From Odiellus spinosus (lineage: Eukaryota; Arthropoda; Arachnida; Opiliones; Phalangiidae), in assembly GCA_963920705.1 (NCBI GenBank), contig CAWUCO010000167.1, positions 310,001 to 374,000 of the forward strand: a DNA stretch of 64,000 nucleotides, given 5' to 3'. A program made the translations under genes and the position numbers. Positions 1 to 64,000 of the stretch are shown one piece after another. Positions within the stretch are counted from its first letter, which is position 1. Each line of letters starts with the position of its first letter. The notes beneath the pieces are model-generated. The model had not been told where the DNA came from. It did no database searches and saw nothing but the letters and a program-made list of their open reading frames with translations.

Positions 1-1029
1 TGTTTTTAGAATTGACCATATTTTCCATGTTTTTCAACGGATTTTCCAAAACTCTTGTTTTTTAGATAGTCCAATATTTGCTCTTTCGATAGGTGTTGAT
101 TTTGTCTAAATCGCTTAAAAATCAAATGTTTTGTTTCCATTTGAATCCAATAATCTTGGATTTTTAAGCGTTTTTGCTTAATTTTAACCAATTTTATAAT
201 TGTCACGTTTTGGCAATTTAGACAAAACCAAAGTCATTCGAAAGAGCAGTTAATGGACAGTCTAAATAATAAGAGTTTTCAAAAATCCGTTGAAAAACAA
301 GAAAAATATGGCCAATTCAAGAAATCATACAATATCAAAATAGTCAAATTTCAAATTTTAAAAATTCGCTTTTTGATATTATATGTTTTTAGAATTGACC
401 ATATTTTCCATGTTTTTCAACGGATTTTCCAAAACTCTTGTTTAGATAGTCCAATATTTGCTCTTTCGATAGGTGTTGATTTTGTCTAAATCGCTTAAAA
501 ATCAAATGTTTTGTTTCCATTTGAATCCAATAATCTTGGATTTTTAAGCGTTTTTGCTTAATTTTAACCAATTTTATAATTGTCACGTTTTGGCAATTAG
601 ACCAAACCAAAGTCATTCGAAAGAGCAGTTAATGGACAGTCTAAATAATAAGAGTTTTCAAAAATCCGTTGAAAAACAAGAAAAATATGGCCAATTCAAG
701 AAATCATACAATATCAAAATAGTCAAATTTCAGATTTTAAAAATTCGCTTTTTGATATTATATGTTTTTAGAATTGACCATATTTTCCATGTTTTTCAAC
801 GGATTTTCCAAAACTCTCGTTTTTTAGATAGTCCAATATTTGCTCTTTCGATAGGTGTTGATTTTGTCTAAATCGCTTAAAAATCAAATGTTTTGTTTCC
901 ATTTGAATCCAATAATCTTGGATTTTTAAGCGTTTTTGCTTAATTTTAACCAATTTTATATTTGTCACATTTTGGCAATTTAGACAAAACCAAAGTCATT
1001 CGAAAGAGCAGTTAATGGACAGTCTTAAT
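1..1029. repeat. Lead-in monomers, GTTTCC subtype
   Basis: About 2.7 monomers of the GTTTCC subtype, paired with CAGTTAATGG in arm A'. One copy lacks 3 bp of the T run (CTTGTTTAGATAG near 438-450). Another has CAATTAGACCAAACC near 595-609. No higher-order unit could be assigned because the array continues off the window start. Confidence 0.8.
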
Positions 1030-4000
1030 AATAAGAGTTTTCAAAAATCCGTTGAAAAAAAGAAAAATATGGCCAATTCAAGAAATCATACAATATCAAA
1101 ATAGTCAAATTTCAGATTTTAAAAATTCGCTTTTTGATATTATATGTTTTTAGAATTGACCATATTTTCCATGTTTTTCAACGGATTTTCCAAAACTCTT
1201 GTTTTTTAGATAGTCCAATATTTGCTCTTTCGATAGGTGTTGATTTTGTCTAAATCGCTTAAAAATCAAATGTTTTGTTTCCATTTGAATCCAATAATCT
1301 TGGATTTTTAAGCGTTTTTGCTTAATTTTAACCAATTTTATAATTGTCACGTTTTGGCAATTTAGACAAAACCAAAGTCATTCGAAAGAGCAGTTAATGG
1401 ACAGTCTAAATAATAAGAGTTTTCAAAAATCTGTTGAAAAACAAGAAAAATATGGCCAATTCAAGAAATCATACAATATCAAAATAGTCAAATTTCAGAT
1501 TTTAAAAATTCGCTTTTTGATATTAGATGTTTTTTGAATTGACCATATTTTCCATGTTTTTCAACGGATTTTCCAAAACTTTTGTTTTTTAGATAGCCCA
1601 ATATTTGCTCTTTCGATAGGTGTTGATTTTGTCTAAATCGCTTAAAAATCAAATGTTTTGTTTCCATTTGAATCCAATAATCTTGGATTTTTAAGCGTTT
1701 TTGCTTAATTTTAACCAATTTTATATTTGTCACGTTTTGGCAATTTAGACAAAACCAAAGTCATTCGAAAGAGCAGTTAATGGACAGTCTAAATAATAAG
1801 AGTTTTCAAAAATCCGTTGAAAAACAAGAAAAATATGGCCAATTCAAGAAATCATACAATATCAAAATAGTCAAATTTCACATTTTAAAAATTCGCTTTT
1901 TGATATTAGATGTTTTTTGAATTGACCTTATAGTCCATGTTTTTCAACGGATTTTCCAAAGCTCTTGTTTTTTAGATAGTCCAATATTTGTTCTTTCGAT
2001 AGGTGTTGATTTTGTCTAAATCGCTTAAAAATCAAATGTTTTGTGTCCATTTGAATCCAATAATCTTGAATTTTTAAGCGTTTTTGCTTAATTTTAACCA
2101 ATTTTATATTTTGGTCACGTTTTGGCAATTTAGACAAAACCAAAGTCATTCGAAAGAGCAATTAATAGACATTCTAAATAATAAGAGTTTTCAAAAATCC
2201 GTTGAAAAACAAGAAAAATATGGCCAATTCAAGAAATCATACAATATCAAAATAGTCAAATTTCAGATTTTAAAAATTCGCTTTTTGATATTAGATGTTT
2301 TTTGAATTGACCATATTTTCCATGTTTTTCCACGGATTTTCCAAAACTCTTGTTGATTTTGTCTAAATCGCTTAAAAGTCAAATGTTTTGTGTCCATTTG
2401 AATCCAATAATCTTGGATTTTTAAGCGTTTTTGCTTAATTTTAACCAATTTTATATTTGTCACGTTTTGGCAATTTAGACAAAACCAAAGTCATTCAAAG
2501 AGCAATTAATGGACAGTCTAAATAATAAGAGTTTTCAAAAATCCGTTGAAAAAAAGAAAAATATGGCCAATTCAAGAAATCATACAATATCAAAATAGTC
2601 AAATTTCAGATTTTAAAAATTCACTTTTTGATATTATATGTTTTTAGAATTGACGATATTTTCCATGTTTTTCAACGGATTTTCCAAAACTCTTGTTTTT
2701 TAGATAGTCCAATATTTGCTCTTTCGATAGGTGTTGATTTTGTCTAAATCGCTTAAAAATCAAATGTTTTGTTTCCATTTGAATCCAATAATCTTGGATT
2801 TTTAAGCGTTTTTGCTTAATTTTAACCAATTTTATATTTGTCACGTTTTGGCAATTTAGACAAAACCAAAGTCATTCGAAAGAGCAGTTAATGGACAGTC
2901 TAAATAATAAGAGTTTTAAAAAATCCGTTGAAAAACAAGAAAAAAATGGCCAATTCAAGAAATCATACAATATCAAAATAGTCAAATTTCAGATTTTAAA
3001 AATTCGCTTTTTGATATTATATGTTTTTAGAATTGACCATATTTTCCATGTTTTTCAACGGATTTTCCAAAACTCTTGTTTTTTAGATAGTCCAATATTT
3101 GCTCTTTCGATAGGTGTTGATTTTGTCTAAATCGCTTAAAAATCAAATGTTTTGTTTCCATTTGAATCCAATAATCTTGGATTTTTAAGCGTTTTTGCTT
3201 AATTTTAACCAATTTTATATTAGTCACGTTTTGGCAATTTAGACAAAACCAAAGTCATTCGAAAGAGCAGTTAATGGACAGTCTAAATAATAAGAGTTTT
3301 CAAAAATCCGTTGAAAAACAAGAAAAAAATGGCCAATTCAAGAAATCATACAATATCAAAATAGTCAAATTTCAGATTTTAAAAATTCGCTTTTTGATAT
3401 TATATGTTTTTAGAATTGACCATATTTTCCATGTTTTTCAACGGATTTTCCAAAAATCTTGTTTTTTAGATAGTCCAATATTTGCTCTTTCGATAGGTGT
3501 TGATTTTGTCTAAATCGCTTAAAAATCAAATGTTTTGTTTCCATTTGAATCCAATAATCTTGGATTTTTAAGCGTTTTTGCTTAATTTTAACCAATTTTA
3601 TATTTGTCACGTTTTGGCAATTTAGACAAAACCAAAGTCATTCGAAAGAGCAGTTAATGGACAGTCTAAATAATAAGAGTTTTCAAAAATCCGTTGAAAA
3701 ACAAGAAAAATATGGCCAATTCAAGAAATCATCAATATCAAAATAGTCAAATTTCACATTTTAAAAATTCGCTTTCTGATATTAGATGTTTTTTGAATTG
3801 ACCATATTTTCCATGTTTTTTAACGGATTTTCTAAAACTCTTGTTTTTTAGATAGTCCAATATTTGCTCTTTCGATAGGTGTTGATTTTGTCTAAATCGC
3901 TTAAAAATCAAATGTTTTGTGTCCATTTGAATCCAATAATCTTGGATTTTTAAGCGTTTTTGCTTAATTTTAACCAATTTTATATTTGTCACGTTTTGGC

Positions 4001-4818
4001 AATTTAGACAAAACCAAAGTCATTCGAAAGAGCAATTAATGGACAGTCTAAATAATAAGAGTTTTCAAAAATCCGTTGAAAAACAAGAAAAATATGGCCA
4101 ATTCAAGAAATCATACAATATCAAAATAGTCAAATTTCAGATTTTAAAAATTCGCTTTTTGATATTAGATGTTTTTTGAATTGACCATATTTTCCATGTT
4201 TTTCCACGGATTTTTCAAAACTCTTGTTTTTTAGATATACCAATATTTGCTCTTTCGAGTGGTGTTAATTTTGTCTAAATCGCTTAAAAATCAAATGTTT
4301 TGTGTCCATTTGAATCCAATAATCTTGGATTTTTAAGCGTTTTTGCTTAATTTCAACCAATTTTATATTTGTCACGTTTTGGCAATTTAGACAAAACCAA
4401 AGTCATTCGAAAGAGCAATTAATGGACAGTCTAAATAATAAGAGTTTTCAAAAATCCGTTGAAAAAAAGAAAAATATGGCCAATTCAAGAAATCATACAA
4501 TATCAAAATAGTCAAATTTCAGATTTTAAAAATTCGCTTTTTGATATTAGATGTTTTTTGAATTGACCATATTTTCCATGTTTTTCCACGGATTTTTCAA
4601 AACTCTTGTTTTTTAGATATACCAATATTTGCTCTTTCGAGTGGTGTTAATTTTGTCTAAATCGCTTAAAAATCAAATGTTTTGTGTCCATTTGAATCCA
4701 ATAATCTTGGATTTTTAAGCGTTTTTGCTTAATTTCAACCAATTTTATATTTGTCACGTTTTGGCAATTTAGACAAAACCAAAGTCATTCGAAAGAGCAA
4801 TTAATGGACAGTCTAAAT
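1030..4818. repeat. Higher-order unit 1, 3,789 bp (10 monomers, one shortened)
   Basis: Matches the following unit at a constant offset of 3,789 bp, equal to ten monomers less about 41 bp. Shared private markers are the 38-bp deletion (junction at 2,351-2,354), a 1-bp loss giving GAAAAAAAG (1,051-1,060 and 4,841-4,850), TATATTTTGGTCACG (2,105-2,119), and AATTAATAGACATTC (2,160-2,174). It contains one more monomer than unit 2, explained by adjacent near-identical monomers at about 4,180-4,945. Confidence 0.85.
2263..2463. repeat. Shortened monomer with 38-bp internal deletion, first copy
   Basis: ACTCTTGTTGATTTTG replaces the normal path from ACTCTTG through TTTTTTAGATAG and TCTTTCGATAGG to GTTGATTTTG. 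The lost segment is 38 bp. Both ends in the full-length monomer carry TGTT, so the junction at 2,351-2,354 shows 4 bp of microhomology. Equivalent copies lie at 6,052-6,252 and 9,458-9,658. Confidence 0.88.
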
Positions 4819-4945
4819 AATAAGAGTTTTCAAAAATCCGTTGAAAAAAAGAAAAATATGGCCAATTCAAGAAATCATACAATATCAAAATAGTCAAATT
4901 TCAGATTTTAAAAATTCGCTTTTTGATATTATATGTTTTTAGAAT
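4180..4945. repeat. Adjacent near-identical monomers (recent local duplication)
   Basis: The two neighbouring monomers share TTTTTCCACGGATTTTTC, TAGATATACCAATA, GAGTGGTGTTAAT and TTTCAACCAATTTT at 383-bp spacing. The second higher-order unit has only one such monomer. This single-unit gain accounts for the 3,789 against 3,406 bp difference. Confidence 0.8.
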
Positions 4946-7900
4946 TGACCATATTTTCCATGTTTTTCAACGGATTTTCCAAAACTCTTGTTTTTTAGAT
5001 AGTCCAATATTTGCTCTTTCGATAGGTGTTGATTTTGTCTAAATCGCTTAAAAATCAAATGATTTGTTTCCATTTGAATCCAATAATCTTGGATTTTTAA
5101 GCGTTTTTGCTTAATTTTAACTAATTTTATATTTGTCACGTTTTGGCAATTTAGACAAAACCAAAGTCATTCGAAAGAGCAGTTAATGGACAGTCTAAAT
5201 AATAAGAGTTTTCAAAAATCTGTTGAAAAACAAGAAAAATATGGCCAATTCAAGAAATCATACAATATCAAAATAGTCAAATTTCAGATTTTAAAAATTC
5301 GCTTTTTGATATTAGATGTTTTTTGAATTGACCATATTTTCCATGTTTTTCAACGGATTTTCCAAAACTTTTGTTTTTTAGATAGTCCAATATTTGCTCT
5401 TTCGATAGGTGTTGATTTTGTCTAAATCGCTTAAAAATCAAATGTTTTGTTTCCATTTGAATCCAATAATCTTGGATTTTTAAGCGTTTTTGCTTAATTT
5501 TAACCAATTTTATATTTGTCACGTTTTGGCAATTTAGACAAAACCAAAGTCATTCGAAAGAGCAGTTAATGGACAGTCTAAATAATAAGAGTTTTCAAAA
5601 ATCCGTTGAAAAACAAGAAAAATATGGCCAATTCAAGAAATCATACAATATCAAAATAGTCAAATTTCACATTTTAAAAATTCGCTTTTTGATATTAGAT
5701 GTTTTTTGAATTGACCTTATTTTCCATGTTTTTCAACGGATTTTCCAAAGCTCTTGTTTTTTAGATAGTCCAATATTTGTTCTTTCGATAGGTGTTGATT
5801 TTGTCTAAATCGCTTAAAAATCAAATGTTTTGTGTCCATTTGAATCCAATAATCTTGAATTTTTAAGCGTTTTTGCTTAATTTTAACCAATTTTATATTT
5901 TGGTCACGTTTTGGCAATTTAGACAAAACCAAAGTCATTCGAAAGAGCAATTAATAGACATTCTAAATAATAAGAGTTTTCAAAAATCCGTTGAAAAACA
6001 AGAAAAATATGGCCAATTCAAGAAATCATACAATATCAAAATAGTCAAATTTCAGATTTTAAAAATTCGCTTTTTGATATTAGATGTTTTTTGAATTGAC
6101 CATATTTTCCATGTTTTTCCACGGATTTTCCAAAACTCTTGTTGATTTTGTCTAAATCGCTTAAAAATCAAATGTTTTGTGTCCATTTGAATCCAATAAT
6201 CTTGGATTTTTAAGCGTTTTTGCTTAATTTTAACCAATTTTATATTTGTCACGTTTTGGCAATTTAGACAAAACCAAAGTCATTCAAAGAGCAATTAATG
6301 GACAGTCTAAATAATAAGAGTTTTCAAAAATCCGTTGAAAAAAAGAAAAATATGGCCAATTCAAGAAATCATACAATATCAAAATAGTCAAATTTCAGAT
6401 TTTAAAAATTCACTTTTTGATATTATATGTTTTTAGAATTGACGATATTTTCCATGTTTTTCAACGGATTTTCCAAAACTCTTGTTTTTTAGATAGTCCA
6501 ATATTTGCTCTTTCGATAGGTGTTGATTTTGTCTAAATCGCTTAAAAATCAAATGTTTTGTTTCCATTTGAATCCAATAATCTTGGATTTTTAAGCGTTT
6601 TTGCTTAATTTTAACCAATTTTATATTTGTCACGTTTTGGCAATTTAGACAAAACCAAAGTCATTCGAAAGAGCAGTTAATGGACAGTCTAAATAATAAG
6701 AGTTTTCAAAAATCCGTTGAAAAACAAGAAAAAAATGGCCAATTCAAGAAATCATACAATATCAAAATAGTCAAATTTCAGATTTTAAAAATTCGCTTTT
6801 TGATATTATATGTTTTTAGAATTGACCATATTTTCCATGTTTTTCAACGGATTTTCCAAAACTCTTGTTTTTTAGATAGTCCAATATTTGCTCTTTCGAT
6901 AGGTGTTGATTTTGTCTAAATCGCTTAAAAATCAAATGTTTTGTTTCCATTTGAATCCAATAATCTTGGATTTTTAAGCGTTTTTGCTTAATTTTAACCA
7001 ATTTTATATTAGTCACGTTTTGGCAATTTAGACAAAACCAAAGTCATTCGAAAGAGCAGTTAATGGACAGTCTAAATAATAAGAGTTTTCAAAAATCCGT
7101 TGAAAAACAAGAAAAAAATGGCCAATTCAAGAAATCATACAATATCAAAATAGTCAAATTTCAGATTTTAAAAATTCGCTTTTTGATATTATATGTTTTT
7201 AGAATTGACCATATTTTCCATGTTTTTCAACGGATTTTCCAAAAATCTTGTTTTTTAGATAGTCCAATATTTGCTCTTTCGATAGGTGTTGATTTTGTCT
7301 AAATCGCTTAAAAATCAAATGTTTTGTTTCCATTTGAATCCAATAATCTTGGATTTTTAAGCGTTTTTGCTTAATTTTAACCAATTTTATATTTGTCACG
7401 TTTTGGCAATTTAGACAAAACCAAAGTCATTCGAAAGAGCAGTTAATGGACAGTCTAAATAATAAGAGTTTTCAAAAATCCGTTGAAAAACAAGAAAAAT
7501 ATGGCCAATTCAAGAAATCATCAATATCAAAATAGTCAAATTTCACATTTTAAAAATTCGCTTTCTGATATTAGATGTTTTTTGAATTGACCATATTTTC
7601 CATGTTTTTTAATGGATTTTCCAAAACTCTTGTTTTTTGATAGTCCAATATTTGCTCTTTCGATAGGTGTTGATTTTGTCTAAATCGCTTAAAAATCAAA
7701 TGTTTTGTGTCCATTTAAATCCAATAATCTTGGATTTTTAAGCGTTTTTGCTTAATTTTAACCAATTTTATATTTGTCACGTTTTGGCAATTTAGACAAA
7801 ACCAAAGTCATTCGAAAGAGCAATTAATGGACAGTCTAAATAATAAGAGTTTTCAAAAATCCGTTGAAAAACAAGAAAAATATGGCCAATTCAAGAAATC

Positions 7901-8224
7901 ATACAATATCAAAATAGTCAAATTTCAGATTTTAAAAATTAGCTTTTTGATATTAGATGTTTTTTGAATTGACCATATTTTCCATGTTTTTCCATGGATT
8001 TTTCAAAACTCTTGTTTTTTAGATATACCAATATTTGCTCTTTCGAGTGGTGTTAATTTTGTCTAAATCGCTTAAAAATCAAATGTTTTGTGTCCATTTG
8101 AATCCAATAATCTTGGATTTTTAAGCGTTTTTGCTTAATTTCAACCAATTTTATATTTGTCACGTTTTGGCAATTTAGACAAAACCAAAGTCATTCGAAA
8201 GAGCAATTAATGGACAGTCTAAAT
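4819..8224. repeat. Higher-order unit 2, 3,406 bp (9 monomers, one shortened)
   Basis: Repeats unit 1 with the same ordered private variants, including the 38-bp deletion junction at 6,140-6,143 and AATTAATAGACATTC near 5,949. The unit is exactly 383 bp shorter than unit 1. Unit-specific changes include TTTTAATGGATTTTCC near 7,608 and GTTTTTTGATAGTCC near 7,631. Confidence 0.85.
6052..6252. repeat. Shortened monomer, second copy
   Basis: Same 38-bp deletion and identical TGTT junction, at 6,140-6,143, exactly 3,789 bp after the first. It marks the same position in the second higher-order unit. Confidence 0.88.
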
Positions 8225-10850
8225 AATAAGAGTTTTCAAAAATCCGTTGAAAAAAAGAAAAATATGGCCAATTCAAGAAATCATACAATATCAAAATAGT
8301 CAAATTTCAGATTTTAAAAATTCGCTTTTTGATATTATATGTTTTTAGAATTGACCATATTTTCCATGTTTTTCAACGGATTTTCCAAAACTCTTGTTTT
8401 TTAGATAGTCCAATATTTGCTCTTTCGATAGGTGTTGATTTTGTCTAAATCGCTTAAAAATCAAATGATTTGTTTCCATTTGAATCCAATAATCTTGGAT
8501 TTTTAAGCGTTTTTGCTTAATTTTAACCAATTTTATATTTGTCACGTTTTGGCAATTTAGACAAAACCAAAGTCATTCGAAAGAGCAGTTAATGGACAGT
8601 CTAAATAATAAGAGTTTTCAAAAATCTGTTGAAAAACAAGAAAAATATGGCCAATTCAAGAAATCATACAATATCAAAATAGTCAAATTTCAGATTTTAA
8701 AAATTCGCTTTTTGATATTAGATGTTTTTTGAATTGACCATATTTTCCATGTTTTTCAACGGATTTTCCAAAACTTTTGTTTTTTAGATAGTCCAATATT
8801 TGCTCTTTCGATAGGTGTTGATTTTGTCTAAATCGCTTAAAAATCAAATGTTTTGTTTCCATTTGAATCCAATAATCTTGGATTTTTAAGCGTTTTTGCT
8901 TAATTTTAACCAATTTTATATTTGTCACGTTTTGGCAATTTAGACAAAACCAAAGTCATTCGAAAGAGCAGTTAATGGACAGTCTAAATAATAAGAGTTT
9001 TCAAAAATCCGTTGAAAAACAAGAAAAATATGGCCAATTCAAGAAATCATACAATATCAAAATAGTCAAATTTCACATTTTAAAAATTCGCTTTTTGATA
9101 TTAGATGTTTTTTGAATTGACCTTATTTTCCATGTTTTTCAACGGATTTTCCAAAGCTCTTGTTTTTTAGATAGTCCAATATTTGTTCTTTCGATAGGTG
9201 TTGATTTTGTCTAAATCGCTTAAAAATCAAATGTTTTGTGTCCATTTGAATCCAATAATCTTGAATTTTTAAGCGTTTTTGCTTAATTTTAACCAATTTT
9301 ATATTTTGGTCACGTTTTGGCAATTTAGACAAAACCAAAGTCATTCGAAAGAGCAATTAATAGACATTCTAAATAATAAGAGTTTTCAAAAATCCGTTGA
9401 AAAACAAGAAAAATATGGCCAATTCAAGAAATCATACAATATCAAAATAGTCAAATTTCAGATTTTAAAAATTCGCTTTTTGATATTAGATGTTTTTTGA
9501 ATTGACCATATTTTCCATGTTTTTCCACGGATTTTCCAAAACTCTTGTTGATTTTGTCTAAATCGCTTAAAAATCAAATGTTTTGTGTCCATTTGAATCC
9601 AATAATCTTTGATTTTGAAGTGTTTTTGCTTAATTTTAACCAATTTTATATTTGTCACGTTTTGGCAATTTAGACAAAACCAAAGTCATTCGAAAGAGCA
9701 ATTAATGGACAGTCTAAATAATAAGAGTTTTCAAAAATCCGTTGAAAAACAAGAAAAATATGGCCAATTCAAGAAATCATACAATATCAAAATAGTCAAA
9801 TTTCAGATTTTAAAAATTCGCTTTTTGATATTATATGTTTTTAGAATTGACCATATTTTCCATGTTTTTCAACGGATTTTCCAAAAATCTTGTTTTTTAG
9901 ATAGTCCAATATTTGCTCTTTCGATAGGTGTTGATTTTGTCTAAATCGCTTAAAAATCAAATGTTTTGTTTCCATTTGAATCCAATAATCTTGGATTTTT
10001 AAGCGTTTTTGCTTAATTTTAACCAATTTTATATTTGTCACGTTTTGGCAATTTAGACAAAACCAAAGTCATTCGAAAGAGCAGTTAATGGACAGTCTAA
10101 ATAATAAGAGTTTTCAAAAATCCGTTGAAAAACAAGAAAAATATGGCCAATTCAAGAAATCATCAATATCAAAATAGTCAAATTTCACATTTTAAAAATT
10201 CGCTTTCTGATATTAGATGTTTTTTGAATTGACCATATTTTCCATGTTTTTTAACGGATTTTCCAAAACTCTTGTTTTTTAGATAGTCCAATATTTGCTC
10301 TTTCGATAGGTGTTGATTTTGTCTAAATCGCTTAAAAATCAAATGTTTTGTGTCCATTTGAATCCAATAATCTTGGATTTTTAAGCGTTTTTGCTTAATT
10401 TTAACCAATTTTATATTTGTCACGTTTTGGCAATTTAGACAAAACCAAAGTCATTCGAAAGAGCAATTAATGGACAGTCTAAATAATAAGAGTTTTCAAA
10501 AATCCGTTGAAAAACAAGAAAAATATGGCCAATTCAAGAAATCATACAATATCAAAATAGTCAAATTTCAGATTTTAAAAATTCGCTTTTTGATATTAGA
10601 TGTTTTTTGAATTGACCATATTTTCCATGTTTTTCCACGGATTTTCCAAAACTCTTGTTTTTTAGATATACCAATATTTGCTCTTTCGAGTGGTGTTAAT
10701 TTTGTCTAAATCGCTTAAAAATCAAATGTTTTGTGTCCATTTGAATCCAATAATCTTGGATTTTTAAGCGTTTTTGCTTAATTTCAACCAATTTTATATT
10801 TGTCACGTTTTGGCAATTTAGACAAAACCAAAGTCATTCGAAAGAGCAAT
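8225..10850. repeat. Higher-order unit 3, missing two monomers
   Basis: Follows unit 2 at an offset of 3,406 bp up to about 9,600, including the 38-bp deletion junction at 9,546-9,549. It then continues at an offset of 2,642 bp (7,199 corresponds to 9,841, and 7,536 to 10,178). The change equals 764 bp, two monomers less 2 bp, as expected from an unequal exchange inside the unit. The junction monomer near 9,609 has a hybrid spacer, TTTGATTTTGAAGTG. Confidence 0.8.
9458..9658. repeat. Shortened monomer, third copy
   Basis: Same deletion junction at 9,546-9,549, 3,406 bp after the second. Its spacer 1 differs (CTTTGATTTTGAAGTG), so this copy is a recombinant or has diverged on its right side. 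Confidence 0.85.
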
Positions 10851-13800
10851 TAATGGACAGTCTAAATAATAAGAGTTTTCAAAAATCCGTTGAAAAACAA
10901 GAAAAATATGGCCAATTCAAGAAATCATACAATATCAAAATAGTCAAATTTCAGATTTTAAAAATTCGCTTTTTGATATTAGATGTTTTTAGAATTGACC
11001 ATATTTTCCATGTTTTTCAACGGATTTTCCAAAACTCTTGTTTTTTAGATAGTCCAATATTTGCTCTTTCGAAAGGTGTTGATTTTGTCTAAATCGCTTA
11101 AAAATCAAATGATTTGTTTCCATTTCAATCCAATAATCTTGGATTTTTAAGCGTTTTTGCTTAATTTTAACCAATTTTATATTTGTCACGTTTTGGCAAT
11201 TTAGACAAAACCAAAGTCATTCGAAAGAGCAGTTAATGGACAGTCTAAATAATAAGAGTTTTCAAAAATCCGTTGAAAAACAAGAAAAAAATGGCCAATT
11301 CAAGAAATCATACAATATCAAAATAGTCAAATTTCAGATTTTAAAAATTCGCTTTTTGATATTATATGTTTTTAGAATTGACCATATTTTCCATGTTTTT
11401 CAACGGATTTTCCAAAACTCTTGTTTTTTAGATAGTCCAATATTTGCTCTTTCGATAGGTGTTGATTTTGTCTAAATCGCTTAAAAATCAAATGTTTTGT
11501 TTCCATTTGAATCCAATAATCTTGGATTTTTAAGCGTTTTTGCTTAATTTTAACCAATTTTATATTTGTCACGTTTTGGCAATTTAGACAAAACCAAAGT
11601 CATTCGAAAGAGCAGTTAATGGACAGTCTAAATAATAAGAGTTTTCAAAAATCCGTTGAAAAACAAGAAAAATATGGCCAATTCAAGAAATCATACAATA
11701 TCAAAATAGTCAAATTTCACATTTTAAAAATTCGCTTTTTGATATTAGATGTTTTTTGAATTGACCATATTTTCCATGTTTTTTAACGGATTTTCCAAAA
11801 CTCTTGTTTTTTAGATATACCAATATTTGCTCTTTCGAGTGGTGTTAATTTTGTCTAAATCGCTTAAAAATCAAATGTTTTGTGTCCATTTGAATCCAAT
11901 AATCTTTGATTTTTAAGCGTTTTTGCTTAATTTTAACCAATTTTATATTTGTCACGTTTTGGCATTTTAGACAAAACCAAAGTCATTCGAAAGAGCAATT
12001 ATTGGACAGTCTAAATAATAAGAGTTTTCAAAAATCCGTTGAAAAACAAGAAAACTATGACCAATTCAAGAAATCATACAATATCAAAATAGTCAAATTA
12101 CAGATTTTAAAAATTCGCTTTTTGATATTAGATGTTTTTTGAATTGGCCATATTTTCCATGTTTTTCAACGGATTTTCCAAAACTCTTGTTTTTTAGATA
12201 GTCCAATATTTGCTCTTTCGATAAGTCTTGATTTTGTCTAAATCGCTTAAAAATCAAATGTTTTGTGTCCATTTGAATCCAATAATCTTGGATTTTTAAG
12301 CGTTTTTGCTTAATTTTAACCAATTTTATATTTGTCACGTTTTGGCAATTTAGACAAAACCAAAGTCATTCGAAAGAGCAATTAATGGACAGTCTAAATA
12401 ATAAGAGTTTTCAAAAATCCGTTGAAAAACAAGAAAAATATGGCCAATTCAAGAAATCATACAATATCAAAATAGTCAAATTTCAGATTTTAAAAATTCG
12501 CTTTTTGATATTAGATGTTTTTTGAATTGACCATATTTTCCATGTTTTTCCACGGATTTTCCAAAACTCTTGTTTTTTAGATATACCAATATTTGCTCTT
12601 TCGAGTGGTGTTAATTTTGTCTAAATCGCTTAAAAATCAAATGTTTTGTGTCCATTTGAATCCAATAATCTTGGATTTTTAAGCGTTTTTGCTTAATTTC
12701 AACCAATTTTATATTTGTCACGTTTTGGCAATTTAGACAAAACCAAAGTCATTCGAAAGAGCAATTAATGGACAGTCTAAATAATAAGAGTTTTCAAAAA
12801 TCCGTTGAAAAAAAGAAAAATATGGCCAATTCAAGAAATCATACAATATCAAAATAGTCAAATTTCAGATTTTAAAAATTCGCTTTTTGATATTATATGT
12901 TTTTAGAATTGACCATATTTTCCATGTTTTTCAACGGATTTTCCAAAACTCTTGTTTTTTAGATAGTCCAATATTTGCTCTTTCGATAGGTGTTGATTTT
13001 GTCTAAATCGCTTAAAAATCAAATGATTTGTTTCCATTTGAATCCAATAATCTTGGATTTTTAAGCGTTTTTGCTTAATTTTAACCAATTTTATATTTGT
13101 CACGTTTTGGCAATTTAGACAAAACCAAAGTCATTCGAAAGAGCAGTTAATGGACAGTCTAAATAATAAGAGTTTTCAAAAATCCGTTGAAAAACAAGAA
13201 AAAAATGGCCAATTCAAGAAATCATACAATATCAAAATAGTCAAATTTCAGATTTTAAAAATTCGCTTTTTGATATTATATGTTTTTAGAATTGACCATA
13301 TTTTCCATGTTTTTCAACGGATTTTCCAAAACTCTTGTTTTTTAGATAGTCCAATATTTGCTCTTTCGATAGGTGTTGATTTTGTCTAAATCGCTTAAAA
13401 ATCAAATGTTTTGTTTCCATTTGAATCCAATAATCTTGGATTTTTAAGCGTTTTTGCTTAATTTTAACCAATTTTATATTTGTCACGTTTTGGCAATTTA
13501 GACAAAACCAAAGTCATTCGAAAGAGCAGTTAATGGACAGTCTAAATAATAAGAGTTTTCAAAAATCCGTTGAAAAACAAGAAAAATATGGCCAATTCAA
13601 GAAATCATACCATATCAAAATAGTCAAATTTCACATTTTAAAAATTCGCTTTTTGATATTAGATGTTTTTTGAATTGACCATATTTTCCATGTTTTTTAA
13701 CGGATTTTCCAAAACTCTTGTTTTTTAGATATTCCAATATTTGCTCTTTCGATAGGTGTTGATTTTGTCTAAATCGCTTAAAAATCAAATGTTTTGTGTC

Positions 13801-14280
13801 CATTTGAATCCAATAATCTTGGATTTTTAAGCGTTTTTGCTTAATTTTAACCAATTTTATATTTGTCACGTTTTGGCAATTTAGACAAAACCAAAGTCAT
13901 TCGAAAGAGCAATTAATGGACAGTCTAAATAATAAGAGTTTTCAAAAATCCGTTGAAAAACAAGAAAAATATGGCCATTTCAAGAAATCATACAATATCA
14001 AAATAGTCAAATTTCAGATTTTAAAAATTCGCTTTTTGATATTATATGTTTTTTGAATTGACCATATTTTCCATGTTTTTCCACGGATTTTCCAAAACTA
14101 TTGTTTTTTAGATAGACCAATATTTGCTCTTTCGAGTGGTGTTAATTTTGTCTAAATCGCTTAAAAATCAAATGTTTTGTGTCCATTTGTATCCAATAAT
14201 CTGGGATTTTTAAGCGTTTTTGCTTAATTTTAACCAATTTTATATTTGTCACGTTTTAGCAATTTAGACAAAACCAAAGT
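10100..14280. repeat. Long-range duplicated segment, copy 1
   Basis: Recurs about 11.5 kb downstream in the same orientation. Rare shared variants are TCATCAATATC (10,161 and 21,649), TTTCGAAAGGTG with AAATGATTTG and CATTTCAATCC (about 11,070-11,130 and 22,557-22,620), GGCATTTTAGAC (11,961 and 23,832), and GATAAGTCTTGAT (about 12,220 and 24,090). The offset is 11,488 bp, then 11,871 bp after one extra monomer in copy 2. Confidence 0.85.
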
Positions 14281-17200
14281 CATTCGAAAGAGCAATTAAT
14301 GGATAGTCTAAATAATAAGAGTTTTCAAAAATCCGTTGAAAAACAAGAAAAATATGGCCAATTCAAGAAATCATACAATATCAAAATAGTCAAATTTCAG
14401 ATTTTAAAAATACGCTTTTTGATATTAGATGTTTTTTGAATTGACCATATTTTCCATGTTTTTCAACGGATTTTCCAAAACTCTTGTTTTTTAGATAGTC
14501 CAATTTTTTCTCTTTCGATAGGTGTTGATTTTGTCTAAATCGCTTAAAAATCAAATGTTTTGTGTCCATTTGAATCCAATAATCTTAGATTTTGAAGTGT
14601 TTTTTCTTAATTTTAACCAATTTTATATTTGTCACGTTTTGGCAATTTAGACAAAACCAAAGTCATTCGAAAGAGCAATTAATGGACAGTCTAAATAATA
14701 AGAGTTTTCAAAAATCCGTTGAAAAACAAGAAAAATATGGCCAATTCAAAAAATCATACAATATCAAAATAGTCAAATTTCAGATTTTAAAAATTCGCTT
14801 TTTGATATTAGATGTTTTTAGAATTGACCATATTTTCCATGTTTTTCAACGGATTTTCCAAAACTTTTGTTTTTTAGATAGTCCAATATTTGTTCTTTCG
14901 ATAGGTGTTGATTATGTCTAAATCGCTTAAAAATCAAATGTTTTGTGTCCATTTGAATAAAATAATCATAGATTTTGAAGTGTTTTTGCTTAATTTTAAC
15001 CAATTTTATATTTGTCACGTTTTGGCAATTTAGACAAAACCAAAGTCATTCGAAAGAGCAGTTAATGGACAGTCTAAATAATAAGAGTTTTCAAAAATCC
15101 GTTGAAAAACAAGAAAAATATGGCCAATTCAAGAAATCATACCATATCAAAATAGTCAAATTTCACATTTTAAAAATTCGCTTTTTGATATTAGATGTTT
15201 TTTGAATTGACCATATTTTCCATGTTTTTTAACGGATTTTCCAAAACTCTTGTTTTTTAGATATTCCAATATTTGCTCTTTCGATAGGTGTTGATTTTGT
15301 CTAAATCGCTTAAAAATCAAATGTTTTGTGTCCATTTGAATCCAATAATCTTGGATTTTTAAGCGTTTTTGCTTAATTTTAACCAATTTTATATTTGTCA
15401 CGTTTTGGCAATTTAGACAAAACCAAAGTCATTCGAAAGAGCAATTAATGGACAGTCTAAATAATAAGAGTTTTCAAAAATCCGTTGAAAAACAAGAAAA
15501 ATATGGCCATTTCAAGAAATCATACAATATCAAAATAGTCAAATTTCAGATTTTAAAAATTCGCTTTTTGATATTATATGTTTTTTGAATTGACCATATT
15601 TTCCATGTTTTTCCACGGATTTTCCAAAACTATTGTTTTTTAGATAGACCAATATTTGCTCTTTCGAGTGGTGTTAATTTTGTCTAAATCGCTTAAAAAT
15701 CAAATGTTTTGTGTCCATTTGTATCCAATAATCTGGGATTTTTAAGCGTTTTTGCTTAATTTTAACCAATTTTATATTTGTCACGTTTTAGCAATTTAGA
15801 CAAAACCAAAGTCATTCGAAAGAGCAATTAATGGATAGTCTAAATAATAAGAGTTTTCAAAAATCCGTTGAAAAACAAGAAAAATATGGCCAATTCAAGA
15901 AATCATACAATATCAAAATAGTCAAATTTCAGATTTTAAAAATACGCTTTTTGATATTAGATGTTTTTTGAATTGACCATATTTTCCATGTTTTTCAACG
16001 GATTTTCCAAAACTCTTGTTTTTTAGATAGTCCAATTTTTTCTCTTTCGATAGGTGTTGATTTTGTCTAAATCGCTTAAAAATCAAATGTTTTGTGTCCA
16101 TTTGAATCCAATAATCTTAGATTTTGAAGTGTTTTTTCTTAATTTTAACCAATTTTATATTTGTCACGTTTTGGCAATTTAGACAAAACCAAAGTCATTC
16201 GAAAGAGCAATTAATGGACAGTCTAAATAATAAGAGTTTTCAAAAATCCGTTGAAAAACAAGAAAAATATGGCCAATTCAAAAAATCATACAATATCAAA
16301 ATAGTCAAATTTCAGATTTTAAAAATTCGCTTTTTGATATTAGATGTTTTTAGAATTGACCATATTTTCCATGTTTTTCAACGGATTTTCCAAAACTTTT
16401 GTTTTTTAGATAGTCCAATATTTGTTCTTTCGATAGGTGTTGATTATGTCTAAATCGCTTAAAAATCAAATGTTTTGTGTCCATTTGAATAAAATAATCA
16501 TAGATTTTGAAGTGTTTTTGCTTAATTTTAACCAATTTTATATTTGTCACGTTTTGGCAATTTAGACAAAACCAAAGTCATTCGAAAGAGCAATTAATGG
16601 ACAGTCTTAATAATAAGAGTTTTCAAAAATCCGTTGAAAAACAAGAAAAATATGGCCAATTCAAGAAATCATACAATATCAAAATAGTCATATTTCAGAT
16701 TTTAAAAATTCGCTTTTTGATATTAGATGTTTTTTGAATTGACCATATTTTCCATGTTTTTCAACGGATTTTCCAAAACTATTGTTTTTTAGATAGTCCA
16801 ATATTTGCTCTTTCGATAGGTGTTGATTTTGTCTAAATCGCTTAAAAATCAAATGTTTTGTGTCCAATTGAATCCAATAATCTTGGATTTTTAAGCGTTT
16901 TTGCTTAATTTTAACCAATTTTATATTTGTCACGTTTTGGCAATTTAGACAAAACCAAAGTCTTTCGAAAGAGCAATTAATGGACAGTCTAAATAATAAG
17001 AGTTTTCAAAAATCCGTTGAAAAACAAGAAAAATATGGCCAATTCAAGAAATCAAACAATATCAAAATAGTCAAATTTCAGATTTTAAAAATTCGCTTTT
17101 TGATATTAGATGTTTTTTGAATTGACCATATTTTCCATGTTTTTCCACGGATTTTCCAAAACTCTTGTTTTTTAGATAGACCAATATTTGCTCTTTCGAG

Positions 17201-18790
17201 TGGTGTTAATTTTGTCTAAATCGCTTAAAAATCAAATGTTTTGTGTCCATTTGTATCCAATAATCTGGGATTTTTAAGCGTTTTTGCTTAATTTTAACCA
17301 ATTTTATATTTGTCACGTTTTAGCAATTTAGACAAAACCAAAGTCATTCGAAAGAGCAATTAATGGATAGTCTAAATAATAAGAGTTTTCAAAAATCCGT
17401 TGAAAAACAAGAAAAATATGGCCAATTCAAGAAATCATACAATATCAAAATAGTCAAATTTCAGATTTTAAAAATACGCTTTTTGATATTAGATGTTTTT
17501 TGAATTGACCATATTTTCCATGTTTTTCAACGGATTTTCCAAAACTCTTGTTTTTTAGATAGTCCAATTTTTTCTCTTTCGATAGGTGTTGATTTTGTCT
17601 AAATCGCTTAAAAATCAAATGTTTTGTGTCCATTTGAATCCAATAATCTTAGATTTTGAAGTGTTTTTTCTTAATTTTAACCAATTTTATATTTGTCACG
17701 TTTTGGCAATTTAGACAAAACCAAAGTCATTCGAAAGAGCAATTAATGGACAGTCTAAATAATAAGAGTTTTCAAAAATCCGTTGAAAAACAAGAAAAAT
17801 ATGGCCAATTCAAAAAATCATACAATATCAAAATAGTCAAATTTCAGATTTTAAAAATTCGCTTTTTGATATTAGATGTTTTTAGAATTGACCATATTTT
17901 CCATGTTTTTCAACGGATTTTCCAAAACTTTTGTTTTTTAGATAGTCCAATATTTGTTCTTTCGATAGGTGTTGATTATGTCTAAATCGCTTAAAAATCA
18001 AATGTTTTGTGTCCATTTGAATAAAATAATCATAGATTTTGAAGTGTTTTTGCTTAATTTTAACCAATTTTATATTTGTCACGTTTTGGCAATTTAGACA
18101 AAACCAAAGTCATTCGAAAGAGCAATTAATGGACAGTCTTAATAATAAGAGTTTTCAAAAATCCGTTGAAAAACAAGAAAAATATGGCCAATTCAAGAAA
18201 TCATACAATATCAAAATAGTCATATTTCAGATTTTAAAAATTCGCTTTTTGATATTAGATGTTTTTTGAATTGACCATATTTTCCATGTTTTTCAACGGA
18301 TTTTCCAAAACTATTGTTTTTTAGATAGTCCAATATTTGCTCTTTCGATAGGTGTTGATTTTGTCTAAATCGCTTAAAAATCAAATGTTTTGTGTCCAAT
18401 TGAATCCAATAATCTTGGATTTTTAAGCGTTTTTGCTTAATTTTAACCAATTTTATATTTGTCACGTTTTGGCAATTTAGACAAAACCAAAGTCTTTCGA
18501 AAGAGCAATTAATGGACAGTCTAAATAATAAGAGTTTTCAAAAATCCGTTGAAAAACAAGAAAAATATGGCCAATTCAAGAAATCAAACAATATCAAAAT
18601 AGTCAAATTTCAAATTTTAAAAATTCGCTTTTTGATATTAGATGTTTTTTGAATTGACCATATTTTCCATGTTTTTCCACGGATTTTCCAAAACTCTTGT
18701 TTTTTAGATAGACCAATATTTGCTCTTTCGAGTGGTGTTAATTTTGTCTAAATCGCTTAAAAATCAAATGTTTTGTGTCCATTTGAATCC
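13570..18790. repeat. Four-monomer higher-order repeat, 1,532 bp
   Basis: Ordered subtypes recur at exactly 1,532 bp: 14,592, 16,124 and 17,656; 14,818, 16,350 and 17,882; 14,975, 16,507 and 18,039. Private markers are TGTATCCAATAATCTGGG, GAATAAAATAATCATAG, GGTGTTGATTATGTC and GTTTTTTCTTAATT. The first monomer of the third copy belongs to another subtype (GTCCAATTGAATCC), showing a unit-phase switch near 16,600. A fragment of this unit recurs at about 26.0-26.9 kb. Confidence 0.87.
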
Positions 18791-21589
18791 AATAATCTTG
18801 GATTTTTAAGCGTTTTTGCTTAATTTTAACCAATTTTATATTTGTCACGTTTTGGCAATTTAGACAAAACCAAAGTCATTCGAAATAGCAATTAATGGAT
18901 AGTCTAAATAATAAGAGTTTTCAAAAATCCGTTGAAAAACAAGAAAAATATGGCAAATTCAAGAAATCATACAATATCAAAATAGTCAAATTTCAGATTT
19001 TAAAAATTCGCTTTTTGATATTAGATGTTTTTTGAATTGACCATATTTTCCATGTTTTTCAACGGATTTTCCAAAACTCTTGTTTTTTAGATAGACCAAT
19101 ATTTGTTCTTTCGATAGGTGTTAATTTTGTCTAAATCGCTTAAAAATCAAATGTTTTGTGTCCATTTGAATCCAATAATCTTTGATTTTTAAGCGTTTTT
19201 GCTTAATTTTAACCAATTTTATATTTGTCACGTTTTGGCAATTTAGACAAAACCAAAGTCATTCGAAAGAGCAATTAATGGACAGTCTAAATAATAAGAG
19301 TTTTCAAAAATCCGTTGAAAAACAAGAAAAATATGACCAATTCAAGAAATCATACAATATCAAAATAGTCAAATTTCAGATTTTAAAAATTCGCTTTTTG
19401 ATATTAGATATTTTTAGAATTGACCATATTTTCCATGTTTTTCAACGGATTTTCCAAAACTCTTGTTTTTTAGATAGTCCAATATTTGCTCTTTCGATAG
19501 GTGTTGATTTTGTCTAAATCGCTTAAAAATCAAATGTTTTGTGTCCATTTGAATCCAATAATCTTGGATTTTTAAGCGTTTTTGCTTAATTTTAACCAAT
19601 TTTATATTTGTCACGTTTTGGCAATTTAGACAAAACCAAAGTCATTCGAAAGAGCAATTAATGGACAGTCTAAATAATAAGAGTTTTCAAAAATCCGTTG
19701 AAAAACAAGAAAAATATGACCAATTCAAGAAATCATACAATATCAAAATAGTCAAATTACAGATTTTAAAAATTCGCTTTTTGATATTAGATGTTTTTTG
19801 AATTGGCCATATTTTCCATGTTTTTCAACGGATTTTCCAAAACTCTTGTTTTTTAGATAGTCCAATATTTTCTCTTTCGATAGGTGTTGATTTTGTCTAA
19901 ATCGCTTAAAAATCAAATGCTTTGTGTCCATTTGAATAAAATAATCATAGATTTTGAAGTGTTTTTGCTTAATTTTAACCAATTTTATATTTGTCACGTT
20001 TTGGCAATTTAGACAAAACCAAAGTCATTCGAAAGAGCAATTAATGGACAGTCTAAATAATAAGAGTTTTCAAAAATCCGTTGAAAAACAAGAAAAATAT
20101 GACCAATTCAAGAAATCATACAATATCAAAATAGTCAAATTACAGATTTTAAAAATTCGCTTTTTGATATTAGATGTTTTTTGAATTGGCCATATTTTCC
20201 ATGTTTTTCAACGGATTTTCCAAAACTCTTGTTTTTTAGATAGTCCAATATTTTCTCTTTCGATAGGTGTTGATTTTGTCTAAATCGCTTAAAAATCAAA
20301 TGTTTTGTGTCCATTTGAATCCAATAATCTTAGATTTTGAAGAGTTTTTTCTAAATTTTAACCAATTTTATATTTGTCACGTTTTGGCAATTTAGACAAA
20401 ACCAAAGTCATTCGAAAGAGCAATTAATGGACAGTCTAAATAATAAGAGTTTTCAAAAATCCGTTGAAAAACAAGAAAAATATGGCCAATTCAAAAAATC
20501 ATACAATATCAAAATAGTCAAATTTCAGATTTTAAAAATTCGCTTTTTGATATTAGATGTTTTTAGAATTGACCATATTTTCCATGTTTTTCAACGGATT
20601 TTCCAAAACTCTTGTTTTTTAGATAGACCAATATTTGCTCTTTCGATAGGTGTTGATTTTGTCTAAATCGCTTAAAAATCAAATGTTTTGTGTCCAATTG
20701 AATCCAATAATCTTGGATTTTTAAGCGTTTTTGCTTAATTTTAACCAATTTTATATTTGTCACGTTTTGGCAATTTAGACAAAACCAAAGTCTTTCGAAA
20801 GAGCAATTAATGGACAGTCTAAATAATAAGAGTTTTCAAAAATCCGTTGAAAAACAAGAAAAATATGGCCAATTCAAGAAATCAAACAATATCAAAATAG
20901 TCAAATTTCAGATTTAAAAAATTCGCTTTTTGATATTAGATGTTTTTTGAATTGACCATATTTTCCATGTTTTTCCACGGATTTTCCAAAACTCTTGTTT
21001 TTTAGATAGACCAATATTTGCTCTTTCGAGTGGTGTTAATTTTGTCTAAATCGCTTAAAAATCAAATGTTTTGTGTCCATTTGAATCCAATAATCTTGGA
21101 TTTTTAAGCGTTTTTGCTTAATTTTAACCAATTTTATATTTGTCACGTTTTGGCAATTTAGACAAAACCAAAGTCATTCGAAATAGCAATTAATGGATAG
21201 TCTAAATAATAAGAGTTTTCAAAAATCCGTTGAAAAACAAGAAAAATATGGCAAATTCAAGAAATTATACAATATCAAAATAGTCAAATTTCAGATTTTA
21301 AAAATTCGCTTTTTGATATTAGATGTTTTTTGAATTGACCATATTTTCCATGTTTTTCAACGGATTTTCCAAAACTCTTGTTTTTTAGATAGACCAATAT
21401 TTGTTCTTTCGATAGGTGTTAATTTTGTCTAAATCGCTTAAAAATCAAATGTTTTGTGTCCATTTGAATCCAATAATCTTTGATTTTTAAGCGTTTTTGC
21501 TTAATTTTAACCAATTTTATATTTGTCACGTTTTGGCAATTTAGACAAAACCAAAGTCATTCGAAAGAGCAATTAATGGACAGTCTAAA

Positions 21590-24500
21590 TAATAAGAGTT
21601 TTCAAAAATCCGTTGAAAAACAAGAAAAATATGGCCAATTCAAGAAATCATCAATATCAAAATAGTCAAATTTCACATTTTAAAAATTCGCTTTTTGATA
21701 TTAGATGTTTTTTGAATTGACCATATTTTCCATGTTTTTTAACGGATTTTCCAAAACTCTTGTTTTTTAGATAGTCCAATATTTGCTCTTTCGATAGGTG
21801 TTGATTTTGTCTAAATCGCTTAAAAATCAAATGTTTTGTGTCCATTTGAATCCAATAATCTTGGATTTTTAAGCGTTTTTGCTTAATTTTAACCAATTTT
21901 ATATTTGTCACGTTTTGGCAATTTAGACAAAACCAAAGTCATTCGAAAGAGCAATTAATGGACAGTCTAAATAATAAGAGTTTTCAAAAATCCGTTGAAA
22001 AACAAGAAAAATATGGCCAATTCAAGAAATCATACAATATCAAAATAGTCAAATTTCAGATTTTAAAAATTCGCTTTTTGATATTAGATGTTTTTTGAAT
22101 TGACCATATTTTCCATGTTTTTCCACGGATTTTCCAAAACTCTTGTTTTTTAGATATACCAATATTTGCTCTTTCGAGTGGTGTTAATTTTGTCTAAATC
22201 GCTTAAAAATCAAATGTTTTGTGTCCATTTGAATCCAATAATCTTGGATTTTTAAGCGTTTTTGCTTAATTTCAACCAATTTTATATTTGTCACGTTTTG
22301 GCAATTTAGACAAAACCAAAGTCATTCGAAAGAGCAATTAATGGACAGTCTAAATAATAAGAGTTTTCAAAAATCCGTTGAAAAACAAGAAAAATATGGC
22401 CAATTCAAGAAATCATACAATATCAAAATAGTCAAATTTCAGATTTTAAAAATTCGCTTTTTGATATTAGATGTTTTTAGAATTGACCATATTTTCCATG
22501 TTTTTCAACGGATTTTCCAAAACTCTTGTTTTTTAGATAGTCCAATATTTGCTCTTTCGAAAGGTGTTGATTTTGTCTAAATCGCTTAAAAATCAAATGA
22601 TTTGTTTCCATTTCAATCCAATAATCTTGGATTTTTAAGCGTTTTTGCTTAATTTTAACCAATTTTATATTTGTCACGTTTTGGCAATTTAGACAAAACC
22701 AAAGTCATTCGAAAGAGCAGTTAATGGACAGTCTAAATAATAAGAGTTTTCAAAAATCCGTTGAAAAACAAGAAAAAAATGGCCAATTCAAGAAATCATA
22801 CAATATCAAAATAGTCAAATTTCAGATTTTAAAAATTCGCTTTTTGATATTATATGTTTTTAGAATTGACCATATTTTCCATGTTTTTCAACGGATTTTC
22901 CAAAACTCTTGTTTTTTAGATAGTCCAATATTTGCTCTTTCGATAGGTGTTGATTTTGTCTAAATCGCTTAAAAATCAAATGTTTTGTTTCCATTTGAAT
23001 CCAATAATCTTGGATTTTTAAGCGTTTTTGCTTAATTTTAACCAATTTTATATTTGTCACGTTTTGGCAATTTAGACAAAACCAAAGTCATTCGAAAGAG
23101 CAGTTAATGGACAGTCTAAATAATAAGAGTTTTCAAAAATCCGTTGAAAAACAAGAAAAAAATGGCCAATTCAAGAAATCATACAATATCAAAATAGTCA
23201 AATTTCAGATTTTAAAAATTCGCTTTTTGATATTATATGTTTTTAGAATTGACCATATTTTCCATGTTTTTCAACGGATTTTCCAAAACTCTTGTTTTTT
23301 AGATAGTCCAATATTTGCTCTTTCGATAGGTGTTGATTTTGTCTAAATCGCTTAAAAATCAAATGTTTTGTTTCCATTTGAATCCAATAATCTTGGATTT
23401 TTAAGCGTTTTTGCTTAATTTTAACCAATTTTATATTTGTCACGTTTTGGCAATTTAGACAAAACCAAAGTCATTCGAAAGAGCAGTTAATGGACAGTCT
23501 AAATAATAAGAGTTTTCAAAAATCCGTTGAAAAACAAGAAAAATATGGCCAATTCAAGAAATCATACAATATCAAAATAGTCAAATTTCACATTTTAAAA
23601 ATTCGCTTTTTGATATTAGATGTTTTTTGAATTGACCATATTTTCCATGTTTTTTAACGGATTTTCCAAAACTCTTGTTTTTTAGATATACCAATATTTG
23701 CTCTTTCGAGTGGTGTTAATTTTGTCTAAATCGCTTAAAAATCAAATGTTTTGTGTCCATTTGAATCCAATAATCTTTGATTTTTAAGCGTTTTTGCTTA
23801 ATTTTAACCAATTTTATATTTGTCACGTTTTGGCATTTTAGACAAAACCAAAGTCATTCGAAAGAGCAATTATTGGACAGTCTAAATAATAAGAGTTTTC
23901 AAAAATCCGTTGAAAAACAAGAAAACTATGACCAATTCAAGAAATCATACAATATCAAAATAGTCAAATTACAGATTTTAAAAATTCGCTTTTTGATATT
24001 AGATGTTTTTTGAATTGGCCATATTTTCCATGTTTTTCAACGGATTTTCCAAAACTCTTGTTTTTTAGATAGTCCAATATTTGCTCTTTCGATAAGTCTT
24101 GATTTTGTCTAAATCGCTTAAAAATCAAATGTTTTGTGTCCATTTGAATCCAATAATCTTGGATTTTTAAGCGTTTTTGCTTAATTTTAACCAATTTTAT
24201 ATTTGTCACGTTTTGGCAATTTAGACAAAACCAAAGTCATTCGAAAGAGCAATTAATGGACAGTCTAAATAATAAGAGTTTTCAAAAATCCGTTGAAAAA
24301 CAAGAAAAATATGGCCAATTCAAGAAATCATACAATATCAAAATAGTCAAATTTCAGATTTTAAAAATTCGCTTTTTGATATTAGATGTTTTTTGAATTG
24401 ACCATATTTTCCATGTTTTTCCACGGATTTTCCAAAACTCTTGTTTTTTAGATATACCAATATTTGCTCTTTCGAGTGGTGTTAATTTTGTCTAAATCGC

Positions 24501-26130
24501 TTAAAAATCAAATGTTTTGTGTCCATTTGAATCCAATAATCTTGGATTTTTAAGCGTTTTTGCTTAATTTCAACCAATTTTATATTTGTCACGTTTTGGC
24601 AATTTAGACAAAACCAAAGTCATTCGAAAGAGCAATTAATGGACAGTCTAAATAATAAGAGTTTTCAAAAATCCGTTGAAAAAAAGAAAAATATGGCCAA
24701 TTCAAGAAATCATACAATATCAAAATAGTCAAATTTCAGATTTTAAAAATTCGCTTTTTGATATTATATGTTTTTAGAATTGACCATATTTTCCATGTTT
24801 TTCAACGGATTTTCCAAAACTCTTGTTTTTTAGATAGTCCAATATTTGCTCTTTCGATAGGTGTTGATTTTGTCTAAATCGCTTAAAAATCAAATGATTT
24901 GTTTCCATTTGAATCCAATAATCTTGGATTTTTAAGCGTTTTTGCTTAATTTTAACCAATTTTATATTTGTCACGTTTTGGCAATTTAGACAAAACCAAA
25001 GTCATTCGAAAGAGCAGTTAATGGACAGTCTAAATAATAAGAGTTTTCAAAAATCCGTTGAAAAACAAGAAAAAAATGGCCAATTCAAGAAATCATACAA
25101 TATCAAAATAGTCAAATTTCAGATTTTAAAAATTCGCTTTTTGATATTATATGTTTTTAGAATTGACCATATTTTCCATGTTTTTCAACGGATTTTCCAA
25201 AACTCTTGTTTTTTAGATAGTCCAATATTTGCTCTTTCGATAGGTGTTGATTTTGTCTAAATCGCTTAAAAATCAAATGTTTTGTTTCCATTTGAATCCA
25301 ATAATCTTGGATTTTTAAGCGTTTTTGCTTAATTTTAACCAATTTTATATTTGTCACGTTTTGGCAATTTAGACAAAACCAAAGTCATTCGAAAGAGCAG
25401 TTAATGGACAGTCTAAATAATAAGAGTTTTCAAAAATCCGTTGAAAAACAAGAAAAATATGGCCAATTCAAGAAATCATACCATATCAAAATAGTCAAAT
25501 TTCACATTTTAAAAATTCGCTTTTTGATATTAGATGTTTTTTGAATTGACCATATTTTCCATGTTTTTTAACGGATTTTCCAAAACTCTTGTTTTTTAGA
25601 TATTCCAATATTTGCTCTTTCGATAGGTGTTGATTTTGTCTAAATCGCTTAAAAATCAAATGTTTTGTGTCCATTTGAATCCAATAATCTTGGATTTTTA
25701 AGCGTTTTTGCTTAATTTTAACCAATTTTATATTTGTCACGTTTTGGCAATTTAGACAAAACCAAAGTCATTCGAAAGAGCAATTAATGGACAGTCTAAA
25801 TAATAAGAGTTTTCAAAAATCCGTTGAAAAACAAGAAAAATATGGCCATTTCAAGAAATCATACAATATCAAAATAGTCAAATTTCAGATTTTAAAAATT
25901 CGCTTTTTGATATTATATGTTTTTTGAATTGACCATATTTTCCATGTTTTTCCACGGATTTTCCAAAACTATTGTTTTTTAGATAGACCAATATTTGCTC
26001 TTTCGAGTGGTGTTAATTTTGTCTAAATCGCTTAAAAATCAAATGTTTTGTGTCCATTTGTATCCAATAATCTGGGATTTTTAAGCGTTTTTGCTTAATT
26101 TTAACCAATTTTATATTTGTCACGTTTTAG
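21590..26130. repeat. Long-range duplicated segment, copy 2
   Basis: Second copy of the 10.1-14.3 kb segment, with one additional GTTTCC-type monomer (22,860-23,243 region). It ends near 26,130-26,170. There it joins sequence matching the 17.7-19.4 kb region at an offset of 8,424 bp, skipping the monomer that carries TTAATGGATAG. Confidence 0.83.
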
Positions 26131-27840
26131 CAATTTAGACAAAACCAAAGTCATTCGAAAGAGCAATTAATGGACAGTCTAAATAATAAGAGTTTTCAAA
26201 AATCCGTTGAAAAACAAGAAAAATATGGCCAATTCAAAAAATCATACAATATCAAAATAGTCAAATTTCAGATTTTAAAAATTCGCTTTTTGATATTAGA
26301 TGTTTTTAGAATTGACCATATTTTCCATGTTTTTCAACGGATTTTCCAAAACTTTTGTTTTTTAGATAGTCCAATATTTGTTCTTTCGATAGGTGTTGAT
26401 TATGTCTAAATCGCTTAAAAATCAAATGTTTTGTGTCCATTTGAATAAAATAATCATAGATTTTGAAGTGTTTTTGCTTAATTTTAACCAATTTTATATT
26501 TGTCACGTTTTGGCAATTTAGACAAAACCAAAGTCATTCGAAAGAGCAATTAATGGACAGTCTTAATAATAAGAGTTTTCAAAAATCCGTTGAAAAACAA
26601 GAAAAATATGGCCAATTCAAGAAATCATACAATATCAAAATAGTCATATTTCAGATTTTAAAAATTCGCTTTTTGATATTAGATGTTTTTTGAATTGACC
26701 ATATTTTCCATGTTTTTCAACGGATTTTCCAAAACTATTGTTTTTTAGATAGTCCAATATTTGCTCTTTCGATAGGTGTTGATTTTGTCTAAATCGCTTA
26801 AAAATCAAATGTTTTGTGTCCAATTGAATCCAATAATCTTGGATTTTTAAGCGTTTTTGCTTAATTTTAACCAATTTTATATTTGTCACGTTTTGGCAAT
26901 TTAGACAAAACCAAAGTCTTTCGAAAGAGCAATTAATGGACAGTCTAAATAATAAGAGTTTTCAAAAATCCGTTGAAAAACAAGAAAAATATGGCCAATT
27001 CAAGAAATCAAACAATATCAAAATAGTCAAATTTCAGATTTTAAAAATTCGCTTTTTGATATTAGATGTTTTTTGAATTGACCATATTTTCCATGTTTTT
27101 CCACGGATTTTCCAAAACTCTTGTTTTTTAGATAGACCAATATTTGCTCTTTCGAGTGGTGTTAATTTTGTCTAAATCGCTTAAAAATCAAATGTTTTGT
27201 GTCCATTTGAATCCAATAATCTTGGATTTTTAAGCGTTTTTGCTTAATTTTAACCAATTTTATATTTGTCACGTTTTGGCAATTTAGACAAAACCAAAGT
27301 CATTCGAAATAGCAATTAATGGATAGTCTAAATAATAAGAGTTTTCAAAAATCCGTTGAAAAACAAGAAAAATATGGCAAATTCAAGAAATCATACAATA
27401 TCAAAATAGTCAAATTTCAGATTTTAAAAATTCGCTTTTTGATATTAGATGTTTTTTGAATTGACCATATTTTCCATGTTTTTCAACGGATTTTCCAAAA
27501 CTCTTGTTTTTTAGATAGACCAATATTTGTTCTTTCGATAGGTGTTAATTTTGTCTAAATCGCTTAAAAATCAAATGTTTTGTGTCCATTTGAATCCAAT
27601 AATCTTTGATTTTTAAGCGTTTTTGCTTAATTTTAACCAATTTTATATTTGTCACGTTTTGGCAATTTAGACAAAACCAAAGTCATTCGAAAGAGCAATT
27701 AATGGACAGTCTAAATAATAAGAGTTTTCAAAAATCCGTTGAAAAACAAGAAAAATATGACCAATTCAAGAAATCATACAATATCAAAATAGTCAAATTT
27801 CAGATTTTAAAAATTCGCTTTTTCATATTAGATATTTTTA
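26130..27840. repeat. Second copy of the 17.7-19.4 kb segment
   Basis: Matches 17,706-19,416 at an offset of 8,424 bp (17,882 to 26,306; 18,220 to 26,644; 19,182 to 27,606). Shared rare variants are AGTCATATTTCAG, AAGTCTTTCGAAAG, GAAATCAAACAATATC and TATGGCAAATTCAAG. Confidence 0.8.
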
Positions 27841-28707
27841 GAATTGACCATATTTTCCATGTTTTTCAACGGATTTTCCAAAACTCTTGTTTTTTAGATA
27901 GACCAATATTTGTTCTTTCGATAGGTGTTAATTTTGTCTAAATCGCTTAAAAATCAAATGTTTTGTGTCCATTTGAATCCAATAATCTTTGATTTTTAAG
28001 CGTTTTTGCTTAATTTTAACCAATTTTATATTTGTCACGTTTTGGCAATTTAGACAAAACCAAAGTCATTCGAAAGAGCAATTAATGGACAGTCTAAATA
28101 ATAAGAGTTTTCAAAAATCCGTTGAAAAACAAGAAAAATATGACCAATTCAAGAAATCATACAATATCAAAATAGTCAAATTTCAGATTTTAAAAATTCG
28201 CTTTTTCATATTAGATATTTTTAGAATTGACCATATTTTCCATGTTTTTCAACGGATTTTCCAAAACCCTTGTTTTTTAGATAGTCCAATATTTGCTCTT
28301 TCGATAGGTGTTGATTTTGTCTAAATCGCTTAAAAATCAAATGTTTTGTGTCCATTTGAATCCAATAATCTTTGATTTTTAAGCGTTTTTGCTTAATTTT
28401 AACCAATTTTATATTTGTCACGTTTTGCCAATTTAGACAAAACCAAAGTCATTCGAAAGAGCAATTAATGGACAGTCTAAATAATAAGAGTTTTCAAAAA
28501 TCCGTTGAAAAACAAGAAAAATATGACCAATTCAAGAAATCATACAATATCAAAATAGTCAAATTTCAGATTTTAAAAATTCGCTTTTTGATATTAGATA
28601 TTTTTAGAATTGACCATATTTTCCATGTTTTTCAACGGATTTTCCAAAACTCTTGTTTTTTAGATAGTCCAATATTTGCTCTTTCGATAGGTGTTGATTT
28701 TGTCTAA
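27606..28707. repeat. Local run of three near-identical monomers
   Basis: Reading frames and substitutions repeat at 27,606, 27,989 and 28,372, each 383 bp apart. The first two share the rare TTTTTCATATTAGATATTTTTAG-type change near 27,825 and 28,208. The corresponding position of the donor segment (19,182) has a single monomer, so this is a local gain. Confidence 0.8.
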
Positions 28708-29903
28708 ATCGCTTAAAAATCAAATGTTTTGTGTCCATTTGAATCCAATAATCTTGGATTTTTAAGCGTTTTTGCTTAATTTTAACCAATTTTATATTTG
28801 TCACGTTTTGGCAATTTAGACAAAACCAAAGTCATTCGAAAGAGCAATTAATGGACAGTCTAAATAATAAGAGTTTTCAAAAATCCGTTGAAAAACAAGA
28901 AAAATATGGCCAATTCAAAAAATCATACAATATCAAAATAGTCAAATTTCAGATTTTAAAAATTCGCTTTTTGATATTAGATGTTTTTAGAATTGACCAT
29001 ATTTTCCATGTTTTTCAACGGATTTTCCAAAACTCTTGTTTTTTAGATAGTCCAATATTTTCTCTTTCGATAGGTGTTGATTTTGTCTAAATCGCTTAAA
29101 AATCAAATGTTTTGTGTCCATTTGAATCCAATAATCTTAGATTTTGAAGTGTTTTTTCTAAATTTTAACCAATTTTATATTTGTCACGTTTTGGCAATTT
29201 AGACAAAACCAAAGTCATTCGAAAGAGCAATTAATGGACAGTCTAAATAATAAGAGTTTTCAAAAATCCGTTGAAAAACAAGAAAAATATGGCCAATTCA
29301 AAAAATCATACAATATCAAAATAGTCAAATTTCAGATTTTAAAAATTCGCTTTTTGATATTAGATGTTTTTAGAATTGACCATATTTTCCATGTTTTTCA
29401 ACGGATTTTCCAAAACTCTTGTTTTTTAGATAGACCAATATTTGCTCTTTCGATAGGTGTTGATTTTGTCTAAATCGCTTAAAAATCAAATGTTTTGTGT
29501 CCAATTGAATCCAATAATCTTGGATTTTTAAGCGTTTTTGCTTAATTTTAACCAATTTTATATTTGTCACGTTTTGGCAATTTAGACAAAACCAAAGTCT
29601 TTCGAAAGAGCAATTAATGGACAGTCTAAATAATAAGAGTTTTCAAAAATCCGTTGAAAAACAAGAAAAATATGGCCAATTCAAGAAATCAAACAATATC
29701 AAAATAGTCAAATTTCAGATTTTAAAAATTCGCTTTTTGATATTAGATGTTTTTTGAATTGACCATATTTTCCATGTTTTTCAACGGATTTTCCAAAACT
29801 CTTGTTTTTTAGATAGACCAATATTTGTTCTTTCGATAGGTGTTAATTTTGTCTAAATCGCTTAAAAATCAAATGTTTTGTGTCCATTTGAATCCAATAA
29901 TCT

Positions 29904-30239
29904 TTGATTTTTAAGCGTTTTTGCTTAATTTTAACCAATTTTATATTTGTCACGTTTTGGCAATTTAGACAAAACCAAAGTCATTCGAAAGAGCAATTAA
30001 TGGACAGTCTAAATAATAAGAGTTTTCAAAAATCCGTTGAAAAACAAGAAAAATATGACCAATTCAAGAAATCATACAATATCAAAATAGTCAAATTTCA
30101 GATTTTAAAAATTCGCTTTTTGATATTAGATATTTTTAGAATTGACCATATTTTCCATGTTTTTCAACGGATTTTCCAAAACTCTTGTTTTTTAGATAGT
30201 CCAATATTTGCTCTTTCGATAGGTGTTGATTTTGTCTAA
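29904..30239 (+). other. Representative plus-strand satellite reading frame (not called a gene)
   Basis: An open frame of 111 codons spans arm A', spacer 2 and the next arm A. Equivalent frames of 73-111 codons recur each 383 bp. They begin in the TTTTGCTTAATTTTAACC region and contain FRQNQ, SKEQ, NKSF, KSVEK and KYGQFKK. The frame length varies with single substitutions, for example TTTTTTGAA against TTTTTAGAA near the end. It is broken in many monomers by a 1-bp loss (GAAAAAAAG for GAAAAACAAG near 1,055, 2,552, 4,464, 4,845 and 8,251). No ribosomal context, intron structure or recognisable domain is seen. I treat it as a fortuitous or fossil frame. Confidence 0.6.
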
Positions 30240-30244
30240 ATCGC
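30117..30244 (+). repeat. Arm A of the intramonomer inverted repeat
   Basis: Left half of the palindromic monomer. It runs from TTTTTGATATT through GAATTGACCATATTTT, the 17-bp GTTTTTCAACGGATTTT block, AAAACTCTT, TTTAGA, GTCCA and TTGCTCTTTCGA to TTTTGTCTAAATCGC. The same landmarks occur in the same order on the minus strand of the second arm. The least conserved stretch between the arms is the ten bases after TCTTTCGA. Confidence 0.88.
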
Positions 30245-30300
30245 TTAAAAATCAAATGTTTTGTGTCCATTTGAATCCAATAATCTTGGATTTTTAAGCG
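30242..30300. repeat. Perfect 12-bp inverted repeat at the main dyad centre
   Basis: CGCTTAAAAATC at 30,242-30,253 and GATTTTTAAGCG at 30,289-30,300 are exact reverse complements separated by 35 bp. Inside the loop, TCCAA (30,276-30,280) and TTGGA (30,286-30,290) form another short stem around TAATC. The motif is present in most monomers. It is weakened in the subtype that has GATTTTGAAGTG in place of the right half. Confidence 0.85.
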
Positions 30301-30311
30301 TTTTTGCTTAA
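30294..30311. repeat. Small hairpin TTAAGC-GTTTTT-GCTTAA
   Basis: Perfect 6-bp stem with a 6-base loop. It overlaps the right half of the 12-bp inverted repeat, so the two foldings are mutually exclusive in a single strand. It recurs in every monomer with the TTTTTAAGCG variant. Confidence 0.75.
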
Positions 30312-30341
30312 TTTTAACCAATTTTATATTTGTCACGTTTT

Positions 30342-30470
30342 GGCAATTTAGACAAAACCAAAGTCATTCGAAAGAGCAATTAATGGACAGTCTAAATAAT
30401 AAGAGTTTTCAAAAATCCGTTGAAAAACAAGAAAAATATGGCCAATTCAAAAAATCATACAATATCAAAA
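30342..30470 (-). repeat. Arm A' of the intramonomer inverted repeat
   Basis: Second half-unit, inverted relative to arm A. Read on the plus strand it gives GCAATTTAGACAAAACC, TCGAAAGAGCAATTAATGGAC, AAGAGTTTTCAAAAATCCG, TTGAAAAACAAG, TATGGCCAATTCAA and AATATCAAAA. Each is the reverse complement, with few changes, of the matching block in arm A. It pairs with the arm A of its own monomer across spacer 1, and equally with the arm A of the next monomer across spacer 2. Confidence 0.88.
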
Positions 30471-32044
30471 TAGTCAAATTTCAGATTTTAAAAATTCGCT
30501 TTTTGATATTAGATGTTTTTAGAATTGACCATATTTTCCATGTTTTTCAACGGATTTTCCAAAACTCTTGTTTTTTAGATAGACCAATATTTGCTCTTTC
30601 GATAGGTGTTGATTTTGTCTAAATCGCTTAAAAATCAAATGTTTTGTGTCCAATTGAATCCAATAATCTTGGATTTTTAAGCGTTTTTGCTTAATTTTAA
30701 CCAATTTTATATTTGTCACGTTTTGGCAATTTAGACAAAACCAAAGTCTTTCGAAAGAGCAATTAATGGACAGTCTAAATAATAAGAGTTTTCAAAAATC
30801 CGTTGAAAAACAAGAAAAATATGGCCAATTCAAGAAATCAAACAATATCAAAATAGTCAAATTTCAGATTTTAAAAATTCGCTTTTTGATATTAGATGTT
30901 TTTTGAATTGACCATATTTTCCATGTTTTTCAACGGATTTTCCAAAACTCTTGTTTTTTAGATAGACCAATATTTGTTCTTTCGATAGGTGTTAATTTTG
31001 TCTAAATCGCTTAAAAATCAAATGTTTTGTGTCCATTTGAATCCAATAATCTTTGATTTTTAAGCGTTTTTGCTTAATTTTAACCAATTTTATATTTGTC
31101 ACGTTTTGGCAATTTAGACAAAACCAAAGTCATTCGAAAGAGCAATTAATGGACAGTCTAAATAATAAGAGTTTTCAAAAATCCGTTGAAAAACAAGAAA
31201 AATATGACCAATTCAAGAAATCATACAATATCAAAATAGTCAAATTTCAGATTTTAAAAATTCGCTTTTTGATATTAGATATTTTTAGAATTGACCATAT
31301 TTTCCATGTTTTTCAACGGATTTTCCAAAACTCTTGTTTTTTAGATAGTCCAATATTTGCTCTTTCGATAGGTGTTGATTTTGTCTAAATCGCTTAAAAA
31401 TCAAATGTTTTGTGTCCATTTGAATCCAATAATCTTGGATTTTTAAGCGTTTTTGCTTAATTTTAACCAATTTTATATTTGTCACGTTTTGGCAATTTAG
31501 ACAAAACCAAAGTCATTCGAAAGAGCAATTAATGGACAGTCTAAATAATAAGAGTTTTCAAAAATCCGTTGAAAAACAAGAAAAATATGGCCAATTCAAG
31601 AAATCATACAATATCAAAATAGTTAAATTTCAGATTTTAAAAATTCGCTTTTTGATATTAGATGTTTTTTGAATTGACCATATTTTCCATGTTTTTCAAC
31701 GGATTTTCCAAAACTCTTGTTTTTTAGATAGACCAATATTTGTTCTTTCGATAGGTGTTAATTTTGTCTAAATCGCTTAAAAATCAAATGTTTTGTGTCC
31801 ATTTGAATCCAATAATCTTTGATTTTTAAGCGTTTTTGCTTAATTTTAACCAATTTTATATTTGTCACGTTTTGGCAATTTAGACAAAACCAAAGTCATT
31901 CGAAAGAGCAATTAATGGACAGTCTAAATAATAAGAGTTTTCAAAAATCCGTTGAAAAACAAGAAAAAATATGACCAATTCAAGAAATCATACAATATCA
32001 AAATAGTCAAATTACAGATTTTAAAAATTCGCTTTTTGATATTA

Positions 32045-35000
32045 GATGTTTTTTGAATTGGCCATATTTTCCATGTTTTTCAACGGATTTTCCAAAACTC
32101 TTGTTTTTTAGATAGTCCAATATTTTCTCTTTCGATAGGTGTTGATTTTGTCTAAATCGCTTAAAAATCAAATGTTTTGTGTCCATTTGAATCCAATAAT
32201 CTTAGATTTTGAAGTGTTTTTTCTAAATTTTAACCAATTTTATATTTGTCACGTTTTGGCAATTTAGACAACACCAAAGTCATTCGAAAGAGCAATTAAT
32301 GGACAGTCTAAATAATAAGAGTTTTCAAAAATCCGTTGAAAAACAAGAAAAATATGGCCAATTCAAAAAATCATACAATATCAAAATAGTCAAATTTCAG
32401 ATTTTAAAAATTCGCTTTTTGATATTAGATGTTTTTAGAATTGACCATATTTTCCATGTTTTTCAACGGATTTTCCAAAACTCTTGTTTTTTAGATAGTC
32501 CAATATTTGTTCTTTCGATAGGTGTTGATTATGTCTAAATCGCTTAAAAATCAAATGTTTTGTGTCCATTTGAATCCAATAATCTTGGATTTTTAAGCGT
32601 TTTTGCTTAATTTTAACCAATTTTATATTTGTCACGTTTTGGCAATTTAGACAAAACCAAAGTCATTCGAAAGAGCAATTAATGGACAGTCTAAATAATA
32701 AGAGTTTTCAAAAATCCGTTGAAAAACAAGAAAAATATGGCCAATTCAAGAAATCATACAATATCAAAATAGTCAAATTTCAGATTTTAAAAATTCGCTT
32801 TTTGATATTATATGTTTTTTGAATTGACCATATTTTCTATGTTTTTCCACGGATTTTCCAAAACTATTGTTTTTTAGATAGACCAATATTTGCTCTTTCG
32901 AGTGGTGTTAATTTTGTCTAAATCGCTTAAAAATCAAATGTTTTGTGTCCATTTGAATCCAATAATCTTGGATTTTTAAGCGTTTTTGCTTAATTTTAAC
33001 CAATTTTATATTTGTCACGTTTTGGCAATTTAGACCAAACCAAAGTCATACGAAAGAGATATTAATGGACAGTCTAAATAATAAGAGTTTTCAAAAATCC
33101 GTTGAAAAACAAGAAAAATATGACCAATTCAAGAAATCATACAATATCAAAATAGTCAAATTACATATTTTAAAAATTCGCTTTTTGATATTAGATGTTT
33201 TTTGAATTGGCCATATTTTCCATGTTTTTCAACGGATTTTCCAAAACTCTTGTTTTTTAGATAGTCCAATATTTTCTCTTTCGATAGGTGTTGATTTTGT
33301 CTAAATCGCTTAAAAATCAAATGTTTTGTGTCCATTTGAATCCAATAATCTTAGATTTTGAAGTGTTTTTTCTAAATTTTAACCAATTTTATATTTGTCA
33401 CGTTTTGGCAATTTAGACAAAACCAAAGTCATTCGAAAGAGCAATTAATGGACAGTCTAAATAATAAGAGTTTTCAAAAATCCGTTGAAAAACAAGAAAA
33501 ATATGGCCAATTCAAAAAATCATACAATATCAAAATAGTCAAATTTCAGATTTTAAAAATTCGCTTTTTGATATTAGATGTTTTTAGAATTGACCATATT
33601 TTCCATGTTTTTCAACGGATTTTCCAAAACTCTTGTTTTTTAGATAGTCCAATATTTGTTCTTTCGATAGGTGTTGATTATGTCTAAATCGCTTAAAAAT
33701 CAAATGTTTTGTGTCCATTTGAATCCAATAATCTTGGATTTTTAAGCGTTTTTGCTTAATTTTAACCAATTTAATATTTGTCACGTTTTGGCAATTTAGA
33801 CAAAACCAAAGTCATTCGAAAGAGCAATTAATGGACAGTCTAAATAATAAGAGTTTTCAAAAATCCGTTGAAAAACAAGAAAAATATGGCCAATTCAAGA
33901 AATCATACAATATCAAAATAGTCAAATTTCAGATTTTAAAAATTCGCTTTTTGATATTATATGTTTTTTGAATTGACCATATTTTCCATGTTTTTCCACG
34001 GATTTTCCAAAACTATTGTTTTTTAGATAGACCAATATTTGCTCTTTCGAGTGGTGTTAATTTTGTCTAAATCGCTTAAAAATCAAATGTTTTGTGTCCA
34101 TTTGAATCCAATAATCTTGGATTTTTAAGCGTTTTTGCTTAATTTTAACCAATTTTATATTTGTCACGTTTTGGCAATTTAGACCAAACCAAAGTCATTC
34201 GAAAGAGCAATTAATGGACAGTCTAAATAATAAGAGTTTTCAAAAATCCGTTGAAAAACAAGAAAAATATGACCAATTCAAGAAATCATACAATATCAAA
34301 ATAGTCAAATTACAGATTTTAAAAATTCGATTTTTGATATTAGATGTTTTTTGAATTGGCCATATTTTCCATGTTTTTCAACGGATTTTCCAAAACTCTT
34401 GTTTCTTAGATAGTCCAATATTTTCTCTTTCGATAGGTGTTGATTTTGTCTAAATCGCTTAAAAATCAAATGTTTTGTGTCCATTTGAATCCAATAATCT
34501 TAGATTTTGAAGTGTTTTTTCTTAATTTTAACCAATTTTATATTTGTCACGTTTTGGCAATTTAGACAAAACCAAAGTCATTCGAAAGAGCAATTAATGG
34601 ACAGTCTAAATAATAAGAGTTTTCAAAAATCCGTTGAAAAACAAGAAAAATATGGCCAATTCAAAAAATCATACAATATCAAAATAGTCAAATTTCAGAT
34701 TTTAAAAATTCGCTTTTTGATATTAGATGTTTTTAGAATTGACCATATTTTCCATGTTTTTCAACGGATTTTCCAAAACTCTTGTTTTTTAGATAGTCCA
34801 ATATTTGTTCTTTCGATAGGTGTTGATTTTGTCTAAATCGCTTAAAAATCAAATGTTTTGTGTCCATTTGAATCCAATAATCTTGGATTTTTAAGCGTTT
34901 TTGCTTAATTTTAACCAATTTTATATTTGTCACGTTTTGGCAATTTAGACAAAACCAGTCATTCGAAAGAGCAATTAATGGACAGTCTAAATAATAAGAG
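32045..35000. repeat. Three-monomer higher-order repeat, second type, 1,149 bp
   Basis: Monomer sets recur at 32,299 and 33,448, and at 32,435, 33,584 and 34,733. Markers are GAATTGGCCATATT, GTTTTTTCTAAATT, GGTGTTGATTATGTC and TAGACCAAACC. Single differences, such as GACAACACC near 32,268 and CAATTTAATATT near 33,768, distinguish copies. Confidence 0.82.
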
Positions 35001-37414
35001 TTTTCAAAAATCCGTTGAAAAACAAGAAAAATATGACCAATTCAAGAAATCATACAATATCAAAATAGTCAAATTACAGATTTTAAAAATTCGCTTTTTG
35101 ATATTAGATGTTTTTTGAATTGGCCATATTTTCCATGTTTTTCAACGGATTTTCCAAAACTCTTGTTTTTTAGATAGTCCAATATTTTCTCTTTCGATAG
35201 GTGTTGATTTTGTCTAAATCGCTTAAAAATCAAATGTTTTGTGTCCATTTGAATCCAATAATCTAAGATTTTGAAGTGTTTTTGCTTAATTATAACCAAT
35301 TTTATATTTGTCACGTTTTGGCAATTTAGACAAAACCAAAGTCATTCGAAAGAGCAATTAATGGACAGTCTAAATAATAAGAGTTTTCAAAAATCCGTTG
35401 AAAAACAAGAAAAATATGACCAATTCAAGAAATCATACAATATCAAAATAGTCAAATTTCAGATTTTAAAAATTCGCTTTTTGATATTAGATGTTTTTAG
35501 AATTGACCATATTTTCCATGTTTTTCAACGGATTTTCCAAAACTCTTGTTTTTTAGATAGTCCAATATTTGTTCTTTCGATAGGTGTTGATTATGTCTAA
35601 ATCGCTTAAAAATCAAATGTTTTGTGTCCATTTGAATCCAATAATCTTGGATTTTTAAGCGTTTTTGCTTAATTTTAACCAATTTTATATTTGTCACGTT
35701 TTGGCAATTTAGACAAAACCAAAGTCATTCGAAAGAGCAATTAATGGACAGTCTAAATAATAAGAGTTTTCAAAAATCCGTTGAAAAACAAGAAAAATAT
35801 GGCCAATTCAAGAAATCATACAATATCAAAATAGTCAAATTTCAGATTTTAAAAATTCGCTTTTTGATATTATATGTTTTTTGAATTGACCATATTTTCC
35901 ATGTTTTTCCACGGATTTTCCAAAACTATTGTTTTTTAGATAGACCAATATTTGCTCTTTCGAGTGGTGTTAATTTTGTCTAAATCGCTTAAAAATCAAA
36001 TGTTTTGTGTCCATTTGAATCCAATAATCTTGGATTTTTAAGCGTTTTTGCTTAATTTTAACCAATTTTATATTTGTCACGTTTTGGCAATTTAGACCAA
36101 ACCAAAGTCATTCGAAAGAGCAATTAATGGACAGTCTAAATAATAAGAGTTTTCAAAAATCCGTTGAAAAACAAGAAAAATATGACCAATTCAAGAAATC
36201 ATACAATATCAAAATAGTCAAATTACAGATTTTAAAAATTCGATTTTTGATATTAGATGTTTTTTGAATTGGCCATATTTTCCATGTTTTTCAACGGATT
36301 TTCCAAAACTCTTGTTTCTTAGATAGTCCAATATTTTCTCTTTCGATAGGTGTTGATTTTGTCTAAATCGCTTAAAAATCAAATGTTTTGTGTCCATTTG
36401 AATCCAATAATCTTAGATTTTGAAGTGTTTTTTCTTAATTTTAACCAATTTTATATTTGTCACGTTTTGGCAATTTAGACAAAACCAAAGTCATTCGAAA
36501 GAGCAATTAATGGACAGTCTAAATAATAAGAGTTTTCAAAAATCCGTTGAAAAACAAGAAAAATATGGCCAATTCAAAAAATCATACAATATCAAAATAG
36601 TCAAATTTCAGATTTTAAAAATTCGCTTTTTGATATTAGATGTTTTTAGAATTGACCATATTTTCCATGTTTTTCAACGGATTTTCCAAAACTCTTGTTT
36701 TTTAGATAGTCCAATATTTGTTCTTTCGATAGGTGTTGATTTTGTCTAAATCGCTTAAAAATCAAATGTTTTGTGTCCATTTGAATCCAATGATCTTGGA
36801 TTTTTAAGCGTTTTTGCTTAATTTTAACCAATTTTATATTTGTCACGTTTTGGCAATTTAGACAAAACCAGTCATTCGAAAGAGCAATTAATGGACAGTC
36901 TAAATAATAAGAGTTTTCAAAAATCCGTTGAAAAACAAGAAAAATATGACCAATTCAAGAAATCATACAATATCAAAATAGTCAAATTACAGATTTTAAA
37001 AATTCGCTTTTTGATATTAGATGTTTTTTGAATTGGCCATATTTTCCATGTTTTTCAACGGATTTTCCAAAACTCTTGTTTTTTAGATAGTCCAATATTT
37101 TCTCTTTCGATAGGTGTTGATTTTGTCTAAATCGCTTAAAAATCAAATGTTTTGTGTCCATTTGAATCCAATAATCTAAGATTTTGAAGTGTTTTTGCTT
37201 AATTTTAACCAATTTTATATTTGTCACGTTTTGGCAATTTAGACAAAACCAAAGTCATTCGAAAGAGCAATTAATGGACAGTCTAAATAATAAGAGTTTT
37301 CAAAAATCCGTTGAAAAACAAGAAAAATATGACCAATTCAAGAAATCATACAATATCAAAATAGTCAAATTTCAGATTTTAAAAATTCGCTTTTTGATAT
37401 TATATGTTTTTTGA
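33584..37414. repeat. Five-monomer higher-order repeat, 1,913 bp
   Basis: Landmarks at 33,584 and 35,497, 34,507 and 36,420, 34,733 and 36,646, 35,069 and 36,982, and 35,271 and 37,184 are all 1,913 bp apart. This equals five monomers less 2 bp. The loss is the AA missing from AAAACCAGTCATTC (34,950s and 36,860s). TTAAAAATTCGATTTTTG and CTTGTTTCTTAGATAG are further private markers. Confidence 0.85.
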
Positions 37415-40190
37415 ATTGACCATATTTTCCATGTTTTTCCACGGATTTTCCAAAACTATTGTTTTTTAGATAGACGAATATTTGCTCTTTCGAGTGGTGT
37501 TAATTTTGTCTAAATCGCTTAAAAATCAAATGTTTTGTTTCCATTTGAATCCAATAATCTTGGATTTTTAAGCGTTTTTGCTTAATTTTAACCAATTTTA
37601 TATTTGTCACGTTTTGGCAATTTAGACAAAACCAAAGTAATTCGAAAGAGCAATTAATGGACAGTCTAAATAATAAGAGTTTTCAAAAATCCGTTGAAAA
37701 ACACGAAAAATATGACCAATTCAATAAATCATACAATATCAAAATAGTCAAATTTCAGATTTTAAAAATTCGCTTTTTGATATTAGATGTTTTTAGAATT
37801 GACCATATTTTCCATGTTTTTCAACGGATTTTCCAAAACTCTTGTTTTTTAGATAGTCCAATATTTGTTCTTTCGATAGGTGTTGATTATGTCTAAATCG
37901 CTTAAAAATCAAATGTTTTGTGTCCATTTGAATCCAATAATCTTGGATTTTTAAGCGTTTTTGCTTAATTTTAACCAATTTTATATTTGTCACGTTTTGG
38001 CAATTTAGACAAAACCAAAGTCATTCGAAAGAGCAATTAATGGACAGTCTAAATAATAAGAGTTTTCAAAAATCCGTTGAAAAACAAGAAAAATATGGCC
38101 AATTCAAGAAATCATACAATATCAAAATAGTCAAATTTCAGATTTTAAAAATTCGCTTTTTGATATTATATGTTTTTTGAATTGACCATATTTTCCATGT
38201 TTTTCCACGGATTTTCCAAAACTATTGTTTTTTAGATAGACCAATATTTGCTCTTTCGAGTGGTGTTAATTTTGTCTAAATCGCTTAAAAATCAAATGTT
38301 TTGTGTCCATTTGAATCCAATAATCTTGGATTTTTAAGCGTTTTTGCTTAATTTTAACCAATTTTATATTTGTCACGTTTTGGCAATTTAGACCAAACCA
38401 AAGTCATTCGAAAGAGCAATTAATGGACAGTCTAAATAATAAGAGTTTTCAAAAATCCGTTGAAAAACAAGAAAAATATGACCAATTCAAGAAATCATAC
38501 AATATCAAAATAGTCAAATTACAGATTTTAAAAATTCGATTTTTGATATTAGATGTTTTTTGAATTGGCCATATTTTCCATGTTTTTCAACGGATTTTCC
38601 AAAACTCTTGTTTCTTAGATAGTCCAATATTTTCTCTTTCGATAGGTGTTGATTTTGTCTAAATCGCTTAAAAATCAAATGTTTTGTGTCCATTTGAATC
38701 CAATAATCTTAGATTTTGAAGTGTTTTTTCTTAATTTTAACCAATTTTATATTTGTCACGTTTTGGCAATTTAGACAAAACCAAAGTCATTCGAAAGAGC
38801 AATTAATGGACAGTCTAAATAATAAGAGTTTTCAAAAATCCGTTGAAAAACAAGAAAAATATGGCCAATTCAAAAAATCATACAATATCAAAATAGTCAA
38901 ATTTCAGATTTTAAAAATTCGCTTTTTGATATTAGATGTTTTTAGAATTGACCATATTTTCCATGTTTTTCAACGGATTTTCCAAAACTCTTGTTTTTTA
39001 GATAGTCCAATATTTGTTCTTTCGATAGGTGTTGATTTTGTCTAAATCGCTTAAAAATCAAATGTTTTGTGTCCATTTGAATCCAATGATCTTGGATTTT
39101 TAAGCGTTTTTGCTTAATTTTAACCAATTTTATATTTGTCACGTTTTGGCAATTTAGACAAAACCAGTCATTCGAAAGAGCAATTAATGGACAGTCTAAA
39201 TAATAAGAGTTTTCAAAAATCCGTTGAAAAACAAGAAAAATATGACCAATTCAAGAAATCATACAATATCAAAATAGTCAAATTACAGATTTTAAAAATT
39301 CGCTTTTTGATATTAGATGTTTTTTGAATTGGCCATATTTTCCATGTTTTTCAACGGATTTTCCAAAACTCTTGTTTTTTAGATAGTCCAATATTTTCTC
39401 TTTCGATAGGTGTTGATTTTGTCTAAATCGCTTAAAAATCAAATGTTTTGTGTCCATTTGAATCCAATAATCTAAGATTTTGAAGTGTTTTTGCTTAATT
39501 TTAACCAATTTTATATTTGTCACGTTTTGGCAATTTAGACAAAACCAAAGTCATTCGAAAGAGCAATTAATGGACAGTCTAAATAATAAGAGTTTTCAAA
39601 AATCCGTTGAAAAACAAGAAAAATATGACCAATTCAAGAAATCATACAATATCAAAATAGTCAAATTTCAGATTTTAAAAATTCGCTTTTTGATATTATA
39701 TGTTTTTTGAATTGACCATATTTTCCATGTTTTTCCACGGATTTTCCAAAACTATTGTTTTTTAGATAGACGAATATTTGCTCTTTCGAGTGGTGTTAAT
39801 TTTGTCTAAATCGCTTAAAAATCAAATGTTTTGTTTCCATTTGAATCCAATAATCTTGGATTTTTAAGCGTTTTTGCTTAATTTTAACCAATTTTATATT
39901 TGTCACGTTTTGGCAATTTAGACAAAACCAAAGTAATTCGAAAGAGCAATTAATGGACAGTCTAAATAATAAGAGTTTTCAAAAATCCGTTGAAAAACAC
40001 GAAAAATATGACCAATTCAATAAATCATACAATATCAAAATAGTCAAATTTCAGATTTTAAAAATTCGCTTTTTGATATTAGATGTTTTTAGAATTGACC
40101 ATATTTTCCATGTTTTTCAACGGATTTTCCAAAACTCTTGTTTTTTAGATAGTCCAATATTTGCTCTTTCGATAGGTGTTGATTTTGTCT
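35900..40190. repeat. Six-monomer higher-order repeat, 2,296 bp
   Basis: Landmarks at 36,420 and 38,716, 36,646 and 38,942, 37,184 and 39,480, and 37,657 and 39,953 are 2,296 bp apart, six monomers less 2 bp. Shared rare variants include CCAATGATCTTGG (36,787 and 39,083), TAGACGAATATTTG, AAAGTAATTCG, AAACACGAAAAATATG and CAATAAATCATAC. The unit is the five-monomer unit plus one extra monomer. Confidence 0.87.
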
Positions 40191-40239
40191 AAATCGCTTA
40201 AAAATCAAATGTTTTGTGTCCATTTGAATCCAATAATCT

Positions 40240-43200
40240 TAGATTTTGAAGTGTTTTTGCTTAATTTTAACCAATTTTATATTTGTCACGTTTTGGCAAT
40301 TTAGACCAAACCAAAGTCATTCGAAAGAGCAATTAATGGACAGTCTAAATAATAAGAGTTTTCAAAAATCCGTTGAAAAACAAGAAAAATATGGCCAATT
40401 CAAGAAATCATACAACATCAAAGTAGTCAAATTTCAGATTTTAAAAATTCGCTTTTTGATATTAGATGTTTTTTGAATTGACCATATTTTCCATGTTTTT
40501 CAACGGATTTTCCAAAATTCTTGTTTTTTAGATAGTCCAATATTTGTTCTTTCGATAGGTGTTGATTTTGGATAATCGCTTAAAAATCAAATGTTTTGTG
40601 TCCATTTGAATCCAATAATCTTGGATTTTTAAGCGTTTTTGCTTAATTTTAACCAATTTTATATTTGTCACGTTTTGGCAATTTAGACAAAACCAAAGTC
40701 ATTCGAAAGAGCAATTAATGAACAGTCTAAATAATAAGAGTTTTCAAAAATCCGTTGAAAAACAAGAAAAATATGGCCAATTCAAGAAATCATATAATAT
40801 CAAAATAGTCAAATTTCAGATTTTAAAAATTCGCTTTTTGATATTAGATGTTTTTTGAATTGACCATATTTTCCATGTTTTTCAACGGATTTTCCAAAAC
40901 TCTTTTTTTAGATAGTCCAATATTTGCTCTTTCGATAGGTGTTGATTTTGTCTAAATCGCTTAAAAATCAAATGTTTTGTGTCCATTTGAATCCAATAAT
41001 CTTAGATTTTGAAGTGTTTTTGCTTAATTTTAACCAATTTTATATTTGTCACGTTTTGGCAATTTAGACAAAACCAAAGTCATTCGAAAGAGCAATTAAT
41101 GGACAGTCTAAATAATAAGAGTTTTCAAAAATCCGTTGAAAAACAAGAAAAATATGGCCAATTCAAGAAATCATACAATATCAAAATAGTCAAATTTCAG
41201 ATTTTAAAAATTCGCTTTTTGATATTAGATGTTTTTAGAATTGACCATATTTTCCATGTTTTTCAACGGATTTTCCAAAACTCTTGTTTTTTAGATAGTC
41301 CAATATTTGTTCTTTCGATATTTGTTGATTTTGTCTAAGTCGCTTAAAAATCAAATGTTTTGTGTCCATTTGAATCCAATAATCTTGGATTTTTAAGCGT
41401 TTTTGCTTAATTTTAACCAATTTTATATTTGTCACGTTTTGGCAATTTAGACAAAACCAAAGTCATTCGAAAGAGCAATTAATGAACAGTCTAAATAATA
41501 AGAGTTTTCAAAAATCCGTTGAAAAACAAGAAAAATATGGCCAATTCAAGAAATCATATAATATCAAAATAGTCAAATTTCAGATTTTAAAAATTCGCTT
41601 TTTGATATTAGATGTTTTTTGAATTGACCATATTTTCCATGTTTTTCAACGGATTTTCCAAAACTCTTGTTTTTTAGATAGTCCAATATTTGCTCTTTCG
41701 ATAGGTGTTGATTTTGCCTAAATCGCTTAAAAATCAAATGTTTTGTGTCCATTTGAATCCAATAATCTTAGATTTTGAAGTGTTTTTGCTTAATTTTAAC
41801 CAATTTTATATTTGTCACGTTTTGGCAATTTAGACAAAACCAAAGTCATTCGAAAGAGCAATTAATGGACAGTCTAAATAATAAGAGTTTTCAAAAATCC
41901 GTTGAAAAACAAGAAAAATATGGCCAATTCAAGAAATCATACAATATCAAAATAGTCAAATTTCAGATTTTAAAAATTCGCTTTTTGATATTAGATGTTT
42001 TTAGAATTGACCATATTTTCCATGTTTTTCAACGGATTTTCCAAAACTCTTGTTTTTTAGATAGTCCAATATTTGCTCTTTCGATAGGTGTTGATTTTGT
42101 CTAAATCGCTTAAAAATCAAATGTTTTGTGTCCATTTGAATCCGATAATCTTGGATTTTTAAGCGTTTTTGCTTAATTTTAACCAATTTTATATTTGTCA
42201 CGTTTTGGCAATTTAGACAAAACCAAAGTCATTCGAAAGAGCAATTAATGAACAGTCTAAATAATAAGAGTTTTCAAAAATCCGTTGAAAAACAAGAAAA
42301 ATATGGCCAATTCAAGAAATCATATAATATCAAAATAGTCAAATTTCAGATTTTAAAAATTCGCTTTTTGATATTAGATGTTTTTTGAATTGACCATATT
42401 TTCCATGTTTTTCAACGGATTTTCCAAAACTCTTGTTTTTTAGATAGTCCAATATTTGCTCTTTCGATAGGTGTTGATTTTGCCTAAATCGCTTAAAAAT
42501 CAAATGTTTTGTGTCCATTTGAATCCAATAATCTTAGATTTTGAAGTGTTTTTGCTTAATTTTAACCAATTTTATATTTGTCACGTTTTGGCAATTTAGA
42601 CAAAACCAAAGTCATTCGAAAGAGCAATTAATGGACAGTCTAAATAATAAGAGTTTTCAAAAATCCGTTGAAAAACAAGAAAAATATGGCCAATTCAAGA
42701 AATCATACAATATCAAAATAGTCAAATTTCAGATTTTAAAAATTCGCTTTTTGATATTAGATGTTTTTAGAATTGACCATATTTTCCATGTTTTTCAACG
42801 GATTTTCCAAAATTCTTGTTTTTTAGATAGTCCAATATTTGTTCTTTCGATAGGTGTTGATTTTGGATAATCGCTTAAAAATCAAATGTTTTGTGTCCAT
42901 TTGAATCCAATAATCTTGGATTTTTAAGCGTTTTTGCTTAATTTTAACCAATTTTATATTTGTCACGTTTTGGCAATTTAGACAAAACCAAAGTCATTCG
43001 AAAGAGCAATTAATGAACAGTCTAAATAATAAGAGTTTTCAAAAATCCGTTGAAAAACAAGAAAAATATGGCCAATTCAAGAAATCATATAATATCAAAA
43101 TAGTCAAATTTCAGATTTTAAAAATTCGCTTTTTGATATTAGATGTTTTTTGAATTGACCATATTTTCCATGTTTTTCAACGGATTTTCCAAAACTCTTG

Positions 43201-45290
43201 TTTTTTAGATAGTCCAATATTTGCTCTTTCGATAGGTGTTGATTTTGCCTAAATCGCTTAAAAATCAAATGTTTTGTGTCCATTTGAATCCAATAATCTT
43301 AGATTTTGAAGTGTTTTTGCTTAATTTTAACCAATTTTATATTTGTCACGTTTTGGCAATTTAGACAAAACCAAAGTCATTCGAAAGAGCAATTAATGGA
43401 CAGTCTAAATAATAAGAGTTTTCAAAAATCCGTTGAAAAACAAGAAAAATATGGCCAATTCAAGAAATCATACAATATCAAAATAGTCAAATTTCAGATT
43501 TTAAAAATTCGCTTTTTGATATTAGATGTTTTTAGAATTGACCATATTTTCCATGTTTTTCAACGGATTTTCCAAAACTCTTGTTTTTTAGATAGTCCAA
43601 TATTTGCTCTTTCGATAGGTGTTGATTTTGTCTAAATCGCTTAAAAATCAAATGTTTTGTGTCCATTTGAATCCGATAATCTTGGATTTTTAAGCGTTTT
43701 TGCTTAATTTTAACCAATTTTATATTTGTCACGTTTTGGCAATTTAGACAAAACCAAAGTCATTCGAAAGAGCAATTAATGGACAGTCTAAATAATAAGA
43801 GTTTTCAAAAATCCGTTGAAAAACAAGAAAAATATGGCCAATTCAAGAAATCATACAATATCAAAGTAGTCAAATTTCAGATTTTAAAAATTCGCTTTTT
43901 GATATTAGATGTTTTTTGAATTGACCATATTTTCCATGTTTTTCAACGGATTTTCCAAAATTCTTGTTTTTTAGATAGTCCAATATTTGTTCTTTCGATA
44001 GGTGTTGATTTTGGATAATCGCTTAAAAATCAAATGTTTTGTGTCCATTTGAATCCAATAATCTTGGATTTTTAAGCGTTTTTGCTTAATTTTAACCAAT
44101 TTTATATTTGTCACGTTTTGGCAATTTAGACAAAACCAAAGTCATTCGAAAGAGCAATTAATGAACAGTCTAAATAATAAGAGTTTTCAAAAATCCGTTG
44201 AAAAACAAGAAAAATATGGCCAATTCAAGAAATCATATAATATCAAAATAGTCAAATTTCAGATTTTAAAAATTCGCTTTTTGATATTAGATGTTTTTTG
44301 AATTGACCATATTTTCCATGTTTTTCAACGGATTTTCCAAAACTCTTGTTTTTTAGATAGTCCAATATTTGCTCTTTCGATAGGTGTTGATTTTGCCTAA
44401 ATCGCTTAAAAATCAAATGTTTTGTGTCCATTTGAATCCAATAATCTTAGATTTTGAAGTGTTTTTGCTTAATTTTAACCAATTTTATATTTGTCACGTT
44501 TTGGCAATTTAGACAAAACCAAAGTCATTCGAAAGAGCAATTAATGGACAGTCTAAATAATAAGAGTTTTCAAAAATCCGTTGAAAAACAAGAAAAATAT
44601 GGCCAATTCAAGAAATCATATAATATCAAAATAGTCAAATTTCAGATTTTAAAAATTCGCTTTTTGATATTAGATGTTTTTTGAATTGACCATATTTTCC
44701 ATGTTTTTCAACGGATTTTCCAAAACTCTTGTTTTTTAGATAGTCCAATATTTGCTCTTTCGATAGGTGTTGATTTTGTCTAAATCGCTTAAAAATCAAA
44801 TGTTTTGTGTCCATTTGTATCCAATAATCTTGGATTTTTAAGCGTTTTTGCTTAATTTTAACCAATTTTATATTTGTCACGTTTTGGCAATTTAGACAAA
44901 ACAAAAGTCATTCGAAAGAGCAATTAATGGACAGTCTAAATAATAAGAGTTTTCAAAAATCCGTTGAAAAACAAGAAAAATATGGCCAATTCAAGAAATC
45001 ATACAATATCAAAATAGTCAAATTTCAGATTTTAAAAATTCGCTTTTTGATATTAGATGTTTTTAGAATTGACCATATTTTCCATGTTTTTCAACGGATT
45101 TTCCAAAACTCTTGTTTTTTAGATAGTCCAATATTTGCTCTTTCGATAGGTGTTGATTTTGTCTAAATCGCTTAAAAATCAAATGTTTTGTGTCCATTTG
45201 AATCCGATAATCTTGGATTTTTAAGCGTTTTTGCTTAATTTTAACCAATTTTATATTTGTCACGTTTTGGCAATTTAGACAAAACCAAAG
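40240..45290. repeat. Dimeric higher-order repeat, about 766 bp
   Basis: An alternation of two subtypes at 41,009, 41,775, 42,541 and 43,306 (766, 766 and 765 bp), and again from 44,454. One subtype has TTAATGAACAG, AAATCATATAATATC and TTTTGCCTAAATCGC. The other has TTAGATTTTGAAGTG and, in some copies, TTTTGGATAATCGC with a 1-bp loss. Confidence 0.87.
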
Positions 45291-48200
45291 TCATTCGAAG
45301 AGCAGTTAATGGACAGTCTAAATAATAAGAGTTTTCAAAAATCCGTTGAAAAACAAGAAAAATATGGCCAATTCAAGAAATCATACAATATCAAAGTAGT
45401 CAAATTTCAGATTTTAAAAATTCGCTTTTTGATATTAGATGTTTTTTGAATTGACCATATTTTCCATGTTTTTCAACGGATTTTCCAAAATTCTTGTTTT
45501 TTAGATAGTCCAATATTTGTTCTTTCGATAGGTGTTGATTTTGGATAATCGCTTAAAAATCAAATGTTTTGTGTCCATTTGAATCCAATAATCTTGGATT
45601 TTTAAGCGTTTTTGCTTAATTTTAACCAATTTTATATTTGTCACGTTTTGGCAATTTAGACAAAACCAAAGTCATTCGAAAGAGCAATTAATGAACAGTC
45701 TAAATAATAAGAGTTTTCAAAAATCCGTTGAAAAACAAGAAAAATATGGCCAATTCAAGAAATCATATAATATCAAAATAGTCAAATTTCAGATTTTAAA
45801 AATTCGCTTTTTGATATTAGATGTTTTTTGAATTGACCATATTTTCCATGTTTTTCAACGGATTTTCCAAAATTCTTGTTTTTTAGATAGTCCAATATTT
45901 GTTCTTTCGATAGGTGTTGATTTTGGATAATCGCTTAAAAATCAAATGTTTTGTGTCCATTTGAATCCAATAATCTTGGATTTTTAAGCGTTTTTGCTTA
46001 ATTTTAACCAATTTTATATTTGTCACGTTTTGGCAATTTAGACAAAACCAAAGTCATTCGAAAGAGCAATTAATGGACAGTCTAAATAATAAGAGTTTTC
46101 AAAAATCCGTTGAAAAACAAGAAAAATATGACCAATTCAAGAAATCATACAATATCAAAATAGTCAAATTTCAGATTTTAAAAATTCGCTTTTTGATATT
46201 AGATGTTTTTTGAATTGGCCATATTTTCCATGTTTTTCAACGGATTTTCCAAAACTCTTGTTTTTTAGATAGTCCAATATTTTCTCTTTCGATAGGTGTT
46301 GATTTTGTCTAAATCGCTTAAAAATCAAATGTTTTGTGTCCATTTGAATCCAATAATCTTAGATTTTGAAGTGTTTTTGCTTAATTTTAACCAATTTTAT
46401 ATTTGTCACGTTTTGGCAATTTAGACAAAACCAAAGTCATTCGAAAGAGCAATTAATGGATATTCTAAATAATAAGAGTTTTCAAAAATCCGTTGAAAAA
46501 CAAGAAAAATATGGCCAATTCAAGAAATCATACAATATCAAAATAGTCAAATTTCAGATTTTAAAAATTCGCTTTTTGATATTAGATGTTTTTTGAATTG
46601 GCCATATTTTCCATGTTTTTCAACGGATTTTCAAAAACTCTTGTTTTTTAGATAGTCCAATATTTTCTCTTTCGATAGGTGTTGATTTTGTCTAAATCGC
46701 TTAAAAATCAAATGTTTTGTGTCCATTTGAATCCGATAATCTTGGATTTTTAAGCGTTTTTGCTTAATTTTAACCAATTTTATATTTGTCACGTTTTGGC
46801 AATTTAGACAAAACCAAAGTCATTCGAAGAGCAGTTAATGGACAGTCTAAATAATAAGAGTTTTCAAAAATCCGTTGAAAAACAAGAAAAATATGGCCAA
46901 TTCAAGAAATCATACAATATCAAAGTAGTCAAATTTCAGATTTTAAAAATTCGCTTTTTGATATTAGATGTTTTTTGAATTGACCATATTTTCCATGTTT
47001 TTCAACGGATTTTCCAAAATTCTTGTTTTTTAGATAGTCCAATATTTGTTCTTTCGATAGGTGTTGATTTTGGATAATCGCTTAAAAATCAAATGTTTTG
47101 TGTCCATTTGAATCCAATAATCTTGGATTTTTAAGCGTTTTTGCTTAATTTTAACCAATTTTATATTTGTCACGTTTTGGCAATTTAGACAAAACCAAAG
47201 TCATTCGAAAGAGCAATTAATGGACAGTCTAAATAATAAGAGTTTTCAAAAATCCGTTGAAAAACAAGAAAAATATGACCAATTCAAGAAATCATACAAT
47301 ATCAAAATAGTCAAATTTCAGATTTTAAAAATTCGCTTTTTGATATTAGATGTTTTTTGAATTGGCCATATTTTCCATGTTTTTCAACGGATTTTCCAAA
47401 ACTCTTGTTTTTTAGATAGTCCAATATTTTCTCTTTCGATAGGTGTTGATTTTGTCTAAATCGCTTAAAAATCAAATGTTTTGTGTCCATTTGAATCCAA
47501 TAATCTTAGATTTTGAAGTGTTTTTGCTTAATTTTAACCAATTTTATATTTGTCACGTTTTGGCAATTTAGACAAAACCAAAGTCATTCGAAAGAGCAAT
47601 TAATGGATAGTCTAAATAATAAGAGTTTTCAAAAATCCGTTGAAAAACAAGAAAAATATGGCCAATTCAAGAAATCATACAATATCAAAATAGTCAAATT
47701 TCAGATTTTAAAAATTCGCTTTTTGATATTAGATGTTTTTTGAATTGACCATATTTTCCAAGTTTTTCAACGGATTTTCCAAAACTCTTGTTTTTTAGAT
47801 AGACCAATATTTGTTCTTTCGATAGGTTTTAATTTTGTCTAAATCGCTTAAAAATCAAATGTTTTTTGTCCATTTGAATCCAATAATCTTTGATTTTTAA
47901 GCGTTTTTGCTTAATTTTAAACAATTTTATATTTGTCACGTTTTGGCAATTTAGACAAAACCAAAGTCATTCGAAAGAGCAATTAATGGACAGTCTAAAT
48001 AATAAGAGTTTTCAAAAATCCGTTGAAAAACAAGAAAAATATGACCAATTCAAGAAATCATACAATATCAAAATAGTCAAATTTCAGATTTTAAAAATTC
48101 GCTTTTTGATATTAGATGTTTTTTGAATTGGCCATATTTTCCATGTTTTTCAACGGATTTTCAAAAACTCTTGTTTTTTAGATAGTCCAATATTTTCTCT

Positions 48201-49850
48201 TTCGATAGGTGTTGATTTTGTCTAAATCGCTTAAAAATCAAATGTTTTGTGTCCATTTGAATCCGATAATCTTGGATTTTTAAGCGTTTTTGCTTAATTT
48301 TAACCAATTTTATATTTGTCACGTTTTGGCAATTTAGACAAAACCAAAGTCATTCGAAGAGCAGTTAATGGACAGTCTAAATAATAAGAGTTTTCAAAAA
48401 TCCGTTGAAAAACAAGAAAAATATGGCCAATTCAAGAAATCATACAATATCAAAGTAGTCAAATTTCAGATTTTAAAAATTCGCTTTTTGATATTAGATG
48501 TTTTTTGAATTGACCATATTTTCCATGTTTTTCAACGGATTTTCCAAAATTCTTGTTTTTTAGATAGTCCAATATTTGTTCTTTCGATAGGTGTTGATTT
48601 TGGATAATCGCTTAAAAATCAAATGTTTTGTGTCCATTTGAATCCAATAATCTTGGATTTTTAAGCGTTTTTGCTTAATTTTAACCAATTTTATATTTGT
48701 CACGTTTTGGCAATTTAGACAAAACCAAAGTCATTCGAAAGAGCAATTAATGGACAGTCTAAATAATAAGAGTTTTCAAAAATCCGTTGAAAAACAAGAA
48801 AAATATGACCAATTAAAGAAATCATACAATATCAAAATAGTCAAATTTCAGATTTTAAAAATTCGCTTTTTGATATTAGATGTTTTTTGAATTGGCCATA
48901 TTTTCCATGTTTTTCAACGGATTTTCCAAAACTCTTGTTTTTTAGATAGTCCAATATTTTCTCTTTCGATAGGTGTTGATTTTGTCTAAATCGCTTAAAA
49001 ATCAAATGTTTTGTGTCCATTTGAATCCAATAATCTTAGATTTTGAAGTGTTTTTGCTTAATTTTAACCAATTTTATATTTGTCACGTTTTGGCAATTTA
49101 GACAAAACCAAAGTCATTCGAAAGAGCAATTAATGGATAGTCTAAATAATAAGAGTTTTCAAAAATCCGTTGAAAAACAAGAAAAATATGGCCAATTCAA
49201 GAAATCATACAATATCAAAATAGTCAAATTTCAGATTTTAAAAATTCGCTTTTTGATGTTAGATGTTTTTTGAATTGACCATATTTTCCAAGTTTTTCAA
49301 CGGATTTTCCAAAACTCTTGTTTTTTAGATAGACCAATATTTGTTCTTTCGATAGGTTTTAATTTTGTCTAAATCGCTTAAAAATCAAATGTTTTTTGTC
49401 CATTTGAATCCAATAATCTTTGATTTTTAAGCGTTTTTGCTTAATTTTAAACAATTTTATATTTGTCACGTTTTGGCAATTTAGACAAAACCAAAGTCAT
49501 TCGAAAGAGCAATTAATGGACAGGCTAAATAATAAGAGTTTTCAAAAATCCGTTGAAAAACAAGAAAAATATGACCAATTCAAGAAATCATACAATATCA
49601 AAATAGTCAAATTTCAGATTTTAAAAATTCGCTTTTTGATATTAGATGCTTTTTGAATTGGCCATATTTTCCATGTTTTTCAACGGATTTTCAAAAACTC
49701 TTGTTTTTTAGATAGTCCAATATTTTCTCTTTCGATAGGTGTTGATTTTGTCTAAATCGCTTAAAAATCAAATGTTTTGTGTCCATTTGAATCCAATAAT
49801 CTTAGATTTTGAAGTGTTTTTGCTTAATTTTAACCAATTTTATATTTGTC
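45291..49850. repeat. Four-monomer higher-order repeat, 1,530 bp
   Basis: TCATTCGAAGAGCAGTTAA (one A lost) recurs near 45,291, 46,821 and 48,351, spaced 1,530 bp, and 47,890 pairs with 49,420. The 2-bp shortfall from four monomers comes from that loss and from TTTTGGATAATCGC. Markers are CATATTTTCCAAGTTTTTC, GATAGGTTTTAATT, AATGTTTTTTGTCC and TTTTCAAAAACTC. Confidence 0.85.
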
Positions 49851-52810
49851 ACGTTTTGGCAATTTAGACAAAACCAAAGTCATTCGAAATAGCAATTAAT
49901 GGATAGTCTTAATAATAAGAGTTTTCAAAAATCCGTTGAAAAACAAGAAAAATATGGCCAATTCAAGAAATCATACAATATCAAAATAGTCAAATTTCAG
50001 ATTTTAAAAATTCGCTTTTTGATATTAGATGTTTTTTGAATTGACCATATTTTCCATGTTTTTCCACGGATTTTTCAAAACTCTTGTTTTTTAGATAGAC
50101 CAATATTTGCTCTTTCGAGTGGTGTTAATTTTGTCTAAATCGCTTAAAAATCAAATGTTTTGTGTCCATTTGAATACAATAATCTTGGATTTTTAAGCGT
50201 TTTTGCTTAATTTTAACCAATTTTATATTTTTCACGTTTTGGCAATTTAGACAAAACCAAAGTCATTCGAAAGAGCAATTAATGGACAGTCTAAATAATA
50301 AGAGTTTTCAAAAATCCGTTGAAAAACAAGAAAAATATGGCAAATTCAAGAAATCATATTATATCAAAATAGTCAAATTTCAGATTTTAAAAATTCGCTT
50401 TTTGATATTAGACGTTTTTTGAATTGACCATTTTTTCCATGTTTTTCAACGGATTTTCCAAAACTCTTGTTTTTTAGATAGACCAATATTTGTTCTTTCG
50501 ATAGGTGTTAATTTTGTCTAAATTGCTTAAAAATCAAATGTTTTGTGTCCATTTGTATCCAATAATCTGGAATTTTTAAGCGTTTTTGCTTAATTTTAAC
50601 CAATTTTATATTTGTCACGTTTTAGCAATTTAGACAAAACCAAAGTCATTCGAAAGAGCAATTAATGGATAGTCTAAATAATAAGAGTTTTCAAAAATCC
50701 GTTGAAAAACAAGAAAAATATGGCCAATTCAAGAAATCATACAATATCAAAATAGTCAAATTTCAGATTTTAAAAATTCGCTTTTTGATATTAGATGTTT
50801 TTAGAATTGACCATATTTTCCATGTTTTTCAACGGATTTTCCAAAACTCTTGTTTTTTAGATAGTCCAAAATTTGCTCTTTCGATAGGTGTTGATTTTGC
50901 GTAATCGCTTAAAAATCAAATGTTTTGTTTCCTTTTGAATCCAATAATCTTGGATTTTTAAGCGTTTTTGCTTAATTTTAACCAATTTTATATTTGTCAC
51001 GTTTTGGCAATTTAGACAAAACCAAAGTCATTCGAAAGAGCAATTAATGGACAGTCTAAATAATAAGAGTTTTCAAAAATCCGTTGAAAAACAAGAAAAA
51101 TATGACCAATTCAAGAAATCATACAATATCAAAATAGTCAAATTTCAGATTTTAAAAATTCGCTTTTTGATATTAGATGTTTTTTGAATTGACCATATTT
51201 TCCATGTTTTTCAACGGATTTTAGAAAACTATTGTTTTTTAGATAGTCCAATATTTTCTCTTTCGATAGGTGTTGATTTTGTCTAAATCGCTTAAAAATC
51301 AAATGTTTTGTGTCCATTTGAATAAAATAATCATAGATTTTGAAGTGTTTTTGCTTAATTTTAACCAATTTTATATTTGTCACGTTTTGGCAATTTAGAC
51401 AAAACCAAAGTCATTCGAAAGAGCAATTAATGGACAGTCTTAATAATAAGAGTTTTCAAAAATCCGTTGAAAAACAAGAAAAATATGGCCAATTCAAGAA
51501 ATCATACAATATCAAAATAGTCATATTTCAGATTTTAAAAATTCGCTTTTTGATATTAGATGTTTATGAATTGACCATATTTTCCATGTTTTTCAACGGA
51601 TTTTCCAAAATTCTTGTTTTTTAGATAGTCCAATATTTGCTCTTTCGATAGGTGTTGATTTTGTCTAAATCGCTTAAAAATCAAATGTTTTGTGTCCATT
51701 TGTATCCAATAATCTTGGATTTTTAAGCGTTTTTGCTTAATTTTAACTAATTTTATATTTGTCACGTTTTGGCAATTTAGACAAAACCAAAGTCATTCGA
51801 AAGAGCCTTTAATGGAGTCTAAATAATAAGAGTTTTCAAAAATCCGTTGAAAAACAAGAAAAATATGGCCAATTCAAGAAATCATACAATATCAAAATAG
51901 TCAAATTTCTGATTTTAAAAATTCGCTTTTTGATATTAGATGTTTTTTGAATTGACCATATTTTCCATGTTTTTCCACGGATTTTCCAAAACTCTTGTTT
52001 TTTAGATAGACCAATATTTGCTCTTTCGAGTGGTGTTAATTTTGTCTAAATCGCTTAAAAATCAAATGTTTTGTGTCCATTTGAATCCAATAATCTTGGA
52101 TTTTTAAGCGTTTTTGCTTAATTTTAACCAATTTTATATTTGTCACGTTTTGGCAATTTAGACAAAACCAAAGTCATTCGAAATAGCAATTAATGGATAG
52201 TCTAAATAATAAGAGTTTTCAAAAATCCGTTGAAAAACAAGAAAAATATGGCAAATTCAAGAAATCATACAATATCAAAATAGTCAAATTTCAGATTTTA
52301 AAAATTCGCTTTTTGATATTAGATGTTTTTAGAATTGACCATATTTTCCATGTTTTTCAACGGATTTTCCAAAACTCTTGTTTTTTAGATAGTCCAAAAT
52401 TTGCTCTTTCGATAGGTGTTAATTTTGTCTAAATTGCTTAAAAATCAAATGTTTTGTGTCCATTTGAATCCAATAATCTTTGATTTTTAAGCGTTTTTGC
52501 TTAATTTTAACCAATTTTATATTTTTCACGTTTTGGCAATTTAGACAAAACCAAAGTCATTCGAAAGAGCAATTAATGGACAGTCTAAATAATAAGAGTT
52601 TTCAAAAATCCGTTGAAAAACAAGAAAAATATGACCAATTCAAGAAATCATACAATATCAAAATAGTCAAATTTCAGATTTTAAAAATTCGCTTTTTGAT
52701 ATTAGATGTTTTTTGAATTGGCCATATTTTCCATGTTTTTCAACGGATTTTCCAAAACTCTTGTTTTTTAGATAGTCCAATATTTTCTCTTTCGATAGGT
52801 GTTGATTTTG
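49850..52810. repeat. Less ordered monomers before the insertion
   Basis: About 7.7 monomers with mixed subtypes and no simple higher-order unit. Variants include TATTTTTCACG (50,227 and 52,523), TTTTAGAAAACTATTG (about 51,220), GATGTTTATGAATTG (51,560s), GAGCCTTTAATGGAGTC (51,804) and TTTTGCGTAATCGC (50,895). A segment near 51,556-51,850 recurs at 55,389-55,690. Confidence 0.75.
52802..52810 (+). repeat. Target-site duplication, left copy (TTGATTTTG)
   Basis: Last nine satellite bases before the insertion. The identical nine bases resume the satellite at 54,342-54,350. In an uninterrupted monomer this word occurs once, inside GGTGTTGATTTTGTCTAAAT. Confidence 0.92.
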
Positions 52811-53210
52811 AATTATGCCCATTAGCGCAGTTCCTATTTGCGCAGTTCCCACTAGCGCAGTTCCCATTTGCGCAGTTTCCCATTAGCGCCATTCCCATTA
52901 GCGCAGTTCCAATTTGCGCAGTTTCCCATTTGCGCAGTTTCCTATTTGCGCCGTTCCCATTAGCGCCGTTCCCATTAGTGCAGTTTCCTATTAGCGCAAC
53001 TTCCCATTAGCGCAGTTCCTACTAGCGCAGTTCCCACTAGCGCCATTTCCCATTTCCGCCGTTTTCCAGTAGCGCCGTTTCCCAGTAGCGCCTTTTCCCA
53101 GTAGCGCCGTTTCCCAGCAGCGCCGTTTCCCAGTAGCGCCGTTTCCCAGTAGCGCCGCTTCCCAGTAGCGCCGTTTCCCATTAGCGCTCTTTCCCTGTAG
53201 CGCCGCTTCC
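52811..53210 (+). repeat. Left terminal inverted arm of GCGC minisatellite units
   Basis: Short units of about 15-16 bp with consensus like TTCCCATTAGCGCAG. Variants are CATTTG, CACTAG, CAGTAG and CTGTAG before GCGC, and CAG, CCG or CC after it. The inner part, about 53,065-53,180, is the most uniform, as TTTCCCAGTAGCGCCG units. Minus-strand open frames here (to 73 codons) are by-products of a 15-bp period and are not genes. Confidence 0.9.
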
Positions 53211-53385
53211 AAACAACTGCTATGTCCTAGATGCTAAATCCAAAAACCATGTTTTCCTGAATACCGTACATTTGATTAAAAATATTATAGTTAGTTCATT
53301 TACGAAACAATACCCTCTTTCCTAAATTTTTTTAACCAAACCTTCACAAGGGCTTCCTGTTTCAGAACATATTGTCTCAAAAGAA

Positions 53386-53420
53386 CTAACCTAACCTAAC
53401 CTTACCTAACCTAACCTAAA
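53386..53420 (+). repeat. Short (CCTAA)n telomere-like tract
   Basis: Seven pentamer units CTAAC, with one CTTAC variant and a final CTAAA. The complementary strand is (TTAGG)n, the telomere motif of many arthropods. At 35 bp and inside a transposon core it is interstitial. It may be part of the element itself or a trace of repair. Confidence 0.8.
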
Positions 53421-53799
53421 CCAAAGAATCGCGTTCAAAAACTATGTTTTCTAAAAGAGAGTTAACAAATGAGCATTACCTAAATGGCAAATTTGTAATT
53501 TAGTAGTACCACTTTGTCCTTTATTTTACCATAAAAAATAACTTGACCCCCTTTATAATTAAATATGTAATTAAATCCGACGTAAAATTTACAAAACTGA
53601 CCCACAACACGGAATACAGCAAAATCATGCAAAACTGAACAGAAACACGTACGCAAAAATGACCCTAAAACCTATTTCGTTTTTTTCCAATTTTTTCTAT
53701 ATTATCTGAAACTGCTAACAACACTTAAAACTAAAATGAACAACAATTATTATTAAAATTTACATGAGGAAAATAAATCGAAAACTCTAACATATCATT

Positions 53800-53876
53800 T
53801 TCCGAAAGTATACTCGAACTCAGAATCTTCTGGCTAGATGCCGTCTATGCTAACCACTCCGCTACCGAATCACGGC
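53800..53876 (-). ncRNA. Degenerate tRNA-like (SINE-head-like) segment
   Basis: On the minus strand, TAGCGGAGTGG (plus 53,854-53,864) matches the RNA polymerase III A-box consensus TRGCNNAGTGG at every fixed base. AGTTCGAGTAT (plus 53,810-53,820) matches 8 of 11 positions of the B-box GGTTCGANTCC. The boxes are 33 bp apart, as in a tRNA. The 5' end GCCGTGATTCGG sits 12 bases before the A box, but I could not pair a proper acceptor stem or T stem. It is therefore a tRNA pseudogene or SINE head rather than a working tRNA. A run of four T on that strand (plus 53,781-53,784) could end a transcript. Confidence 0.55.
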
Positions 53877-53909
53877 AAATCATTTAAAAAAACGTTTATC
53901 TCCATATCA

Positions 53910-54341
53910 GAAACGGCGCAAATGGGAAACGGCGCGAATGGGAAACGGCGCTACTGGGAAACGGCGCTAAAAGGAAACGGCGCTAATGGGAAACTGCGCT
54001 AATGGGAAACTGTGCTAATGGGAAACGGCGCGAATGGGAAATGGCGCTAGTGGGAAACCGCGCGAATGGGAAATGGCGCTAGTGGGAAACGGGGCGAATG
54101 GGAAACGGCGCTACAGGGAACTGCGCTAATAGGAACTGCGCTAATGGGAAATTGCGCTAATGGGAAACTGCGCAAATGGGGACGGCGCAAATGGGAACGG
54201 CGCTAATGGGAAACTGCCCTAATGGGAAATTGCGCTAATGGGAACGGCGCAAATGGGAATGGCGCTAATTGGAAAATGCGCTAATAGGAACTGCGCTAAT
54301 GGGAACTGCGCTAATAGGAACGGCGCTAAAGGGCACATACC
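53910..54341 (-). repeat. Right terminal inverted arm of GCGC minisatellite units
   Basis: Reads on the plus strand as GGGAAACGGCGCTAAT and CTGCGCTAATGGGAA, the reverse complement of the left-arm units. Unit spacing is again about 14-17 bp. Variants include GCGCGAATGGG, GCGCTAGTGGG, GCGCTACAGGG and GCGCAAATGGG. The arm is less uniform than the inner half of the left arm. Confidence 0.9.
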
Positions 54342-54350
54342 TTGATTTTG
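54342..54350 (+). repeat. Target-site duplication, right copy (TTGATTTTG)
   Basis: First nine bases of the resumed satellite, identical to 52,802-52,810. They are followed by TCTAAATCGC as in an intact monomer. Confidence 0.92.
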
Positions 54351-55972
54351 TCTAAATCGCTTAAAAATCAAATGTTTTGTGTCCATTTCAATCCAATAAT
54401 CTTAGATTTTGAAGTGTTTTTGCTTAATTTTAACCAATTTTATATTTGTCACGTTTTGGCAATTTAGACAAAACCAAAGTCATTCGAAAGAGCAATTAAT
54501 GGACAGTCTTAATAATAAGAGTTTTCAAAAATCCGTTGAAAAACAAGAAAAATATGGCCAATTCAAGAAAACATATAATATCAAAATAGTCAAATTTCAG
54601 ATTTTAAAAATTCGCTTTTTGATATTAGATGTTTTTTGAATTGACCATATTTTCCATGTTTTTCAACGGATTTTCCAAAACTCTTGTTTTTTAGATAGTC
54701 CAATATTTGCTCTTTCGATAGGTGTTGATTTTGTCTAAATCGCTTAAAAATCAAATGTTTTGTGTCCATTTGAATCCAATAATCTTGGATTTTTAAGCGT
54801 TTTTGCTTAATTTTAACCAATTTTATATTTGTCACGTTTTGGCAATTTAGACAAAACCAAAGTCATTCGAAAGAGCAATTAATGGACAGTCTAAATAATA
54901 AGAGTTTTCAAAAATCCGTTGAAAAACAAGAAAAATATGGCCAATTCAAGAAATCATACAATATCAAAATAGTCAAATTTCAGATTTTAAAAATTCGCTT
55001 TTTGATATTAGATGTTTTTTGAATTGACCATATTTTCCATGTTTTTCAACGGATTTTCCAAAACTCTTGTTTTTTAGATAGACCAATATTTGTTCTTTCG
55101 ATAGGTGTTAATTTTGTCTAAATCGCTTAAAAATCAAATGTTTTGTGTCCATTTGAATCCAATAATCTTTGATTTTTAAGCGTTTTTGCTTAATTTTAAC
55201 CAATTTTATATTTGTCACGTTTTGGCAATTTAAACAAAACCAAAGTCATTCGAAAGAGCAATTAATGGAGTCTAAATAATAAGAGTTTTCAAAAATCCTT
55301 TGAAAAACAAGAAAAATATGGCCAATTCAAGAAAACATATAATATAAAAATAGTCAAATTTCAGATTTTAAAAATTCGCTTTTTGATATTAGATGTTTAT
55401 GAATTGACCATATTTTCCATGTTTTTCAACGGATTTTCCAAAACTCTTGTTTTTTAGATAGTCCAATATTTGCTCTTTCGATAGGTGTTGATTTTGTCTA
55501 AATCGCTTAAAAATCAAATGTTTTGTGTCCATTTGTATCCAATAATCTTGGATTTTTAAGCGTTTTTGCTTAATTTTAACTAATTTTATATTTGTCACGT
55601 TTTGGCAATTTAGACAAAACCAAAGTCATTCGAAAGAGCCTTTAATGGAGTCTAAATAATAAGAGTTTTCAAAAATCCGTTGAAAAACAAGAAAAATATG
55701 GCCAATTCAAGAAATCATACAATATCAAAATAGTCAAATTTCAGATTTTAAAAATTCGCTTTTTGATATTAGATGTTTTTTGAATTGACCATATTTTCCA
55801 TGTTTTTCAACGGATTTTCCAAAACTCTTGTTTTTTAGATAGACCAATATTTGTTCTTTCGATAGGTGTTGATTTTGTCTAAATCGCTTAAAAATCAAAT
55901 GTTTTGTGTCCATTTGAATCCAATAATCTTGGATTTTTAAGCGTTTTTGCTTAATTTTAACCGATTTTATAT

Positions 55973-56935
55973 TTGTCACGTTTTGGCAATTTAGACAAAA
56001 GCCAAAGTCATTCGAAAGAGCAATTAATGAACAGTCTTAATAATAAGAGTTTTCAAAAATCCGTTGAAAAACAAGAAAAATATGGCCAATTCAAGAAATC
56101 ATACAATATCAAAATAGTCAAATTTCAGATTTTAAAAATTCGCTTTTTGATATTAGATGTTTTTTGAATTGACCATATTTTCCATGTTTTTCAACGGATT
56201 TTCCAAAACTCTTGTTTTTTAGATAGTCCAATATTTGTTCTTTCGATAGGTGTTGATTTTGTCTAAATCGCTTAAAAATCAAATGTTTTGTGTCCATTTG
56301 AATCCAATAATCTTGGATTTTTAAGCGTTTTTGCTTAATTTTAACCAATTTTATATTTGTCACGTTTTGGCAATTTAGACAAAAACCAAAGTCATTCGAA
56401 AGAGCAATTAATGGACAGTCTAAATAATAAGAGTTTTCAAAAATCCGTTGAAAAACAAGAAAAATATGGCCAATTCAAGAAATCATACAATATCAAAATA
56501 GTAAAATTTCAGATTTTAAAAATTCGCTTTTTGATATTAGATGTTTTTTGAATTGACCATATTTTCCATGTTTTTCAACGGATTTTCCAAAACTCTTGTT
56601 TTTTAGATAGTCCAATATTTGTTCTTTCGATAGGTGTTGATTTTGTCTAAATCGCTTAAAAATCAAATGTTTTGTGTCCATTTGAATCCAATAATCTTGG
56701 ATTTTTAAGCGTTTTTGCTTAATTTTAACCAATTTTATATTTGTCACGTTTTGGCAATTTAGACAAAAACCAAAGTCATTCGAAAGAGCAATTAATGAAC
56801 AGTCCAAATAATAAGAGTTTTCAAAAATCCGTTGAAAAACAAGAAAAATATGGCCAATTCAAGAAATCATACAATATCAAAATAGTCAAATTTCAGATTT
56901 TAAAAATTCGCTTTTTGATATTAGATGTTTTTTGA
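55973..56935. repeat. Three monomers with 384-bp period
   Basis: Successive landmarks at 55,973, 56,357 and 56,741 are 384 bp apart. The first monomer carries an inserted G (GACAAAAGCC) and the next two an inserted A (GACAAAAACC) at the same site. The shared extra base marks recent local amplification. Confidence 0.75.
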
Positions 56936-59900
56936 ATAGACCATATTTTCCATGTTTTTCCACGGATTTTCCAAAACTCTTGTTTTTTAGATAGTCCAAT
57001 ATTTGTTCTTTCGATAGGTGTTGATTTTGTCTAAATCGCTTCAAAATCAAATGTTTTTTGTCCATTTGAATCCAATAATCTTGGATTTTTAAGCGTTTTT
57101 GCTTAATTTTAACCAATTTTATATTTGTCACGTTTTGGCAATTTAGACAAAACCAAAGTCATTCGAAAGAGCAATTAATGGAAAGTCTAAATAATAAGAG
57201 TTTTCAAAAATCCGTTGAAAAACAAGAAAAATATGACCAATTCAAGAAATCATACAATATCAAAATAGTCAAATTACAGATTTTAAAAATTCGCTTTTTG
57301 ATATTAGATGTTTTTTGAATTGGCCATATTTTCCATGTTTTTCAACGGATTTTCCAAAACTCTTGTTTTTTAGATAGACCAATATTTGTTCTTTCGATAA
57401 GTGTTAATTTTGTCTAAATCGCTTAAAAATCAAATGTTTTGTGTCCATTTGAATCCAATAATCTTTGATTTTTAAGCGTTTTTGCTTAATTTTAACCAAT
57501 TTTATATTTGTCACGTTTTGGCAATTTAGACAAAACCAAAGTCATTCGAAAGAGCAATTAATGGACAGTCTAAATAATAAGAGTTTTCAAAAATCCGTTG
57601 AAAAACAAGAAAAATATGACCAATTCAAGAAATCATACAATATCAAAATAGTCAAATTTCAGATTTTAAAAATTCGCTTTTTGATATTAGATATTTTTAG
57701 AATTGACCATATTTTCCATGTTTTTCAACGGATTTTCCAAAACTCTTGTTTTTTAGATAGTCCAATATTTGCTCTTTCGATAGGTGTTGATTTTGTCTAA
57801 ATCGCTTAAAAATCAAATGTTTTGTGTCCATTTGAATCCAATAATCTTGGATTTTTAAGCGTTTTTGCTTAATTTTAACCAATTTTATATTTGTCACGTT
57901 TTGGCAATTTAGACAAAACCAAAGTCATTCGAAAGAGCAATTAATGGAGTCTAAATAATGAGAGTTTTCAAAAATCCGTTGAAAAACAAGAAAAATATGG
58001 CCAATTCAAGAAAACATATAATATCAAAATAGTCAAATTTCAGATTTTAAAAATTCGCTTTTTGATATTAGATGTTTATGAATTGACCATATTTTCCATG
58101 TTTTTCAACGGATTTTCCAAAACTCTTGTTTTTTAGATAGTCCAATATTTGCTCTTTCGATAGGTGTTGATTTTGCGTAATCGCTTAAAAATCAAATGTT
58201 TTGTTTCCATTTGAATCCAATAATCTTGGATTTTTAAGCGTTTTTGCTTAATTTTAACCAATTTTATATTTGTCACGTTTTGCCAATTTAGACAAAACGA
58301 AAGTCATTCGAAAGAGCAATTAATGGACAGTCTAAATAATGAGAGTTTTCAAAAATCCGTTGAAAAACAAGAAAAATATTGCCAATTCAAGAAATCATAC
58401 AATATCAAAATAGTCAAATTTCAGATTTTAAAAATTCGCTTTTTGATATTAGATGTTTTTCTAATTGACCATATTTTCCATGTTTTTCAACGGATTTTCC
58501 AAAACTCTTGTTTTTTAGATAGTCCAATATTTGTTCTTTCGATAGGTGTTGATTTTGTCTAAATCGCTTCAAAATCAAATGTTTTGTGTCCATTTGAATC
58601 CAATAATCTTGGATTTTTAAGCGTTTTTGCTTAATTTTAACCAATTTTATATTTGTCACGTTTTGGCAATTTAGACAAAACCAAAGTCATTCGAAAGAGC
58701 AATTAATGGACAGTCTTAATAATAAGAGTTTTCAAAAATCCGTTAAAAACAAGAAAAATATGGCCAATTCAAGAAATCATATAATATCAAAATAGTCAAA
58801 TTTCAGATTTTAAAAATTCGCTTTTTGATATTAGATGTTTTTGAATAGACCATATTTTCCATGTTTTTCCACGGATTTTCCAAAACTCTTGTTTTTTAGA
58901 TAGTCCAATATTTGTTCTTTCGATAGGTGTTGATTTTGTCTAAATCGCTTCAAAATCAAATGTTTTTTGTCCATTTGAATCCAATAATCTTGGATTTTTA
59001 AGCGTTTTTGCTTAATTTTAACCAATTTTATATTTGTCACGTTTTGGCAATTTAGACAAAACCAAAGTCATTCGAAAGAGCAATTAATGGACAGTCTAAA
59101 TAATAAGAGTTTTCAAAAATCCGTTGAAAAACAAGAAAAATATGACCAATTCAAGAAATCATACAATATCAAAATAGTCAAATTACAGATTTTAAAAATT
59201 CGCTTTTTGATATTAGATGTTTTTTGAATTGGCCATATTTTCCATGTTTTTCAACGGATTTTCCAAAACTCTTGTTTTTTAGATAGACCAATATTTGTTC
59301 TTTCGATAAGTGTTAATTTTGTCTAAATCGCTTAAAAATCAAATGTTTTGTGTCCATTTGAATCCAATAATCTTTGATTTTTAAGCGTTTTTGCTTAATT
59401 TTAACCAATTTTATATTTGTCACGTTTTGGCAATTTAGACAAAACCAAAGTCATTCGAAAGAGCAATTAATGGACAGTCTAAATAATAAGAGTTTTCAAA
59501 AATCCGTTGAAAAACAAGAAAAATATGACCAATTCAAGAAATCATACAATATCAAAATAGTCAAATTTCAGATTTTAAAAATTCGCTTTTTGATATTAGA
59601 TATTTTTAGAATTGACCATATTTTCCATGTTTTTCAACGGATTTTCCAAAACTCTTGTTTTTTAGATAGTCCAATATTTGCTCTTTCGATAGGTGTTGAT
59701 TTTGTCTAAATCGCTTAAAAATCAAATGTTTTGTGTCCATTTGAATCCAATAATCTTGGATTTTTAAGCGTTTTTGCTTAATTTTAACCAATTTTATATT
59801 TGTCACGTTTTGGCAATTTAGACAAAACCAAAGTCATTCGAAAGAGCAATTAATGGAGTCTAAATAATGAGAGTTTTCAAAAATCCGTTGAAAAACAAGA

Positions 59901-60750
59901 AAAATATGGCCAATTCAAGAAAACATATAATATCAAAATAGTCAAATTTCAGATTTTAAAAATTCGCTTTTTGATATTAGATGTTTATGAATTGACCATA
60001 TTTTCCATGTTTTTCAACGGATTTTCCAAAACTCTTGTTTTTTAGATAGTCCAATATTTGCTCTTTCGATAGGTGTTGATTTTGCGTAATCGCTTAAAAA
60101 TCAAATGTTTTGTTTCCATTTGAATCCAATAATCTTGGATTTTTAAGCGTTTTTGCTTAATTTTAACCAATTTTATATTTGTCACGTTTTGCCAATTTAG
60201 ACAAAACGAAAGTCATTCGAAAGAGCAATTAATGGACAGTCTAAATAATGAGAGTTTTCAAAAATCCGTTGAAAAACAAGAAAAATATTGCCAATTCAAG
60301 AAATCATACAATATCAAAATAGTCAAATTTCAGATTTTAAAAATTCGCTTTTTGATATTAGATGTTTTTCTAATTGACCATATTTTCCATGTTTTTCAAC
60401 GGATTTTCCAAAACTCTTGTTTTTTAGATAGTCCAATATTTGTTCTTTCGATAGGTGTTGATTTTGTCTAAATCGCTTCAAAATCAAATGTTTTGTGTCC
60501 ATTTGAATCCAATAATCTTGGATTTTTAAGCGTTTTTGCTTAATTTTAACCAATTTTATATTTGTCACGTTTTGGCAATTTAGACAAAACCAAAGTCATT
60601 CGAAAGAGCAATTAATGGACAGTCTTAATAATAAGAGTTTTCAAAAATCCGTTAAAAACAAGAAAAATATGGCCAATTCAAGAAATCATATAATATCAAA
60701 ATAGTCAAATTTCAGATTTTAAAAATTCGCTTTTTGATATTAGATGTTTT
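56933..60750. repeat. Five-monomer higher-order repeat, 1,909 bp, two copies
   Basis: The copies start at about 56,933 and 58,842. Landmarks 57,465 and 59,374, 57,697 and 59,606, and 58,323 and 60,232 are 1,909 bp apart. Shared markers are TTGAATAGACC, CGCTTCAAAATC, AATGAGAGTTTTC, GATGTTTATGAATTG, TTTTGCGTAATCGC and TTTTTCTAATTGACC. Small deletions inside the unit explain the 6-bp shortfall from five monomers. Confidence 0.88.
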
Positions 60751-61339
60751 TGAATTGACCATATTTTCCATGTTTTTCAACGGATTTTCCAAAACTCTTG
60801 TTTTTTAGATAGTCCAATATTTGCTCTTTCGATAGGTGTTGATTTTGTCTAAATCGCTTAAAAATCAAATGTTTTGTGTCCATTTGTATCCAATAATCTT
60901 GGATTTTTAAGCGTTTTTGCTTAATTTTAACCAATTTTATATTTGTCACGTTTTGGCAATTAAGACAAAACCAAAATCATTCGAAAGAGCAATTAATGGA
61001 TAGTCTAAATAATAAGAGTTTTCAAAAATTCGTTGAAAAACAAGAAAAATATGGCCAATTCAAGAAATCATACAATATCAAAATAGTCAAATTTCAGATT
61101 TTAAAAATTCGCTTTTTGATATTAGATGTTTTTTGAATTGACCATATTTTCCATGTTTTTCAACGGATTTTCCAAAACTCTTGTTTTTTAGATAGACCAA
61201 TATTTGTTCTTTCGATAGGTGTTAATTTTGTCTAAATCGCTTAAAAATCAAATGTTTTGTGTCCATTTGAATCCAATAATCTTTGATTTTTAAGCGTTTT
61301 TGCTTAATTTTAACCAATTTTATATTTGTCACGTTTTGG

Positions 61340-64000
61340 CAATTTAGACAAAACCAAAGTCATTCGAAAGAGCAATTAATGGAGTCTAAATAATAAGAGT
61401 TTTCAAAAATCCGTTGAAAAACAAGAAAAATATGGCCAATTCAAGAAATCATACAATATCAAAATAGTCAAATTTCAGATTTTAAAAATTCGCTTTTTGA
61501 TATTAGATGTTTTTTGAATTGACCATATTTTCCATGTTTTTCAACGGATTTTCCAAAACTCTTGTTTTTTAGATAGTCCAATATTTGCTCTTTCGATAGG
61601 TGTTGATTTTGTCTAAATCGCTTAAAAATCAAATGTTTTGTGTCCATTTGTATCCAATAATCTTGCATTTTTAAGCGTTTTTGCTTAAATTTAACCAATT
61701 TTATATTTGTCACGTTTTGGCAATTTAGACAAAAACCAAAGTCATTCGAAAGAGCAATTAATGAACAGTCTTAATAATAAGAGTTTTCAAAAATTCGTTG
61801 AAAAACAAGAAAAATATGGCCAATTCAAGAAATCATATAATATCAAAATAGTCAAATTTCAGATTTTAAAAATTCGCTTTTTGATATTAGATGTTTTTTG
61901 AATTGACCATATTTTCCATGTTTTTCAACGGATTTTCCAAAACTCTTGTTTTTTAGATAGACCAATATTTGTTCTTTCGATAGGTGTTAATTTTGTCTAA
62001 ATCGCTTAAAAATCAAATGTTTTGTGTCCATTTGAATCCAATAATCTTTGATTTTTAAGCGTTTTTGCTTAATTTTAACCAATTTTATATTTGTCACGTT
62101 TTGGCAATTTAGACAAAACCAAAGTCATTCGAAAGAGCAATTAATGGAGTCTAAATAATAAGAGTTTTCAAAAATCCGTTGAAAAACAAGAAAAATATGG
62201 CCAATTCAAGAAATCATACAATATCAAAATAGTCAAATTTCAGATTTTAAAAATTCGCTTTTTGATATTAGATGTTTTTTGAATTGACCATATTTTCCAT
62301 GTTTTTCAACGGATTTTCCAAAACTCTTGTTTTTTAGATAGTCCAATATTTGTTCTTTCGATAGGTGTTGATTTTGTCTAAATCGCTTAAAAATCAAATG
62401 TTTTGTGTCCATTTGAATCCAATAATCTTGGATTTTTAAGCGTTTTTGCTTAATTTTAACCAATTTTATATTTGTCACGTTTTGGCAATTAGACAAAAAC
62501 CAAAGTCATTCGAAAGAGCAATTAATGAACAGTCTTAATAATAAGAGTTTTCAAAAATCCGTTGAAAAACAAGAAAAATATGGCCAATTCAAGAAATCAT
62601 ATAATATCAAAATAGTCAAATTTCAGATTTTAAAAATTCGCTTTTTGATATTAGATGTTTTTTGAATTGACCATATTTTCCATGTTTTTCAACGGATTTT
62701 CCAAAACTCTTGTTTTTTAGATAGACCAATATTTGTTCTTTCGATAGGTGTTAATTTTGTCTAAATCGCTTAAAAATCAAATGTTTTGTGTCAATTTGAA
62801 TCCAATAATCTTTGATTTTTAAGCGTTTTTGCTTAATTTTAACCAATTTTATATATGTCACGTTTTGGCAATTTAGACAAAACCAAAGTCATTCGAAAGA
62901 GCAATTAATGGACAGTCTAAATAATAAGAGTTTTCAAAAATCCGTTGAAAAACAAGAAAAATATGGCCAATTCAAGAAATCATACAATATCAAAATAGTC
63001 AAATTTCAGATTTTAAAAATTCGCTTTTTGATATTAGATGTTTTTTGAATTGACCATATTTTCCATGTTTTTCAACGGATTTTCCAAAACTCTTGTTTTT
63101 TAGATAGTCCAATATTTGTTCTTTCGATAGGTGTTGATTTTGTCTAAATCGCTTAAAAATCAAATGTTTTGTGTCCATTTGAATCCAATAATCTTGGATT
63201 TTTAAGCGTTTTTGCTTAATTTTAACCAATTTTATATTTGTCACGTTTTGGCAATTTAGACAAAAACCAAAGTCATTCGAAAGATCAATTAATGAACAGT
63301 CCAAAAAATAAAAGTTTTCAAAAATCCGTTGAAAAACAAGAAAAATATGGCCAATTCAAAGAAATCATATAATATCAAAATAGTCAAATTTCAGATTTTA
63401 AAAATTCGCTTTTTGATATTAGATGTTTTTTGAATTGACCATATTTTCCATGTTTTTCAACGGATTTTCCAAAACTCTTGTTTTTTAGATAGTCCAATAT
63501 TTGCTCTTTCGATAGGTGTTGATTTTGTCTAAATCGCTTAAAAATCAAATGTTTTGTGTCCATTTGTATCCAATAATCTTGCATTTTTAAGCGTTTTTGC
63601 TTAAATTTAACCAATTTTATATTTGTCACGTTTTGGCAATTTAGACAAAAACCAAAGTCATTCGAAAGAGCAATTAATGAACAGTCTTAATAATAAGAGT
63701 TTTCAAAAATCCGTTGAAAAACAAGAAAAATATGGCCAATTCAAGAAATCATATAATATCAAAATAGTCAAATTTCAGATTTTAAAAATTCGCTTTTTGA
63801 TATTAGATGTTTTTTGAATTGACCATATTTTCCATGTTTTTCAACGGATTTTCCAAAACTCTTGTTTTTTAGATAGACCAATATTTGTTCTTTCGATAGG
63901 TGTTAATTTTGTCTAAATCGCTTAAAAATCAAATGTTTTGTGTCCATTTGAATCCAATAATCTTTGATTTTTAAGCGTTTTTGCTTAATTTTAACCAATT
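61340..64000. repeat. Five-monomer higher-order repeat, 1,916 bp, truncated by window end
   Basis: Landmarks 61,468 and 63,384, and 61,707 and 63,623, are 1,916 bp apart. Rare shared variants are TATCCAATAATCTTGCATTT and TTGCTTAAATTTAACC. The second copy is cut by the window end. Changes near 63,285-63,370 (GATCAATTAATG, CCAAAAAATAAAAG and an extra A in TCAAAGAAATC) distinguish the copies. Confidence 0.82.

Follow-up and report, generated by a model that had tools for sequence, protein, structure and literature searches.

The window, a stretch of 64,000 nt on contig C168 (C168:310001-374000) of the Odiellus spinosus assembly (443 Mb, 286 contigs), is occupied by a head-to-tail array of a 383-bp satellite and by one mobile element of foldback-like type, which interrupts a monomer (Table 1). 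The monomer is built of two arms of ~128 bp, A and A', which are inverted copies of each other, and of two spacers of unequal length. Our monomer set contains 657 full-length strong matches, 161 from the window (of 165 plus-strand matches there) and 496 from positions 1-200 kb of C168, and leaves out shorter matches as well as the weak reverse matches that are caused by the dyad. We detected no strong higher-order repeat, the lag identities staying between 0.965 and 0.970 for lags 1-30. Shortened monomers of 340-344 bp recur every nine or ten monomers, at window positions 2283, 6072 and 9478, which suggests local segmental duplication, and 7 identical monomers stand in a row at 11354 and again at 23225. 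A direct repeat of ~40 bp inside the monomer was considered and rejected, as its best offset reached 0.371 compared with up to 0.392 in shuffled sequences.

Table 1. Features of the satellite array and of one example monomer, in window coordinates
Feature	Position	Strand	Basis
383-bp satellite array, part 1	1..52810	+	TRF 138.3 copies, 94% matches; nhmmer monomers
383-bp satellite array, part 2, past the insert	54342..64000	+	TRF 25.3 copies, 96% matches
Arm A, example monomer	30117..30244	+	Aligns to A' in 106/127 columns
97-bp spacer with axis 1 (about 30293)	30245..30341	.	Shuffle test, axis position
Arm A', inverted copy of A	30342..30470	-	Alignment to A
29-bp spacer with axis 2 (about 30485)	30471..30499	.	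Shuffle test, axis position
Perfect 18-bp block, A copy	30158..30175	+	Exact in 493/657 monomers, rank 193/366 18-mers
Perfect 18-bp block, A' copy	30412..30429	-	Exact in 585/657 monomers, rank 36/366
Foldback-like mobile element within a monomer	52811..54341	.	9-bp target duplication, inverted ends

Extent of the inverted arms

Aligned to the reverse complement of A', arm A of the example monomer is identical in 83.5% of the columns, with 3 gaps, and none of 500 dinucleotide-preserving shuffles reached the alignment score of 134 (mean -46, sd 12, maximum -16). This agrees well with the initial annotation, in which the arms had been estimated by hand to be about 84% identical. The perfect block noted there within the arms exists too, but it measures 18 bp and not 17. 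The block adds nothing to the case for the arms, because an identity of 83.5% predicts a run of that length: when 106 matches are placed randomly in 127 columns, 55% of the placements contain a run of at least 18. The block was rejected as a constrained binding site, its length being expected and its exactness in A being ordinary among the 18-mers of the monomer.

Two dyad axes are present per monomer, spaced 191 and 192 bp, in line with the two dyad centres per 383 bp that had been described, and the TRF copy numbers give about 327 centres for the array, close to the ~325 first estimated. The whole unit is identical to its own reverse complement at 286 of 373 positions. Full palindromy of the monomer was discarded, since the arms carry the reverse matches (73-74% over ~353 bp) and the spacers do no better than shuffles: 216 of 1000 shuffles were as good as the 97-bp spacer and 556 of 1000 as good as the 29-bp spacer. 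For 128-bp stretches with axis 2 or axis 1 at their centre, long enough to take in arm sequence, 0 and 3 of 1000 shuffles did as well, respectively. The description of the array as a chain of near-palindromes therefore holds for the arms, about two thirds of the unit, but not for the spacers, both of which are without symmetry above chance. Likewise, a clean inverted dimer is not shown, as inversion is confined to the two ~128-bp arms and the spacers between them differ in length. Around axis 1, where the monomer is comparatively variable, two short perfect hairpins (30274-30292 and 30294-30311) lie back to back.

Age of the arms and pairing between them

Within one monomer, A and A' are 81.3% identical (range 77.2-85.4; 161 window monomers), whereas sampled pairs of equivalent arms from the window share 96.0% (A/A) and 97.9% (A'/A'). 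Equivalent arms are thus more alike than A and A', as had been claimed from inspection of the sequence. A tree of the 322 window arms separates them 161/161 into an A and an A' clade, by a branch of 0.26 with a support of 1.0 and without any intermingling. The same split (67/67) was obtained when 7 full monomers from contig C5 were analyzed with 60 sampled monomers from C168; the C5 monomers come from two places 35 kb apart, are 92-95% identical to the consensus and have A/A' identities of 93-101 of 122-125 columns. The arms align far above the shuffled background and their clades do not mix, so neither outcome named in advance as refuting the initial annotation occurred. The separate clades place the inverted duplication before the last common ancestor of the monomers sampled. 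Because concerted evolution resets the age of monomers, the earlier statement that the duplication predates tandem amplification can be taken only to mean that it predates this ancestor. The antiquity of the "ancient inverted dimer" is upheld in this sense, but its description as a dimer is not. The variability of A and A' in the window (0.040 vs 0.022) did not differ significantly (p=0.16).

None of five tests pointed to maintenance of pairing between the arms. The arms of one monomer were no more alike (0.813) than the arms of different window monomers in sampled pairs (0.814). Variability at paired and at spacer sites was similar both in the window (0.028 vs 0.026, p=0.62) and in all 657 monomers (0.034 vs 0.030, p=0.25), and inter-arm conversion tracts spanning multiple sites were not observed beyond those in shuffles. 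At the 21 sites that differ between the arms, window variants counted by copies often carry the base of the other arm (26/32 and 57/87 for A; 32/38 and 9/12 for A'); counted by site, the shares are 5/9 and 4/6 in the window and 3/6 and 4/5 in all 657 monomers. These variants could stem from exchange between the arms or be retained ancestral bases. As they form no multi-site tracts in excess of shuffles, they do not demonstrate recent conversion, and retained ancestral bases would explain them. A weak correlation (0.28 in the window, 0.40 in all monomers) links the smoothed diversity of A to that of A' and could be due to shared constraint or to shared composition.

Single-strand folding of both dyads was far better than that of shuffles (z -13.5 and -15.7), and 21 inverted 10-mer pairs were counted compared with a maximum of 12 in 300 shuffles. 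A long inverted repeat must give both results; they imply that hairpins are possible whenever the strands separate. Extrusion as two hairpins would regain 47% of the duplex energy at axis 2 and 44% at axis 1, at a cost of 180-232 kcal/mol. Some centromere satellites are enriched in short (<10 bp) dyads and non-B DNA (Kasinathan and Henikoff 2018, as cited in PMC13081366). Here, the consensus monomer contains 8 perfect 6-bp stems with loops of 3-12, compared with 5.1 ± 3.3 in shuffles (60 of 300 had as many), by a measure that differs from the published one for short dyads. The suggestion that the array is a strong candidate for dyad or non-B behaviour hence found no support in the tests of pairing, conversion, short hairpins and energy. 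The symmetry is thus probably an inherited architecture, with no sign of preserved arm pairing.

Genomic context and associated mobile elements

Exact matches to the 18-bp block numbered 126,013 (63,150 forward and 62,863 reverse), and the reversed pattern, used as a control, gave 0. From the rate of 1.63 block matches per 383 bp in C168 1-200 kb plus the window, we extrapolate to ~77,000 satellite monomers, or ~30 Mb. Satellite was found in three parts of C168, namely 1-200 kb, the window and 1.000-1.0012 Mb; a different tandem repeat, with a unit of ~40 bp by eye, occupies the right end of the contig (1329501-1330000). Among the matches listed, contigs C1-C4 hold 58 exact block matches (13, 23, 14 and 8) in six short places, and on C5 the matches extend from ~1.80 Mb, counted from the left end, as far as 1.84 Mb or beyond. 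The four large contigs C1, C2, C3 and C5 have (TTAGG)n at their right ends. In the first 500 bp, no telomere repeat was found on C3 and C5, and C2 reads N; the left end of C1 (1-500) shows a mixed TCAGG/TTAGG block in both orientations (CCTGA/TCAGG), and its right end is pure TTAGG. A scan of viral contigs for exact 32-mers of the satellite gave 0 matches. We found no description of the 383-bp satellite in the literature searched, a search that was not exhaustive and does not prove absence. A 16,074-bp contig contains COX1 and is read by the invertebrate mitochondrial code, and contig C17 carries a cluster of several nuclear copies of mitochondrial COX1 pieces.

The array on C168 is in minus orientation over 1-70,705; from 70,706 onward, as far as 200,000 at least, it is in plus orientation. 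This is the one switch examined, seen in C168 1-200 kb. At 70,705, non-equivalent monomer columns (373 to 231) meet with a 4-bp overlap. The 24-mer across this junction, with at most 1 mismatch allowed, occurs at one place in the whole assembly; the junction of the examined switch is accordingly not a conserved inversion site with many copies. An assembly fault could account for the switch. Given a correct assembly, it would be a further case of a satellite macro-dyad outside Tribolium, to which, according to PMC13081366, the documented cases had been confined until then.

The insert in the window lies between two copies of the 9-bp target duplication TTGATTTTG (52802-52810 and 54342-54350), and its inverted ends of ~395 nt are built of 16-bp tandem repeats. 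Its middle has at least 51 matches in the genome, three of them on C168. No satellite was detected near the insert copies on C137, C283, C274 and C199, in stretches of 1.2-1.3 kb at a distance of 1-2 kb.

Five of the six short places with block matches on C1-C4 belong to one palindromic mobile element; the sixth is a truncated piece at 1.80 Mb of C1. Our reading of this element is based on one copy read through both ends (C2) and one read in large part (C1). The C2 copy (2548867-2553497, within C2:2545901-2556500) is 4,631 bp long and begins with GGCTCCGTCAACTTGG, its inverted ends match at 98.8% over 1,452 bp, and it is flanked on both sides by CCATTGA, read by eye as a 7-bp target duplication. 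In thirteen copies both ends are exact, at a distance of 3.6-5.8 kb; these copies lie on C1, C2 (2), C3, C4, C5 (2), C7 (2), C14 and C16 (3). With a 960-bp end piece as query, 25 of the 60 matches listed span all 960 bases at 99-100% identity, so that the element has spread recently.

The core of the palindromic element consists of satellite monomers with one orientation switch. An assembly scan located this core switch at 14 places, all within copies of the element (all 13 exactly ended copies and a copy on C13 for which no exact right end was found), and at 0 places in arrays. Nine element monomers from two copies retain these arms, their majority sequence giving 106/127, and form no clade apart from 200 sampled array monomers, the best all-element clade comprising 5/9 with a support of 0.75. 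A 10.7-kb relative on C7 has ends with 1 mismatch and is without the core switch; 2.5 kb of its middle (C7:12547001-12549500) contain no satellite match and an open frame of 597 aa, which hit 0 Pfam families and is a possible transposase. Because the core junction occurs in copies of the element and in no array, capture of the satellite by the element is likelier than seeding of arrays from it. A single, recent capture fits better than seeding and is put forward as a lead. The palindromic transposon with its satellite core offers a concrete route for a major satellite into chromosome arms.

Origin of the unit and comparison with known satellites

We assign a probability of about 75% to the reading that the repeat is a major satellite whose inverted arms are inherited and whose unit is homogenised whole, no pairing constraint being detected. 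An ancestral unit would have gained the ~128-bp segment twice, in opposite orientations, between unrelated spacers of 97 and 29 bp, and this two-arm unit would then have been amplified head to tail, with homogenisation probably acting on the entire 383 bp. In-register exchange of whole units would let A and A' evolve as the two separate lineages that differ in the example monomer. The arms, their clades and the array are observations, as is the absence of a detected pairing constraint, whereas this origin of the duplication, this mechanism of exchange and the placing of the array in (peri)centromeric heterochromatin are inferred.

The arms might instead be a functional centromeric dyad that aids CenH3 loading, by forming hairpins or cruciforms or by positioning back-to-back nucleosomes 191-192 bp apart. 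We consider this unlikely. The strong single-strand folding and the axis spacing, which is near a nucleosome repeat, would agree with it. Against it, short hairpins were not enriched by the measure used, extrusion is costly, and neither pairing constraint nor conversion tracts were detected. The CENP-B box has the consensus NTTCGNNNNANNCGGGN, and the best match in the consensus monomer has 2 mismatches at defined positions, which is not a good match. On C5 the satellite lies toward the end without telomere repeat, as a centromeric location would allow, whereas the few and short block places listed for C1-C4 speak against it. A point in favour is a CenH3-like frame at C8:14476886-14477110 (region C8:14476700-14477200), which is 52% identical to H3 of the same genome. 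The frame covers the histone-fold part only, the N-terminal tail not being found. In the matched stretch it exceeds H3 by one residue and falls one residue short of CENP-A; the best matches among solved structures are CENP-A/H3 chimeras, an H3.3, a Cse4 construct and CENP-A. The lineage thus seems to keep a CenH3, which makes centromere chromatin profiling feasible. Should the satellite turn out to be centromeric, our results would speak against a need to maintain long dyads.

It is also conceivable, though in our judgement likewise unlikely, that the unit began as a MITE- or foldback-like element with inverted ends of ~128 bp and a middle of 97 bp, which became tandem together with 29 bp of neighbouring DNA. 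The asymmetric, unrelated spacers fit inverted ends, an interior and a flank better than a clean dimer, and the genome contains two further dispersed families whose inverted ends are long. Among the places inspected, non-systematically, none held a solitary copy delimited by the ends of the arms; the piece at C1:1800196 is truncated and holds ~1.6 monomers, and the palindromic element contains several diverged monomers rather than one founder unit. As described in PMC4079207, the foldback transposon Tetris of Drosophila virilis, an element with long inverted ends whose tandem repeats also occur in arrays as the TIR-220 satellite, is a precedent for a transposon-derived satellite. The palindromic element resembles it in having long inverted ends and tandem repeats that are also found as an array; Tetris supplied its satellite, whereas here the element more likely captured one. 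A further reading, in which the two axes would make the array a series of nucleosome-length units facing opposite ways and able to load CenH3 in either orientation, and the recently spread palindromic transposon would export satellite blocks to the arms as possible seeds of new heterochromatin or centromeres, is a long shot.

Long inverted subunits are already known from insect satellites, and the present satellite is of this kind, as a long head-to-tail, high-copy array with inverted subunits above chance; what is clearly added here is the negative result on dyad maintenance. With hundreds of long-arm monomers, in which no pairing constraint was detected, the satellite serves as a natural experiment on whether selection acts on dyad symmetry or the symmetry is simply inherited. 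Dyads have been predicted in satellites of several insects, with a role described as not established in PMC8122249. The major satellite of Tribolium brevicornis has a monomer of 1061 bp with inverted segments of ~470 bp (Mravinac et al. 2005, as cited in PMC13081366 and PMC8122249). Both it and the satellite studied here are abundant and have long inverted subunits within the monomer, the latter with its shorter arms in 383 bp, a comparison made by description only.

TmSat2 of Tribolium madens (704 bp, with ~300-bp inverted segments derived from a 110-bp unit; PMC13081366) is similar in that a long dyad lies inside the monomer and the arrays change orientation. Its inversion sites are reported in the same source to be conserved over thousands of places, unlike the examined switch on C168 with its single place in the assembly. 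In Trichogramma brassicae, a 385-bp satellite contains inverted repeats of 80 bp (Landais et al. 2000, as cited in PMC13081366 and PMC8122249). Compared by description only, it shares with ours a strikingly similar monomer length and an internal inverted repeat, which in our case is longer, with arms of ~128 bp.
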